This document shows positions 1 to 64,000 of a stretch of 64,000 bases of DNA, one piece after another. How positions within the stretch are numbered: the first letter of the stretch is position 1; every line of letters begins with the position of its first letter. This DNA is from Nitrosomonas communis (GTDB lineage: Bacteria > Pseudomonadota > Gammaproteobacteria > Burkholderiales > Nitrosomonadaceae), in NCBI RefSeq assembly GCF_900114745.1, contig NZ_FOUB01000003.1:62001-126000 (forward strand), given 5' to 3'. The notes beneath the pieces are model-generated. The model was not told the origin of the DNA and did not search any database. It saw only the letters and a program-made list of their open reading frames with translations. The translations under genes were made by a program, and so were the position numbers.

Positions 1-2
1 TA

Positions 3-290
3 GGTGGCGCATGGCTCGCCACCCACACGGGTACATTGGTTGTGCCAGTTGCACACAATGCTGGAGAATTTTGGGGGAGAAATTCATTTATCAAATATCC
101 TGGAACGATTACAGTAAGTATTGGCAAACCCATCGATCCCACCGGTATGGAGCCTGATGAGCTTAATGCACGTGTACAAGCGTGGATAGAAACTGAGGTG
201 TCGCGTATCAGCGATTTTGGAAAAGAAGGGCGTGATGATGAACAATTTATTTCGATCTCGAACGAGTCATTCAAAGACGCTGATAAATGA
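3..290 (+). CDS. plsC: 1-acyl-sn-glycerol-3-phosphate acyltransferase, C-terminal part (cut by window edge)
   Basis: The reading frame is open from the first bases of the window and ends at 290, so only the last ~95 residues are visible. They start GGAWLATHTG and continue through VPVAHNAGEFW and a KYPGTITVSIGKPID stretch, which is the typical C-terminal part of PlsC-family lysophosphatidate acyltransferases, membrane-associated enzymes that make phosphatidic acid. The catalytic HX4D motif would lie upstream, outside the window. The end overlaps the start of the next gene, so the two are probably cotranscribed. The family is inferred from the C-terminal pattern only. Confidence 0.75.
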   Translation, partial: GGAWLATHTGTLVVPVAHNAGEFWGRNSFIKYPGTITVSIGKPIDPTGMEPDELNARVQAWIETEVSRISDFGKEGRDDEQFISISNESFKDADK

Positions 291-987
291 GGCGCGTACT
301 ATTACCCTGGCCGACAAGACAATCGGTTACACGCTTATTCGTCGTAACCGGAAAACGATTGGCCTGAAAATTAATCGAGAGGGTTTAACGGTTAGGGTCC
401 CTTTGCAAGCGACTCTCAGCAGAATAGAGCAAGTACTGCACAGTAAAGCTGCATGGGTCATTAGAAGTCTGGAGATATGGAAAGAGAAAAAAATTATCCA
501 GCCTCAGTGGTGTCTGGATAGCACTTTTTGGCTATTAGGTGATCCCTATCGATTGGTCTTGACTGAATCAGAAAAACTGCAACTGATTTCGCAAAATAAT
601 AAAACAGATCAAATTCAGGAAATAACCCGGCAAATTGCTTCGCTAACTCCGTGTCGAATCGAGAAATTCGTAATGACTTGGTATCGTAAACAAGCGCGGG
701 CGTATATGAGTGAGCGGGTGGCGCTCTATGCAGCTAAATTAGGTGTGCCATTGCCAAAAGTGAGATTATCCAGTGCGCGCACTCGCTGGGGAAGCTGTAG
801 TTCAAATGGGACAGTATCCCTTAACTGGCGGTTAATACAGTTGCCGCTTTCCCTGATGGATTACGTGGTAGCGCATGAATTATCTCACCTGATCGAAATG
901 AATCATTCTGCAGCATTTTGGAAAGTAGTCGAGAGCATATATCCAGATTACCGGCAAGCGCGGGCGGAGTTAAAAAAAATCGACTGA
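235..987 (+). CDS. YgjP-like M48-type zinc metallopeptidase
   Basis: This is a protein of about 250 residues of the DUF45/YgjP family (SprT/M48-like metallopeptidases). The zinc signature is clear near the C-terminus: HELSH at about residues 214-218, followed by LIEMNHS, which can supply a further ligand. The WGSCS segment ahead of it is typical of the family. I chose ATG 235 because AGAAGG lies just upstream; an in-frame TTG at 217 would also be possible. It overlaps the acyltransferase end by about 55 bases, as in many proteobacteria where plsC and this gene are neighbours. The physiological substrate is unknown. Confidence 0.85.
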   Translation: MMNNLFRSRTSHSKTLINEARTITLADKTIGYTLIRRNRKTIGLKINREGLTVRVPLQATLSRIEQVLHSKAAWVIRSLEIWKEKKIIQPQWCLDSTFWLLGDPYRLVLTESEKLQLISQNNKTDQIQEITRQIASLTPCRIEKFVMTWYRKQARAYMSERVALYAAKLGVPLPKVRLSSARTRWGSCSSNGTVSLNWRLIQLPLSLMDYVVAHELSHLIEMNHSAAFWKVVESIYPDYRQARAELKKID

Positions 988-1015
988 CGAGAAGATGTGC
1001 TCCAGAATTTTATTT

Positions 1016-1120
1016 AATTCCATTTCTAAATCAAAACTGATTTTGTCGGCTTTACCTTGCCGTATTATTGATACTGTCTGCGGCTCGCCTTCGTGTCATT
1101 TTTGATTTAGAAATGGAATA
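1016..1120 (+). repeat. Dispersed palindromic element, copy 1 (MITE-like)
   Basis: Copy 1 of the family. The left end ATTCCATTTCTAAATCAAAA is mirrored by TTTTTGATTTAGAAATGGAAT on the right. The interior holds the conserved core GCCGTATTATTGATACTGTC and CGGCTCGCCTTCG. It lies between two convergent genes, the metalloprotease and the antiporter. Confidence 0.9.
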
Positions 1121-1139
1121 AGGTGGCCGTTCCGTAGGG

Positions 1140-1183
1140 AAAAACGACTATTTAGGCTGCTCTCAGCAGGAATAGTCGTTTTT
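1140..1183. terminator. Bidirectional rho-independent terminator
   Basis: AAAAACGACTATT pairs with AATAGTCGTTTTT around a loop that itself contains CTGCT/AGCAG pairing. The A-run on one side and T-run on the other let it serve both converging genes; it lies 15 bases beyond the antiporter stop codon. Confidence 0.75.
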
Positions 1184-1198
1184 AGGTTGCTGCAATTG

Positions 1199-2890
1199 TT
1201 ACGGGGCAAAGCGTTGTAGTATATGGTTCGTCATCCCTTTGGCGAGTTCCTCTTCTCCAAAGAACACAGTGCCAATCTTCTCTTTTTGCAGGAACTGTGA
1301 CTCATCTTCACTGTGAGTGCGCAGCACGATTTCGATATGCGGGTTAAGTGTACGTGTAATTTCAGCAATTTGCCGCACGTTGAGGGTGTCAGGCGTTGCG
1401 ACAACCAACATTGCTGCCCCTGCAATATGTGCCTGGATGAGCACAGCTGGATCAGCCGCATTACCCGATACAGCAGCCACACCTTTCTTACGCAGATCCT
1501 CTACTAGCTCTCGGTTTTGTTCAGCAACCACATAGGGAATTTTGCGTTTATCCAGCTCCTTGGCGATGCGCCGTCCCACACGGCCATAGCCTACCAGCAC
1601 CACTTGTCCTTCAAGATATTTGCGTTCGGTTGTTACCGGTAGCTCAGCGAAGGGATCCTCGCGGTGTTCCAGACGACGAGCCAATTCCGAACGCTGGAGA
1701 ACCCAATTACTGATCGGTATAACTGCAGCAAATACAAATGGATTCAACGCTATGGAGATGAGCGCCCCAGCGAGAACCAAATCCATTCCTTCTGAAGAAA
1801 GCAAACCTAGTGATATTCCTAGTCCAGCAAGAATAAAAGAAAATTCCCCGATCTGTGCCAGGCTGGCAGCTACCAGCAATGCTGTATTAAGTGGATAGCG
1901 GAAGGCAAGTACAAGTCCCATTGCTGCGATTGATTTCCCGACGATGATAATCGCAACAACGCCGAGGACATACATCGGTTTCTCCATCAATATCTGTGGA
2001 TCGAAGAGCATACCTACAGAGACAAAGAACAGTACAGAAAAGGCATCGCGCAGTGGTAGCGATTCTTCAGCTGCGCGATGACTGAATTCCGATTCACGCA
2101 TGACCATTCCTGCAAAGAAAGCTCCTAGTGCAAATGACACATTGAACAATGCTGCTGCACTGTAGGCGACACCGATCGCTGCTGCGATAACTGACAAAGT
2201 GAAGAGCTCTCGCGAACCGATACTTGCGACTTGCCATAATAACCACGGTAACATACGGCGCCCGCCGATCAGCATCAGGGCAAGAAAAGCCGAGACCTCA
2301 AGAAGTGTCTGTCCAACCGTGCGCCATAACGGAACAGCGTCTTCGGTGGAGGTGACCGTTCCACCTAATATACCCGCAAATGAGGGTAATAGTACCAAAA
2401 TGAGTACAGTAGCGAGATCTTCAACTACCAGCCAACCCACGGCGATTCGCCCGTTCATGGTTTCGAGTATGCCTCGTGCTTCAAGGGCTTTGAGCAATAC
2501 GACGGTACTAGCACAAGATAGAGAGAGCCCAAAAACCAAGCCGGTACCAAAGTCCCAACCCCACCACGAGGCTATAAGCATGCCTAGCGCAGTCGCCAGC
2601 CCCATCTGTACTACGGCACCGGGTAGGGCGATACGCTTAACTGCAAGCAGATCGTCAAGAGAAAAATGCAAGCCCACACCGAACATCAGCAGCATAACCC
2701 CAATTTCTGACAACTGTGAGGCGATGTTGACATCAGCGACGTAACCTGGTGTTGATGGCCCAATGGCTATCCCTGCCAGTAGATAGCCAACCAAAGCGGG
2801 AATCTTGAGTCGCTCAGCAATGAAGCCGAATATCAGGGCAAGACCAAATCCAGCAGCAATAGTGGTTATCAATGAGATGTTATGTTCCAT
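1199..2890 (-). CDS. KefB/YbaL-type monovalent cation:proton antiporter
   Basis: This 563-residue inner-membrane protein of the CPA2 family has about twelve hydrophobic segments over residues 1-395, followed by a cytoplasmic RCK/TrkA-N domain from about residue 425. That domain opens with a Rossmann motif (VVLVGYGRVGRR). Length and arrangement match E. coli YbaL and KefB. Such proteins exchange K+ or Na+ for protons, gated by a nucleotide or glutathione adduct bound to the RCK domain. No KefG/KefF partner is adjacent, so the YbaL-like assignment is the safer one. It is transcribed alone and ends at a strong terminator. Confidence 0.85.
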   Translation of the reverse strand: MEHNISLITTIAAGFGLALIFGFIAERLKIPALVGYLLAGIAIGPSTPGYVADVNIASQLSEIGVMLLMFGVGLHFSLDDLLAVKRIALPGAVVQMGLATALGMLIASWWGWDFGTGLVFGLSLSCASTVVLLKALEARGILETMNGRIAVGWLVVEDLATVLILVLLPSFAGILGGTVTSTEDAVPLWRTVGQTLLEVSAFLALMLIGGRRMLPWLLWQVASIGSRELFTLSVIAAAIGVAYSAAALFNVSFALGAFFAGMVMRESEFSHRAAEESLPLRDAFSVLFFVSVGMLFDPQILMEKPMYVLGVVAIIIVGKSIAAMGLVLAFRYPLNTALLVAASLAQIGEFSFILAGLGISLGLLSSEGMDLVLAGALISIALNPFVFAAVIPISNWVLQRSELARRLEHREDPFAELPVTTERKYLEGQVVLVGYGRVGRRIAKELDKRKIPYVVAEQNRELVEDLRKKGVAAVSGNAADPAVLIQAHIAGAAMLVVATPDTLNVRQIAEITRTLNPHIEIVLRTHSEDESQFLQKEKIGTVFFGEEELAKGMTNHILQRFAP

Positions 2891-3240
2891 TCAGTTTACC
2901 TTTGGTTATAGCGGCAGTAATAGGTGAGTTTTATCAATCATTCTACAGTCAACTCGATGCGTGCAACCAATCGTCTTATTCTACAGCCTGACAGGCTTAT
3001 TAAGAGTCTTCTAAAATAAAAAGGCTGTTGACTAGAAATTAATTAGTATCTCATGAGGATGATAGTATTTGCTGATCACGGCTGGGTAATGCCAGTTTCT
3101 ATTGTTGGATATTCTGCATATAATGTTTCAAGCTATGCAGAGGGCAAGCAATTCATCCAAGGCTTTTCAGTATAGTTATTAAATAAATGATTCTACAGAC
3201 AAACTTCTTAACTATTAAGTACTACAAGCAAGGAGAGAAA
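2891..3240. other. Intergenic region between divergent genes
   Basis: About 350 bases separate the divergent antiporter and cytochrome genes. The stretch is AT-rich and must hold both promoters, but I see no convincing -35/-10 pair or operator. An in-frame extension of the cytochrome upstream to 3187 exists but lacks a ribosome-binding site. Confidence 0.5.
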
Positions 3241-3765
3241 ATGAAGTACCGATTTAAATTCATTACCCTGGTCTGCACATTTTTACCTTTTTATGCCCAT
3301 AGCGGAGGTGATCCTGATTTTGTCAAATTTCCTGAGGGTTATCAGCAAGCCTTTACCCAATACGATACTGCCAATCGAGCCAATCAGACGCAGGTGGCAA
3401 AATTCTATGCTAATGATATTGCTATTGCGAGTTACAAAAAAGGCGAAGAAGCAACACCCGGGTCAGTGGTTGTCATGGAAATATATGAGCCTAAAAAAGA
3501 TGCGGCTGGCAAGATCATTTCAGGTAAAGAGGGTATTTTTGAAATTGAAAAACTGGCAGCCGTTGCAGTGATGGAAAAAAGAAGTGATTGGGACAAAGCT
3601 TTCTCTCAGGAGAATCGCACAGGCGACTGGGGATTTGCTGTGTATAACCCGAATGGTACGCCCAAAAGCAACGACTTGAATTGTGTTCAGTGCCATACTC
3701 CTTTGAAAAATCAGGACTATCTATTTAGCTTCCAGAAGCTGGTTGATTTTGCAAAGAAAAACTGA
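3241..3765 (+). CDS. Cytochrome P460-family periplasmic c-type haem protein
   Basis: This 174-residue protein starts at ATG 3241, preceded by a strong AAGGAGAG site. An N-terminal signal peptide (KYRFKF plus a hydrophobic stretch ending near AHSGG) sends it to the periplasm. A single haem c motif, CVQCH, lies at about residues 148-152, and the flanking DWGFAVYNP and LFSFQKLVDFA segments match the P460/cytochrome c'-beta fold. Cytochrome P460 of ammonia oxidisers oxidises hydroxylamine and uses a haem-crosslinked lysine. My manual alignment puts Met (in VVVMEIY) where that lysine should be, so this may be a non-crosslinked, NO-binding relative. It is monocistronic, with its own terminator. Confidence 0.75.
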   Translation: MKYRFKFITLVCTFLPFYAHSGGDPDFVKFPEGYQQAFTQYDTANRANQTQVAKFYANDIAIASYKKGEEATPGSVVVMEIYEPKKDAAGKIISGKEGIFEIEKLAAVAVMEKRSDWDKAFSQENRTGDWGFAVYNPNGTPKSNDLNCVQCHTPLKNQDYLFSFQKLVDFAKKN

Positions 3766-3801
3766 TAGTTAATGTAAGATAAATACTATTGGTAAGCTAT
3801 G

Positions 3802-3840
3802 AACAGGCTACAAGTTTCTAGAAACTTGTAGCCTGTTTTA
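3802..3840 (+). terminator. Rho-independent terminator of the P460-family gene
   Basis: An 18-base perfect inverted repeat, AACAGGCTACAAGTTTCT and its complement, is followed by TTTTA. It begins 36 bases after the cytochrome stop codon. Confidence 0.85.
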
Positions 3841-3898
3841 TTATCTGACTTTGGAAAATAGTAATAGGAGTAACTACGTGCTGAAGTATGGATCATTT

Positions 3899-4001
3899 AT
3901 TCCACTTCTAAATTAAACCTGATTTTGCCAGCTTCACCTTGGCGTATTATATAAACTGTTTACAGCTTGCCTTCGTGTCATGTTTGATTTAGGTATGGAA
4001 T
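3899..4001 (+). repeat. Dispersed palindromic element, copy 2 (MITE-like), upstream of hupE
   Basis: This is a more diverged copy: termini ATTCCACTTCTAAATTAAA and TTTGATTTAGGTATGGAAT, core GGCGTATTATATAAACTGTTTA. It ends about 86 bases before the likely hupE start, so the promoter of the nickel/hydrogenase-maturation operon lies inside or right beside it. Confidence 0.8.
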
Positions 4002-4087
4002 GAGCAATTTTATTTTTAGTGAATACTGAATTAGCGGCGCGTTGCTATTCGCTATCGGATAGGAAACAAATGCTTAAGGAAATTAGA

Positions 4088-4699
4088 ATGAAAGTCTCGA
4101 TAAGATATTTTGTTATCAAATTATTACTATTGTCCTCTCTGGCGTTTTTTCCCATGGTTAACTCCTCATTAGCTTATGCTCATACTGGTATTGACACTCA
4201 GAATGGCTGGGTACACGGTTTTATTCATCCTGTAGGTGGACTGGATCATGTGCTTGCTATGATCGCTGTGGGTCTATGGGCAACTCAAATCGGGGGGCAT
4301 GTCGTATGGCTAGTACCTTTTACTTTTGTTGCTGTCATGACATTGGGTGGATTAGCAGGGATAATTGCGGTTCCTTTTGGATATACTGAAGTCGGTATTA
4401 TTATTTCACTGCTGGTTTTCGGTATGTTGATTGCCGCTTCAATCCGATTGCCACTGACTATAAGCGCTATCATAGCCGGTATTTTCGCGTTTTGTCATGG
4501 TTATGCCCATGGAGCAGAAATGTCCCAAAATGTCTCAGGACTTACTTATGCGATGGGATTTGTATCTGCTACTGCATTACTTCATGCTTTGGGTATAGGT
4601 ATAGGCATATTCATTAAACACAAAGGAAGCGTACAATGGTTAAAACTGGTCGGAATAGGGGTAATTTTGTACGGAAGTAGCATGGTTTTGATCGGGTAA
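4088..4699 (+). CDS. hupE: HupE/UreJ-family nickel permease
   Basis: This membrane protein of about 203 residues has a signal-like N-terminus ending near AYAHTG and six or so hydrophobic segments. The family signature HPVGGLDHVLAM (HPxxGxDHxL) is present near the start, and FCHGYAHGAEM gives a second histidine motif. HupE/UreJ proteins carry Ni2+ across the membrane for NiFe hydrogenase or urease. ATG 4088 is chosen for the AAGGAA site ahead of it; a GTG at 4019 and an ATG at 4070 are in frame. The downstream hyp genes point to hydrogenase rather than urease. Confidence 0.85.
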   Translation: MKVSIRYFVIKLLLLSSLAFFPMVNSSLAYAHTGIDTQNGWVHGFIHPVGGLDHVLAMIAVGLWATQIGGHVVWLVPFTFVAVMTLGGLAGIIAVPFGYTEVGIIISLLVFGMLIAASIRLPLTISAIIAGIFAFCHGYAHGAEMSQNVSGLTYAMGFVSATALLHALGIGIGIFIKHKGSVQWLKLVGIGVILYGSSMVLIG

Positions 4700-4849
4700 G
4701 AGATAATTGAAAACGTAGTTTCCCTAACCAACCTGATGAGTGCTCCAATCACTGTGTTGGATGGTATGCGCTCCTCACCTATCCGCTTGGTAGGTAGCTA
4801 CGCGGAAAATTCATTTTCACAATCTTTGAAATGCTGGGTAGAATCGTGT

Positions 4850-5191
4850 ATGCATGAAATGTCATTGGCTGAAAATGTCTTGCAGATCATCGAAGAAGCA
4901 GTGCATCATCAGTCTTTTACACGCGTCAAAACGGTGTGGCTGGAAATTGGCCAGTTGACTTGTGTAGAGCCGGAAGCATTGCGTTTCTGTTTTGACGTTG
5001 TGATGCGTGGCAGTGTCGCTCAGCATGCGAGGCTGGAAATTATTGATATAGCAGGATTAGGTTGGTGCAAAATATGTATGCAAGAAGTGCCTATGGCTAC
5101 ACTTTATGCTGTTTGCTCACAATGTGGCAATTTTGGGCTTGAAGTATTATGTGGCGATACCTTGCGTGTCAAAGAACTTGAAGTTGAATAG
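4850..5191 (+). CDS. hypA: Hydrogenase nickel-incorporation protein HypA
   Basis: This 113-residue protein delivers nickel to the large subunit of NiFe hydrogenase. It starts MHEMSL, where His2 is the conserved nickel ligand; this fixes the start at ATG 4850, although the frame is open to 4736. The structural zinc site is complete, with two CxxC motifs at residues 73-76 and 89-92. It is followed after 14 bases by hypB, its GTPase partner. The 150 bases between hupE and hypA carry nothing I recognise. Confidence 0.93.
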
Positions 5192-5205
5192 AGGGAGGGA
5201 CTATC

Positions 5206-6123
5206 ATGTGTACAACATGCGGCTGCGGACATGGTTTGATACAGATAGGTGGAAAACGATTGCAGCATTCCCGTAAACCAGTGGGAGTAATCCGTTACCG
5301 AATGCCTACCAGTATGTCAAGGCAAACTTCTCTGCAGCCATCGGCTCATTATCCTGTTCATAAGCCTGACCTGATTGATTTTGGTTCAGGATCTGCGGAA
5401 GCGCATGCACCAGGCATGAGTCAAGCACGCATGGTAACAATTGAACGTGATATTCTAGCCAAGAATAACCTTTATGCTGAGGCCAATCGCTGTTACTTGA
5501 CTGAGCGCGGAATTTTTGCACTCAATCTTGTCTCCAGCCCTGGTTCTGGCAAAACGACCTTATTGGTTCAGACGATTGCTGCCTTGCGAGAAGAGCAGCG
5601 TATGTACGTGATCGAGGGTGATCAGCAGACAGAAAATGATGCCGCGCGTATTCGTGCCTGCGGTGTCCCTGCCTTGCAAATTAACACAGGTAAGGGGTGT
5701 CATCTGGATGCTTACATGGTGAATCAAGCAATGCAGCAGCTTGCTGTGCGAGAGGATAGTGTATTATTTATTGAAAATGTCGGCAATCTGGTTTGTCCGG
5801 CCAGTTTTGATCTGGGCGAGGCACATAAGGTAGTCATCCTTTCTGTGACAGAAGGTGAAGACAAGCCGCTCAAATATCCAGATATGTTTCGTGCCGCAGA
5901 TCTGCTATTACTCAACAAATGCGATTTACTGCCTTATCTGACCTTTGATACCGAACTCGCAATTAACTATGCCCATCGCATTAACCCTTCACTGAGAGTG
6001 ATTCAGCTTTCAGCTTTAAGAGGGGAAGGAATGTCGGAATGGATAGACTGGATTAATGTTGGCTATCATCAGGTGGTAGCGAGCAAGAAGAAAATAGAAA
6101 ATTCTCAACATCATGTTGATTAG
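5206..6123 (+). CDS. hypB: Hydrogenase maturation GTPase HypB
   Basis: This is a 305-residue G3E-family GTPase that supplies nickel to HypA and the hydrogenase precursor. The N-terminus MCTTCGCG carries the high-affinity nickel motif (CxxCGC). A P-loop, SPGSGKTT, is at about residues 111-118, with ENVGNLVCP and NKCDLLP as later G-domain motifs. The linker (residues 10-75) lacks the long histidine-rich tract of some HypBs, so it probably does not store nickel. A GAGGGAGG site precedes ATG 5206. Its 3' end overlaps hypF by 11 bases. Confidence 0.95.
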
Positions 6124-7249
6124 CTCTACTTGGACTGATTTGCCTTTCCATTTTATTGAACTTCCTTTTACCATACCCTCGGTGCTGGCCTGTGGTGCTT
6201 GGTTAAAAAATACAGTTTGCGTTACACGAAGCCATACTGCTTTAGTCTCGCCGGTAATTGGAGATCTTGATACTGTAAACGCACGCAGTAGGCTGGATGA
6301 AACCGTGCTCCACATGTGCCAGATGCTTAATGTGCAGCCTAAAGTGGTAGCACATGACCTGCATCCTGATTTTTACAGTACGCAATTTGCACATACTTAT
6401 GCAGCACAGCATGATTTACCGATTCTCGCGGTGCAACATCACCATGCTCACATTGCTGCCATTTGTGCGGAGCATGGGATCAGTGACGCTGTGTTAGGTC
6501 TAGCCTTGGATGGGGTAGGGTTGGGTATAGACAAGATGCCTTGGGGTGGAGAATTGTTACGTGTGGAAGGGGGATATTTTGAACGTCTGGGTCATTTGGC
6601 TACACTTGCTATGCCAGGTGGTGATCGGGCAGCGCGTGAACCCTGGCGTATGGCCGCATCAGCGTTATTCACTCTAGGGTATGCTCATGAGATAGCGTTG
6701 CGTTTCCCCGCTCAGCCAGCAGCTAATACTGTGGTTGCCATGCTACAACGTAATTTGAATTGCCCGGCTACTTCGAGCATGGGGCGGCTATTCGATACGG
6801 TTGCTGGCTTATTGGGAGTAAATGAAACTCAATCTCATGAGGCTCAGGCTGCCATTCATTTACAGACATTGGCCGCCTCTTATGGTAAGGCAGCTTCTCT
6901 TGAGGAGGGTTACCAAATTACCGCCAATAATGTTCTCGATTTTTCTCCGTTGCTTGCCTGGCTTATGCAATGTGCTGATGTAGCCAAGGGTGCTGCTGTA
7001 TTTCATGCTACTATCGCTGATGGACTTGCCAAGTGGGTAGCGCTCGCTGCCAGTAAATACCATTGTGCTCGGATTGCACTAGGAGGAGGGTGTTTTCATA
7101 ATGAATTATTACTGCAACTATTGAGTCAGCATCTTGCTGAAAATAACCTAAAAGTATTATATGCAAAACAGTTGCCACCTAATGACAGTGCTATTTCTTT
7201 AGGTCAAGCCTGGATAGCTGCACAACGGTATGAATCAATCGGCGCTTGA
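6113..7249 (+). CDS. hypF: Short HypF: Kae1-like carbamoyltransferase domain only
   Basis: Full-length HypF (~750 residues) has acylphosphatase, zinc-finger, YrdC and Kae1-like domains and makes the thiocarbamate precursor of the hydrogenase CN ligands. This protein has only 378 residues and covers just the C-terminal Kae1-like part: [13 protein letters not shown] at the start, [10 protein letters not shown] with metal-binding histidines, DGVGLG, and [10 protein letters not shown] near the end. The N-terminal domains are absent, not frameshifted, because upstream is intact hypB. A similarly short HypF1 in Ralstonia eutropha is known to function, so this is probably a working variant. No hypC, hypD, hypE or hydrogenase gene is in the window. 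Confidence 0.88.
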
Positions 7250-7380
7250 AGATTATCGTTTACTTGTATACCTCCTCTAATCAGAATTCTCAGTATCTGT
7301 TATAGTTAAGCATTTTGTCATTTGCAAATGTTTTACTGGACGATTAGGAGAAATGGATATATTTTTCGTGAGCATAAGTT

Positions 7381-8328
7381 ATGCGTAGCATTGCTATTTT
7401 ACTTTTTACCTTTTTGACAACGGCACTGGCACAAGCTACGACTTGGACATTGCCACCATCGGATATTGATATTATTGGTCAAGTAAAGGTTATAGAGGCG
7501 AGCCAAGAGGATACTCTGCTTGATATTGCGCGCCAGTATGGTATTGGGCAGGATGCAATATTGTTGGCTAATCCTTTCGTTGATCGTTGGCTCCCTTCTG
7601 AAGGCACCAAGGTGGTCATACCGGGTCGATACATTCTTCCACAGGCTGAGCGTACCGGCTTGGTGATTAATCTACCTGAAATGCGCCTTTATTATTTTCC
7701 CAAACCTGAGAAAGGAAAGAAACCAGTCGTCATTACTCATCCTATCAGCATAGGCAGAATGGATTGGAGTACGCCAATGGGTAAAACTACTGTCGTCAGG
7801 AAACAAAAAGATCCTACGTGGATACCGCCTCAATCACTCAAGAAAGAGGCTATAGAAGCAGGCAATCCACCACTGCCGGATTTCGTACCGCCTGGACCGA
7901 CCAATCCATTAGGGCGGCATGCGCTCTATCTCGGTACTGCAGGTTATCTCATCCATGGCACTGACAAGCCCTTTGGAATAGGTATGCGCGTCACTCATGG
8001 GTGCTTGCGCATGTATCCTGAAGATATCGAAAAATTGTTTGATCAGGTGCCTGCCGGAACGCCGGTGCAATTAGTCAATCAACCTATAAAACTTGGCTGG
8101 CTGGCTGGTTCGTTGTTTATAGAATTACATCCACCATTAGAAGAAAACGAGAAGGAGTATGCCGAGGATTATATGCAGAAAGTACGTGAAGCGATTGCCA
8201 TTTTTCTTGAGAAAAGCGCCAATGGTAAGAAAGCAAACCAAGCTAGAGAAGATATAATCATTGATGAAATGGCACTTGAGCTAGCAATGTTTGAAAAAAA
8301 TGGTATTCCGGTCCTGATTTCAAAATAA
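7381..8328 (+). CDS. L,D-transpeptidase (ErfK/YbiS/YcfS type) with LysM-like region
   Basis: This 315-residue periplasmic enzyme has a signal peptide (about residues 1-19, ending AQATT). A LysM-like segment follows at about residues 38-85, then the YkuD catalytic domain. The catalytic signature is intact: HGTD upstream and THGCLRM with the nucleophile at about Cys208. These enzymes form 3-3 crosslinks in peptidoglycan or attach Lpp lipoprotein to it. The convergent neighbour is an Lpp-like lipoprotein, which favours the anchoring role. The C-terminal ~70 residues after the domain are charged and of unknown use. Confidence 0.9.
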   Translation: MRSIAILLFTFLTTALAQATTWTLPPSDIDIIGQVKVIEASQEDTLLDIARQYGIGQDAILLANPFVDRWLPSEGTKVVIPGRYILPQAERTGLVINLPEMRLYYFPKPEKGKKPVVITHPISIGRMDWSTPMGKTTVVRKQKDPTWIPPQSLKKEAIEAGNPPLPDFVPPGPTNPLGRHALYLGTAGYLIHGTDKPFGIGMRVTHGCLRMYPEDIEKLFDQVPAGTPVQLVNQPIKLGWLAGSLFIELHPPLEENEKEYAEDYMQKVREAIAIFLEKSANGKKANQAREDIIIDEMALELAMFEKNGIPVLISK

Positions 8329-8343
8329 AGTGTAATAGGCAAT

Positions 8344-8369
8344 AAAAAAGCCCCAAATGGGGCTTTTTT
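8344..8369. terminator. Bidirectional rho-independent terminator
   Basis: AAAAAAGCCCC, loop AAAT, GGGGCTTTTTT. It lies between the converging transpeptidase and lipoprotein genes and can end both transcripts. Confidence 0.92.
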
Positions 8370-8388
8370 ATTTTGACTATATAAAAAA

Positions 8389-8676
8389 TTATTTATACAT
8401 TGATTTTTTAAACATACGATCAATTTTTTCTTCAGTTTGCATTGACCGTGAATTGGCTTCATTGGCAGTATTGAGTGCTCTGTTTGCAATATCTTTTGCT
8501 TCGTTTGCAGATGCTCTAGCTGCAGCAGCTTCTGATTTAGCAGAACTTGCATCTTGCTGAACAGCATTGAGCTGTGATTTTACTTCTTCGAGTTGCCCTG
8601 TAGTTGCACAACCAGATAATGCAACTAGAGCGCTTAGGGTTGTTACAGTGAATACATACTTAATTTTCTTATTCAT
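8389..8676 (-). CDS. Lpp/OprI-like outer-membrane murein lipoprotein
   Basis: This is a small lipoprotein of 95 residues. A lipobox LSGC puts the lipidated cysteine at residue 23. The remainder is one long, alanine-rich helix with heptad spacing (about residues 28-90), as in trimeric Lpp/OprI. It ends in lysine, the residue that L,D-transpeptidases link to meso-diaminopimelate in Lpp. GGAG before the second ATG supports the start at 8676; an upstream ATG at 8688 is also in frame. It faces an L,D-transpeptidase gene. Covalent attachment is inferred from the terminal Lys. Confidence 0.85.
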   Translation of the reverse strand: MNKKIKYVFTVTTLSALVALSGCATTGQLEEVKSQLNAVQQDASSAKSEAAAARASANEAKDIANRALNTANEANSRSMQTEEKIDRMFKKSMYK

Positions 8677-9135
8677 CTTCATCTCCATACTGTTATTTGA
8701 TTAAGACAAGACTCTAAATTCTCAACACAAGTTGTCCATTCAAGTGCAGATTCAAAAACCTATGACAACACCGCGATGCTACCTGATTTCTTAAACAATA
8801 TAAAGCGTGAATGTATCATATTTACCACACTTTAATAATATTGAATTAGAATTATGAGTTAGCCAAATAAAGATTTAATTAATAAATTGAATCTATACCA
8901 GCGTCTTTGACGTGCAAGTACCACTAATAAGCAATTTATATCGATTAATCAATAATTTAAAAAAATAAAATAAATCTTAACAGTAGTGGGATAGAAGTAA
9001 TGAATCCCAATCAAACTCTATTACAAATTGATATTAAAGAATTACAAATGGATCGGCAATAATGCGTTTGTATACATTTTATATACCTTAGCAATGGAAC
9101 ATTAAAAAAATAGCATTATGATGTAATTGTCTTGT
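8677..9135. other. AT-rich intergenic region
   Basis: About 460 bases between the lipoprotein gene and the insertion sequence. It is strongly AT-rich, has no ORF of note, and should hold the lipoprotein promoter near 8690-8760. No repeat copy or RNA gene was recognised. Confidence 0.5.
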
Positions 9136-10023
9136 TATAGCATATCCTCTATAAATTGATTATAATTTAGGGATGACCTATCCGATATCATTCCGCCGTA
9201 AAGTATTATCCGTTCGAGAGAAGGAGAACCTCTCAATCGCGCAAGTGGCCAAGCGTTTTGATGTGGGGGTTGCTAGCGTGATGCGCTGGATTAAATCTCC
9301 TGATCCCAAGACAACCTGCAACAAGCCTGCCACCAAGATCAACATGGAAATGTTGGCGCAGGACGTCAAGAATTATCCGGACGCGTATCAGTATGAGCGA
9401 GCCAAACGGCTGGGAGTCAGCAAGCAAGGCATTAATCACGCTTTAAAGCGTCTGGGCGTGACTTATAAAAAAAAGCCTGCGTCACCCCAAAGCCAGCGAA
9501 GAAGAGCGACGCATCTTTCAGCAAAAAATTGAAGGCTATGAGCGCGAAGGCCGCGTCATCGTTTACCTTGATGAAAGCGGCTTTGCGCACGACATGCCAC
9601 GCACGCATGGCTATGCGTCAGTAGGTGAGCGTTGTTATGGCGTAAAAGATTGGCATGCACGAGGTCGAACTAATGTCATTGGCGCCCTCATCGGCAAGAC
9701 ACTGCTGACCATAAGCCTATTCATAGCCAATATCACCGCCGACATTTTCTATGCATGGGTGACGCAGGACCTGTTGCCTAAACTTCTACCCGCTTGCGTG
9801 ATTGTCATGGACAACGCAACCTTTCATAAACGGCTGGATATCCATACCGCTATTGCCAATGCCGGGCATACGCTTGAATATCTACCGCCTTATTCTCCGG
9901 ACTTAAATGACATTGAACCTAAATGGGCTCAGGCCAAAGCCATCAGAAAAAGAGAAGGGTGTTCCATCGAGCAGCTCTTTACCGCTTATGAAATTTAAAT
10001 CATTTTATATGGGATATGCTATA
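9136..10023 (+). mobile_element. IS630-family insertion sequence, complete with inverted repeats
   Basis: The left end TATAGCATATCC (9136-9147) is matched by GGATATGCTATA at 10012-10023, and the similarity extends inward to about 26 bases (through GATT on the left and AATC on the right). The terminal TA on both sides fits the TA target duplication used by IS630/Tc1-mariner elements. It encloses one transposase in two frames. The element sits in AT-rich intergenic DNA and breaks no recognisable gene. Confidence 0.88.
9173..9998 (+). pseudogene. IS630-family transposase split by a frameshift
   Basis: The first frame (9173-9532) gives an N-terminal helix-turn-helix part: RKVLSVREKENLSIAQVAKRF and PDAYQYERAKRLGVS are typical of IS630 transposases. 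The catalytic half continues in another frame: IVYLDESGF supplies the first acidic residue, VIVMDNATFH the second, and LPPYSPDLNDIEPKWAQ the third. The switch falls at an A8 run (9467-9474). The downstream frame is +1 (equivalently -2) relative to the first, not the -1 of most programmed events. Either transcript slippage on the A-run makes a whole protein or a one-base indel killed the gene. Confidence 0.85.
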
Positions 10024-10116
10024 TTGTTCCGGCCAGCTCTGGGTTTTAACAAATAGATTGTATTTATGACAAAATTATTGTCATGTAAATAATGTTTAAG
10101 CAGTTATTTTGTATAC

Positions 10117-10164
10117 AAATCAAACATTATGATACGAAGGAAGGTTGCAAACAGTATAAATAAT
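10117..10164 (-). repeat. Degenerate half-copy of the dispersed palindromic element
   Basis: AAATCAAACATTATGATACG, followed by AAGGAAGG and AACAGTATAAATAAT, runs parallel to the left half of the adjacent full copy (AATCAAATCTGACGCGAAGG and ACAGTATAAATAAT). It looks like an older copy truncated by insertion of the intact one. Confidence 0.6.
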
Positions 10165-10266
10165 TTATTTCTCAATCAAATCTGACGCGAAGGCGAGCCA
10201 CAGACAGTATAAATAATACGGCAAGGTGAAGCCGACAAAGCCAGTTTTGATTGAGAAATGGAATTA
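10165..10266 (-). repeat. Dispersed palindromic element, copy 3 (MITE-like), inverted
   Basis: The copy is in the reverse orientation: TTTCTCAATCAAATCTGACGC on the left and GTTTTGATTGAGAAATGGAAT on the right, with core CAGTATAAATAATACGGCAAGG. The right end touches the stop codon of the chrA gene (10264). Confidence 0.85.
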
Positions 10267-11613
10267 CCTCCAAACGATACTATAAATTAGGCCCATCACG
10301 GCACATGCGCCAATCACATAAATGACATTGCGCTTGAAATAGAACAGCGCGACGCTGGCAATTAGCGTAATCAGCGCAGCTGGCCCTTCGAATGATGATA
10401 ATAAACCTTGCGGCCATAGAACATGATAGGCGAAGAACAGTGCTAGATTGAAAATGACGCCGACCACGGCGGCAGTAATGGCGGTCAATGGGGCAGAGAA
10501 TTTAAGGTTGCCGTGTGTAGTTTCTACTAACGGCCCACCGGCCAGTATGAATAAAAATGAGGGTAAGAAGGTAAACCAAGTTACTGCCACGGCCGCTGTA
10601 GCGCCCGCTAGGAAAGGAAGGTCGGTACCAAACAATGTATTGGTATAGCTACCAATAAAGCCGACAAACGCAACTACCATAATAAGTGGGCCAGGGGTGG
10701 TTTCACCGAGCGCCAGGCCATCGATCATTTGAGCAGGATTCAACCATCCGTAGTATTCGACTGCGCCTTGATAGACATAAGGCAGGACTGCATAAGCGCC
10801 ACCGAATGTGAGGAAGGCTGCTTTGGTAAAAAACCAGCCCATCTGAGTCAGCGTGCCAAACCAGCCAAATTGACTGACGAGTAACGCCATCGGCACAATC
10901 CATAGCAAGGCGCACACAGTGATTACAGTCAGCAGACGTGACCAGCGAAAATGGGTGTGCTCGGGCAGGAGAGTGGTATCATCGATGATAGCAGGGCCGT
11001 ATGATCGATCAAGCTTACTATGGTTTGTGCCTGCCATAAACTGAGCGGGTATGATATATCCTACGATATAGCCGATCAGCGCCGCAGCCACCAAAATTGT
11101 CGGGAATGGTGTCTGAAAAATTGCCATGGCAACAAAGGAAGCAACCGCGATAACCCATAATCCTGGATTCTTGAGTGTACGCAATCCGATCCGGTAGGCG
11201 GCTTGTAGAACGATAGCAGTTACTGCGGGTTTGATACCATAAAACAGCCCGGCCACGAGAGAGGTATGGCCAAAAGCGATGTAGAGCCAGGATAAGACAA
11301 TCAGGATGATGAGTGAAGGTAGTATAAACAATACGCCCGCTACGATGCCTCCCCAAGTTCGATGCATGAGCCAACCGATATAGGTCGCGAGCTGCTGGGC
11401 TTCCGGGCCGGGTAATACCATGCAATAATTGAGTGCATGTAGAAAACGCCTTTCACTGATCCAGTGTCGTCGCTCGACCAATTCTGCATGCATGATGGCA
11501 ATTTGTCCTGCTGGACCGCCGAAACTGATCCAGCCTAGTTTAAACCAGAACAGCCATGCTTCACGCAAGCTGACCTGGTCAGGCAGCGTATCTTTGTCAG
11601 AAGTAACATCCAT
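10264..11613 (-). CDS. chrA: ChrA-type chromate transporter
   Basis: This inner-membrane protein of about 449 residues belongs to the CHR family, which exports chromate. It has two homologous halves; the first begins WLFWFKLGWISFGGPAGQIAIMH and the second repeats the pattern as FFTKAAFLTFGGAYAVLPYV, each followed by hydrophobic helices. The start at 11613 lies 16 bases after the upstream cytochrome gene; a longer frame to 11706 would run into that gene. The pairing with a periplasmic cytochrome is unusual. Substrate is inferred from the family; not all CHR proteins have been shown to move chromate. Confidence 0.88.
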   Translation of the reverse strand: MDVTSDKDTLPDQVSLREAWLFWFKLGWISFGGPAGQIAIMHAELVERRHWISERRFLHALNYCMVLPGPEAQQLATYIGWLMHRTWGGIVAGVLFILPSLIILIVLSWLYIAFGHTSLVAGLFYGIKPAVTAIVLQAAYRIGLRTLKNPGLWVIAVASFVAMAIFQTPFPTILVAAALIGYIVGYIIPAQFMAGTNHSKLDRSYGPAIIDDTTLLPEHTHFRWSRLLTVITVCALLWIVPMALLVSQFGWFGTLTQMGWFFTKAAFLTFGGAYAVLPYVYQGAVEYYGWLNPAQMIDGLALGETTPGPLIMVVAFVGFIGSYTNTLFGTDLPFLAGATAAVAVTWFTFLPSFLFILAGGPLVETTHGNLKFSAPLTAITAAVVGVIFNLALFFAYHVLWPQGLLSSFEGPAALITLIASVALFYFKRNVIYVIGACAVMGLIYSIVWR

Positions 11614-11629
11614 ATGGCCTGATTTTCTA

Positions 11630-12100
11630 TCAATGATGCTTATGATGAGCGGGATGGTTTTCAGCTTTGGCGGGTAGCTCAGTCGTTCGAATCTGATAGG
11701 CGGCATGACAAGTGATACAGTGCTGCATGGTATTACTTAATTGGATCAGAGTATGCTTGGGATTTTTCAAAGTTTCTGCATCGGCAGCAATCTGATCAAA
11801 ACTTTGATGTACCGACATGCCAAGCTGCATGAAATTCTCCGGTAGCACGGAATGTAAATGATCCTCTCCCTTATGCGTCATCTCCATGCCCAGCATACGC
11901 GCATGGCGAGCAACTGCCATCATATCCTCTTCCGAAAGTGCTTGGAGTATTTGCTGCGTGCCCCACAGCAAGGCACGCATCTCGGTCAGAATGTGATTGC
12001 GCTGCATTTCGTTGAGTGAGAGTATTTTGCGTTCATCGATATCCATAGCCATGACTGTAGTCACGCTCAGGCACAATACAAGCGTATAAATCTTTTTCAT
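11630..12100 (-). CDS. Periplasmic cytochrome c'/c556-like protein
   Basis: This 156-residue protein has a signal peptide (KKIYTLVLCLSVTTVMA). Four predicted amphipathic helices follow, and a single haem motif, CITCHAAYQIR, stands near the C-terminus, the usual place in cytochrome c' and c556. After it comes a tail rich in histidine (ENHPAHHKHH) that could bind metal. A very good AAAGGAG site precedes ATG 12100. It is the first gene of a two-gene operon with chrA, so it may take part in chromate or general redox stress, which is inference only. Confidence 0.8.
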   Translation of the reverse strand: MKKIYTLVLCLSVTTVMAMDIDERKILSLNEMQRNHILTEMRALLWGTQQILQALSEEDMMAVARHARMLGMEMTHKGEDHLHSVLPENFMQLGMSVHQSFDQIAADAETLKNPKHTLIQLSNTMQHCITCHAAYQIRTTELPAKAENHPAHHKHH

Positions 12101-12141
12101 TGAGAGCTCCTTTAAGCTAATAATCAATACGAACAATAAAG

Positions 12142-14547
12142 TTATTGACTGGTTTTGAATGGCAGCAGAGAAAGCGTGCGTTCAGACGGCCCAGGTAAAA
12201 ACGCCGTTGCTTGGCCAGCTACCCAGTCAGCATGGCCACTGCCGTAGTAGGGAGAGAGCGGATGACCGCTTTGCCCTCCGGGCATGGAAAAATAACCGTG
12301 CTCTTCCTCGCCCGGTGCAACCACGAAACGCTGGGAAGCACCAAAGCTGGGTGACTGGATGCGCGGCATATAACTATCGCCCGGCAGGGGGTCACGCGGC
12401 ATATCTAGCCACTGAGCGATAAACCCCGGCAGCACACGGCTCAATGGGTGCCGGATAACCGCAGTATTCTGTTCGCCCCATGTGCGCGCAGCGATCCCAC
12501 CTGGTTGAGCCTGCATCTCGACTGTGATACGTTGCGCACAAGATTCAAGCAGTTGATCCCAACTGGCATATTCCGGCGGTAATAGATGCAGAGGGCGTTG
12601 CACAATCAACATCCAAATGGCGTGCTCGATCTGAGCTAATCGTGGGAATAAAAAATTCGGATAATGACTTTGTACTTCAGCAGTGAAATTATCCAGGATG
12701 CTGCCGATGGTTTCTTGGCGAAACGTGCGCACTATTCGGTAGGCGACGGAGTTGACAGAGGCATGACCATCCCAGTCACGCAGTGCTTTTTGCATTTCTG
12801 TACGCCAGATAGAGGAAGGTGCCTGATCTAATATTTGTTTAAGCAGTTGCCGCCAGCGAGAAAGAAACAAGGCGCGGTCATCTAATTGAATCAAGAAAAA
12901 ATCAGTGGGTGTGAAATGCTCAATTTTCTGCAAATTATCACGGATCTGCCGGGCGCGTGCACCAAGTTCATAGCCACCATCGCCAAGATGTGCCAACATG
13001 TCACTATCGATCATTCGTGCATTACCACTCCACAGACGCTGCTCCTGTGGATTGCTGATCACTGGGTATTTTGCCGCTTCGAGCCAGCCCTGCCAACCGA
13101 TATTTCCTTCACTCCAGTTTGCCGGTTCGATTGAATTGTAATGACCTCGACGTAATGGAATGCGTCCAGCAATTGTCCAGGCGATATTACCATCGCGATC
13201 ACCAACAATGAAATTTTGTGCGGGAATACCTGCCTGCTGGGCAACTACAATAGCCTTGTCCACTGTTTCCACCTGTTCAAGCTCGATCAAATCCATGTTG
13301 ATCGAACCTGTCTGATGAGCAGCCCAAACCAGCGCCAGCGGGGTGTCATCATGATCGCTTGCCAGTATCGGTCCCCATTCTGTTTCGCGAACCTCAATTG
13401 TTTCGTCCGGTGCACCACGCACACGCAGCGTTTCATGGTGGATCGTGACTGATTTCCAACCCTTGGCACTACGATAACGCGATGGATCTGCCGGATCAAT
13501 CATTATCCGCACCCAGTCAGCCATGTCGCCGTAGCTGTTGGTAAAACTCCAGGCAATATGGCGATTGGAGCCGACAACAATCGCAGGTGTACCGGGTAAA
13601 CTCACCCCAATGGTATCAATGAAGCTCTCGGGCCGTTGGGAATGCGGATAAATGATGCGTGTACGAAACCATAAATTTGGCGTCCGTAGCGAGAGATGCA
13701 TATCATTGGCTATCAGCGCAGCACCACCCGCCAGTGAGCCGCCTACTGCGAAACTGTTGCTCCCCGGCGCTTCATCATGATGATCATTTCTATGATGTGG
13801 TAAATTGCGCTTCAGGCTGGGATCACTTTTGCGCAAATTGAGTACTTCGCTGGAAGGAGGCTGTGGCCACTCAAAAGGAATCCCGGTCAGCGGTGCATCC
13901 CATTCTCCCCCACCTGCGGTTAAAAATTGGTAAACAGTTTCAGGTAAACCAGCGCGCAATGTGGAAAGTTGGAGTTCACGCTGAAAGATTGATTCTTGCA
14001 AAGTAAAATACATCGATATCACCACCAATAAGGTATCTTCGCTATGCCAGAGGTGCGGTTGGGTGCGTGTCATTAGATAAGGAAAAGGGCGTACTGCCAG
14101 TTTAGCCAAACCTTCATTTACGCCATCACGATAAGCATCAATCAATCGGCGTTGGCTTTCAGGTAGCTCGAACAACATTGACGTAGCACGGGCACGCATA
14201 CGATGTCCCCGAGCTTTACGATCGGCTGGCAGTGCTGCCGCGCCAAATAATTCAGCCAGCTCTCCAGCAGCACTACGGCGCATGAGATCCATTTCAAAAA
14301 AACGCTCTTGTGCATGAACATAACCGAGGGCTCGCGCGAGATCAAGACGATCCTGCGCGTGTAAAGTTACACTTCCCAACGCATCCCGCTCGATGACTAC
14401 TGATGCGGAAAGGCCAGAAATATGTGCCTCTCCATCATATTTTGGCAAGCTGCCTTGTAATAGTAACCAAAATATGCCTATCAGCCCTAGCACCAGAAGC
14501 AGCAGCGCGAGCAGGAGCCAGCGAATCAGATTAATTTGGTGAGCCAT
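12142..14547 (-). CDS. Penicillin acylase (penicillin amidase) family N-terminal nucleophile hydrolase
   Basis: This 801-residue precursor has an N-terminal membrane anchor or signal (residues 8-32). The chain follows the Ntn-hydrolase plan: an alpha-subunit region, a linker rich in His and Asp, then GSNSFAVGG, where the serine at about residue 263 becomes the N-terminal nucleophile after self-cleavage. Downstream motifs (NDMHLSLRTPNLWF, RIQSPSFGASQRFV) match the beta subunit. Such enzymes cut amide bonds in beta-lactams or in acyl-homoserine lactones, so quorum quenching is possible. Substrate cannot be read from sequence. Confidence 0.88.
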   Translation of the reverse strand: MAHQINLIRWLLLALLLLVLGLIGIFWLLLQGSLPKYDGEAHISGLSASVVIERDALGSVTLHAQDRLDLARALGYVHAQERFFEMDLMRRSAAGELAELFGAAALPADRKARGHRMRARATSMLFELPESQRRLIDAYRDGVNEGLAKLAVRPFPYLMTRTQPHLWHSEDTLLVVISMYFTLQESIFQRELQLSTLRAGLPETVYQFLTAGGGEWDAPLTGIPFEWPQPPSSEVLNLRKSDPSLKRNLPHHRNDHHDEAPGSNSFAVGGSLAGGAALIANDMHLSLRTPNLWFRTRIIYPHSQRPESFIDTIGVSLPGTPAIVVGSNRHIAWSFTNSYGDMADWVRIMIDPADPSRYRSAKGWKSVTIHHETLRVRGAPDETIEVRETEWGPILASDHDDTPLALVWAAHQTGSINMDLIELEQVETVDKAIVVAQQAGIPAQNFIVGDRDGNIAWTIAGRIPLRRGHYNSIEPANWSEGNIGWQGWLEAAKYPVISNPQEQRLWSGNARMIDSDMLAHLGDGGYELGARARQIRDNLQKIEHFTPTDFFLIQLDDRALFLSRWRQLLKQILDQAPSSIWRTEMQKALRDWDGHASVNSVAYRIVRTFRQETIGSILDNFTAEVQSHYPNFLFPRLAQIEHAIWMLIVQRPLHLLPPEYASWDQLLESCAQRITVEMQAQPGGIAARTWGEQNTAVIRHPLSRVLPGFIAQWLDMPRDPLPGDSYMPRIQSPSFGASQRFVVAPGEEEHGYFSMPGGQSGHPLSPYYGSGHADWVAGQATAFLPGPSERTLSLLPFKTSQ

Positions 14548-14567
14548 TTACTAACTATTTACCAGCA

Positions 14568-14663
14568 TTAGGAAGATTGAAGCTGTGCGCGTATTGGGTT
14601 AGCCAGTGCCATCGCAATGACCATCAATAAAATAATGAACCATATCCATTTGATGACTATCAT
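14568..14663 (-). CDS. Candidate 31-residue single-membrane-span peptide
   Basis: A small frame begins ATG with AGGA about ten bases upstream and reads MIVIKWIWFIILLMVIAMAL, then ANPIRAQLQSS and a stop. One hydrophobic helix is followed by an AxA-like sequence that could be a signal cleavage site. It ends 20 bases before the acylase start and could be its leader gene. I know of no family; support is only the site, the hydrophobic pattern and the position. Confidence 0.3.
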   Translation of the reverse strand: MIVIKWIWFIILLMVIAMALANPIRAQLQSS

Positions 14664-14789
14664 AAAAGTATCCTATTTGATACTGATGGTAAAACTGATA
14701 ATTTATCAAGAATGTCAATATATTAAATAAATTAGACCAGATCGCATTTAATGATGTTGGCCGTATAGTGCTTGTGTATTATATATTCT

Positions 14790-15422
14790 CTAATTTTTAG
14801 ACCGGCGTATTCTTCGCCAGATTACGCCTACTAACAAACCTGCTGCTAGGAACCAGATCCCATATCGTTTCATCCATTCAGCCGGATTTTTTTGTACAAA
14901 AGTTTGTATCTCAGCGAGATCAACAATTTGTTGGCTTTCCTGGCCGCGGTCGATCGCTATAATATAAAGTCGGAGTGCAAGTGTTTGGCGATTCGGTGAT
15001 AAGGGAGTGATTTTCCAAGACCAAAGCGTTCCACCCTGAGTGGAAATAAGCTGCGCTTGCGGCCCTGGATTATCAATGTGAAACCCATTTCCGGCAATTT
15101 CAGCTTGCATGTTGGAAAGTACCTTGCCGCTAATACCCTGCATGGCGACACCATGAGGGAACTTAGCTACAATGTCATTGATGCGCTTGGCTAACGCATC
15201 ACTATCCAATTGAAGCGTAATATCAAAAGGTGTGGATTGCACTACTGCTGCAGGTAATGTGACAGCCGTACTTTCAACAGGTAATTTCATCATGATGATG
15301 GGAGGAAATTGTTTTTCTCCAACCATAGCGTGCGCAAGAAAATTTAAGGTATAGGGTATGAAAAGTAGCGCTGCCAATATGATAGGGAGGAGCATATTAA
15401 AACTAATAGCAAATTTACGCAT
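14790..15422 (-). CDS. Unknown two-span membrane protein
   Basis: I do not recognise this protein of about 210 residues. It has a hydrophobic segment near the N-terminus (LLPIILAALLFIPYTLNFLA), a central soluble domain of about 130 residues probably outside the cytoplasm, and a second span near the end (IWFLAAGLLVGVIW) followed by a basic tail (RRIRRSKN). The start is uncertain: in-frame candidates lie at 15422, 15443 and a TTG at 15491. Convergent or divergent neighbours give no hint of function. Confidence 0.6.
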   Translation of the reverse strand: MRKFAISFNMLLPIILAALLFIPYTLNFLAHAMVGEKQFPPIIMMKLPVESTAVTLPAAVVQSTPFDITLQLDSDALAKRINDIVAKFPHGVAMQGISGKVLSNMQAEIAGNGFHIDNPGPQAQLISTQGGTLWSWKITPLSPNRQTLALRLYIIAIDRGQESQQIVDLAEIQTFVQKNPAEWMKRYGIWFLAAGLLVGVIWRRIRRSKN

Positions 15423-15566
15423 TATTTTTCCCGACGAGTTCATAACTTCCAATATTATTTTAGGGATTTTATCATCTATTTTTGCAGTCAAATCTTGATT
15501 GATCGCTATGGTTTAGAATCCAGAGTAGACTCTGATTCACATTATATTTGCAGGAGAACCTAGTCT

Positions 15567-16340
15567 ATGGTTGAACAAAATATTCCTTATCTCATCGCCC
15601 ATCGTGGTTATCCTGCGCGCTATCCTGAGAATAGCCTGGCTGGGTTAAAGGCTGCGATGCTAGCTGGAGCATGTTTTGTCGAGATCGATATCCAGTTAAG
15701 CGCTCGCCGAACCCCTTACTTATGTCATGATGACCACCTCAGGCGCTTGACAGGTAGTGATCACTGGCTAACCCAGCTTGACGATGAAGTGATTAATACA
15801 CTTTCAGTACCTTACCCAGGTTTTAATCTTACGAGCCCGCCAGAAACGGAGCCACTGTCTGATTTAAACACTTTTTGCCAGCTCTTACAGGAGAGGCCGA
15901 ATGTGTCTGCATTTATCGAAATAAAATCGGAAAGCCTTGCTAAATTTGGTTTGACGGCAACAATAGATATCATTCTTGAGGTGATTTATCCTTACACCAA
16001 GCAATGTGTCTTGATTTCATTTGATTCACAAGCCGTAGCGTTTGCAAGGAAGCAGGGCGCTGAGCGGATTGGTTGGGTCATCCCTAAATGGGACCATGGC
16101 CATGCGACTATCGCTAAACAACTGACACCAGAATTCCTGTTTTGTAACGCTAAACGCCTACCACATAGGATTGAGAAAAGATGGCAAGGTCCTTGGCAAT
16201 GGGTTGTCTATACGGTCAATCATAGCCGCTCGGTACTTAAGTATGCTGATGAGGGAATTCCTCTCATTGAAACCGATACCATTGGCACATTGTTACAACA
16301 TCCGATACTAAAAAGAAATGCCTGTCACCAATCACTATGA
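15567..16340 (+). CDS. ugpQ: Glycerophosphodiester phosphodiesterase
   Basis: This 257-residue GDPD-family enzyme hydrolyses deacylated phospholipids to glycerol 3-phosphate and an alcohol. The catalytic motifs are present: AHRGYPARYPENS at about residues 11-23 (active histidine at 12), EIDIQLS, and HDDHLRRLTG with the second histidine. No signal peptide is visible, so it is cytoplasmic (UgpQ-like). It overlaps the next gene, a glycerol-3-phosphate oxidase, by 23 bases. The two would form a short pathway from glycerophosphodiesters to dihydroxyacetone phosphate. Confidence 0.88.
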   Translation: MVEQNIPYLIAHRGYPARYPENSLAGLKAAMLAGACFVEIDIQLSARRTPYLCHDDHLRRLTGSDHWLTQLDDEVINTLSVPYPGFNLTSPPETEPLSDLNTFCQLLQERPNVSAFIEIKSESLAKFGLTATIDIILEVIYPYTKQCVLISFDSQAVAFARKQGAERIGWVIPKWDHGHATIAKQLTPEFLFCNAKRLPHRIEKRWQGPWQWVVYTVNHSRSVLKYADEGIPLIETDTIGTLLQHPILKRNACHQSL

Positions 16341-17493
16341 CATCGTTATCGTTGGGGGCGGGATTCAAGGCGCCGCAGTGGCACAAGCTGCAGCAGCACG
16401 TGGCTACACTGTTATGCTGTTGGAAAAAACCGCATTGGCTGCCGCTACTTCCAGCCGTTCTAGTAAATTGATTCACGGTGGTCTACGCTATCTGGAAAAT
16501 GGCCATTTTGCACTCGTCTATGAAAGTTTGCGAGAGAGAGCTGACTGGCTGAGATTAGCGCCTTCCCTGGTCAGATTGAGCCCATTTTATATCCCGGTTT
16601 ACCGGGAAACATCTCGCAATACGCTGGTAATACGCGCAGGTCTCAGTCTATATACTTTGCTGGCTGGGGGAAGTGGCTCAGCGCGTTTCCGTTCCGTTCC
16701 CCAATCGGAATGGGAACAACTAGATGGCCTGACAACGGAGGGATTAAAGCAAGTTTTTCAATACTGGGATGCACAGACTGATGATCGGCTTTTAACACAA
16801 GCACTGATGCATTCTGCGCAATCATTGGGCGCAGAATTGCTATGTCCTGCTGAATTTATTCATGCCACCCTTTCTTCATCAATGTGTGAAATTGATTACC
16901 TGCAAGGAGGCAGAATAAATCACTGCAGTGCAACTGTGCTAGTGAATGCTGCCGGTCCCTGGGTTAACAAGGTGCGCCATCGGATTGATCCTCAACCGCC
17001 GGCATATCCAATTGATTTGGTGCAAGGAACCCATCTGGTACTGGAGGGTGGTCTGAACAAGGGATGCTATTATCTAGAGTCTCCTGCTGATCAAAGGGCC
17101 ATCTTCGTACTACCATGGTATCAACATATCCTGCTAGGGACGACCGAAACTCTATTTAATAGCGATCCGGAAGAATCGTATCCATTAGCTACGGAAGAGA
17201 CTTATTTATTGGATTGTTTTCATCATTATTTTCCAGAAAGAAATAGGGTTGTCAGAGAAAAATTTTCTGGCCTGCGCGTTCTGCCGGCGAGCCATGGAGA
17301 TCCTTTTCATCGCTCGCGAGAAATTCATTTGCAGTGTGATTCTCCTCAGAAGCCACGTGTTGTCAGCATCTATGGAGGTAAGCTGACAGTGTGTCGGGCA
17401 ACTGCACAAAAAGTGTTGCATACTATTATGCCAACTTTGCCCGATCGCATGCCTAAAGCGGATGTTTCCAAATTGATGCTTGAGCCGCTATGA
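16318..17493 (+). CDS. Short GlpD-like FAD-dependent glycerol-3-phosphate dehydrogenase
   Basis: This 391-residue flavoprotein opens with a dinucleotide-binding motif (DIVIVGGGIQGAA) and carries SSRSSKLIHGGLRYLE, the hallmark of GlpD. It stops after YGGKLTVCRATAQKVL, where full-length GlpD (~500 residues) continues into a C-terminal domain of over 100 residues. That domain is missing. The stop lies 14 bases before a repeat copy, but nothing in the DNA beyond resembles the lost domain. It may be a naturally short subfamily. Translationally coupled to the phosphodiesterase. Confidence 0.82.
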   Translation: MPVTNHYDIVIVGGGIQGAAVAQAAAARGYTVMLLEKTALAAATSSRSSKLIHGGLRYLENGHFALVYESLRERADWLRLAPSLVRLSPFYIPVYRETSRNTLVIRAGLSLYTLLAGGSGSARFRSVPQSEWEQLDGLTTEGLKQVFQYWDAQTDDRLLTQALMHSAQSLGAELLCPAEFIHATLSSSMCEIDYLQGGRINHCSATVLVNAAGPWVNKVRHRIDPQPPAYPIDLVQGTHLVLEGGLNKGCYYLESPADQRAIFVLPWYQHILLGTTETLFNSDPEESYPLATEETYLLDCFHHYFPERNRVVREKFSGLRVLPASHGDPFHRSREIHLQCDSPQKPRVVSIYGGKLTVCRATAQKVLHTIMPTLPDRMPKADVSKLMLEPL

Positions 17494-17506
17494 GAGAGCC
17501 TCCAGT

Positions 17507-17610
17507 AATTCCATTTCTAAATCAAAACTCACTTTGTCGGCTTCACTGTGCCGTATTATTGATACTGTCTGCGGCTTGCCTTCGTGTTATTTTGATTTGG
17601 AAATGGAATT
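17507..17610 (+). repeat. Dispersed palindromic element, copy 4 (MITE-like)
   Basis: TAATTCCATTTCTAAATC on the left and GATTTGGAAATGGAATTA on the right, with TA at both ends and core GCCGTATTATTGATACTGTC. It lies 14 bases after the GlpD-like stop codon. Confidence 0.92.
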
Positions 17611-17855
17611 AAGCTTTGTCAGGGAGGTTGTCGTTGAAGATTGTGCAGAAAGCGCATCAAGCTGTTTTTTAAGTGCCCGGTTTCGTCTTGCCTGTTTTAG
17701 CAAAACTTCTCTTCATAAAGAAAGGCAAGAATTAAAAAAGATTTAGCTCTCTACCCTTCGAGCTACCAGCTTGGCCAGAGATATTTGATTTGTTCTGCGT
17801 TGAGTAGTATGCGCCCACGCTCACAAATATTAGGAAATAAGGGAGATGGATAGCA
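17611..17855. other. Intergenic stretch with possible gene remnant
   Basis: Nothing certain. On the minus strand a short open frame reads LLKQARRNRALKKQLDALSA and then runs into the repeat copy, which provides its stop codon. It could be the tail of a decayed gene, but it has no upstream coding region. Confidence 0.3.
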
Positions 17856-18512
17856 CTATGGTTGAATGACATGACAGTTAATAGCGAGACGAACAAGTTG
17901 AGAGCTATTTTTTAATTTCAATTTCTTCATGATGCTTGCCTGATGGACGCCAACAGTTTTGGGACTGATAGAAATCATTTCTGCAATTTGCGCTACTGAA
18001 TTTCCTTCCGCTATCAGTTTAAATAACTGGAATTCACGCTTGGAAAGTACATCCAATGGATTTTCAGTAGGTTTGCCGCCCCATTTGTCATTAAGCAAAT
18101 TAGAAGCCAATTCCTGATCAATATAGACGCGCCCTTGGCTTACCTTACGAACTGCTGCTAACAATTGTTCGAGGCTGCTTTGCTTGGTGATGTAGCCGGT
18201 TGCTCCCATATTTAGCGCGCGTTGGACCATAATTTCATTGCTATACATGCTGAATACCAGAATATTTGCAGCTGGATTTTTTGTTTTGATACGGTGGATG
18301 GTCTCTAATCCATCTATTCCCTGAGTGTCTAGATTTAGATCAATAATGGTCACATCGGGTTTATGCTCTTGATGAAGAGTACAGCCGGTCTCTCCATTAT
18401 CAGCATCGGCTACTACATGAATATCTGCCGTGCTTTCGAGTAGACGGCGATATCCATTGCGTACTACTGGATGGTCATCAATTAATAAAACTGTAATTGG
18501 TTTCTCTATCAC
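17856..18512 (-). CDS. NarL/FixJ-family response regulator
   Basis: This is a 218-residue two-domain regulator. The receiver carries the acidic pair D12-D13, phospho-acceptor D58 (IIDLNLD) and K110 (YITK). A LuxR-type helix-turn-helix occupies about residues 150-210 (LSKREFQLFKLIAEGNSVAQIAEMI, SPKTVGVHQASIMKKL). Phosphorylation should promote DNA binding. Its likely kinase is the HisKA_3-type protein upstream on the same strand, separated by 850 bases that hold two repeat copies. Targets unknown. Confidence 0.92.
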   Translation of the reverse strand: MIEKPITVLLIDDHPVVRNGYRRLLESTADIHVVADADNGETGCTLHQEHKPDVTIIDLNLDTQGIDGLETIHRIKTKNPAANILVFSMYSNEIMVQRALNMGATGYITKQSSLEQLLAAVRKVSQGRVYIDQELASNLLNDKWGGKPTENPLDVLSKREFQLFKLIAEGNSVAQIAEMISISPKTVGVHQASIMKKLKLKNSSQLVRLAINCHVIQP

Positions 18513-18685
18513 AATTCGAACCCCTCTACTGTTTTCAGTGGAAGCTAGCGTGAAGTTTATACTCTATCCACTGTAGAGCTTGGTGAGGTAAGTTCACTCT
18601 ATTTCATAATATTTCCTAGTCGCATATTTTTATTTTAATCTTTACGTTTCTAAAAATCTTAATCTATTTACAAAAATATACTAAG

Positions 18686-18792
18686 TAATTCCATTTCCAA
18701 ATCAAAACTGACTTTGTCGGCTTCACCTTGCCGTATTATTGATACTGTCTGCGGCTCGCCTTCGCATCATTTTTGATTTGGAAATGGAATTA
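18686..18792 (+). repeat. Dispersed palindromic element, copy 5 (MITE-like)
   Basis: A near-consensus copy: TAATTCCATTTCCAAATC and GATTTGGAAATGGAATTA, TA-flanked, core GCCGTATTATTGATACTGTC. It lies about 175 bases upstream of the response-regulator start. Confidence 0.93.
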
Positions 18793-19140
18793 CTAGCTCA
18801 CTGCGCAAGGAATTGCCGATTTAGAGGTGATGCATCATCAAACGTCAGACAAGCGTTATTTATTACAAAGCAGAATTGCGCACATCATTAACTAATAATT
18901 TTCAAATTATTGATAATACCTGAGTGCCGAAATTTCAGGTGCGGTGGGTATAGCCTAATGAAATCGCTCATCAGGGCAGAATCTGCAATGGAAAAATTCC
19001 TAGGGCGACTTTGCTTGGTGGAAAATAATTTGGAATAGTAAAAACCTGAGCCAAATTTAACTGACAGATACCCAGTCAATTCGGTTAATGTACGATCTGA
19101 TCTGAGCTAGTAGGACACATAAAGTTAGCTATATTTCCTC
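18793..19140. other. Stretch between two repeat copies
   Basis: About 350 bases between copies 5 and 6. Only short frames are present, the longest (63 residues, minus strand) without a ribosome-binding site or family likeness. No promoter or RNA was recognised. Confidence 0.45.
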
Positions 19141-19249
19141 TAATTCCATTTCTAAAAATCAAAAATGACTTTGTCGGCTTCACCTTGTCGTATTATTTAT
19201 ACTGTCTACGACGCGCCTTCGCGTCATTTTTGATTCGGAAATGGAATAA
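19141..19249 (+). repeat. Dispersed palindromic element, copy 6 (MITE-like)
   Basis: TAATTCCATTTCTAAAAATC on the left (a two-base insertion relative to the others) and GATTCGGAAATGGAAT on the right. It ends about 115 bases short of the kinase stop codon, on its downstream side. Confidence 0.9.
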
Positions 19250-19365
19250 ATAACATTGCGACTAATTTGCAACCGATAGCAAGAAACGAGCTGGAGAGAG
19301 CATACCACGGGGTGATCCACAGGTAATCATTTACTAGGATCACTTTGATCGACTCATTTGAATCG

Positions 19366-20571
19366 CTAAAGTGCATCCGTTTTTCTCCTTCTGTTTGAGG
19401 AATCAAGTGGAAATTTTGCGTGGATCTGTGTTCCATGGTTTGGAATACTTCGAACAAAAAACTTGCCACCTGCTGCGATTGCTCGTTCACGCATTCCCAA
19501 CAGTCCCAATCCATGAGGTATTTGATCAGCATTATAGCCCTTGCCATTGTCTTCCACGCTTAGTGACAAAGTATCATCTGTGGCGGTTGCACCGGTTTTG
19601 CGATGCAAGCATACTCGTACCTGGCTAGCTTGGGCATGATTGCGGACATTGGTGAGCGCTTCCTGGACAATGCGAAATATGGTGATATTAATGAGCTCGC
19701 TGAGTTTGTCAAATTTGCCTTCGAACACCAGTTCAAGCGTAATGTGAGGATTGTGGGAAGTCCATTGTTTTTTTAGTTCAAGTAAGGCATCTTCCAGCCC
19801 TAGCGTGTCCAGTAGAATAGGGCGCAACTGACTCAGCATATCGTGCATTGCGTCATGCATTTTTTTTATGCATTCTTTAATGGCTTGAGCGCTGATGTGG
19901 ATAGTTGAATCTTTTTCTGAGAAATAGGCAATCGTTTCTGTTTCCGCGTGTATGGCTGTAAGCCACTGCCCCAGTTCATCATGCAATTCACGCGCAAGAA
20001 GTCGCCGTTCCTCTTCCTGTATCTTGAATAGATTCTGCATCAGTCGACGGTGTCCGTGCAACAACTCTTGATTGTAGTCAACTGTTTCTTTGATAGGGTT
20101 AATATTGGTCATTACCGTGCGACAAATACCGGCATCTTTTATGACCAAACTTTCCAATCGTATGTAGATGACTTTATTGAGCGGTCCTTTGATCCTCAGT
20201 TCGGTGACGGTATTAGTGGAGGAATTGAAAGTTTGCTGTAAATGGTTAAGGAACCTGTCGTTATCATCTTGAACAATGTACGCTGAGAAAGACTCATTCA
20301 GAAGGGATGCCCGCTCCTTACCGAGCAGGGTCGATCCGGTTAGATTGATTGCCAGGATGTTGCCAGCTTGATCCAATATAAGATAGCCTACTGGGACATT
20401 ATCATAAAAAGCGGCATAACGGTCATGCGTTTCTTTTAGCTGTTGTGCATCATTAAGCTTGCTGTTTTGCTTTTCTAATTCCAACCGATGTATTTGCGGT
20501 TCGGTGGAAAATTCTATATTGCTGTGGATTGTGCTGTCATTTGTTTCTATGGAATTCTGATTTTTATTCAT
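19366..20571 (-). CDS. PAS-domain sensor histidine kinase (HisKA_3 type)
   Basis: This kinase of about 401 residues appears cytoplasmic, with no membrane spans. A coiled coil (residues ~20-55) leads into one PAS domain (~50-160; FYDNVPVGYLILDQAGNILAIN). The dimerisation box ARELHDELGQW places the phosphorylated histidine at about residue 197. The ATPase domain shows EALTNVRNHAQA and GLGLLGMRERA. AAGGGGAATA before ATG 20571 fixes the start; the frame runs open to 20667. HisKA_3 kinases pair with NarL-type regulators, and one lies downstream. Confidence 0.9.
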   Translation of the reverse strand: MNKNQNSIETNDSTIHSNIEFSTEPQIHRLELEKQNSKLNDAQQLKETHDRYAAFYDNVPVGYLILDQAGNILAINLTGSTLLGKERASLLNESFSAYIVQDDNDRFLNHLQQTFNSSTNTVTELRIKGPLNKVIYIRLESLVIKDAGICRTVMTNINPIKETVDYNQELLHGHRRLMQNLFKIQEEERRLLARELHDELGQWLTAIHAETETIAYFSEKDSTIHISAQAIKECIKKMHDAMHDMLSQLRPILLDTLGLEDALLELKKQWTSHNPHITLELVFEGKFDKLSELINITIFRIVQEALTNVRNHAQASQVRVCLHRKTGATATDDTLSLSVEDNGKGYNADQIPHGLGLLGMRERAIAAGGKFFVRSIPNHGTQIHAKFPLDSSNRRRKTDAL

Positions 20572-21113
20572 ATTATTCCCCTTTCGATAATAGCAATAGG
20601 GATTAAATGGGTGGCTTCGTTCTATAGTCCAGTAGCGATCTAATTTCTTTCTTACTTTATTAGACAAGGTAATTTCAATGTAATTTCAATCTCATCCGGT
20701 ATGACTACTATTTTGGTTATCGATATCCTATTCAGTTGGAAATTTTGTTTGTAATTATTTGTTCTAATAGCTGGTACTAACTTATTTAAGTTTCTTGCAT
20801 GATAATAGCACTTCAAATCCGAATTGAAATTGAAGAAGCTTGAATATAGGATTGTGATAGACGAGTGTGATAGCTCTTCATGATGATTTAGAATTGATGG
20901 AATATATTAAGTAAATATTTTATTTATATGCAATATTTGACTTATCTTATGACAAAAATTTTGATTTTGATTAAAATGCGAGGCAAGGCGTTAATCAAAT
21001 CAGGCGTTTGAGCCTATTCAACTGAGGAATACAAGTTGATTGATAATCGACTGTTTAGTTATCATCGCGATTAAAAGAGATTAGGAAGCGATTGATTTGA
21101 CCATTCATTTGAT
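20572..21113. other. Intergenic region with a short inverted repeat
   Basis: About 540 bases upstream of the kinase. It is AT-rich. TTTGATTAA at 20966-20974 and TTAATCAAA at 20991-20999 form a 9-base inverted repeat around a 16-base, G-rich spacer; it could be an operator or hairpin. No gene is visible. Confidence 0.4.
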
Positions 21114-21443
21114 TTGTACGATAAACTCATAGATTTATTGACTTCAGTGGGCGCATTAATTTTTTATACGGTCATCTATTTTCTTGGATATTTTGCTACT
21201 CATGGACTTAATCTGATAGCAGGTCGACGATTATTTAATCGGCGAATTGCTGGACTGGTGGGTGTATTTTTTGTGGCGGTATTCCATAGCTATAAAATTA
21301 TCAGCAGTCCCTTGCCAGCGGGGGAGGAGACAGAGGTGGCAATTTATGCGCTTGGCTATTATGTAATTTTTCCTGTCGCGGTTATTACAGGTGTTTTTTT
21401 ATATCTAACGTGGCAAGAGAAAAAAGATAATGAGTCATTATAA
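21114..21443 (+). CDS. Small unknown membrane protein
   Basis: A 109-residue protein with three hydrophobic segments (about residues 12-32, 45-60 and 78-98) and a charged tail (WQEKKDNESL). I do not recognise a family. The only usable start is TTG 21114, since an in-frame stop lies at 21093 and no ATG follows within the first membrane segment; the ribosome-binding site is poor. The coding impression rests on length, hydrophobic pattern and isolated position before the his operon. Confidence 0.55.
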   Translation: MYDKLIDLLTSVGALIFYTVIYFLGYFATHGLNLIAGRRLFNRRIAGLVGVFFVAVFHSYKIISSPLPAGEETEVAIYALGYYVIFPVAVITGVFLYLTWQEKKDNESL

Positions 21444-21756
21444 AAAGAACTGATAGATTTATATCATTGAATAATTCAAATTTATACAAGCTTTTTTAAT
21501 ACTTTGGTTTCTGATCGTGTGTGTTAAACTTTGTACATTAAAGCTCGAGATCCTTCTTGACTAGATATAGAATGAAATAAGTATCTAAAAAAATTGATTG
21601 CTAAATGATGATCTATTCATTGAGATTGGTATTTGGTTTATATAACATGTTAGTTGATATTGATACTCCAATTTAATTTACTGCGATTAAATGCTTTACA
21701 TGACTTCGCTTCTTGTCTTATAAGCTTGAACTTCTTGTTATTCTTGATCAAATAGC
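21444..21756. other. Upstream region of the his operon
   Basis: About 310 AT-rich bases that should hold the his promoter. I found no leader peptide with a histidine run and no attenuator hairpin, so regulation by classical attenuation is not supported. Confidence 0.5.
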
Positions 21757-22845
21757 ATGTCCAATTTACTCGAAGGTATCATCCGCCCGGAAATTCTTGC
21801 GCTTTCTGCTTATCATGTGCCTTCTGCAGAAGGCATGATAAAGTTGGACGCAATGGAGAATCCGTATACTTTGCCCTTGATTTTGCGTGAAGAAATTTCT
21901 CAATTGGCAGAAGATGCCCATATTAATCGTTATCCTGATCCTGGTGCGGCATCACTTAAGGCGATATTAAGAGATACGCTCTCCATTCCTTCTGAAATGG
22001 CGATTATGCTGGGAAATGGATCGGACGAGATCATTCAGGTGATTGCGCTTGCTACGGCTAGACCAGGAGCGGTACTGATGGGTGTTGATCCGGGATTTGC
22101 CATGTTTCGTATCATTGCTACTTTTTGTGGCATGAATTATGTGGGAGTGCCATTAGCCGCTGATTTTTCTATTGATCTGGAGGCCATGCTTGCTGCGATT
22201 TCCCAACACCAGCCTGCAGTTATTTTTCTGGCTTATCCGAATAATCCCAGTGGTAATTTATTTGATCCTCAGGCAATCTGCCGTATTATTGAGGCTACTC
22301 CCGGCATTGTCATAGTCGATGAAGCCTATCAGGCATTTGCCGATGCAACTTTTATGGATATGCTCACTCAATACCCCAATTTATTGCTGATGCGTACCCT
22401 CTCAAAATTAGGATTGGCTGGGTTAAGATTGGGGCTGCTGGTTGGGCGGCCTGAATGGCTGGCCCAATTGGAAAAGCTGCGTTTGCCTTATAATGTAGGA
22501 GTCATGACACAATTGGTAGTGGAGAGAATACTTCAGCATTATGATATATTATTGGAGCAGGCTGCAGCCATTAAAGCTGAACGGACTATCTTAAGAGCTC
22601 GTCTGGCAACGATGGAGGGTGTTGAAGTTTTTCCATCGGATGCAAATTTTGTTTTATTTCGTCTCAATGAGGCTAGTCGGATATTTCAAGAGCTTCAACA
22701 ACACAGGATATTAATCAAGAATCTTGATGGTACACATCCATTATTAAAAAACTGCCTGCGTGTCACAGTAGGTGCTTCTGATGAAAATACACTATTCTGC
22801 AAAACACTCCGTCGCATACTCGAGAAACCATTGCAATTAGCCTGA
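21757..22845 (+). CDS. hisC: Histidinol-phosphate aminotransferase
   Basis: A 362-residue PLP enzyme of fold type I that converts imidazole-acetol phosphate to histidinol phosphate. Motifs: GNGSDEIIQ near residue 88, [18 protein letters not shown] with the PLP-contacting Asp and Tyr, and [14 protein letters not shown] with the Schiff-base lysine. It is the first gene of an eleven-gene run, which ends with tatC. hisG and hisD are not in the window, though in betaproteobacteria they often precede hisC. Confidence 0.95.
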
Positions 22846-22875
22846 TCGTAAATAACCACGAACCAGAATTTTTCT

Positions 22876-23463
22876 ATGCGTCAAGCCCAAGTTACACGTA
22901 ATACGCTGGAAACTCAAATTACTGTCGAAATTAATCTGGATGGCAGCGGTCAAGCGACACTGGATACCGGCGTCCCTTTTCTTGATCATATGCTTGATCA
23001 GATCGCACGTCATGGCATGATTGATTTAAAAATAAAAGCGAAAGGTGATTTACATATCGATGCTCATCATACTGTGGAAGACATTGGTATCACCTTGGGA
23101 CAGGCGTTAGCCCAAGCGTTCGGGAACAAAAAAGGCATACGTCGCTACGGACATGCTTATGTCCCGCTCGATGAGGCATTGTCAAGAGTGGTCATTGATC
23201 TATCTGGTCGTCCTGGTATGGCATTTCAGGTTGAATTTGTGCGTGCGTGTATTGGTGAATTTGATGTCGATCTCGTACATGAGTTTTTTCAGGGTTTAGT
23301 CAATCATGCCATGATCACCTTGCATATAGATAATCTCTCAGGTAATAATGCTCACCATCAGGCAGAAACTATTTTTAAGGCATTTGGGCGCGCTTTGCGC
23401 ATGGCGTTAGAAGTAGATCCGCGTGCTATCGATTTGATTCCTTCCACAAAAGGTTCTTTGTAA
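22876..23463 (+). CDS. hisB: Imidazoleglycerol-phosphate dehydratase
   Basis: A 195-residue monofunctional dehydratase, without the phosphatase domain fused in E. coli HisB. The two manganese-binding histidine clusters are present: [10 protein letters not shown] and NNAHHQAE, as are FLDHMLDQ and the C-terminal [16 protein letters not shown]. It dehydrates imidazoleglycerol phosphate in step six of the pathway. It follows hisC after 30 bases. Confidence 0.96.
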
Positions 23464-23488
23464 ACTTCTTCATTTTTTCACATCAAGT

Positions 23489-24139
23489 ATGACTGATATC
23501 GCTGTTGTTGATTACGGAATGGGTAATTTACGTTCGGTATCTAAAGCGCTCGAGCATGTTGCGCCTACCGCTTCCATTGTCGTAACCAGTGACCCATCCG
23601 TTGTGCAAAAAGCGTCACGCGTTGTTGTTCCTGGTCAAGGGGCGATGCCTAATTGCATGCGTGAACTAACGGGTCATGGATTAAAAGATGCAGTGCTTGA
23701 AGCGGCCAAGAATAAACCTTTTCTTGGAATCTGCCTGGGTCTGCAAATGTTGTTTGATGAAAGTGAAGAAGGAAATGTAAAAGGCTTAGGGGTCTTGCCT
23801 GGCAAAGTGCGTCATTTCTCGCATGATGCGATGATAAATTCTGAGAGAAATAAGCTCAAAGTTCCTCACATGGGCTGGAATCAGGTGCATCAAACCATGC
23901 AACACTCATTATGGAATGGTATTGCCAATGATGCGCGCTTTTATTTTGTTCATAGCTATTATGTAGAAACGGTTAACTCAGAAATAACAGCTGCTTATAC
24001 GCTTTATCCAACTCCATTTACATGTGCAATCGCTAAGGACAATATTTTTGCTGTTCAATTTCATCCGGAAAAAAGCCAAATAGCAGGTTTGACGTTATTA
24101 CATAATTTTACCAAGTGGGAGCCGCATTCGAGTCGTTAG
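23489..24139 (+). CDS. hisH: Imidazole glycerol phosphate synthase, glutaminase subunit
   Basis: A 216-residue class I glutamine amidotransferase that feeds ammonia to HisF. The nucleophile is in GICLGLQML (cysteine near residue 82), and the His-Glu pair is in AVQFHPEKS near residue 190. The start [17 protein letters not shown] is typical. It lies 25 bases after hisB. Confidence 0.96.
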
Positions 24140-24219
24140 TACAATCTAATCTAATTCACATTACTTATGGTTTTTTTCAGTCCGATACTTTTATTCTTAA
24201 TTATTTATCCAGACAACAT

Positions 24220-24966
24220 ATGCTGATTATTCCTGCAATAGATATTAAAGATGGACAATGCGTACGTCTTAAACAAGGAGTCATGGATGACGCAACCGTA
24301 TTTTCTGAAAACCCTGAAGATATGGCTCGGCACTGGTTGGAACAAGGCGCACGTCGATTACATTTAGTCGATTTAAATGGTGCCTTTGCTGGCAAGCCAA
24401 AGAATGAATCAGTTATTCGTGCTATTGTCAAGGCAATTGATGGAAGTATTCCGATCCAGCTCGGTGGGGGAATTCGCGATCTGGAAACCATCGAGCGTTA
24501 TCTGGATAATGGCATTAGTTATATCATTATTGGAACAGCTGCGGTAAAAATACCCGGGTTTTTGCATGATGCGTGTTATGCCTTCCCTGGTCAGATTATG
24601 GTAGGTCTTGACGCTAAAGAGGGTAAGGTGGCAGTGGACGGCTGGTCCAAAGTTACTGGCCACGATGTTGTGGACCTGGCGAAAAAGTTTGAAGATTATG
24701 GGGTTGAGGCGATTATTTATACTGACATCGGTCGTGATGGCATGCTTGCTGGTATCAATATTGAGGCAACGATAGCATTGGCACGGGAATTGACTGTTCC
24801 GGTAGTCGCCAGTGGTGGCATTACCAATCTGGATGATATTAAAACACTCTGTGAAATTGAGTCAGAAGGTATAATGGGCGCGATTACTGGCCGTGCTATC
24901 TATGAGGGTACGCTGGATTTTAAAAAAGCACAACTACTGGCTGATGAACTAAGTGCAATGGTCTGA
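24220..24966 (+). CDS. hisA: ProFAR isomerase (5-ProFAR to PRFAR)
   Basis: A 248-residue TIM-barrel isomerase. [20 protein letters not shown] at the N-terminus carries the catalytic Asp (residue 8), and [12 protein letters not shown] carries the second one near residue 168. I took ATG 24220 because the family begins there; an in-frame extension to 24115 would overlap hisH and lacks homology. Confidence 0.96.
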
Positions 24967-25058
24967 CAAAAATAACATGATGTCGTGAATGGAATTCAAG
25001 CCTGTTCACATATTTCCTTCCTCTTTTTTTATTCGATATTGTAAAGGTTTCGGGATTC

Positions 25059-25835
25059 ATGGGTCTTGCCAAACGAATTATTCCGTGTCTTGATGTCAAT
25101 AATGGACGTGTTGTCAAGGGCGTTAATTTTATTTCACTCCGGGACGCAGGTGATCCTGTGGAAATAGCGCGCCGCTATGATGAGCAGGGCGCTGATGAGC
25201 TTGTTTTTCTGGATATCACTGCCAGTTCTGATAATCGCGATTTGATTCTGCATATTGTTGAAGAGGTGGCAGCTCAGGTCTTCATTCCACTCACTGTCGG
25301 TGGAGGAGTACGTAAGGTCGATGATGTCCGTCGACTGTTAAATGCAGGCGCTGACAAAGTGAGTGTCAATACTTCTGCAGTGCTCAATCCGCAATTGGTA
25401 GCAGATGCAGCAAGTCATTACGGCTCTCAGTGCATCGTGGTTGCAATAGATGCCAAACAAGTCATGGACGATAAACACAATAGCCCCCGTTGGGAGGTAT
25501 TCACTCATGGCGGACGTAACGCAACAGGGCTTGATGCGATTGAATGGGCTAAAAAAATGCAGACGCTAGGTGCAGGTGAAATTTTACTAACCAGTATGGA
25601 CAGAGATGGCACACGCCATGGATTTGATCTAGCCCTGACTCACGCCATTTCAGATGCAATCGATTTGCCGGTAATTGCTAGTGGTGGGGTAGGTTGCCTG
25701 GATCACCTCGTTGAGGGGATTCTGCAAGGACATGCTGATGCGGTACTAGCAGCCAGCATTTTTCATTATGGTCAGCATACGATCCAGGAAGCCAAGCAAT
25801 ATTTGGCTAAGCATGGAATTGAAGTACGCCTGTAA
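25059..25835 (+). CDS. hisF: Imidazole glycerol phosphate synthase, cyclase subunit
   Basis: A 258-residue TIM barrel paired with His[21 protein letters not shown] holds the catalytic Asp near residue 11, and [14 protein letters not shown] the partner Asp near residue 178. Two phosphate-binding loops (VGGGVR and ASGGVG) are intact. It yields imidazoleglycerol phosphate and AICAR. Confidence 0.96.
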
Positions 25836-25882
25836 TACACAAATAATAGCATTTCTAAAATATCTTATTAAGATGAACTTTT

Positions 25883-26272
25883 ATGTCGGATGCTTGGCTA
25901 AATAAAATAAACTGGTCTGCAGACGGGTTAGTACCTGTCATTGCACAGGATGAAAAGAGCGGTAAAGTATTAATGGTAGCCTGGATGAATCGAGATGCTG
26001 TCAAAATGACTGTCGAAACAGGTGAGGCTGTTTATTGGTCGCGTTCCCGCAAAAAAATTTGGCACAAAGGAGAAGAGTCTGGCCATGTGCAGAAGGTAAA
26101 GGGTATTTACCTGGATTGTGACGAGGATGTGATATTACTTACCATCGAGCAAATGGGGGGGATTTCCTGTCACACGGGCAGACAGAGTTGTTTTTTTAAT
26201 AAATTGGAAGGAGATCAATGGGTAGTGGTAACGCCCATTATTAAGGATCCGACGGAGATCTATAAGCAATGA
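25883..26272 (+). CDS. hisI: Phosphoribosyl-AMP cyclohydrolase
   Basis: A 129-residue zinc enzyme that opens the purine ring of [29 protein letters not shown] and the metal-binding stretch DCDEDV are conserved, with [10 protein letters not shown] near the end carrying zinc ligands. It is separate from hisE, as in other betaproteobacteria, and overlaps it by four bases (ATGA). Confidence 0.96.
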
Positions 26273-26598
26273 CTGATTCATCTATACTTCATCGTTTGGC
26301 AGAAACTATCGAGGCGCGTAAAAATACTGGTTCCTCCAATTCTTACGTAGTAAAACTGCTTACGAATGGCCAGGATAAGATACTCAAAAAAATTGCCGAA
26401 GAAGCTGCGGAAACGATCATGGCTTCAAAAGACGGGAATACGGCGCATGTTGTCTATGAAATCGCAGATTTGTGGTTTCATTGTCTGGTATTGCTTGCCC
26501 ATCACGGATTAAAACCAGAGGATGTGCTGCACGAATTAGAACGACGAGAAGGTATTTCGGGTATTGAAGAAAAACTATCGCGTAAAACAGGTCAATAA
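26269..26598 (+). CDS. hisE: Phosphoribosyl-ATP pyrophosphatase
   Basis: A 109-residue all-helical MazG-like enzyme of step two. [13 protein letters not shown] and [12 protein letters not shown] hold the Mg2+-binding acidic residues. The stop codon touches the hinT start codon, so translation is coupled. Confidence 0.95.
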
Positions 26599-26949
26599 AT
26601 GGAAGAATGTATTTTTTGCAAGATTGCGGAGGGAGAAATTCCTGCCAATAGAGTCTTTGAAGATCAGGATTTTGTTGCGTTCCATGATATACATCCGGCT
26701 GCACCCGTTCATTTTCTGCTGATACCCAAGCAACATATCAGCTCACTATATGATGTAAACGAAGCAGATCAGCAGCTATTGGGGAAGATGCTATGGCTGA
26801 TTCCCCAGTTAGCAAAAGAGCAAGGGTGTGCAAATGGATTTCGTACGATCATCAATACAGGACGGGTAGGCGGTCAGGAAGTGCTCCATCTTCATATTCA
26901 TATCATTGCAGGGAAAGACCGTTTGCCCACAATGATTCATCACGGGTAA
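26599..26949 (+). CDS. hinT: HIT-family nucleotide hydrolase (HinT-like)
   Basis: A 116-residue histidine-triad protein that cleaves purine nucleoside phosphoramidates. CIFCKIAEGEIPA opens the chain and the active motif LHLHIHIIAG stands near residue 100. The location between hisE and tatA is common in betaproteobacteria. No functional tie to histidine synthesis is established. Confidence 0.93.
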   Translation: MEECIFCKIAEGEIPANRVFEDQDFVAFHDIHPAAPVHFLLIPKQHISSLYDVNEADQQLLGKMLWLIPQLAKEQGCANGFRTIINTGRVGGQEVLHLHIHIIAGKDRLPTMIHHG

Positions 26950-26974
26950 GCAACATTTGTTAAGAGGGTAAACA

Positions 26975-27208
26975 ATGGGAACATTTAGTATTTGGCATTG
27001 GCTGGTAGTGTTAGCGATTGTCGTGCTGGTTTTCGGTACGAAAAAGCTCCGTAATTTGGGCAGTGATCTAGGAAATGCAGTCAGAGGATTTAAAGAAGGC
27101 ATGAAAAATGCTGAAGAGGATAATACACCTTCTTCTTCTCAGTCTCAGCAGATCACCCATCACTCTGCCGAAGCAGGTGTCAAAGAGAAAAATGAAATTA
27201 AATTATGA
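26975..27208 (+). CDS. tatA: Twin-arginine translocase subunit TatA
   Basis: A 77-residue protein with one N-terminal membrane helix ([22 protein letters not shown]), the FGTKKL hinge, and an amphipathic helix ([15 protein letters not shown]) before a polar tail. Multiple copies form the Tat pore. RBS GAGGG precedes the start. In the same run as tatB and tatC. Confidence 0.95.
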
Positions 27209-27328
27209 TATCATTGCCTCGCATAGGGCTGGTGATATCGGTGAGTATTATCAGTAAAGAATACAAATTAGCAGTTTTTTTTCGCAATAGCTCCTTCGGC
27301 AAAGTAATCGGTTAGGAGGAAATGAGGC

Positions 27329-27742
27329 ATGCTGGATGTCAGCTTTACAGAAATGCTCGTCATTTTAATTGTAGCACTAATTGTAATCGGACCAGAACGA
27401 CTTCCTCGGGTAGCGCGTACAATAGGGCATTTACTAGGACGTGCGCGACGGTATGTGGATAACGTCAAGAATGATATTCGCTACGAGATAGAACTCGAAG
27501 AATTAAGGCGTTTAAAAAATTCAGTCCAGGAGACGACCCATTCTATCGAACAAACTGTGAGGAAGGAATTTGATCAAATAGAGAGCGCTGTCGATATCAA
27601 TGCAGCAGAAAAGATAAAAAAGCCAGCGCTGATTGAGATCGAGCAAACTGGCGCTTCCACAGAAAAGACAATGACTTTTCAGAATCAAGCCTTGCCTTCA
27701 CAACAGACTTCAGAATCAAATAAAAGCAATACAGTATTCTGA
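27329..27742 (+). CDS. tatB: Twin-arginine translocase subunit TatB
   Basis: A 137-residue protein. MLDVSFTEMLVILIVALIVIGPERLP gives the membrane helix with its conserved Glu and the GPERLP hinge typical of TatB; a long charged helix and a polar tail follow. With TatC it forms the receptor for twin-arginine precursors. A TAGGAGG site lies upstream. Confidence 0.95.
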   Translation: MLDVSFTEMLVILIVALIVIGPERLPRVARTIGHLLGRARRYVDNVKNDIRYEIELEELRRLKNSVQETTHSIEQTVRKEFDQIESAVDINAAEKIKKPALIEIEQTGASTEKTMTFQNQALPSQQTSESNKSNTVF

Positions 27743-27848
27743 AAAATATTATACTATTCAATGACTATTTCAGCTTGACAAGCTTCTGGATCATGTAACT
27801 GTCAAGTTTAGCAATGACTATTCACCTAGTCTGATTCATCATAAGCAT

Positions 27849-28631
27849 ATGAATGACGAGAGCACCTTTATTTCACATCTAGTGGAATTACGTAGCAGGT
27901 TAATTCGTGTATTTTTTGTGTTAGTACTTGGTTTTTTACCCTGCGCTTATTTTGCGCGCGATCTTTATACTATCCTGGCGCAACCTTTGCTGGAGAAGCT
28001 TCCATTAGGCGGACAAATGATTGCCACAGCAGTCACTACACCTTTTTTTATACCCATGCAAGTGGCTCTGATGACAGCGTTTTTGATGACCTTACCCCAT
28101 ACGCTTTATCAGATTTGGGCTTTTGTCGCGCCCGGACTGTATTCCCATGAGAAACGCCTGTTTTTGCCCCTTGTGATTGCGAGCAGCTTATTGTTTTTCG
28201 TAGGTATGGCATTTGCTTATTTGGTTGCATTACCCCTGGTATTTGAGTTTATTGTTTATTTTGCACCTGAAGGGGTAGCGGTTATGACCGATATCGGCGA
28301 ATATCTCGGTTTTGTCCTTACCATGTTCCTAACCTTTGGCATTACTTTTGAAGTCCCTGTGTTCGTTATAGTACTCGTTCGGACAGAGGTCATCTCGTTG
28401 TCAAAAATGAAAAAGGTACGCCCTTATGTTTTAGTAGGCGCATTTGTGGTAGGTGCGATTTTTACGCCGCCTGATGTGATTTCGCAGTTTATGCTGGCAG
28501 TACCGCTCTATTTACTTTATGAATTAGGTATATTCCTTGCTGGCTTAACAAATAAATCTACGAATTCGATTTCAGATCAACAGATTGTAAATAGTGTAAA
28601 TAATCCGGCTATGAGCAAAAAAGACGAGTAG
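27849..28631 (+). CDS. tatC: Twin-arginine translocase subunit TatC
   Basis: A 260-residue inner-membrane protein with six helices. The signal-binding face is visible in FISHLVELRSRLIR at the N-terminus and in WAFVAPGLYSHEKR, and FGITFEVPV and FTPPDVISQF are conserved. It ends the his-hinT-tat run. The Tat system would export folded metalloproteins, such as NiFe hydrogenase or Rieske proteins. Confidence 0.96.
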   Translation: MNDESTFISHLVELRSRLIRVFFVLVLGFLPCAYFARDLYTILAQPLLEKLPLGGQMIATAVTTPFFIPMQVALMTAFLMTLPHTLYQIWAFVAPGLYSHEKRLFLPLVIASSLLFFVGMAFAYLVALPLVFEFIVYFAPEGVAVMTDIGEYLGFVLTMFLTFGITFEVPVFVIVLVRTEVISLSKMKKVRPYVLVGAFVVGAIFTPPDVISQFMLAVPLYLLYELGIFLAGLTNKSTNSISDQQIVNSVNNPAMSKKDE

Positions 28632-28793
28632 GCTCAATGCAATCAATCAGATCACGCCTAATATACCCTTTTACTTTTTTCCACTACTTAACCAGCATCG
28701 CCAGGTAGATACAAGTGTGCAGTAATTGCTTTGAGTTGTCCTAAATTCTTTCTTTTGGAAATGTTGGAACAATCAGATCAGGATGATGTTTAA

Positions 28794-28895
28794 CTCCATT
28801 CCTAAATCAAAACTGACTGTGTCGGCTTTGCCTTGCCGTATTATTGATACTGTCTGCGGCTCGCCTTCGCGTCACTTTTGATTGGGAAATGGAAT
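28794..28895 (+). repeat. Dispersed palindromic element, copy 7 (MITE-like), just upstream of mscK
   Basis: CTCCATTCCTAAATCAAAAC on the left and GATTGGGAAATGGAAT on the right, core GCCGTATTATTGATACTGTC. It ends about 25 bases before the channel start codon, so any private promoter of that gene must be in the element or further upstream. Confidence 0.9.
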
Positions 28896-28919
28896 AAATC
28901 CCTCGAAACGTGACTATTC

Positions 28920-31900
28920 ATGATTAAATTATTTTCCGTCATCTTTTTTTTATTTTGGTCCGTTACAGGTGCTGAGCAGAGTCAGGCAGATGAGCTCGCT
29001 AATCAATCTCGGGTAATCCAGGCTAAGATTGAGACATTGAATGATGGGGAAGAAACGCCGCAAAAAAAGCAACTTAAAGAGATTTATCTCGATACTCAAC
29101 AAGTATTGCTTGACCACCAGGAATATCTCAAAAGAACCCAACTTTGTTCGCAGCAGCTAAAGGAATATCCACAGCAGCTTGAGATACTTAGAAAGCAGAA
29201 AGACAAAGCGATTTCGCTCATATTTGATGCCACAGCGTTGGCAGGATTGTCTTTAAGCGAAATGGAACAGCAGCACGTTATTACTCAAGCAAAATTATCA
29301 GAACTACAAAATCAGCAGCAGAAACTGACCTCTGAAATTGGTACGCTTCGTCAGCGTGCCATTAAAATCCGTGAAGAAATAGATGTAACAAGCAAGACCC
29401 GTGCATCGTTGGCAGAAAAAACGCCTCTGGCGACAGACATGCCTGATGAAAAAATTGCCGATGCATTTAAAATGCTCCAGGAATATCGGAGTCGAGCGCT
29501 GACAGACAAGATTCGCATGCTGGAGCTGGAAGCTTTAACCTTACCCAATGCGATTGAAATTGCTACCTTACAGGAAAAGCTGACACTTAATCCAGAGATC
29601 CAAATGCTGGTGCAGAAAGTAGAATGGCTAACCAAGCAGATCAACCTGCAAAGAAAAACCGAGACTAAAAAAGTTGTTGAGAAGTCTGAGCAATTGCTAG
29701 GTGAAAGCAAATGGAATCCAGCGCTGCTTAAGATAGTTAAAGATAATGAAGAGCTTGTCGCTAAACTCAGTGACTATGCTGCGCATGCGACTAAATTGAT
29801 GATGCAAAAGAACCGTAATGAGAATCGGCTTAATTTTATTACGAAAAACTATGCAGCACTCCAGCAGAGACTCGAATTCCAGGATGAGGATGAAGAATTA
29901 GGAGCAGAGATCAGAAAACAATTAAAACAAATATTATCAAAACCTAATATCAAACAAACACAAAAATTATTGAGTAATGCAAAACTGGAATTGTTCCAGC
30001 TTGAACAAGAAAAGCTGGAAATGATGAATGATAAAGCTTATTTCAAAAGAATGACGGAAGGTTATGTTATTGATGAGCAAACGCCTTTTTATCAGGAGAT
30101 AAGAGAAGCATTTCAAGAGCTTAAGGATTCTCGTTTACATATTATCGATCAATTTCTAGAAATATTGCATTCCTATGTTAAAGATTTAGAGCTTTATGCT
30201 TCAATTAAGAGTCAATTAATTGAAAAAATCAATCAATATGAGCTTTTACTCAAAGAAAACTTGCTGATCACCCGCAGTGCAAAACCAATCGATTTAAATA
30301 TCAATAATGATCTCAGCGCTGCAGCTGCCTGGTTTGTTTCTGACAAGACGCAAACAGCTTTCGCAAAAGCTAGCGACAAAATATGGCTGCCAGTTATAGG
30401 TATTCTAGCCTTTTCTTTACTGATCGGCGTGGTTTTAAAGCGGTTTTATTGGTCTCGCTATCAGCAGTGGGAAGAGATTGGAAAAGAGGCTTGGGGAAAA
30501 GTCAATCAAGACAAGGCGCGCTATCCCATCGGAATGTTGTTATTCGTAGTTGTTCAATCTTTAGTGATTTCTTTACCATTGCTACTGATTCATCTCGTTC
30601 TACAGTACAGTATGAACACTGAAATGAGTCATGCGTTTTCTCTTGCTTTTTATGTTGCTGCTATTACTGTTTTTTTCTGGCATTTCCTTCTTGAGCTTTG
30701 CCGACCAACAGGATTACTCATTACGCAATTCCGATGGCATGCGGATATGGTTAATAAAATGTACCGGGATATCAAGTATTATGCGCCCGCCATATTGATA
30801 TTAAGTGTCATCATTGCTTTTACAGATGCACTTGCGGATGACGTCGTGCGTAATAGTATCGGAAGAATTGCTTTTATGCTGCTCTGCATAGTGTTGGCTA
30901 TATTTGCTTTAGGCTGGATGGCAATTACGCCTTCCGGAAAAATGCTCTATCAAGGAAAAAGTTTTACTTTAATTCAGAATCCGCGTCTGTGGATGTTACT
31001 TCTTTTCGTACAGCAAATGTACATGATTGTCATGGCGGCAAGAGGCTATTACTTCGCAGCATTGTATCAAAGTATTCTGATTTTCCAATCGGTCATCTTA
31101 ATTATACTGTGTAGTCTGGTTTTTTTCCTGAGCTACCGCAGCTTATTAATTGCCCAGCGTAGAATTGCTTTTAAAAGAGCCATTGCCAAACGGGAAGAAA
31201 TGCTTACCCAGCGCGCAACGACTGGAAAAAGTGAAACTGAATTCGTGGATGATAACTACATTGATATCAAATCAATTAGCACACAATCAGCTACTTTATT
31301 AAAAATCAGTGTATGGGGATTGCTGATTGGCGGCCTAAGTGTCATCTGGTACGAAATGCTACCGGCATTGGGATTTCTTGAAGATATTGTTGTTTGGCGA
31401 ACCTCAATTATGAGGGACGGTGAAGCGGTCGTGCGCTTGATCACGTTGGAAACATTGCTGGTAGCATTGATCATTCTGAGCCTGGTTATGGTAGCTGCGC
31501 ATAATTTACCCGGTACGCTGGAACTCTTGGTTCTTCGACATTTATCCTTGAATACGGGTACCGGATACGCAATTACCACGCTACTCAGATATGCTATTAT
31601 CATTATCGGGGTGATGGTCACATTTCAAATGCTCGGTATGGAATGGTCCAATATCCAATGGCTGGTTGCAGCATTGGGTGTCGGCCTGGGTTTCGGTTTG
31701 CAGGAAATCGTGGCTAATTTTGTATCCGGACTTATTCTTCTATTTGAGCGTCCTATCAGAATAGGCGATCTTGTCACATTGAATGATGTGACCGGTACAG
31801 TCAGTAAAATTAATATTCGTGCGACAACTTTGATCGATGCTGATCGAAAGGAAGTCGTGGTACCGAATAAAACATTTATCACCCAGCAATTGTTAAACTG

Positions 31901-32240
31901 GACTCTCAGTGACCAGGTCACGCGTATCAAAATACCCGTGGGCATTGCTTATGGATCAGATTGTGACAAGGCTAGAACATTGTTACTGGAAATTGCCAAA
32001 AATCATCCTTTGGTTCTACGCGAACCGGAGCCAGTCGCCTTATTTCAGGGATTTGGTGCAAGCTCGTTGGATTTTGAATTGAGGGTCTATTCGGGTCAGC
32101 TTTCGGATCGACAGGATCTGACTCATGATTTGAACATGGAGATTAATCGTCGTTTTGCTGAAGAAAAAATCAACATTGCGTTTCCGCAATTGGATATTCA
32201 CCTATACCGGAGGAATAATAATAAGGAGATATCTGGATAA
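28920..32240 (+). CDS. MscK/MscM-like large mechanosensitive channel
   Basis: This 1106-residue protein matches the size of E. coli MscK (KefA) and YjeP. A signal peptide is followed by about 450 periplasmic residues rich in coiled coil, then about ten membrane helices (from residue ~490). The C-terminal MscS domain contains the pore-lining helix and GVGLGFGLQEIVANFVSGLILLFE before the IRIGDLVTL beta domain. Such channels release solutes upon hypo-osmotic shock. The split between MscK and MscM cannot be decided by eye. It lies 25 bases after a repeat copy. Confidence 0.9.
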   Translation: MIKLFSVIFFLFWSVTGAEQSQADELANQSRVIQAKIETLNDGEETPQKKQLKEIYLDTQQVLLDHQEYLKRTQLCSQQLKEYPQQLEILRKQKDKAISLIFDATALAGLSLSEMEQQHVITQAKLSELQNQQQKLTSEIGTLRQRAIKIREEIDVTSKTRASLAEKTPLATDMPDEKIADAFKMLQEYRSRALTDKIRMLELEALTLPNAIEIATLQEKLTLNPEIQMLVQKVEWLTKQINLQRKTETKKVVEKSEQLLGESKWNPALLKIVKDNEELVAKLSDYAAHATKLMMQKNRNENRLNFITKNYAALQQRLEFQDEDEELGAEIRKQLKQILSKPNIKQTQKLLSNAKLELFQLEQEKLEMMNDKAYFKRMTEGYVIDEQTPFYQEIREAFQELKDSRLHIIDQFLEILHSYVKDLELYASIKSQLIEKINQYELLLKENLLITRSAKPIDLNINNDLSAAAAWFVSDKTQTAFAKASDKIWLPVIGILAFSLLIGVVLKRFYWSRYQQWEEIGKEAWGKVNQDKARYPIGMLLFVVVQSLVISLPLLLIHLVLQYSMNTEMSHAFSLAFYVAAITVFFWHFLLELCRPTGLLITQFRWHADMVNKMYRDIKYYAPAILILSVIIAFTDALADDVVRNSIGRIAFMLLCIVLAIFALGWMAITPSGKMLYQGKSFTLIQNPRLWMLLLFVQQMYMIVMAARGYYFAALYQSILIFQSVILIILCSLVFFLSYRSLLIAQRRIAFKRAIAKREEMLTQRATTGKSETEFVDDNYIDIKSISTQSATLLKISVWGLLIGGLSVIWYEMLPALGFLEDIVVWRTSIMRDGEAVVRLITLETLLVALIILSLVMVAAHNLPGTLELLVLRHLSLNTGTGYAITTLLRYAIIIIGVMVTFQMLGMEWSNIQWLVAALGVGLGFGLQEIVANFVSGLILLFERPIRIGDLVTLNDVTGTVSKINIRATTLIDADRKEVVVPNKTFITQQLLNWTLSDQVTRIKIPVGIAYGSDCDKARTLLLEIAKNHPLVLREPEPVALFQGFGASSLDFELRVYSGQLSDRQDLTHDLNMEINRRFAEEKINIAFPQLDIHLYRRNNNKEISG

Positions 32241-32351
32241 GCGTGCAAGAAGAGTGCAATAGAATATTGCAAAAAAGATGATTAGCATTGAAATCCTGAG
32301 TATATCAGTATATTGTACAGGCCAGCATAATGGTTGGGAAAAGAGGAGCTT

Positions 32352-34925
32352 ATGAAATCAGATAGAAGTCGCTACAAGTTTATAAAGTATTTCCTGATTA
32401 TATGTATCCCCCTTGTTCTAACACTTACCATCGTATTGTCGCTTCTGTTCGATGCGCACGAAGATGCAAATAAAGCAATCATTGAGGCGAACGAGCGGTT
32501 GTCTGTACAGCTGGGTGAGAAGACCATCGATTATGTCTTCGGTGTAATACGAGGGGATGCTCTCTATCTTGCAGAGCTTTCTTCGTTGCGACAATGGCTG
32601 GATTCGGGTGACTCCACAGCATATTCACGTCTGACTGAAGATTTGCTGGCTTTTTTGCAATTTCGCCAACTCTATGGAAAGGTTCGTTTTATAGATAAGC
32701 ATGGTCAGGAAATAGTGCGCATCCATAACTATGAAGGTAAGCCAATAATCACACCGCAAGAACAGCTACAAAACCAATTTGAACTCGACTTTGTGCAGAA
32801 AACGCTTGCCCTGAGTGAAAGAAGCGTTTACATATCGCCGTTTGAGCCTACTATCGAGCATGGCGTTATTGTGCAACCCATCAAACCAACGGTACGATTC
32901 ACTGTACCCGTATTTGATAGTAACAACGAACTACGCGGTCTCATCGTCCTTAACTATAAAGGGGAGAGATTAATGAGACGCCTGCGCACCATTTCTGATC
33001 TTTCCGTTGGTAACCTGGGATTAGTTAACGAGCAGGGAAGATGGCTACTGCAACCCCATCCGGCAGGGGAAAGCGGCTTTATGTTCCAAAGCCAGGGAAC
33101 AGAAACCTTTGAGCAAAAATTTGGTGAAGAGATATGGTCGTTTGTTACACGTGAATCTCCCATCGGTCAATGGATGCATGAAAACGGACTTTTTACTTAC
33201 GTTAAGGTTAATTTGGCAAAAATACAAAACCCCATGGGAGGTTTAAATACCCAAGATAGCGAAACATGGGTATTAATTTCTTATGTATCCCCCAAAATCA
33301 TCGCTGCAAACATTGCTGAATATGGTCGTAATCTAGCTTTGGCAGGCGCCTTGCTCATGATATTACTGGTGCTGTTAAGTGGAATAGTCGCCAATTATGC
33401 ACTACAACGTCGGCGGGCGGAGAATCGGCTGCAAAGAAGCGAACTCCAGTTTCGTAGATTACTTGAATCCGCACCTGAGGCTATCCTTCTGGTGGATCAG
33501 GCTGGACATATTGCTTTAATGAATTCGCAGACCGAGAAGTGGTTTGGCTATAGTCGTAATGAGTTAGTGGGCCACTCAGCGCTACAACTTATACCAGAAC
33601 GGTTTCATCAAGCGCATCCGATTTTCCAGCAGCAATTTGTCGCTGAAACAGGAGCTCAGCCAATCAGCGTCGGGATGGAACTTTATGGCAAGCGCAAGGA
33701 TGGCAGTGAATTTCCGATTGAAATCAGTTTAAGCCCCCTTGAGACAGAGCACGGTACATTGATTACCAGTATCATTCGGGATATTTCCACTCGTAAGGAA
33801 GCAGAAATAGCTAAGCAACGGGCGCAGGAACGTTATCGTGAGCTATTGAATAATCTGCCTGTGGGCGTTTTCCGTAGCCTGCCTGATGCAAAAGGAAGCT
33901 TCCGCGAAATAAACCCTACCATGGTTAATTTGTTCGAAGCTGAATCCACCGAGCAGCTACTCGCTCACTCATTTGGTGAATTTTATTGTGATCTTGCTGA
34001 ACGTAAGGCACTAATGGGTAAAGTTTTACTCCAAGGCTATGTCAATGGGGAAGAGGTGCGCTTGAGAACCTTAAAAGGACGGGAATTTCATGCTGGCTTG
34101 ACGGCAGTGAAGAAAAAGGATGAAACAATAGGTATTTATTTTGATGGCATTGTAGAAGATATCAGTGTACGCAAAGAGAGTGAGTGCCAGATTAAGCAGC
34201 TGAATGAGAATCTTCGGGTCCGCTCCAACGAATTGGAAGCGATCAATCACGAACTGGAAGCATTCAGTTATTCTGTTTCCCATGATTTACGAGCACCCTT
34301 ACGTGCATTGGATGGTTTCAGTCGCACATTGCTCGATGAGTATGCTGATCAGCTCGATCAACGGGGACGTGACCGGCTTAAGCGAATACGGCTGGCTGCG
34401 CAGCGTATGGCTGAGCTCATTGATAGTTTGCTCAAATTATCACGCGTTACCCGTACCGAGCTTAAGTGGGAGGTTATCGATCTGTCGAAGCTTGCAAATG
34501 AAATATTAGACACGCTGCAACAGATGGAACCTGATCGAAAAGTACGGTATACGGTACAATCCGGTTTGATTGTCCGTGGTGATGCGATATTACTGCGCAT
34601 CATGTTGGATAATCTGCTGAGTAATGCTTGGAAATTTACCGCTCGTAACCAACAGGCTTTCATTGAAGTTGGATGCAACGTAACAAAAGAGAGAATTATT
34701 TATTTTATCCGAGATAATGGTGCCGGCTTTGATATGGCCTATGCTGATAAGTTGTTTGGTGTTTTCCAACGATTGCATGATCCGCACGAATTTCCGGGTA
34801 CCGGTATCGGACTTGCCACGGTGCACCGTGTAATTCATAAACATGGTGGACAAATTTGGGCAGAAAGCACTATTGATCAAGGATCGACTTTTTATTTCAC
34901 ATTAGATGAGAAGGAAATAATATGA
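32352..34925 (+). CDS. Membrane-bound PAS-PAS sensor histidine kinase
   Basis: This is an 857-residue hybrid-free kinase. An N-terminal helix (residues ~10-30), a periplasmic Cache-like sensor (~35-320) and a second helix (~325-350) give a typical transmembrane receptor. Two PAS domains follow (~362-480 and ~490-615). The phosphorylated histidine is H644 in SVSHDLRAPLRALDGF, the phytochrome/NtrB-like type, and the ATPase shows NLLSNAWKFT and GTGIGLATV. GAGGAG lies before ATG 32352. ATGA overlap with the next gene, a lone receiver, suggests direct phosphotransfer. The ligand is unknown. Confidence 0.92.
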   Translation: MKSDRSRYKFIKYFLIICIPLVLTLTIVLSLLFDAHEDANKAIIEANERLSVQLGEKTIDYVFGVIRGDALYLAELSSLRQWLDSGDSTAYSRLTEDLLAFLQFRQLYGKVRFIDKHGQEIVRIHNYEGKPIITPQEQLQNQFELDFVQKTLALSERSVYISPFEPTIEHGVIVQPIKPTVRFTVPVFDSNNELRGLIVLNYKGERLMRRLRTISDLSVGNLGLVNEQGRWLLQPHPAGESGFMFQSQGTETFEQKFGEEIWSFVTRESPIGQWMHENGLFTYVKVNLAKIQNPMGGLNTQDSETWVLISYVSPKIIAANIAEYGRNLALAGALLMILLVLLSGIVANYALQRRRAENRLQRSELQFRRLLESAPEAILLVDQAGHIALMNSQTEKWFGYSRNELVGHSALQLIPERFHQAHPIFQQQFVAETGAQPISVGMELYGKRKDGSEFPIEISLSPLETEHGTLITSIIRDISTRKEAEIAKQRAQERYRELLNNLPVGVFRSLPDAKGSFREINPTMVNLFEAESTEQLLAHSFGEFYCDLAERKALMGKVLLQGYVNGEEVRLRTLKGREFHAGLTAVKKKDETIGIYFDGIVEDISVRKESECQIKQLNENLRVRSNELEAINHELEAFSYSVSHDLRAPLRALDGFSRTLLDEYADQLDQRGRDRLKRIRLAAQRMAELIDSLLKLSRVTRTELKWEVIDLSKLANEILDTLQQMEPDRKVRYTVQSGLIVRGDAILLRIMLDNLLSNAWKFTARNQQAFIEVGCNVTKERIIYFIRDNGAGFDMAYADKLFGVFQRLHDPHEFPGTGIGLATVHRVIHKHGGQIWAESTIDQGSTFYFTLDEKEII

Positions 34926-35362
34926 ACGCCGAGGTAATAATGTTGGTTGAGGACAATCAAGACGATGCCACACTCACGATAGATGCACTTCAAGCTAACC
35001 ATATCCGTAATAAGATATTTCTAGCGAAGAATGGTGTTGAGGCGCTTGATTACCTGTTCGGACAGGGAGCGTATGAAGGACAGAAGTTGACTCAACTGCC
35101 GGTACTTATGCTGCTCGATCTTAAACTGCCGAAGGTCGATGGATTAGAAGTATTACGTCGCGTTCGTGCTGATGAGCGGGCACGTCTGATACCGATTGTG
35201 ATCTTGACTTCATCCAATGAAGATGAAGATCGACTCAAAGCTTATTCCCTCGGGACCAATAGCTATGTACGCAAACCAGTGGATTACGATGATTTTCTCA
35301 GGGTGGCCGGACAGCTTGGACAATATTGGTTGGAAGTGAATGAATCACCCTATAGACGTTAG
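34922..35362 (+). CDS. Single-domain response regulator (Rcp1-like)
   Basis: A 146-residue receiver without an output domain. The phospho-acceptor is D66 in MLLDLKLPKVDGLE, and the acidic pair lies in VEDNQDDA at residues 9-15; Thr and Lys switch residues are in ILTSSNEDEDR and VRKPVD. It belongs to the Rcp1 subfamily, which pairs with kinases of the HDLRAPLR type, such as the gene it overlaps. It may pass phosphate or compete with the next receiver protein. Confidence 0.93.
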   Translation: MNAEVIMLVEDNQDDATLTIDALQANHIRNKIFLAKNGVEALDYLFGQGAYEGQKLTQLPVLMLLDLKLPKVDGLEVLRRVRADERARLIPIVILTSSNEDEDRLKAYSLGTNSYVRKPVDYDDFLRVAGQLGQYWLEVNESPYRR

Positions 35363-35388
35363 CTGTATAGAGTCCAGAGGAACTAGAT

Positions 35389-37848
35389 ATGTCAATGGCC
35401 CAGAAACAGCATCTGCCATTATTGCGCTTCTTGTTTATAGAGGATGCAGAAGATGATGCTTTGTTGCTGATCGATTATTTTGAGTCACAAGGGTTCAGGT
35501 TTGATTGGCAGCGGGTAGACACTGAAAAAGGAGTGATCGCAGCATTACAGAAGCCGTGGGATATCATCTTTTCGGATTATTCCATGCCTGGGTTTAGTGG
35601 CGTTAGGGCGCTGGAAATCGTTCGTCAGCGGGATCCTGATATTCCTTTTATTTTTATTTCGGGTGCTATCGGTGAAGATGTGGCGGTAGAAGCCATGAAA
35701 CTTGGCGCTCAAGATTATGTCATGAAGGGAAATCTCGGCCGTTTACTACCCGCTGTCAATCGCGAGCTTCAAGAAACGAAGAAACGCCGGGAGCATCGCC
35801 AGTTCAATCAGTTATTGCGTAAATTGTCGCAGGCAGTCAATCAAGCGGCTGACAGTATTTTTATCACCGATCCCGCAGGTCGTATCGAATATGTTAACCC
35901 AGCCTTTGAGAAACTATCCGGTTATAGCGCCGAAGAAGTTAAGGGAAAAACACCTGCTTTTCTTTACTCGGGCCTCCATGATAACAATTTTTATTTGCAA
36001 CTATGGCAAGCCATCTCGAATGGTCATACATATCAAGCTACCTTTGTTAACCGGCATAAAAATGGGGAATTATTTTACGAGGAACAAATCATTACCCCTT
36101 TGAAAGATGAACAAGGAAATATTACCCACTTTGTTTCTACCGGAAGAGATATTACTTCTCGCATTAAAGCAGAAGAAGAGCGAACGCGGTTAACAGCAAT
36201 ATTAAATGCCACCCCGGATCTGGTCGCTATTTTTGAACCGGAGGGTCGTTTACGCTATTTAAATGAATCAGGGCGTCGATTGCTAGAACTGGGTGTGGAA
36301 AAAGATGTCAGCCGGTATACCATCCAGGAATTATTTGCTACTGATAAGAACCAGCAATCATTTGCTGAGGTTCTTGCGATAGCTCAGCAGCAAGGTATCT
36401 GGAGTGGCGAAACGCTACTACAGATTCCCAGAAATAAAGAGCTACCGGTTTCACAAGTAGTGCTTGCCCATAAGGAGAGCAATGATTCTATTGAGTATTT
36501 ATCAACGATTGCGCGGGATATCACGGAACGGAAGCGCTTTGAGGCCGAACTGCAGCATCAGGCTACTCATGATCGTCTAACCAGCTTACCAAACCGTTTT
36601 TTATTGCTTGAACATTTTTCCTCAGCATTAAAAAATGCCCAACGGCACAATTATAATATTGCCGTGCTATTTATGGATCTTGATAACTTCAAACGAATCA
36701 ATGATAGCCTGGGTCATACAGCAGGGGATATCTTGCTTGAACAGATCGCTCAGCGGCTGCAAAGTTGTATGCGGGCAAATGATACCGTTGCACGTCATGG
36801 GGGAGATGAATTCACTATTGTACTCAACGAATTAAAGGAGCCGGAAAATATATTGGATGTGCTAAACAAGCTATATAATGCTTTCAAACATCCAGTGATT
36901 ATTCATAACCACGATGTCTATGTCACGTTCAGTATTGGGATTGCCCTTTATCCACATGATGGTGACCGGATAGAAGATTTGTTGCGACATGCTGATATTG
37001 CCATGTATCGCGCAAAGTCGATGGGGCCTAATCAATACTGTTTCTATGCATCGGATATGAATATCCGTGGGCACGAGTTGCTAGCTTTGGAGGGAGATCT
37101 GCGACGTGCTTTGGTTCAGAACGAATTTGTGCTGCATTATCAGCCGCAGATTGATCTTCGTAATAACCGCGTGATTGGAACTGAAGGACTGATTCGATGG
37201 CAGCATCCTGTGCGTGGACTAGTGTCTCCTGCTGATTTTATCCCTCTTTTGGAAAGGTCGGGGATGATCATTTCGGTTGGTGAATGGGTATTGCACCAAG
37301 CGTGCAAAGCACATCGCGATTGGCGAGCAGCGGGATTCAACGATATCCGTGTTTCTGTCAATGTTTCTGCTACCCAATTTAATGATATCGATTTGCTCGA
37401 TAAGATACGATATGCATTACGAGAAGAAGATATGCCCAAGCACGCTCTTGAACTGGAAATTACCGAAAATATCTTAATGCGTGATCCAGCTGGCGCGACC
37501 GAAGTACTGGAGTCAATAAATGGATTAGGGGTACGGATCGCTGTGGATGATTTTGGCACGGGTTATTCTTCACTGGCTTATTTGAAACGTTTCCCACTTG
37601 ATGCACTGAAAATTGATCAGACTTTTATGACTGACTTAACTGACTATTCGGGCGACGCAGCGATCGTTGAGGCAAGTATTTCTCTTGCGCATAAGCTTGA
37701 TATGGAAGTAACAGCAGAAGGTGTAGAAACGAATACACAACTTGAATTCCTGCGTACACACGATTGTGATGTGGTGCAAGGGTATTATTTTTGTCGACCT
37801 TTGCCCATGCCTGAACTTACCAATGTATTACATGAAAAAACAAAGTGA
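35389..37848 (+). CDS. Receiver-PAS-PAS-GGDEF-EAL cyclic-di-GMP protein
   Basis: An 819-residue regulator of c-di-GMP. Receiver domain at residues 12-130 (acceptor D63 in FSDYSMPGF), two PAS domains (~145-270 and ~275-390), GGDEF domain (motif intact at 471-475) and EAL domain (EGL at 599-601; later motifs ENIL, DDFGTGYSS and KIDQTF intact). Both cyclase and phosphodiesterase activity look possible. It closes the three-gene signalling operon, so the sensor kinase probably controls it through the receiver domain. Confidence 0.93.
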   Translation: MSMAQKQHLPLLRFLFIEDAEDDALLLIDYFESQGFRFDWQRVDTEKGVIAALQKPWDIIFSDYSMPGFSGVRALEIVRQRDPDIPFIFISGAIGEDVAVEAMKLGAQDYVMKGNLGRLLPAVNRELQETKKRREHRQFNQLLRKLSQAVNQAADSIFITDPAGRIEYVNPAFEKLSGYSAEEVKGKTPAFLYSGLHDNNFYLQLWQAISNGHTYQATFVNRHKNGELFYEEQIITPLKDEQGNITHFVSTGRDITSRIKAEEERTRLTAILNATPDLVAIFEPEGRLRYLNESGRRLLELGVEKDVSRYTIQELFATDKNQQSFAEVLAIAQQQGIWSGETLLQIPRNKELPVSQVVLAHKESNDSIEYLSTIARDITERKRFEAELQHQATHDRLTSLPNRFLLLEHFSSALKNAQRHNYNIAVLFMDLDNFKRINDSLGHTAGDILLEQIAQRLQSCMRANDTVARHGGDEFTIVLNELKEPENILDVLNKLYNAFKHPVIIHNHDVYVTFSIGIALYPHDGDRIEDLLRHADIAMYRAKSMGPNQYCFYASDMNIRGHELLALEGDLRRALVQNEFVLHYQPQIDLRNNRVIGTEGLIRWQHPVRGLVSPADFIPLLERSGMIISVGEWVLHQACKAHRDWRAAGFNDIRVSVNVSATQFNDIDLLDKIRYALREEDMPKHALELEITENILMRDPAGATEVLESINGLGVRIAVDDFGTGYSSLAYLKRFPLDALKIDQTFMTDLTDYSGDAAIVEASISLAHKLDMEVTAEGVETNTQLEFLRTHDCDVVQGYYFCRPLPMPELTNVLHEKTK

Positions 37849-37926
37849 GTATGTAATTATTTCGTAATTCATTTAATTTCTTTGAGACTAGACGATCATT
37901 GCTTATAGTTCTAATATATAAGTCGT

Positions 37927-38029
37927 TATTCCATTTCCAAATCAAAAATGACTCGAAGGCGAGCCGCCAAAGTATAAATAATACGGCAAGGTGAAGCCGA
38001 CAAAGTGAGTTGGGATTTAGAATTGGAAT
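37927..38029 (-). repeat. Dispersed palindromic element, copy 8 (MITE-like), inverted
   Basis: TTATTCCATTTCCAAATC on the left and GATTTAGAATTGGAAT on the right; the interior is reversed (AGTATAAATAATACGGCAAGG). It ends about 68 bases upstream of atpD. Confidence 0.88.
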
Positions 38030-38066
38030 GAGTCTTCAATTCAGCAATATAAAAAGCAGTCATTGA

Positions 38067-39488
<1,422 letters not shown>

Positions 39489-39493
39489 AGAAT

Positions 39494-39904
39494 ATGAAGA
39501 CTTTCAATTTGCATGTCCAGAGTGCGACGCAATATGTATACGCTGACAATGTGATCAGTTTTGTAGGAGAGGATAGTACTGGCAGTTTTGGTATTCTTGC
39601 GAATCATGAACGCATGATGACCGCAATGGACTACGGGCTGGCGCGCTACCAATTACAAGATGGCGGCTGGATTTATCTTGGGCTTCCTGGTGGCATACTT
39701 TATTTTGCCAATAATCATCTCTATCTGAGTACGCGCCATTTCCTGCAAGATAAGGATTATCAGCGCATTAGTAAAGGCTTGCTGGAGCAGCTGCTCAAGG
39801 AAGAGGAAGCATTACGAGAGCTAAAAGATAGCCTCGCTCATCTGGAGCAAGAGATGTTCCGGCGCTTATGGCAAATTGGACACCTTACTACTCAAACGGT
39901 CTGA
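39494..39904 (+). CDS. atpC: Alternative ATPase epsilon subunit
   Basis: A 136-residue subunit of the central stalk. The beta-sandwich part (residues ~1-85) includes FGILANHERM, and a helical C-terminus follows. An ATG at 39494, five bases after atpD, is preferred over the in-frame ATG inside atpD at 39458. It sits directly after beta as in other N-ATPase operons. Confidence 0.88.
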   Translation: MKTFNLHVQSATQYVYADNVISFVGEDSTGSFGILANHERMMTAMDYGLARYQLQDGGWIYLGLPGGILYFANNHLYLSTRHFLQDKDYQRISKGLLEQLLKEEEALRELKDSLAHLEQEMFRRLWQIGHLTTQTV

Positions 39905-40110
39905 TGGGTATGAAGAAATCGTAGCGAGCGCCCAAAGTGTGAGGCGGAAGGAACGCAGAGACGAGAAAACGAACAAAGTGAGTTTCGATAAAACGAGCCT
40001 TGCGAGTTTCGACAAAGCCACATAGCAAATAGATAGGCGAGGAGCCAGTACTGCCCAACACAGCGATTTCGGTGCGCAGTAGATTAATTTATAACCTCTG
40101 AGAATAAATC
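39905..40110. other. Non-coding spacer inside the ATPase operon
   Basis: 206 bases with no plausible gene in an operon that is otherwise tightly packed. It contains two close direct repeats, GTGAGTTTCGATAAA and GCGAGTTTCGACAAA, and a purine-rich run (GAGGCGGAAGGAACGCAGAG). N-ATPase operons usually carry two small membrane genes at this place; only one remains downstream. Confidence 0.5.
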
Positions 40111-40383
40111 ATGAACAACGAACAGCTACGCAAATCAGTGGAGCGTCAAGTGAAACGGATGCAACGTGCAAAGCAGGACCGTCCTACTCTGCTTGCTCAA
40201 TCCATATTTTTGGGAACACTTTCCTTGTTGTTTATACTGCCCATCATCGTGGGTGCCTATCTTGGTAACTGGCTAGATGATATGGCGCAAGGCTATTCTG
40301 TTCATTGGACCATAGGGCTCCTTATTTTGGGCATGATAGTGGGTATGGTGAACGTTTATTTATATGTGCGGAAGCACGACTAA
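40111..40383 (+). CDS. atpQ: AtpI/AtpQ-like small membrane protein of the N-ATPase
   Basis: A 90-residue protein with a basic N-terminus (LRKSVERQVKRMQRAKQ) and two membrane helices (about residues 30-52 and 64-85). GAYLGNWLDD and HWTIGLLILGMIVG are typical of the small AtpI-like subunit of N-ATPases. It probably assists c-ring assembly. Its stop codon overlaps the atpB start. The symbol rests on position and general likeness; atpI would be an equally fair name. Confidence 0.75.
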   Translation: MNNEQLRKSVERQVKRMQRAKQDRPTLLAQSIFLGTLSLLFILPIIVGAYLGNWLDDMAQGYSVHWTIGLLILGMIVGMVNVYLYVRKHD

Positions 40384-41051
40384 TGGAAGAAGCGGCTGTC
40401 GTATTTTATGCTGGACCCTTTGCGATTACATCCATTGTAATCACTACCTGGGGCATCATGTTATTTCTAGGCATGTTTTGCTGGCTTGCTACACGACAGC
40501 TGTCGCTCGATCCTGGGCCATTGCAGGCCATGTTGGAGGGAATCATTTTGTTAATTGAGGAAAGCATTGAAGCGGTATCCCCGGGTTATGCGCAGCAAAT
40601 GATGCCATTTATTGGAACTTTGTGGATTTATATCGTCATTGCCAACCTTGTTGGCATTATTCCGGAGCTCCATTCTCCAACCGGTAATTTGTCCGTAACC
40701 GCGGGTCTTGCGTTATTGGTTTTTTTGTCGGTACATTGGTTTGGGATACGCAATGAGGGAGCAGGTTATCTTAAGCACTATCTTAGCCCTTCACCCATCT
40801 TGTTACCCTTTCACCTGATCAGTGAAGTTACCCGCACGATTGCTTTAGCGGTACGTTTATTTGGCAACATTATGAGCCTCGAACTGGTGGCATTGCTGGT
40901 CCTGCTCGTAGCTGGCTTATTGGTGCCGGTACCCGTGTTAATGTTGCATATCATCGAGGCATTGGTTCAGGCCTATATTTTTGGCATGTTAGCGTTGATT
41001 TATGTTGCCGGCGCCATGCAATCTCAACAAAATGTACAAGGAGCTAGCTAA
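40383..41051 (+). CDS. atpB: Alternative Fo ATPase subunit a
   Basis: A 222-residue membrane subunit that forms the ion half-channels. LISEVTRTIALAVRLFGNIMSLEL carries the essential arginine (ALAVRLFGN), and ALVQAYIFGMLALIYV is the conserved last helix. ATG 40383 overlaps the stop codon of the previous gene. It is shorter than standard subunit a, as usual for N-ATPases. Confidence 0.93.
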   Translation: MEEAAVVFYAGPFAITSIVITTWGIMLFLGMFCWLATRQLSLDPGPLQAMLEGIILLIEESIEAVSPGYAQQMMPFIGTLWIYIVIANLVGIIPELHSPTGNLSVTAGLALLVFLSVHWFGIRNEGAGYLKHYLSPSPILLPFHLISEVTRTIALAVRLFGNIMSLELVALLVLLVAGLLVPVPVLMLHIIEALVQAYIFGMLALIYVAGAMQSQQNVQGAS

Positions 41052-41320
41052 TGAGTGATATATCCTGGTTTACGATATTTTCTACCATCAGCGCAGTACT
41101 GGGTGTCGCTATTGGCATGATGTTCCCAGCGATGGCGATGGGACGGGCAATCAGCCAGGCGCTGGATTCGCTTGCGCGCCAGCCAGAGGCAGAAAAATCT
41201 ATTATGCGCACCTTATTTATAGGCTTGGCGATGATTGAATCACTTGCTATCTATGTGCTGGTAATTGTGCTTATCATCCTGTTTCGTAACCCGCTGCTGG
41301 AATATCTGATTAACCGATAA
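41051..41320 (+). CDS. atpE: Alternative Fo ATPase subunit c
   Basis: An 89-residue hairpin of two helices joined by the loop ARQPE. Helix 2 reads GLAMIESLAIYVL, so the ion-binding Glu is followed by Ser and, four residues on, by Tyr: the Glu-Ser-x3-Tyr pattern of Na+-translocating c rings. In helix 1, however, the position matching Gln32 of Ilyobacter tartaricus (Glu in many N-ATPases) is Met (PAMAMGRAISQ). The ion specificity is therefore uncertain. Its start overlaps atpB. Confidence 0.93.
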   Translation: MSDISWFTIFSTISAVLGVAIGMMFPAMAMGRAISQALDSLARQPEAEKSIMRTLFIGLAMIESLAIYVLVIVLIILFRNPLLEYLINR

Positions 41321-41334
41321 GTACAGGTGTATGC

Positions 41335-42093
41335 GTGACTTTTGATTGGACAACCTTCATCCTCGAAATCATCAATTTTCTGGCACTTGTCTGGATCTTA
41401 AAGCATTTTTTGTATCAACCTATATTGGACATTATTGCTAGACGTCGCGCTGGTATCGAAAAGACGCTGACTGATGCGCAACAGATCAAAGCTGAGGCAG
41501 ATAAGCTTAAGCAACAACATGAAAAATTTCTGGCTGAATGGGAACAGGAAAAAGAAAGGGCTCAGGCACGCCTGATGGCTGAGCTGGCGGCAATGCGTGA
41601 AAATAAACTGGCTGAACTGAATGACAAAATCAATGAAGAAGCAGAACGGCGTAAGGTGCTGGATGAGCGCGCCAAACGTGAATTTGAACGCAGAATGGAA
41701 GAACAAGGCATTGCGCAAGGCATCGCATTTACTACTAAATTATTCTTTCGCCTTGCCTCACCTGAATTGGAAGCAGCTCTTTATGCATTGCTACTGGAAG
41801 ATTTACATGGTCTGAGCAAAGAAAATAAGCGCGTTATTACAGAAGCCACGGTAGTACCAGAGTTGCAGATAAAAATTCAAAGTGCATTTCCACTGGATGA
41901 GAACAAACAAAATGAACTAGCCCGTTATCTGTCAGATGTCGCTGGCAGAATGCTGCCAATCGAATTTCAGGTAAATTCTGATCTGATCGCAGGATTTCAG
42001 ATAGCAATAGGTTCGTGGATCTTGCATGCTAATTTACGCGATGAATTAAAATTTTTTAGTGGATCTTTGCAGCATGCTACCGCGGGAAGCTAG
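41335..42093 (+). CDS. atpF: Alternative ATPase subunit b (with delta-like C-terminus)
   Basis: A 252-residue peripheral stalk subunit: one N-terminal membrane helix ([20 protein letters not shown]), a long charged coiled coil (residues ~35-130), then a C-terminal part (~150-250) that resembles the delta subunit, for which the operon has no separate atpH. GTG start at 41335 with AGGTG upstream. Its end overlaps atpA. Confidence 0.88.
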
Positions 42094-43576
42094 CAGTGCC
42101 AATTCTTTGAGTAATTCTCTTTTTGACAGACAGGCCGACTGGCTAGCACGCTACCAGTATGGTCTTCGTTTGTCAGAGCAAGGCAATGTGGTATCTATCG
42201 GTGATGGCATTGCCTGGATCAGTGGATTGCCTTCTGCGCGGATGGAGGATGTGGTTCATCTGGAAGATGGCAGCCGTGCCTTAGTGTTTCATCTTGCCCG
42301 CGATCGGGTGGGCGCCATCCTGCTACGACAGACCAGCCAATTGACCGCGGGCACCGCTGTTTTTCTGACAGGGAAACGTTTGAGTATAGGGGTGGGGCGT
42401 GCCCTGCTGGGTCGAGTGATCGATCCATTGGGTATTCCGCTTGATGATGCCGGCCCGATTCAATTCGATACCTATCGCTTGCTGGATGTGCGCTCTCCCC
42501 CCATTATTGCACGTGATTTTGTGGCGCAGCCGCTGTATACCGGCAACAAAATTATCGATACCATGATTCCGGTCGGCAAAGGGCAACGACAATTGATCAT
42601 CGGGGATAATGGTACTGGTAAAAGTTCACTCGCTATAGATGCGGTTATTAATCAGCGTGACAAGAATGTTTATTGTGTTTATGTTTTAATTGGCCAGAAA
42701 CGTTCCACCGTCGTGAATACTATCGAGATTCTGCGGCGCAACCAAGCATTGAGTAATACTGTGTTGGTGGTTGCAGAGGCAAATGCCATGCCTGGCTTAA
42801 AATATCTGGCACCCTTTGCCGGTTGCGCTGTGGCAGAGGCCTGGATGGCAGAAGGTTATGATACGCTCGTGGTCTATGACGACTTAAGCACGCATGCAAG
42901 AAGTTATCGCGAACTTTCCTTGCTACTGCGCAGACCGCCTGGCCGCGAGGCTTATCCGGGCGATATTTTCTTTTTACATTCTCGCCTGCTGGAGCGTTCT
43001 ACCCGTTTGTCATCCAAACAGGGGGGCGGCAGTATGACCGCATTGCCGATTATAGAGACAGAACAGGGTGAAATTGCGTCATATATTCCCACCAATCTTA
43101 TTTCCATTACGGATGGACAGATTTATCTTGATCAACAGTTATTTGCGCGTGGTTTCCTGCCGGCTATCGATGTCACGCGCTCAGTGTCGCGTATTGGGGG
43201 AAATGCGCAGCATCCCAATATCAAAAAGGAAGCCGGGCGAATGAAGCTGGATTATTTGCAGTTTCTTGAGCTCGAAGTATTTACCCGTTTTGGTTCACGG
43301 CTCGAACCCACTATGGAGGCACGCATACGGCGTGGTCAGATATTACGAGAGATACTCAAGCAAGAGCTGCTTACTCCGTTAACCATTGAATACCAGATGG
43401 CCTGGCTGGTTGCCTATAACGAAGGAATGTTTGATCATCTTGAATTGGATCAGATAAAACCGTGCTTGCAATATCTGCAAGAACAAATAGCCCGTACCAG
43501 GTTGAGTATTGAGGAAGGACACGAGCAGTGGAGAATCCTGGTTCGTACCTGGTTGAATGAAATGGGTATGGCATGA
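42074..43576 (+). CDS. atpA: Alternative F1 ATPase alpha subunit
   Basis: A 500-residue non-catalytic nucleotide-binding subunit. The P-loop GDNGTGKSS stands near residues 178-186, and [30 protein letters not shown] is the strongly conserved central block. ATG 42074 is preferred; a GTG at 42059 is in frame. It overlaps atpF by 20 bases and atpG by four. Confidence 0.93.
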
Positions 43577-44424
43577 GTAAACGACGTGAGGTAAAAGAGC
43601 GGCTAGCGACGCTGGATGAAATCAACAGCATCATGAAAACGATGAAAAACCTCGCTCTGCTTGAAATCCGTAAACTGGAAATGTTCCTCGACACGCAACG
43701 CCGTGTTACTGCCAGCATTGAAATGACGGCACGGGATTTTCTGTATTTTTATCCTCAGATCCCAGCTCAACCGGGCCATCAGCAACTATTAATTATCATC
43801 GGTTCAGAGCGCGGTTTTTGCGGTGATTATAATGAATCGTTAGTTGCATTCTTAAACAGCCAGCAACTGCAAAGAGAAACTTTGCTGGTAGTCGTGGGGC
43901 GCAAGCTTGAGAGCAAATTACTCGAGAACTTTCATATTGCTGCTTTTATTGAAAGTCACAGTGTGGCAGAAGAGGTGCCGATTACATTGCAGCGGCTAAT
44001 TGAGGTGCTGAACAGGATGCAGCAAGCCGCGCCAACAAAAATAGGGCAGATCAGCGTACTTTATTATGATGATGAAAGCGAGAAAATCAGGCTACGTCAA
44101 TTGTTACCTCTGTCATTACCTGAACCAGAATTGACTTATTCTCACCCTCCTCTGTTGCATCTGGAGCCGACACAATTTCTGACCAAATTGACTGATCAGT
44201 ATCTTTATGTGCTATTACATGAAGTATTTTATTCATCGTTTATGAGGGAAAATCATAAACGACTGGCCCACATGGATAGTGCTATCCAACATCTGGAGAA
44301 GGATACTGCAAAATTGCGGATGAGGGCTAACAGATTGCGTCAGGAGGAGATTATCAATGAAATTGAAATTATTTTGCTGAGTACAGAGGTATTATCGGCT
44401 AATGACAAGTCATTCCATTCCTAA
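43573..44424 (+). CDS. atpG: Alternative F1 ATPase gamma subunit
   Basis: A 283-residue rotor subunit. [26 protein letters not shown] at the start and [15 protein letters not shown] near the end form the coiled-coil shaft. The last residues (SFHS) and the stop codon come from a repeat element that inserted at the gene's end. A diverged copy of the 3' end lies 14.5 kb downstream, past the nuo operon. It overlaps atpA by four bases (ATGA). Confidence 0.9.
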
Positions 44425-44518
44425 ATCAAACCTGACTTTGTCGGCTTCTCCTTGCTGTATTATTTATATACTGTCTGCGGCTCGCCTTCGCGCCATGTTT
44501 GATTTAGAAAGGGAATTA
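44412..44518 (+). repeat. Dispersed palindromic element, copy 9 (MITE-like), at the atpG stop codon
   Basis: CATTCCATTCCTAAATCAAA on the left, GTTTGATTTAGAAAGGGAAT on the right. The TAA in CCTAAATC serves as the stop codon of atpG. It lies between the convergent ATPase and complex I operons. Confidence 0.9.
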
Positions 44519-44581
44519 CAATCGAAATCCATCTTGTAAGAGTCTTGCCGCTATGTCTCTTTTCTTGAAAAATTTCGTACT

Positions 44582-45985
44582 TCAAGGCAATTGAAGTGAT
44601 CCCAATAGCCACTGCGGGAAAATGCCAAGCCCGATAACCAAGGCAATAGAAATGATGATGACAATCAATGTGCCCTGTGTTGGCGGCATGGTGTTTAAGC
44701 TTGTTTCCTGCTCACTATAAAACTCCATCATTACTCGTAAGTAATAAAAAAAAGCGAGCGCTGTGTTGAGCACTGCCGCAATCGCCAACATCATATTGCC
44801 AGCCTCGACAGCTGCACCAAAGGCAAGTAGCTTGGCCATAAAGCCAGCTGTCGGCGGAAGGCCGGCTAGGGCTAGCAGGTAAATTCCCATGGCAAGTCCC
44901 AGCATCGGATAACGACGTCCCAGCCCGCGATAATCTGCCAAATTTTCACGATCCTGCTCACGGCGCGTTAACGCAACGATGACAGCAAAGGCGCCTAAGT
45001 TCATGATGGCTAGGGTAACAGCATAATAGATAGCGGCATCGCGGCCTTGTGCAGTACCCGCTGCCAGTGCTACCAGGATATAACCGAGATGGGCGATAGA
45101 TGAATAGGCGAGTAATCTTTTCAGATTCTGTTGATTTAGCGCTAACAGGTTACCTACTATCATACTGATTAACGCAAGTCCCCACAATAATGGAAGCAGC
45201 GCTTCCCATAGAGAAGGCAATTGTAGGCACAATAGCCGGATCAGAAACACTATAGTCGCCGCTTTACTGAAACTCGCGAACAGAGCTGTTATCGGTGAAG
45301 GGGCGGCCTGGTAGATGTCAGGCGCCCACATATGAAACGGCACCAAAGCTACTTTAAATCCTATCCCAACCAAGATCAAAGTAATGGCCACTGGCAGTAA
45401 GGATTCATCGCTAGCTACTGTGTTCAACTCAGTCAGATCCAAAGTGCCGCTGCTGGCATAGACCAGGGCAACGCCATACAGAAAAAATGCAGTAGCAAAA
45501 CCAGCAAGTACAGCATATTTTATGCCGCCCTCGATCGCACCGTACCTTGTTGGTTGCCACGCGATAAGGGCGTAAAGCGTTACAGCCAGGATTTCCAGGC
45601 CGAGAAAGGCACTGATAAGATTGTTTGAGCTTACGAGCAGGGCCATTCCTAATGTGGCAAAGAGAATCAGGCTCAAGTATTCCTCTTGGAGCTCATTGCG
45701 GATGGGGACATGGCCGAAAGATAGCATGACGATGGCTGCGGCACCCAACATAAAAAATAGAGTAAACACGCGACTTAAATCGTCGATTACTAACATGCTA
45801 CCTACTGCACCAGGTACTTGCCACAGTAAGGTAGCGGCAGCACCCAGCAGCAGAAAAACCAGCGTGGCAGACGATAATAATCGGATCGAAACACGCTTTG
45901 GCCAGATACCCAGCATCAATATGACTAGGCCGCCAGTTGTTGGCAATAGGTAAGGGATGAGATTGATCAGCTCAGCGAAGGGCAT
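44582..45985 (-). CDS. nuoN: NADH-quinone oxidoreductase subunit N
   Basis: A 467-residue antiporter-like membrane subunit of complex I, the last gene of the operon. About fourteen helices, with FSFSK-type lysine segment (FASFSKAATIVFLIRLL) and the first essential Glu in GLEILAVTLYALIAW. I chose ATG 45985, which overlaps nuoM by 14 bases; the frame is open to 46021. Confidence 0.94.
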   Translation of the reverse strand: MPFAELINLIPYLLPTTGGLVILMLGIWPKRVSIRLLSSATLVFLLLGAAATLLWQVPGAVGSMLVIDDLSRVFTLFFMLGAAAIVMLSFGHVPIRNELQEEYLSLILFATLGMALLVSSNNLISAFLGLEILAVTLYALIAWQPTRYGAIEGGIKYAVLAGFATAFFLYGVALVYASSGTLDLTELNTVASDESLLPVAITLILVGIGFKVALVPFHMWAPDIYQAAPSPITALFASFSKAATIVFLIRLLCLQLPSLWEALLPLLWGLALISMIVGNLLALNQQNLKRLLAYSSIAHLGYILVALAAGTAQGRDAAIYYAVTLAIMNLGAFAVIVALTRREQDRENLADYRGLGRRYPMLGLAMGIYLLALAGLPPTAGFMAKLLAFGAAVEAGNMMLAIAAVLNTALAFFYYLRVMMEFYSEQETSLNTMPPTQGTLIVIIISIALVIGLGIFPQWLLGSLQLP

Positions 45986-47471
45986 CAATCGATCCAGTAG
46001 GCGCGGAGCTTTTCGATTCAATAATAGCGGTCACGGGGATTTGCAAGCTGTCAAGGAAAGGCGCAGGGTAAAGACCCAGCCACAATACTACTAATGCCAA
46101 AAGTCCCAGTGGCACAGCTTCGCGGCGGTTGAGGTCGGTCCATGCTCGTTTAATGGTGATCTCTCCCAGCACAGCGCGCTGGTACATCCACAGCAGGTAA
46201 ACGACCCCAGCAATAATACCCAGGGCTCCCGCTACGGCAAGCCCGGCTGAGACCTGGAACACGCCGGCAAGAACCAGGAATTCACCGATGAAATTGGCCA
46301 GCCCAGGCATACCCATCGCAGAGAGTGTAAAGAGTAACAACAGGGAAGCCAGACGGGGGATTGGCGATAATAGTCCCCCCAGCTGCGCTAGTAAGCGGGT
46401 GCCGCAACGTTCTTCCAACATACCGACCATGGCAAACATCGCGCCTGTTGACACCCCGTGCGCCAGCATCAAGATTACAGCACCGTTCAAACCTTCCTGA
46501 TTCCAGGCATAGATGCCAAACACCACAAAACCCAGGTGGCTAATAGAAGAATAGGCAATGAGTCGTTTCATATCCTCCTGGACCAAGGCCAACAAGGCAC
46601 CATAGAGGATACCGATCACCCCCAGAGTCATACCAATGGGCGCAAAGTCTGTGGAGGCTTCAGGAAACAGCGGCAGGCAGAAGCGCAACAAGCCATAAGC
46701 GCCGGTCTTCAATAATAGACCTGCGAGGAAGATGCTGCCCGCTGTGGGCGCTTCGGTGTGAGCGTCAGGTAGCCAGCTGTGTATTGGAAACAGCGGAATC
46801 TTAACAGCGAAAGCCACAAAAAAGCCAAGCATTAGCCACATCTCGCTGTTGTCTGGCAGATTGACCTGTAACAATTCGAAGTAATCGAACGTGTAAATAC
46901 CGGTTTGCTCGCCATGAGTAAAGTACAACCCCAGAATGGCTATCAACATCAGCAGTGAACCGGTAACTGTGAAAAGGAAAAATTTGTAGGCGGCATAGAG
47001 CCTACGTTCGTGACCCCACACTCCCACCAGAAAATACATCGGCACTAACATCAGTTCCCAGAATACATAGAACAGCACCAGGTCGAGCGCCAGGAAGACC
47101 CCCATAATTCCTGCCTGGGTAGCGAGGAGGAGGGCGGCAAAAGCGGGCCAATTGCGTTGTATTGCATTCCATGAGACCAGCACGACCACAGGGCCTAGTA
47201 GCGCGGTCAGCAGTACCAGCAGCAGGCTGATACCATCCATACCCAATAAAAATTGAATCCCCATGGCGGGGACCCAGGGAGCACGCACGATGTAAAAATA
47301 ACCCTGTTCGTTGGGGATTGCGTTCCACCACAAACCAAGTGCGATCAACAGCTCTGTGCTGGTAATCGCTAGCGCGGCCCAACGTGCAAAGGCTGTTTTA
47401 TTGCGCCCTATTACGCCGATCCACAGTCCGCCCAACACGGGCAGAAATATCAGCACGCTCAACCAGTCCAT
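45972..47471 (-). CDS. nuoM: NADH-quinone oxidoreductase subunit M
   Basis: A 499-residue Mrp-antiporter-like proton pump subunit. WELMLVPMYFLVGVWG, with the essential glutamate near residue 140, FPIHSWLPDAHTEAPT and RLIAYSSISHLGFV are diagnostic. It ends 10 bases from nuoL. Confidence 0.96.
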   Translation of the reverse strand: MDWLSVLIFLPVLGGLWIGVIGRNKTAFARWAALAITSTELLIALGLWWNAIPNEQGYFYIVRAPWVPAMGIQFLLGMDGISLLLVLLTALLGPVVVLVSWNAIQRNWPAFAALLLATQAGIMGVFLALDLVLFYVFWELMLVPMYFLVGVWGHERRLYAAYKFFLFTVTGSLLMLIAILGLYFTHGEQTGIYTFDYFELLQVNLPDNSEMWLMLGFFVAFAVKIPLFPIHSWLPDAHTEAPTAGSIFLAGLLLKTGAYGLLRFCLPLFPEASTDFAPIGMTLGVIGILYGALLALVQEDMKRLIAYSSISHLGFVVFGIYAWNQEGLNGAVILMLAHGVSTGAMFAMVGMLEERCGTRLLAQLGGLLSPIPRLASLLLLFTLSAMGMPGLANFIGEFLVLAGVFQVSAGLAVAGALGIIAGVVYLLWMYQRAVLGEITIKRAWTDLNRREAVPLGLLALVVLWLGLYPAPFLDSLQIPVTAIIESKSSAPTGSIDALR

Positions 47472-47481
47472 AACACTCTCC

Positions 47482-49497
47482 TCACCATAACCAATATCCC
47501 AGGAAGAACACGGCCCCTGTACTTATCACCAGGGCATAGCGGCTCAGAAAACCGTTTTGAGTAATGCTCAGAAGCGTATAGCCGAAGCGCAGCGCCGCCA
47601 CTAAGCGAGTGATGCCGGCTTCTAACGCGTTGTACTCCACGCCTTTGCGGCAGAAGGTGGCAAAGGCCAAGAAGCCACGCGTTATTCTGGTTAGTGCCCC
47701 CTCAATCAGAAGAGTTTCCACAGCACCTGATACTCCCTTGGCAAGAGCGCGGTAGGGGCGTACCACGATATAGATGATGCCCTCCTTACTTTCAGCAGCG
47801 TGCAGTATCCTGGCCAGGGCATGGTAGGGACGTACCAGCGTGGCATGGTAGAAAGCGTCAAAACCCCAGCCGTTGCGCAAAAAAATTGCCAAGGGAAGTG
47901 ATTGATACGCTTGCTCGCGCTGGATCAACCACAAGGCCAAGCTAAAACCCGCTAGTGGCAATAACGCAGTGATGAGTTGGAGATTGTAAGTAATGGTTAG
48001 CGGAGGGAAGGTCGCTACACCAAGCTCATTTTCCAGCCATAGACTCCAAAGGTGCGGTCCGGGCCAGCCTTCCGGTAACTCAATGAAGCCGCTAACGATG
48101 CTGAGCAACGCCAAAATGAGTAACGGCAACGACATGAAATAGGGAAGGGATATCGTCGAGGTTCTCTGCCCTGAACCTTGGAAGACGAGTAAATAGACGC
48201 GAAAGATGTAGATTGCAGTCAGCAGGCCGCCGAAGGCAGCGAAGGCCCATAATAGCGGGCCAGCCGGTGTCGACCAGGTGGTGACAAGAATGGCGTCTTT
48301 ACTATAAAATCCGGCGGTGACGAAAGGCACGCCAGCCAATGAAGCTGCACCAATCAGGAATGTCCAGCGCGCTATGGATGGATGGTTACCTATCCTGCCT
48401 AAACTATTTATATCGTGTTCATCCCCGCTGGCTTGGATTACCGCACCTGCAGACAGAAATAGTAAAGCCTTAAAAAAGGCATGAGTGGTCAGATGAAACA
48501 GTGCTAATGCATAGGCTCCACAGCCTAGTGCCAGAAACATGTAACCTATTTGGCTGATGGTGGAGTAGGCTAACACTTTTTTGAAATCTGTTTGTGCTAA
48601 CGCAGCGCTAGCGCCATAGACAATAGTTAGCGCACCGATGGCTGCCACGAGCCATTGTGTCTGAGGTGCCAACTCAAACAAGGGATGAGTGCGCGCGATC
48701 AAATAAACGCCTGCCGTGACCATGGTGGCGGCGTGCATCAATGCAGAAACCGGACTGGGGCCAGCCATGGCATCAGGCAGCCAAACTTGTAGTGGTAATT
48801 GTGCTGACTTACCTAGAGCGCCGCCCAGGATTAACAGCGTCGCCAGAGTGGCCAATGTTGATCCCTTTTCCCACTGGGCGGTAGCATTTGTAAGCAGCGC
48901 GGAGAGAGATAATTCATGAAACTGGCTGAATAGGAGAAAGATGCCGAGTGCCAGTGCCGTATCGCCAATGCGAGTGACAATAAAGGCCTTGCGTCCAGCA
49001 TCGCTTGGCAGTGACTCTCGATACCAGAAACCAATCAGGGCATAGGAGCATAGCCCAACCAGCTCCCAACCCAGATAAAGAAGCAACAGATTATCAGCTA
49101 GCACCAGCAACAGCATACCGGCTAAAAACAGGTTGAGAAAAAAATAATAACGACGCTGATCGGTTTCTTCAGCCATAAAGGGTACCGAGTAAAAATGGAC
49201 CAATAAGCCCACACCGCTAACTACGCTCACCATGACCAAAGCAAGGCGATCAAGCGTGAAACCAAACATCGGCTGCCATTCGCCCACTACAACCCAGGTA
49301 TAAAGAGTTTGCTGCAATGGTTGGCTGGCGGCTCCGGTTAGCCAGGCTAACAGCACTACCAGAAAAGCAATGGCTGCAGCGCAACAAGCAACTATGGCGA
49401 GGTGTTCCCGTCGCAGCAGGTTCCCCAGGAAGAGGATGATGAGCGATCCAAGCAAAGGCGCGCAGGGAATCAGCCATAGCCACTGCCACTGACTCAC
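47482..49497 (-). CDS. nuoL: NADH-quinone oxidoreductase subunit L
   Basis: A 671-residue subunit with the antiporter core (LLLLYLGWELVGLCSYALIGFWY; QLPLQVWLPDAMAGPSPVSALMHAATMV; KVLAYSTISQIGYM) and the long C-terminal lateral helix that clamps the membrane arm, recognisable as the extended region after residue ~530. It overlaps nuoK by four bases. Confidence 0.96.
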   Translation of the reverse strand: MSQWQWLWLIPCAPLLGSLIILFLGNLLRREHLAIVACCAAAIAFLVVLLAWLTGAASQPLQQTLYTWVVVGEWQPMFGFTLDRLALVMVSVVSGVGLLVHFYSVPFMAEETDQRRYYFFLNLFLAGMLLLVLADNLLLLYLGWELVGLCSYALIGFWYRESLPSDAGRKAFIVTRIGDTALALGIFLLFSQFHELSLSALLTNATAQWEKGSTLATLATLLILGGALGKSAQLPLQVWLPDAMAGPSPVSALMHAATMVTAGVYLIARTHPLFELAPQTQWLVAAIGALTIVYGASAALAQTDFKKVLAYSTISQIGYMFLALGCGAYALALFHLTTHAFFKALLFLSAGAVIQASGDEHDINSLGRIGNHPSIARWTFLIGAASLAGVPFVTAGFYSKDAILVTTWSTPAGPLLWAFAAFGGLLTAIYIFRVYLLVFQGSGQRTSTISLPYFMSLPLLILALLSIVSGFIELPEGWPGPHLWSLWLENELGVATFPPLTITYNLQLITALLPLAGFSLALWLIQREQAYQSLPLAIFLRNGWGFDAFYHATLVRPYHALARILHAAESKEGIIYIVVRPYRALAKGVSGAVETLLIEGALTRITRGFLAFATFCRKGVEYNALEAGITRLVAALRFGYTLLSITQNGFLSRYALVISTGAVFFLGYWLW

Positions 49498-49817
49498 GAT
49501 GAACTCCTTTCAGTTTCATCTTTCAGGTGGGTGAGCGTTTCCACCCGCACTGCCTTGTAGTGATCATAGGCTAGCCATACTAGAATCAGTGCCACCACAA
49601 CTTCTGCAGCTGTTACCGTCATCAGCATGATAACCAGTACCTGACCATCGGCATTGCCCCAGTATTGGCCCGCTGCTATCGCCGTTAGGGCAACGCCATT
49701 GAGCATCACCTCTAATCCTATCAATATGAACAGCAGCTCCCGCCGTAATAACACCACGGCAAGACCCAGTACGAATAATAGAGCGGCGATAGCCAGGCTG
49801 TGACTGAGCGGGATCAT
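49494..49817 (-). CDS. nuoK: NADH-quinone oxidoreductase subunit K
   Basis: A 107-residue subunit of three helices. ELLFILIGLEVMLNGV carries the conserved Glu near residue 36, and a second membrane Glu stands in TAAEVVVALILV. Overlaps both nuoJ and nuoL by four bases. Confidence 0.96.
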   Translation of the reverse strand: MIPLSHSLAIAALLFVLGLAVVLLRRELLFILIGLEVMLNGVALTAIAAGQYWGNADGQVLVIMLMTVTAAEVVVALILVWLAYDHYKAVRVETLTHLKDETERSSS

Positions 49818-50305
49818 CGTTTTCCCTTTCGACTGAGATAGAGGGCCGCTACCAATGCCGCCAGCAATAAAATCGCAGCAGCTTCAACCACCACCAAGTA
49901 TGGGCCAAATAGCGCATTCCCCACCGCCGTGGGTCCGATCACCATGATGTTGTCTGCCATATCTAATGACGATCTGCTAAGTAACAGCAAGAGTACCAAC
50001 CACAGAAGCAGGGCCAATAATGCCATCCCGCCCCAGTTGGCAGGGAGTAACAGTGGCAGATTCCGTTCGGTACGTAAATTCATCACCATCATCATGAACA
50101 AAAACAATACCAGGATCGCACCAGCGTATAACATAACCTGGAATGCTGCCAGCAGGGGGGCGCCGAGCAAGAAGAACAACAATGCTAAAGCCAGTAGTGA
50201 CACGATCAGGTACAGGGCGGCATGGACCGGATGACGCACGACCAGGATCGCGCCTGCGGCAATCACTGCAATAACGGAAGAAAGATAAAAAATGAACTCA
50301 TACAT
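49814..50305 (-). CDS. nuoJ: NADH-quinone oxidoreductase subunit J
   Basis: A 163-residue subunit of five helices: HPVHAALYLIVSLLALALLFFLLGAPLLA and QVMLYAGAILVLFLFMMMVMNL are conserved. It is separated from nuoI by 210 bases that hold a repeat copy, so the second half of the operon may depend on readthrough or a new promoter. Confidence 0.96.
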   Translation of the reverse strand: MYEFIFYLSSVIAVIAAGAILVVRHPVHAALYLIVSLLALALLFFLLGAPLLAAFQVMLYAGAILVLFLFMMMVMNLRTERNLPLLLPANWGGMALLALLLWLVLLLLLSRSSLDMADNIMVIGPTAVGNALFGPYLVVVEAAAILLLAALVAALYLSRKGKR

Positions 50306-50385
50306 GAGCTGACCCTGTTGGACTGGTTGTGCTGTTCATCATGGTTGTTTTCCTTATCTTTGTGTGCTGCCCATCGATGCTTCCT

Positions 50386-50492
50386 TATTCCATTTCTAAA
50401 TCAAAACTGATTTTGTCAGCTTCACCTTGCTATATTATGGATACTCTCTGCGGCTCGCCTTCGCGTCATTTTTGATTTGAAAATGGAATTAC
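50386..50492 (+). repeat. Dispersed palindromic element, copy 10 (MITE-like), inside the nuo operon
   Basis: TTATTCCATTTCTAAATC on the left and GATTTGAAAATGGAATTA on the right, core GCTATATTATGGATACTCTC. It interrupts the operon between nuoI and nuoJ, the only large gap in thirteen genes. Confidence 0.92.
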
Positions 50493-50515
50493 ATTAGCCA
50501 GTTATGCTCCATTTA

Positions 50516-51055
50516 CTAGGGCAGGTTGGTATCATGATCTACCGGTGGTGTATCGCCGATACCTTCGCCGATGGCCTTGCCGGAGATCGCAACGCCGGCA
50601 TGGCGGTAAAAATTGTAACCAGGGTGCTTGCCCTGACCTTCAATCAGCAGTTGCTCTTTTTCGTACACCAGCTCATCATGGCTTCGCTCGCACATCTCGA
50701 AATCTGGCGTAAGCTGTATCGCCAGTGTTGGGCAGGCTTCCTCACAAAAGCCACAAAAGATGCAGCGGCTGAAATCGATGCGGAATGTTTCCGGATAACG
50801 CCGGCCGTCGTCTCGCTGCGTAGCTTGCAAGTGGATGCAGTCCACTGGGCATACCGCCGAGCATAAATAACAGGCCACACAACGTTCTTCGCCATCAGGA
50901 TCGCGGGTAAGCACGATGCGTCCACGCCAGCGTCCGGGCAAAGGGCGCTTAATCTCCGGGTATGACACAGTCTCACGCTTTGCCCAGGCATGACGCAAGG
51001 TCGTCCACAGCGAATGCCATAGCCTGACAAGTAGAGTTGGAGTCTGTTTATTCAT
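50516..51055 (-). CDS. nuoI: NADH-quinone oxidoreductase subunit I
   Basis: A 179-residue ferredoxin-like subunit with two complete [4Fe-4S] motifs: [15 protein letters not shown] and [12 protein letters not shown]. These are clusters N6a and N6b on the way to the quinone. An amphipathic N-terminal helix anchors it. It lies about 20 bases after nuoH. Confidence 0.96.
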
Positions 51056-51076
51056 TTGTTTATCTATCTACCTTAG

Positions 51077-52039
51077 TTAACCTTTCATCCAGAACAACCC
51101 TAGCACAGCCGTAATCAGCAGATTAAACAACGCGGCAGGCAGCATCAACTTCCAGCCGAGATCCATCAATTGATCATAGCGCAGCCGGGGTAGGCTGGTG
51201 CGCAACCAAAAGAATAGCAATATCAGTGCCAGTGTCTTAAGGGCAAACCACACTACCCCAGGTAGCCAGGGTCCATGCCAGCCACCCAGAAACAGTACCG
51301 TCACGAGTGCTGCGATGAGCAGTACCCCCAAGTATTCACCTAGATAGAAGAAAGCGAATTTGATCCCGCCATATTCGGTGTTGTAACCCGCAGCGAGCTC
51401 GTTTTCCGCCTCAGGAAGATCAAAGGGCAGGCGGTTGGTTTCAGCGATGCCGCTTACCAGAAAAATGATGAAACCCAGCGGCTGGAGCACGATAAAAGGC
51501 AGCTCCTGGGCAGCAACAATCTCTCTCAGACTGAAAGAACCGCTTAACATCACTACCCCCACCAACGCGAGTCCCATCGGTAATTCGTAACTGATCATCT
51601 GCGCGGCCGAGCGTAGACCACCGAGCAGCGAATATTTGCTGTTAGAAGCCCAGCCGCCCAGCATAATGCCGTAAACCCGCAACGAAGAGAGAGCCAGTAC
51701 GTAAAGCAATGCGATGTTGAGATCGGCTAGCCATCCATCCTCACTGACTGGCACCACGGCAAAGCTAAGCAACGCGGTCATTGGGACGATGATCGGCGCA
51801 ACGGTATAGACCATGCGATCAGCAAAGGGAGGTACGAAGGCTTCCTTGCTTACCAGCTTCAGGATATCGGCTACAGGCTGCAACAAACCGAAAGGACCAG
51901 CGCGATTGGGACCAAGGCGATCCTGCAGCAGCGCAAGAATGCGCCGCTCACCATAACTCATGATGGCTCCGATAAGCAACAACCCCAGCAGCACCAATCC
52001 TATACTTGCCAGGGTAAGTAGCCACTGAGTCAAGCTCAT
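51077..52039 (-). CDS. nuoH: NADH-quinone oxidoreductase subunit H
   Basis: A 320-residue membrane subunit at the quinone site. RRILALLQDRLGPNRAGPFGLLQPVADILKL and ETNRLPFDLPEAENELAAGYNTEYGG are diagnostic, the latter with the glutamates of the E-channel. Overlaps nuoG by four bases. Confidence 0.97.
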   Translation of the reverse strand: MSLTQWLLTLASIGLVLLGLLLIGAIMSYGERRILALLQDRLGPNRAGPFGLLQPVADILKLVSKEAFVPPFADRMVYTVAPIIVPMTALLSFAVVPVSEDGWLADLNIALLYVLALSSLRVYGIMLGGWASNSKYSLLGGLRSAAQMISYELPMGLALVGVVMLSGSFSLREIVAAQELPFIVLQPLGFIIFLVSGIAETNRLPFDLPEAENELAAGYNTEYGGIKFAFFYLGEYLGVLLIAALVTVLFLGGWHGPWLPGVVWFALKTLALILLFFWLRTSLPRLRYDQLMDLGWKLMLPAALFNLLITAVLGLFWMKG

Positions 52040-54363
52040 GATATATGCTCCAGCTCAAGTAGATCACCGTGGCCAACCCCTAATTGAGTCAGCGTCACTC
52101 TGGAAAGGGCAATCGTACCGGCGGCCACATCGTTATTAAGCTGCACTGGCAGTACTACGGTACCGGCCGGGCCGCGCAATCTGACCTGCTTCTTATCCTC
52201 GATTCCTTCCTTAAAGGCTGCTGTCGGATGAATAAGTGCGGCGGCGGCTGGAGCAAGCTCCATCAAAGCCGGGGCATAGCTAGCAAGCGGATCATCTCCA
52301 TACCAGCTCGCCAGTGCAACTTGCCAATGGCCAGGATGGGCTGAGGAAGCTGGACCGATGGTGGTACCGGTCTGCATGGTTAGAGGGGGGGCGGATAGAG
52401 CCGATCCCAGTGTGCCAGGAAGGGGCGCCTGGTAGCCAGGGAAGAGATTACTCAGCACTGCTGCCGCATCTGGTAAAGCGAGCTCGAGGCAATGAGCCAG
52501 GTCAGCGAGGACCTCTACTGTGTTGGGCAGGGGTTCTGTCCGCTGAAAGACAGGAGCAAAGCCTTGGGCACGGCCTTCATAATTGACAAAAGTGCCACCC
52601 CGCTCGGCCCATGCTGCTACTGGCAGCAAGATATCCGCTGCCTCGGCAGTGGCGGTAGCGACGCAATCCAATACGATAAGCGTGCTGAGGTGTCGGCGTG
52701 CCGCACGCCAGCGAGTACCGAGGCGTGCATCACCAAGGGGATCATTGCCTATCACGATCAAAGTCTGGATCTGACCCGATTCGATTGCCTCTAACATTGC
52801 AGTCGTGCTAGTTGTCGGGGTAAGTAATATCGTTCCATAAGTGTTGGCTCCAGGCAAAGCATAGGCGAGTTTGGCACGAGATCCCAAGGCAGTAGCCAGT
52901 TGTACCATAGCGGCAATCTCTGGTACAGCCATAGTCTCGCTCACACCTATTAATACCGGTCGTTGGGCCGCTGTCAGGTAGACTGCAATATCAGCTAGCT
53001 CCTTCTCATGCTTATTGGAGGGAGCAGGAGCAGTAGGGGCAGTAGGGGCAGCAGTCGCCTGCTCATGCAAACGCAAAAGATGTGCGCTTATCTCTTGAGG
53101 CGGAACTGTCAAGGTCGTGGCTGCGAAACGAGCCAGCAGAGAGGGTCCGCTGTGCAGAATGGCCAGTTTGGCACCAGCCCGATAAGCCTGCCGCAAGGCT
53201 AAGTCCATCATGGGCGCATGCGCGGTCAGGTCGCCGACCACCAGCGCTGCGTCAGCTTGTTCTATTTCGGCCAGGGATGGCGCCCCACCGCTGCTTTGGA
53301 GAGCTGCGACGGCAGCAACAGTTGCTGTCTCGATCTGGGGGTCGCTAAAGGTAGCGAACCTCCCACTTAGCTTATTCAGTAAGGTCTGTAACATAGCATT
53401 GCTTTCCAGATCTTCTCGTGTTGAGCCAAGGCCGCTCGTTTTATCCCTGGCAGCTTTGATCTGTTCTGCAGCGGCAGCAAGCGCTTCACGATAGCTCACT
53501 TTTTCGTCTCTTACGCGGGGGGTCAGCGGCCGGTCAATATGTTCGCTGTATTGATGACCGTAACGGCCGCGATCACAAATGAACCAGCGGTTGAGCTCGG
53601 GGTGAAAGCGATTGCGCATCCGGCGTAGTGTGCCGTCCCGTGCTCCAGGCAGGGTGTTGCAGCCGACACTGCAGTGGGGGCAAATGGAAGGGGCCGTTTC
53701 CAGATCCCAGACCCGCGCAAAATGCTGCCGGAACACGGCATCGGTGAAGACGCCGGTAGGGCAGATCTCAACCAGGTTACCGGCAAACGGGCTTGTCAGC
53801 GGACCATCCTGGAAACGACCGAAATAGACCTCGTTGCGTAGACGCATTGAGCCAAGGTCATCGCCTAGCGCATAATCCTGGTAAAAGCGAGTGCAGCGAT
53901 AACAGGTAATGCATCGGTTCATTTCATGGTGAACCAATGGGCCTAGATACTGGTTGGTGAAGGTGCGCTTGCGGCCGCGATAGCGGCGATAAGGAGGGCC
54001 GCAGGCAACCGTCATTTCCTGCAAGTGACACTCTCCTCCTTCGTCGCAGACCGGACAATCGTGCGGGTGATTGATCATCAAAAATTCGATTACCCTCTGC
54101 CGTACCTGTCGTGCCGCAGCTGCAGAAACTGAAACGTTGAGCCCATCTCTAGCAAATTCGAGACAAGACATGACTACCCGGGGACTTTGGGTCGGATCCA
54201 CCGACGCAACCTCGACAGCGCACAGCCGGCAGGCACCAAGACTGCCGAGGGCAGCATGGTAACAGAAATAGGGGATCTCTATATTCGCTGCTAACGCGGC
54301 CTTGAGAATGTTGTCGTTTTCCTGGAAAGGGATATCATGACCGTCGATACGCATCGTTCCCAT
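52036..54363 (-). CDS. nuoG: NADH-quinone oxidoreductase subunit G
   Basis: A 775-residue iron-sulfur subunit. A [2Fe-2S] ferredoxin domain (residues 1-80; YFCYHAALGSLGACRLCAVEV), a His/Cys-ligated cluster in CPVCDEGGECHLQEMT and a third in CITCYRCTRFYQD lead to a molybdopterin-like fold (residues ~220-770) without a visible cofactor site. An extra cluster motif, CPHCSVGCNTLPG, near residue 230 matches the N7 site. Alanine-rich stretches in the second half differ from NuoG of neighbours. Confidence 0.94.
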   Translation of the reverse strand: MGTMRIDGHDIPFQENDNILKAALAANIEIPYFCYHAALGSLGACRLCAVEVASVDPTQSPRVVMSCLEFARDGLNVSVSAAAARQVRQRVIEFLMINHPHDCPVCDEGGECHLQEMTVACGPPYRRYRGRKRTFTNQYLGPLVHHEMNRCITCYRCTRFYQDYALGDDLGSMRLRNEVYFGRFQDGPLTSPFAGNLVEICPTGVFTDAVFRQHFARVWDLETAPSICPHCSVGCNTLPGARDGTLRRMRNRFHPELNRWFICDRGRYGHQYSEHIDRPLTPRVRDEKVSYREALAAAAEQIKAARDKTSGLGSTREDLESNAMLQTLLNKLSGRFATFSDPQIETATVAAVAALQSSGGAPSLAEIEQADAALVVGDLTAHAPMMDLALRQAYRAGAKLAILHSGPSLLARFAATTLTVPPQEISAHLLRLHEQATAAPTAPTAPAPSNKHEKELADIAVYLTAAQRPVLIGVSETMAVPEIAAMVQLATALGSRAKLAYALPGANTYGTILLTPTTSTTAMLEAIESGQIQTLIVIGNDPLGDARLGTRWRAARRHLSTLIVLDCVATATAEAADILLPVAAWAERGGTFVNYEGRAQGFAPVFQRTEPLPNTVEVLADLAHCLELALPDAAAVLSNLFPGYQAPLPGTLGSALSAPPLTMQTGTTIGPASSAHPGHWQVALASWYGDDPLASYAPALMELAPAAAALIHPTAAFKEGIEDKKQVRLRGPAGTVVLPVQLNNDVAAGTIALSRVTLTQLGVGHGDLLELEHIS

Positions 54364-54365
54364 GA

Positions 54366-55646
54366 TTAGGCTCCGCTCTTGTTGACTGCGTCAAACGGGC
54401 AGCAGCCTGTGTCGATATGACTTTCGTAATGGTCGTGAAAGCATTGCAGGCTGCTGATAAGAGGTATCATCGCACCAGGGGCGAAGGCACAAAAGGATTG
54501 AAGGGCGATGATACCGCTTAGTTCTTCTAGCAAGACTAAGTCTTCTGCCCGCCCCTCTCCGCTAGCAATAGTTGCTAGGATTTGCGCTAAGTAAGGGATG
54601 CCATCACGGCAGGGAGTACAGAAACCACAGGATTCACGGGCGAAGAAGCGCATCAGGTTCAGCGTTACCTGAACTGGGCAGGTGGTATCATCTAGAACGA
54701 TGATACTGGCGGTCCCGAGCCGCGATCCTGCCTTGGCGACGGGGTCGAAATCCATTGGCACATCAAGGTGTTCAGGCAACAAGAAGGCTGTCGAAGCTCC
54801 GCCAGGTATGAAGCCGAGCAGGGTACGTCCCTCGGCTAGGCCGCCGGCATGTTCAAAGATCAATTCTCGTGCTGGCGTACCACAGGGTAGTTCGAATAGG
54901 CCGGGCTGGTGCACCATGCCGCTGACACAGAATAGCTTGGGTCCACAACCGCTGTTGATTCCCAGCGCACGAAACCAGTCCGCACCATTAAGCAGAATAT
55001 GCGGTACATTGACCAGGGTCTCAACGTTATTGGTGGTGGTAGGATGCTGCCATAAACCTTTGACGCTGGGTCGTGGCATCTTGTGACGCGGATTGGGACG
55101 CAGACCTTCGATGGCATTCAGCATAGCTGTTTCTTCGCCGCAGATGTAGCGTCCACCACTGATGTGCACCTCCATCTGCAGATCGAAACCACTGCCGCAG
55201 ATATTAGATCCCACCAGTCCAGCCATCTCAGCCTCTTTGATGGCTCGGTGTAAACCATGCCCCCCCTTGCCGTACTCTCCCCGGACAAAAATTACCGCCT
55301 TTTCAGCTTGCAGCGCATAGGCGGAGACGATGACCGCCTCGATGATCTGATGGGGACCGCCATAGAGCAGGTAGCGATCTTTAAAGGTACCCGGCTCTGA
55401 TTCGTCTATATTACAAACGAGATAACGGGGCCGCGGTGCATCTGCATCCCGTAGGCGCCACTTCAGGCCACAGGAAAAACCCGCACCGCCGCGCCCACGC
55501 AGATTGGCGGCTTCTACTATTTCAATGATTTCCTCAGGCTTACGAGCAAAGGCGGCATCCAAACTTCGGTAGCCACCTACAGATCGGTAGGCTTCCAAGT
55601 CTAGGGGAGCGTTGGCTTCAATGTGTCGGGTCAGTACCGCTTCCAT
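54366..55646 (-). CDS. nuoF: NADH-quinone oxidoreductase subunit F
   Basis: A 426-residue FMN- and NADH-binding subunit. GRGGAGFSCGLKW binds FMN, the NADH loop lies in ICGEETAMLNAIEG, and ESCGFCTPCRDG plus the cysteine in LQSFCAFAPGA form cluster N3. ATG 55646 follows GAGGTGGA; a longer frame to 55700 lies inside nuoE. It is directly after nuoE. Confidence 0.95.
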   Translation of the reverse strand: MEAVLTRHIEANAPLDLEAYRSVGGYRSLDAAFARKPEEIIEIVEAANLRGRGGAGFSCGLKWRLRDADAPRPRYLVCNIDESEPGTFKDRYLLYGGPHQIIEAVIVSAYALQAEKAVIFVRGEYGKGGHGLHRAIKEAEMAGLVGSNICGSGFDLQMEVHISGGRYICGEETAMLNAIEGLRPNPRHKMPRPSVKGLWQHPTTTNNVETLVNVPHILLNGADWFRALGINSGCGPKLFCVSGMVHQPGLFELPCGTPARELIFEHAGGLAEGRTLLGFIPGGASTAFLLPEHLDVPMDFDPVAKAGSRLGTASIIVLDDTTCPVQVTLNLMRFFARESCGFCTPCRDGIPYLAQILATIASGEGRAEDLVLLEELSGIIALQSFCAFAPGAMIPLISSLQCFHDHYESHIDTGCCPFDAVNKSGA

Positions 55647-55650
55647 ACGC

Positions 55651-56136
55651 TTAATCCACCTCTTGCAGTCGGCGCAGCAAAACTTGCAGAGCGGCTTCAT
55701 TCAATGGTCCTACTGCTTCACCATCTAAAAGTGCCGCGGGTGCCTGATCGCATAAGCCCAGGCAAATGCTGGGCAAGATACTGAAGGCCCCATCTGGAGA
55801 AATCTTGCCTAATGATACGCCACTGTATTGTTCGGCTGCTTGCAGTAATCGATCCGCTCCCTGTAGACTGCAACATAGACTGTCGCACACCCGTAGAACA
55901 TGCCGGCCTGCTGGATGACGATAGATCAAGCTATAGAAAGTAGCGAGCTCCTCAACTTCGGTAGTTGACAGACCGGTAACCTGTGCGACTTCTTCAACCC
56001 CCCTGTCATCAAGGTGACCACGTTCAGCCTGTAAGGATTGCATCAGAGGGACTACCGCTGCACGGCGTTCTGGGTGAGTGAGAGGAAGTTGGGCCAGATG
56101 CTTTTGCAGCGTTTGTCGGTCGAGCTTGTCATTCAT
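55651..56136 (-). CDS. nuoE: NADH-quinone oxidoreductase subunit E
   Basis: A 161-residue thioredoxin-fold [2Fe-2S] subunit. Ligands stand in VCDSLCCSLQGA and SICLGLCDQAPA (cluster N1a). VEELATFYSLIYRHP is conserved. It is followed at once by nuoF. Confidence 0.95.
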   Translation of the reverse strand: MNDKLDRQTLQKHLAQLPLTHPERRAAVVPLMQSLQAERGHLDDRGVEEVAQVTGLSTTEVEELATFYSLIYRHPAGRHVLRVCDSLCCSLQGADRLLQAAEQYSGVSLGKISPDGAFSILPSICLGLCDQAPAALLDGEAVGPLNEAALQVLLRRLQEVD

Positions 56137-56146
56137 TTTTTTCTCC

Positions 56147-57859
56147 TTACCTATCGACGTCTGCCAGGACGTAGTCGATGGAACCCAGGATGGGAATCAG
56201 ATCTCCCACAAGGTGGCCGTGAGCTAATAACTTCAGAGCCTGGATATGCGGAAAAGATGGCGTGCGTATCCGTAAACGGTAGGGGTGTTCCGAACCGTCG
56301 CTGACGACAAAGTAGCCGTTCATCCCCTTGGGTGCCTCGGTCACAAAGAGGCTTTCCCCGGCTGGGAAGCTCATGCCTCGGCCCACCGCGATGAAATGGT
56401 GAATTAGCGTTTCGATGTCTTGCAATGTCGCCTCCTTGCGTGGGAAGGCATAACGCGCTTCTGCAGACAGAACCGGGCCAGGTGGCATGTTTTGCATAGC
56501 TTGTTCGACGATGCGTAGACTTTGACGAATTTCTTCCAGACGCACTTCAGTTCTGGCTAGGGCATCTCCTTCGGTAGCGGTGGGGATCTCAAACTCGTAG
56601 TGTTGGTAACCGCTGTAAGGACGTTTTTTGCGTAGATCCCATGCCGGACCACAGGCTCGTAAATTGGGTCCGCTTACCCCCCAATCGATAGCTTCTGCTG
56701 CGGACAATACTCCGATACCACGGGTGCGGGCGCGAAATACCGGGTTATCCGCCAATAAGGCCTGGTAATCATCAATAGCTGCAGGCATGCGTTTTAAGAA
56801 ACCTTGCAGTGCTTCGTACCAGCCCTCGGGCAGGTCGAGGGCCACGCCACCGATGCGGAAGAAATTCGGATGCATGCGCCCGCCGGTGATGAGTTCCATC
56901 ACATCGAACAGATATTCACGCTCTCGAAAGGCGTAAAAAGGCGGCGCCAATGCTCCTGTATCATGCGCATAGCTGGCTATCCAGACCAGATGACTGGCAA
57001 CGCGGAAAAGTTCGCAAAGCATTACCCGAATGACCTCTGCACGTGGTGGTACGGTAATTCCAGCGAGTTGTTCCACTGCAAGCACATAAGGCAACTCGTT
57101 TTGAATGCCAGCGAGATAATCGATGCGGTCGGTGTAAGGGATATAGCTGTGATAAGTTTGGCGTTCGGCCATTTTTTCCGCGCCGCGATGATGAAAACCA
57201 ATATCTGGATTCACATCGCGTATCTCCTCGCCCAGCAGCCGCACGACTAAACGCAAAAGACCGTGCGTACCGGGATGGGTAGGGCCGATATTGAGGAGCA
57301 TTTCTTCATCGCTCATACCGGGTTCGCGGTAATCCTCGGCACGGTAACTTTCCATGATAGCGCGATAGCGTGCTTCGGGCAGTTGGTAGGGTGGCATCTC
57401 GGTGGCACGATTGGGATGCGTCTTGCGCAAAGGATGCCCTTCCCAGTATTCGGGCATCAGGATACGCTTCAGATTAGGATGACCGTCTATGTGGATACCG
57501 AACATGTCATAAAGCTCGCGTTCATACCAATTGGCGGCTGGCCATGCGGTGCAGACGCTGGGTAATACCGGAGCTTCCTCAGGTAGGCTTACTTTGAGAC
57601 GCAGATCAGTATTACCGGAGAGCGAGAGCAAATGATAGAACACAGTCAACCCGCCGCCTCGTTTAGCCTCGTCGATGGCAGACAGGTCAAAGAGCATTTC
57701 AAAGTGGGGCTCTGCCTTATGTTTGAGAAAGATAATTGCTTCGATGAGCCGATCAGCAGGAACTGACAGGGTATCGATTTTGTCGCGAGGTAATTCAACA
57801 GGAACAGCGTTAAAGAGCGTCTGCAGTTGTGTAAGCAACGTTCTGTCCTTATCTGCCAT
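56147..57859 (-). CDS. nuoCD: Fused NADH-quinone oxidoreductase subunit C/D
   Basis: A single 570-residue chain combines NuoC (about residues 1-185; WYERELYDMFGIHIDGHPNLKRILMPEYWEGHPLRK) and NuoD (about 200-570; NIGPTHPGTHGLLRLV, GFHHRGAEKMAE, and the C-terminal GSIDYVLADVDR). The fused gene is the rule in E. coli-like complex I of Gammaproteobacteria, whereas Betaproteobacteria as a rule carry separate nuoC and nuoD. It supports lateral acquisition of the operon. Confidence 0.96.
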   Translation of the reverse strand: MADKDRTLLTQLQTLFNAVPVELPRDKIDTLSVPADRLIEAIIFLKHKAEPHFEMLFDLSAIDEAKRGGGLTVFYHLLSLSGNTDLRLKVSLPEEAPVLPSVCTAWPAANWYERELYDMFGIHIDGHPNLKRILMPEYWEGHPLRKTHPNRATEMPPYQLPEARYRAIMESYRAEDYREPGMSDEEMLLNIGPTHPGTHGLLRLVVRLLGEEIRDVNPDIGFHHRGAEKMAERQTYHSYIPYTDRIDYLAGIQNELPYVLAVEQLAGITVPPRAEVIRVMLCELFRVASHLVWIASYAHDTGALAPPFYAFREREYLFDVMELITGGRMHPNFFRIGGVALDLPEGWYEALQGFLKRMPAAIDDYQALLADNPVFRARTRGIGVLSAAEAIDWGVSGPNLRACGPAWDLRKKRPYSGYQHYEFEIPTATEGDALARTEVRLEEIRQSLRIVEQAMQNMPPGPVLSAEARYAFPRKEATLQDIETLIHHFIAVGRGMSFPAGESLFVTEAPKGMNGYFVVSDGSEHPYRLRIRTPSFPHIQALKLLAHGHLVGDLIPILGSIDYVLADVDR

Positions 57860-57862
57860 TTA

Positions 57863-58360
57863 TTATTCCTCCACCCTGCGAGCAAGTGGCCGATGCTTGG
57901 TACCAATTGACTCTTGCAATATTACCAGCCCCTGCAACAATGCTTCGGGACGTGGTGGGCAGCCGGGAACATAGACATCCACCGGCAGGATCTGGTCTAT
58001 ACCTTGCACAACGCTATAGATATCGTACATCCCCCCTGAATTGGCACAGGAGCCCATGGAAATCACCCACTTAGGTTCGAGCATCTGGTGGTAGAGACGC
58101 AGAATCATCGGCGCCATCTTGATGAATACCGTTCCCGAGATGATCAACAGATCCGCCTGACGCGGTGAACCACGCATAATTTCGGCACCAAAGCGAGCGA
58201 TATCATGGCGTGGCGTAAACGCCGTCATCATCTCGACGAAGCAGCAAGAGAGGCCAAAATTAAATGGCCAGAGCGAATACTTGCGCCCCCAAGACACTGC
58301 TTCTTCCAGTCTGCTGAAAACAGCTGTTAGAGGTCCTTGGTTGATCTGTCTGGACTCCAT
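57863..58360 (-). CDS. nuoB: NADH-quinone oxidoreductase subunit B
   Basis: A 165-residue subunit that binds cluster N2, the last before the quinone. The tandem cysteines are in [10 protein letters not shown], with the others in [12 protein letters not shown] and [15 protein letters not shown] 58360 has AAAGGGGGG upstream; the gene overlaps the 3' end of nuoA by about 34 bases. Confidence 0.96.
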
Positions 58361-58713
58361 GACAACCCCCCTTTGCACCATTCATAAACCAAACCAAGCA
58401 TCAGAATCAATATAAAAACAATGGCGCCAATAACACCTGGCAAACTTAATTCCCAATAGGCGACTGCCCAGACAAACAGAAACATCGCTTCAATATCAAA
58501 TATCAAAAAGGAGACAGCGATCACATAGAAGCGCACTGGAACCTGAGGGCGTGCATCGCCGGTAGGAGGGATACCGCATTCAAAGGGTTGTTCCTTATCC
58601 CACTGTGGCCGATAACCACCAAGCCAGCGTGAGAGACTCAGCAAACAAAATAATGCGACCAATACGAGTAGGGCAAATAGACCAATAACGGCAGCAGATT
58701 CCGAGTCTTGCAT
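58327..58713 (-). CDS. nuoA: NADH-quinone oxidoreductase subunit A
   Basis: A 128-residue subunit of three helices, the first gene of the operon. [42 protein letters not shown] holds the conserved loop cysteine and the acidic residues of helix 2. Length agrees with the E. coli-like type. Confidence 0.95.
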
Positions 58714-58987
58714 TTGGTCCCTCCTTCAACTTAAGGCCAGTTATTATGATTGAGTCGTTCTGTCCTTTATCCTTTCAAAATTGAAACTCATTAGCAAAGC
58801 GCTATTTAGGGAAATAGCTGGCGCGGAAAAAAATCCAACTCAGTTTGATCTTGTTACAAGCTAATGCTAAGGGATAACACATAGCCAGGCAATAATGCAA
58901 TAGCATACATAATCCTGGAAGCCGCCTTTAGGGTAATTTATCTTTGATGCAGGAGACTCTCAATCTCACCACCTGCCTGAGGATTAG
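58714..58987. other. Promoter region of the nuo operon
   Basis: About 275 bases between nuoA and the atpG remnant on the other strand. It must carry the nuo promoter on the minus strand, but no clear -35/-10 pair or operator is visible. No repeat copy is found here. Confidence 0.45.
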
Positions 58988-59122
58988 TCACAGAAAAAGC
59001 CGGCAGATGAAAAGGAATGCAGCAAGATTGTGTTTATGTATCATAAATTGCGCCAGGAGATCATCGATGAAAATGAAATTATTCTGCTCAATGCAGAAGT
59101 ATTACCTGATAATGATAAATGA
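58988..59122 (+). pseudogene. Remnant of a second atpG (gamma subunit) 3' end
   Basis: An open frame that starts after a TAG and ends at TGA 59122 gives DEKECSKIVFMYHKLRQEII, then DENEIILLNAEVLPDNDK. It lines up with the end of the intact gamma subunit ([38 protein letters not shown]), with the same strand and the same register; the DNA matches too. Only the last ~40 codons remain and no start or upstream part is present. This copy ends NDK-stop, probably the ancestral end that the intact gene lost to the repeat element. Confidence 0.75.
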
Positions 59123-59155
59123 CACATGAAATCTGTTTTAAGGGGTACTAACACT

Positions 59156-60520
59156 ATGTCCATGCTCTCAATCAATCCCATTACCGGGCAAACGATACAA
59201 TTTTTTCCTATTTGGCAGGCCGATACTATTGACACTGTCTTGCGTGAGGTGGAATCAGCACAAGTAGGCTGGGCCTTGCTGAGTGTTGAGCAGCGAGCTG
59301 TTTATATGCGTCAGCTGGCAGGAGTTTTTCGTCAGCGCCGTGATGATTACGCCCATCTGATTACCGATGAGATGGGCAAATTACTGAAGGAAGCCAGAGC
59401 CGAGATCGATAAATGTGCTTGGGGATGTGACTATTTCGCTGAGCATGCCAGTACTTATCTGGCAGATGAAATTATTGTGTCTGATGCCAGCCGCAGTCTT
59501 GTCGTTTATCAGCCCTTGGGGACCTTATTGTGCATTATGCCGTGGAATTTCCCTTTCTGGCAATTGATACGGGCGGCTGCTCCTGCAATGATGGCGGGTA
59601 ATACCGTAGTACTGAAACATGCTTCCAATGTGCCGCGTTGTGCGCTTGCATTGGAAGAAGCCTTTCGTGAAGCAGGATTTCCTGCGAATACTTTCCGCAC
59701 ATTGATGATCACGGCAAACCAGGCTGAAACGGTCATTGCCGATAAACGCATTGCTGCGGTAACCTTGACCGGCAGCAATGCTGCCGGACGCAAAGTTGCT
59801 ACCATTGCGGGTCAACATTTGAAAAAATGTGTCCTGGAACTGGGTGGATCAGATCCTTTCATCGTACTCGATGATGCCGATCTTGAATTTACGGCAGCAC
59901 AAGCGGTGACTGCCCGTTTCCAAAACATGGGGCAAAGTTGTATTGCTGCCAAGCGCTTTATTCTCGTGGATGCCATTGCCGATACATTCGTACAACGCTT
60001 TAAAATGTTAACAAGTGAATTACGCAGCGGTGATCCCAAGCTGGAAACGACTACTCTTGCGCCAATGGCGCGTGCCGATTTGCGGGACATTCTGCATGCG
60101 CAAGTTGAGCGTAGTCTTGCCATGGGCGCTACCCTCGTGACTGGCGGCAAATTGGTTGGTACCGAAGGTGCTTATTACGCACCAACTATTCTGGATCAGG
60201 TACGTCCTGGTATACCCGCCTTTGATGAAGAATTGTTTGGCCCGGTAGCGGTCATGGTACGGGTTAAAAACGCTGAGGAAGCGATACGCCTGGCTAATCA
60301 ATCGCCATTTGGTCTGGGTGGAAGTGTCTGGACACGTGATGTGACACGAGGTGAGGCTATCGCTCGCCAAATCCAGGCTGGCAGCGTTTTCGTCAATGGT
60401 GTCGTTAAAAGTGACCCGCGTTTACCATTCGGCGGTATAAAAGAGTCGGGGTTTGGGCGGGAATTATCCTATCATGGCATTCGTGAGTTCGTGAATATTA
60501 AAACGGTGTGGGTTGGATAG
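59156..60520 (+). CDS. NAD(P)-dependent aldehyde dehydrogenase (succinate-semialdehyde type)
   Basis: A 454-residue ALDH-superfamily enzyme. The cofactor region reads IMPWNFPFWQLIRAAAPAMMAGNTVVLKHASN, the catalytic glutamate is in LELGGSDPFIVLDDAD and the nucleophile in NMGQSCIAAKRF (Cys near residue 263). Its start (INPITGQTI) and overall pattern resemble the Sad/YneI group, so succinate semialdehyde is a likely substrate. ATG 59156 follows AAGGGG; an ATG at 59126 is in frame. It lies just after the atpG remnant. Confidence 0.88.
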   Translation: MSMLSINPITGQTIQFFPIWQADTIDTVLREVESAQVGWALLSVEQRAVYMRQLAGVFRQRRDDYAHLITDEMGKLLKEARAEIDKCAWGCDYFAEHASTYLADEIIVSDASRSLVVYQPLGTLLCIMPWNFPFWQLIRAAAPAMMAGNTVVLKHASNVPRCALALEEAFREAGFPANTFRTLMITANQAETVIADKRIAAVTLTGSNAAGRKVATIAGQHLKKCVLELGGSDPFIVLDDADLEFTAAQAVTARFQNMGQSCIAAKRFILVDAIADTFVQRFKMLTSELRSGDPKLETTTLAPMARADLRDILHAQVERSLAMGATLVTGGKLVGTEGAYYAPTILDQVRPGIPAFDEELFGPVAVMVRVKNAEEAIRLANQSPFGLGGSVWTRDVTRGEAIARQIQAGSVFVNGVVKSDPRLPFGGIKESGFGRELSYHGIREFVNIKTVWVG

Positions 60521-60573
60521 TGACATATAATAGACAAGTACAATCTCGGCTGCTGTAATCTGTAGCAAAAAAG

Positions 60574-60681
60574 TAATTCCATTTCTAAATCAAAAATGAC
60601 TTTGTCGGCTTCACCTTGCCGTATTATTTATACTGTCTGCGGCTCGCATTCGCGTCATTTTTGATTTGGAAATGGAATTAC
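60574..60681 (+). repeat. Dispersed palindromic element, copy 11 (MITE-like), at the galU stop codon
   Basis: TAATTCCATTTCTAAATC and GATTTGGAAATGGAATTA, TA at both ends, core GCCGTATTATTTATACTGTC. The last TTA is the galU stop codon read from the other strand. It lies between convergent genes. Confidence 0.92.
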
Positions 60682-61565
60682 ACGCTTGGCCGCGCTTTCA
60701 GCCAGGCAGAGAACTCGCTGCCCAGCTCTGGATGAGCAGATGCAATATCGACACTGGCCTGTAGCAATCCCAGCCTGCTGCCACAGTCATAACGTTTGCC
60801 ATGGTAGCAATAAGCCAGTACTTGCTCTGAACCAAGCAGGGCTGCAATGCCATCAGTAAGTTGAATCTCACCCCCAGTGCCGCAAGGTTGTGCGCGAATG
60901 TGCTCGAATATTGCTGCGGTCAGGATGTAGCGCCCAGCGACTGCCAGGTTGCTGGGGGCAATACTAGGGTGAGGTTTTTCTATCAAGCCGGTGATCTTGA
61001 TAAGATCTGGCGTCAGTGTCTCTCCTTCAATGATACCGTAACGGTTGGTCTGATCCTGCGGTACTTCCTGCACCGCTAGGATGCTGCACCGATGTTGACT
61101 GAAAAGGTCGGTCATTTGCTGCATGATAGGTGGGTCGCCTACCATCAAGTCGTCGGCCAACAACACCGCAAAGGGTGCGCCGTGAACCAGGTGTTCGGCA
61201 CACAACACGGCATGGCCCAGACCGAGTGCCCTGGGCTGGCGGATGTATACACACTCCATGTCATCAGGCTTAATGGCATTAACAATCGCGAGTAAATCGT
61301 CTTTGCCATGGGCAGCCAGTTCAGCTTCCAGCTCATAAGCCGTGTCGAAATGGTCTTCAATTGCGCGTTTATGGCGGCCTGTCACAAAGATCATTTCACG
61401 TATGCCCGCAGCATAGGCCTCCTCAACTGCGTATTGAATAAGCGGTTTATCGACGACTACCAGCATTTCTTTCGGTGAAGCCTTGGTGGCTGGCAAAAAA
61501 CGTGTTCCTAAACCAGCGACTGGGAAAATCGCCTTGGTGACAGCTTGCTGATTATAGTTATGCAT
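60678..61565 (-). CDS. galU: UTP-glucose-1-phosphate uridylyltransferase
   Basis: A 295-residue enzyme that makes UDP-glucose. The nucleotide-binding motif GLGTRFLPATKASPKEML is at residues 19-36, VEKP-like Lys in GLIEKPHPS near residue 190, and GKRYDCGSRLG near the end. UDP-glucose is the donor for the beta-glucan synthase encoded next to it. Its stop codon is part of the repeat element, so the original C-terminus may have differed slightly. Confidence 0.95.
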   Translation of the reverse strand: MHNYNQQAVTKAIFPVAGLGTRFLPATKASPKEMLVVVDKPLIQYAVEEAYAAGIREMIFVTGRHKRAIEDHFDTAYELEAELAAHGKDDLLAIVNAIKPDDMECVYIRQPRALGLGHAVLCAEHLVHGAPFAVLLADDLMVGDPPIMQQMTDLFSQHRCSILAVQEVPQDQTNRYGIIEGETLTPDLIKITGLIEKPHPSIAPSNLAVAGRYILTAAIFEHIRAQPCGTGGEIQLTDGIAALLGSEQVLAYCYHGKRYDCGSRLGLLQASVDIASAHPELGSEFSAWLKARPSV

Positions 61566-61742
61566 GATGCAAACCCCAGAAAATGTTATTGGATATTAGC
61601 CTCATCCCACCTGCATACCGGGTGGAGAGAAAATGTAGCTTATCGTAATTCCTTACGCTAACAAAGCAGAGTGCTAAAAAACGCATCAATACTTTCGGTT
61701 TATTACCTAGAGCGAGAACTATGCTCATGTTTATCTGCTGGA

Positions 61743-64000
61743 TCATTGATGTGGCTGGGATTGGGTTACGATGGTTATTTCGACCGTATGATCCTTGCGA
61801 TCGTCGATCAGCGGAATAACTTTGTCGGAGCGTTCAATGCCATCTACCGTGATGCGCATTACACTGCTCTGCACAGCATCACCAGCATCCACTTGCGACA
61901 CGGTGATATGGTAGACGGTCTCTCGATACCGATAATGCAATTTGAACGCTTGCCAGGACGCAGGCAAGCAGGGAGCAAAATGCAGTTTGTCCACATCGAG
62001 CTTCAGGCCGAGCAGAGATTCCACAATGAGACGGTACATCCAACCGGCGGAACCCGTGTACCAGCTCCATCCCCCGCGACCAGCGTGCGGCGAGACTGCA
62101 TATACATCGGCGGTAACGACATAGGGCTCAACTTTGTAGATCGCCACACCTGCCGCCGATTTTCCATGATTTACCGGATTAATCATGGTCAGCAATTCCC
62201 ATGCTCGCTGGCTGTCACCCAAGGCTGCGAATGCCATTACGGTCCAGATAGCGGCGTGGGTGTATTGCCCACCATTTTCGCGCACGCCTGGAACATAACC
62301 TTTGATATAGCCCGGATCCAGACTCGACTTGTCGAATGGTGGATTCAAGAGCTGGATCAACGCATAATCGTGCCGCACCAGTCGGGTATATACGGCGTCC
62401 ATGCTCACGCGTGAATGTTCACTCTCGCCCGCGCCGGAGAGCACTGACCAGCTTTGTGAGATCGAATCGATCTGGCATTCGGTGTTGGTGGCCGACCCTA
62501 GCACGGCACCATCATCGAAGTAGGCGCGGCGATACCATGCGCCATCCCAGGCATTTTGTTCGATATGCTGGCGCAATTGCTCGGCTTCCTGCCGGCACTG
62601 CTCAGCAAATGGTACGTCACCTTGCTGTTGCGCCAGTACTGCGAAGCGTGTCAGCACTTTATATAGGAAGAAGCCGAGCCAGACACTTTCGCCCTTGCCG
62701 TGTATGCCCACCAGGTTCATGCCATCGTTCCAGTCTCCGGAGCCCATCAGCGGCAGACCATGCTCGCCAAATGTCAGGCCGTGCCGGATGGCGCGTACAC
62801 AGTGCTGGTACAGGCTGGCTGACTCGGTAGAGTGACCTGGCAAGTCATAATACGAGTCTTCTTCAGGACTAACCGGGCGGCCTCCAAGGAAAGGAACGGA
62901 TTCATCCAATACTCCGGTATCACCGGTACTCAGCACATAACGGCACACTGCCAGTGGCAGCCAGAGGTAATCGTCGGAGCAATGGGTGCGTACGCCATGG
63001 CTCGATGGCGGATGCCACCAGTGCTGTACATCGCCTTCAACAAACTGATGCGCCGCGCACAGCAGCAAATGTTCACGCACGAGTTGCGGTTCGGCATGGA
63101 TCAGCGCCATCACGTCCTGCAACTGATCGCGGAAACCAAAGGCGCCGCCCGATTGATAATAGCCGCTGCGTGCCCATAGACGACAGGCAAGCGTTTGGTA
63201 GACAAGCCAGCCATTAGCCAGGACGTTGAGCGACGGATCTCGAGTTTCCACCTGAACCGCGCCGAGGGTATGGTTCCAGTATTGCCACACGGCTTCGAGT
63301 GCAGCACGTGCGGCGGCCGATCCACGAAAACGCTGCGCCAGATTGCGCGCATCCTCCGCCCCACGTCTGCCGGCCTGGCCCAGGCGGAAGATGATCTCGC
63401 GTTCTTGACCGTCGGCCAAGTCGAAGCCTACCTGAATCGCAGCGCAAGGATCCAATGCTGCCCCTACCTTGCCTGAAAGCCGTGTACGCGTCATTGCTGC
63501 CGGATTTTTGAGCGAGCCATTACGTCCAATGAACTCAGCGCGATCGCAACTGATCGAACGATCGACTTCATCCACATCGAAGAAAGCAACCCTGCCTGCG
63601 AATTCCGTATTGTAAGGGTTTTGAGCGAACAGCGCACCGCTGCTGGGATCTACTTCGGTGATCACGTGCATGTTCGATTTCGGCCGCAAATCGCCCAGCA
63701 CCCACTCCACGTAGCCGGTCGCGGAGAGCCGCCGTGACCTCCCTGATGCGTTACGCACTTTTAATACCGAAAATTTGACTGCAGCATCCACAGCCACATA
63801 TATCCATAACTCTGAGACAATGCCTCCTTCAGTATGTTCGAACACGCTATAGCCGAATCCGTGCCGGCTAACATACGCATTCGCGCCGCGGCAGGGCAGG
63901 GGTGTAGGTGACCAAAAATGACCGCTCTCCTCGTCGCGCAGATAAAAAGCTTCTCCGCTCGTATCGGATACCGGGTCGTTGTGCCAAGGAGTGAGGCGGA
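61743..64000 (-). CDS. NdvB-like cyclic beta-1,2-glucan synthase, C-terminal part (cut by window edge)
   Basis: The frame is open to the window end, giving the last ~750 residues of a protein that is usually over 2,700. RLTPWHNDPVSDTSGEAFYL and WSPTPLPCRG, then FGFRDQLQDVMAL and GSGDWNDGMNLVG, with the catalytic Asp, mark a GH94 phosphorylase domain, which controls chain length in NdvB. The product, periplasmic cyclic glucan, serves in osmoadaptation. galU, 180 bases downstream on the same strand, supplies UDP-glucose. Confidence 0.88.
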   Translation of the reverse strand, partial: RLTPWHNDPVSDTSGEAFYLRDEESGHFWSPTPLPCRGANAYVSRHGFGYSVFEHTEGGIVSELWIYVAVDAAVKFSVLKVRNASGRSRRLSATGYVEWVLGDLRPKSNMHVITEVDPSSGALFAQNPYNTEFAGRVAFFDVDEVDRSISCDRAEFIGRNGSLKNPAAMTRTRLSGKVGAALDPCAAIQVGFDLADGQEREIIFRLGQAGRRGAEDARNLAQRFRGSAAARAALEAVWQYWNHTLGAVQVETRDPSLNVLANGWLVYQTLACRLWARSGYYQSGGAFGFRDQLQDVMALIHAEPQLVREHLLLCAAHQFVEGDVQHWWHPPSSHGVRTHCSDDYLWLPLAVCRYVLSTGDTGVLDESVPFLGGRPVSPEEDSYYDLPGHSTESASLYQHCVRAIRHGLTFGEHGLPLMGSGDWNDGMNLVGIHGKGESVWLGFFLYKVLTRFAVLAQQQGDVPFAEQCRQEAEQLRQHIEQNAWDGAWYRRAYFDDGAVLGSATNTECQIDSISQSWSVLSGAGESEHSRVSMDAVYTRLVRHDYALIQLLNPPFDKSSLDPGYIKGYVPGVRENGGQYTHAAIWTVMAFAALGDSQRAWELLTMINPVNHGKSAAGVAIYKVEPYVVTADVYAVSPHAGRGGWSWYTGSAGWMYRLIVESLLGLKLDVDKLHFAPCLPASWQAFKLHYRYRETVYHITVSQVDAGDAVQSSVMRITVDGIERSDKVIPLIDDRKDHTVEITIVTQSQPHQ

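Follow-up and report, generated by a model that had tools for sequence, protein, structure and literature searches.

A decayed atpG end upstream of an aldehyde dehydrogenase gene in Nitrosomonas communis, most probably one copy of a gene junction duplicated on insertion of a second complex I operon

A remnant of the atpG 3' end residing upstream of an aldehyde dehydrogenase (ALDH) gene in the 4.42 Mb genome of Nitrosomonas communis most probably represents the right-hand member of a pair of short direct repeats, which would have arisen when a second complex I operon, here named nuo2, entered the genome where atpG meets the ALDH gene (estimated probability of roughly 0.85). The remnant, referred to as the stub, lies within the window, i.e., the whole stretch of 64,000 nucleotides analyzed in this study. 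The initial annotation of the window had described an atpG end on the same strand as the intact gene and beyond the oppositely oriented nuo operon, and its position was confirmed, the distance between the stub and the intact atpG being approximately 14.6 kb.

From left to right, the locus comprises genes for a histidine kinase, a response regulator, and a GGDEF/EAL protein (35389–37848, plus strand; identified by family scan and comparison with relatives), the latter serving as the left-end marker of the locus in related genomes. It is followed by the N-type ATPase operon atpD, C, Q, (R), B, E, F, A, G (38097–44424, plus strand), in which atpQ was assigned via relatives and gene order and atpR is putative. 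The 3' end of the intact atpG gene, encoding the gamma subunit (43573–44424, plus strand), represents the duplicated stretch on the left-hand side. The insert, nuo2 (44582–58713, minus strand), extends from nuoA to nuoN and features a fused nuoCD gene; its 13 open reading frames were read as nuo genes, three of them being scanned with family models (nuoA and nuoN by Pfam, nuoCD by NCBIfam), and the other genes were named from their order. To the right of nuo2, the stub (58940–59122, plus strand; detected by tblastn, blastn, profile, and shuffles) overlaps the right copy of the atpG–ALDH spacer including the ALDH start (59117–59160, plus strand), followed by the ALDH gene itself (59156–60520, plus strand; Pfam Aldedh, E 2.6e-135). 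The corresponding open reading frame begins at 59126, but relatives align from approximately residue 11 onwards, so that the ATG at 59156 is favored. The top NCBIfam models for this gene were succinate-semialdehyde dehydrogenases, all of those shown being below their cut-offs.

In N-type ATPase operons, atpG is the last gene. Part of a published account describes atpD and atpC as the first genes, followed by atpQ, with the gamma gene inside the operon (PMC5376962). The operon in the window matches the N-type order, with atpD, atpC, and atpQ in front and atpG at the end. However, none of the subunits D, C, B, E, F, A, and G reached the cut-off of its NCBIfam 'alternate F1F0' model (for gamma, 67.8 compared to a cut-off of 282), and only for D, C, F, and G did the alternate model rank first. 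Therefore, the label 'N-type' rests on gene order and kinship, and the Nitrosomonas N-type ATPase appears to be divergent.

The best-supported part of the stub spans positions 59009–59119, corresponding to 38 codons, the last 25 of which are the strongest, and is followed by a TGA codon at 59120–59122; the preceding part (58940–59008) is weak and was reached by the profile alignment alone. The initial annotation had assigned 58988–59122 to atpG. This range indeed is an open frame ending with TGA in the window and contains a real atpG end, but the atpG origin of its first seven codons is unclear. On the protein level, gamma residues 242–279 matched 59009–59119 with 55% amino acid identity over 38 residues (tblastn; E 1.4e-5 for a search against the 14.7-kb stretch 44425–59160). 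The alignment with atpG recommended in the initial annotation revealed 81% DNA identity (52/64) between 44345–44408 and 59055–59118 (blastn; E 2e-14 in a two-sequence comparison and 6e-14 in another run). Furthermore, a DNA profile built on the 3' ends of 20 intact Nitrosomonas atpG genes, including that of the window, matched 58940–59122 with an E of 2e-19. The stub achieved a profile score of 58.3 bits, compared to a maximum of 3.4 among 1000 dinucleotide-preserving shuffles, 70 of which gave any match. Searching the own genome with the gamma protein (E ≤ 10) yielded two matches, namely the intact gene and the stub (E 0.008 for this one genome). Approximately 38 of the 283 atpG codons remain in the stub. 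An NCBIfam scan of the 44-residue stub frame matched no family, the frame being too short to tell.

To place the locus among relatives, 85 Nitrosomonas genomes were searched. Matches to atpG covering at least residues 1–275 were found in 20 of them, with two in genome G075; the match in G080 carries an early stop and is located near a contig end, pieces at contig edges were detected in G015 and G074, and decayed pieces in G010. The fused nuoCD of nuo2 occurred in 12 of the 85 genomes, each featuring a second, more distant nuoD match, which represents another complex I beside nuo2. A close ALDH was present in 53 of the 85 genomes, including the window's own. Its surroundings were compared for 41 of the 52 other genomes, where G008 and G081 offered less than 3 kb upstream. 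An atpG end residing at most 3 kb upstream of the ALDH gene was detected at five of these 41 loci (G061, G018, G080, G051, and G011). In G061 and G018, the order corresponds to that of the window (atp, nuo2, stub, ALDH), and in G080, the EAL gene and atp operon are located on one contig and nuo2, the stub, and the ALDH gene on another. In G051, the EAL gene is followed by a remnant of the nuoN 3' end, the atpG stub, and the ALDH gene, and in G011 by a remnant of the atpD 5' end, a remnant of the atpG 3' end, and the ALDH gene; both genomes lack nuo2 and contain a single gamma match. The EAL gene adjoining the atpD 5' end in G011 is the same as in the window. In G065, which has neither an atpG match nor nuo2, the EAL gene immediately precedes the ALDH gene.

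A relative with atpG directly in front of the aldehyde dehydrogenase gene, as looked for on the suggestion of the initial annotation, was found in G011, which possesses a single junction and no nuo2; its atpG is the 3' end of an otherwise mostly deleted atp operon. The whole locus as assumed before the insertion (EAL, atp, ALDH) was not found among the compared genomes, G011 keeping its two ends alone. N-type atp operons are decayed or almost gone in G010 (L037, 14829–16888), G011 (L035), and G051 (L036), and the N-type ATPase has been lost repeatedly among Nitrosomonas members, as represented by these three genomes. In the compared stretch of G061 (L129, 10311–19608), the kinase and EAL genes left of atp are absent. 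The same stretch harbors a repeated gene pair, probably an insertion sequence, that is also located at 9173–9998 of the window.

The stub is a gene remnant, being homologous to the intact gene, truncated, and of a frame that is not conserved in relatives. A fortuitous match or a short functional peptide would agree with the open frame at 58988–59122 in the window, but this explanation is considered negligible. Chance is ruled out by the dinucleotide-preserving shuffles and by the window-wide scan with the spacer described below, and the stub is present in five more genomes. Inspection by eye revealed that its frame is broken in G018 and that a palindrome is inserted into it in G080, which rules out a functional peptide and indicates that the stub is decaying and is no gene. 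An assembly error is likewise ruled out, because the same structure, with the stub upstream of the ALDH gene, occurs in G061, a genome consisting of a single contig of 4,067,838 bases.

The second copy of the junction is located behind the intact atpG gene. It is interrupted by a palindromic repeat of 104 bp (44410–44513, read from the sequences), which contributes the final codons and the stop codon of atpG and is followed by a spacer copy with a ghost ALDH start (44514–44557, plus strand; ghost start at 44553–44555). Compared to the atpG–ALDH spacer of G011, this left ghost is identical at 33 of 44 positions in the window, 32 in G061, 27 in G018, and 30 in G080, and none of 20,000 shuffles was as good for any of the four genomes. 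For the G051 spacer, the values were 29, 26, 23, and 28, respectively; the comparison of G018 with G051 over 52 nt was matched by 5 of 20,000 shuffles. As a control, 16 atpG 3' flanks from other Nitrosomonas species, scored as the best of 13 offsets, achieved only 15–20 against G011 and 15–21 against G051. When the G011 spacer was moved stepwise over the two strands of the whole window, the top fit was obtained at 44514 (33/44), and the best unrelated places reached 26 (minus strand) and 24 (plus strand). The real right-hand spacer, having lost one base, scored 25 of 44 without gaps. In G061, the left and right spacers share 26 of 44 positions (1 of 100,000 shuffles as good), and a blastn comparison of G018 and G011 recovered the atpG end and spacer in one 95-nt piece (E 2.6e-21).

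The left ghost and the G011 spacer can be aligned without gaps, the distance to the ATG being identical in both; in G080 and G018, the ATG itself has been lost from the ghost. The match stops approximately 8 nt past the ghost ALDH start; beyond this point, five of six comparisons showed no similarity to ALDH codons, and the sixth was slightly high (5/60 shuffles). Accordingly, the left copy reaches the ALDH start, and the right copy starts within approximately the last 40–65 codons of atpG. With the ghost spacer and ALDH start on the left and the stub and real ALDH gene on the right, nuo2 lies between direct copies of the junction. The arrangement, with direct copies flanking nuo2 on both sides, thus appears to be an insertion with target duplication. 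The initial annotation had noted a nuo block bracketed by two atpG ends and had offered a scar of insertion with duplication as one of two explanations; the former observation can be extended to the whole atpG–ALDH junction occurring twice, and the latter is supported by the ghost spacer and ALDH start behind the intact gene.

The same two junction copies would also result if the atp operon, or only its 3' part, had first been duplicated in tandem through the ALDH start and nuo2 had subsequently replaced almost the whole second copy except its last codons. Such a history is rather improbable, although the duplication is undatable by trees: it needs at least two events, and besides the stub, the stretch 44425–59160 holds only two atp matches, both at chance level (E 0.25 each).

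The palindromic repeat at the atpG end is present in the window and in G061, but absent at the same place in G018 and G080, which show the same arrangement; as the cause of the duplication, it is therefore ruled out. It belongs to a MITE-like family of approximately 105 bp, with copies at 37920–38045, 44410–44513, and 60576–60681 of the window. The family was searched genome-wide using another copy, whereas the copy at 44410 was recognised by eye; among 404 first-look candidates, 40 were scored, and all 40 were long matches (88–100%). The spacer of G018 also holds a copy.

A phylogeny of the 78-nt atpG core separated the six remnants and the four intact copies of the communis group from other Nitrosomonas sequences (94/93). 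This result bears on the other explanation offered in the initial annotation, according to which the stub derives from an independent, older N-type ATPase operon located beside the ALDH gene and lost, unrelated to the nuo2 insertion. Losses or decay of such operons or their parts in G010, G011, and G051 are in line with this origin, but it is very improbable and unnecessary: no other convincing atp piece was found between 44425 and 59160, the stub and the intact gene belong to one lineage, and the ghost spacer and ALDH start located downstream of the intact gene would be left unexplained. Inside the group of remnants and intact copies, the core tree gave no resolved order, and the six stubs did not group together. 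One clade of all six remnants (p-AU 0.33), though not favored, and a group of intact copies plus the G011 remnant (p-AU 0.36) were both compatible with the data, a core of 78 nt being too short to decide whether the stubs represent a single clade.

The EAL tree followed the order (G051,(G011,(G080,(G018, window)))), with G065 as the outgroup and 97/97 for the branch excluding G051, and the ALDH tree did not resolve G051, G011, and G065. In the nuoN tree, the G051 remnant was sister to the nuoN genes of the communis group (98/95), with G007 next (100/99). In the ALDH tree, G007 is placed beside G054 (100/100), the nuoN of which falls into another group. This conflict concerning G007 is expected if nuo2 moved between lineages, suggesting a transfer within the genus. 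The neighbor on the nuoA side of nuo2 is a different one in G007, G054, G077, G033, G056, and G063, which share it, but not in G010 and G026. In these six of the eight genomes outside the communis group, it is a divergently oriented gene for a conserved protein of approximately 145 amino acids (L178, 16934–17368 in G007), which we presume to be a CBS-domain protein. On the simplest account, nuo2 was transferred among Nitrosomonas lineages and became inserted a single time at the junction, before the divergence of G051; deletions in G051 and G011 would later have removed atp and nuo2, the stub being retained in both.

The two junction copies were observed, together with their order, occurrence in relatives, and decay; a single event, as well as its kind, is what we infer. 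Before this event, the locus would have consisted of the EAL gene, the N-type atp operon, and the ALDH gene. The insertion of nuo2 at the atpG–ALDH junction would have duplicated approximately 175–220 bp, comprising the atpG 3' end, the spacer with its ribosome-binding site, and the ALDH start. Subsequently, nuo2 would have resided between the ALDH start of one copy and the last 40–65 or so atpG codons of the other. In this way, atpG would stay whole on the left, and the ALDH gene would keep its own ribosome-binding site and start on the right; the useless stub and the useless ALDH start would decay. Neither neighbor was lost, presumably because the junction was doubled, a plain insertion being expected to cut atpG or the ALDH gene.

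The preferred kind of event is an illegitimate joining with template switching, in which copying would have continued beyond the junction, switched to nuo2 DNA of a related Nitrosomonas, and returned upstream of the departure point. Single-crossover integration of a circle in the junction would fit equally well, provided that such a circle existed. Template switching, circle integration, and a filled staggered break are indistinguishable from sequence, and neither a mobile-element gene nor junction microhomology hinting at the mechanism was identified. While the junction copies were still alike, recombination between them could have looped out the 14-kb nuo2 and restored the atpG–ALDH junction exactly, which is conceivable, but on the unlikely side. 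If nuo2 was reversible in this sense, G011 would stem from an excision, after which its atp operon disappeared, and the failure of the tree to set stubs apart from intact genes would be accounted for by gene conversion between the two junction copies.

Known insertions with target duplication include the integration of a circle by a single crossover and insertions with long target-site duplications; usual transposon target duplications are far shorter than the approximately 175–220 bp proposed here. The nuo2 locus resembles target-duplicating insertions in that the insert lies between direct copies and both neighboring genes are complete. In contrast, no integrase or transposase gene was recognised in the insert, which is a respiratory operon. 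According to two reports, illegitimate joining of foreign DNA to the chromosome is possible at one end, and duplications can arise through transformation (PMC3240628, PMC3784515). Homology-facilitated illegitimate recombination and transformation merodiploids are laboratory observations from other bacteria, and their relation to nuo2 may be one of likeness alone. In the surveyed literature (titles and beginnings of abstracts, most subscription papers being outside the scope), the arrangement was not described, and it is not mentioned in the Nm2 genome announcement (PMC4714114).

The locus represents an ordinary kind of event in an unusually readable example, a historical scar and no new system. 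Within the Nitrosomonas communis group, the acquisition of a second complex I can be tied to one site beside the N-type ATPase. Furthermore, the locus illustrates how an insert as large as an operon can enter between two genes with both neighbors unbroken, since the landing site doubles. Together, the ghost ALDH start and the atpG stub can serve as a marker for tracing the history of genes of energy metabolism in ammonia oxidisers.
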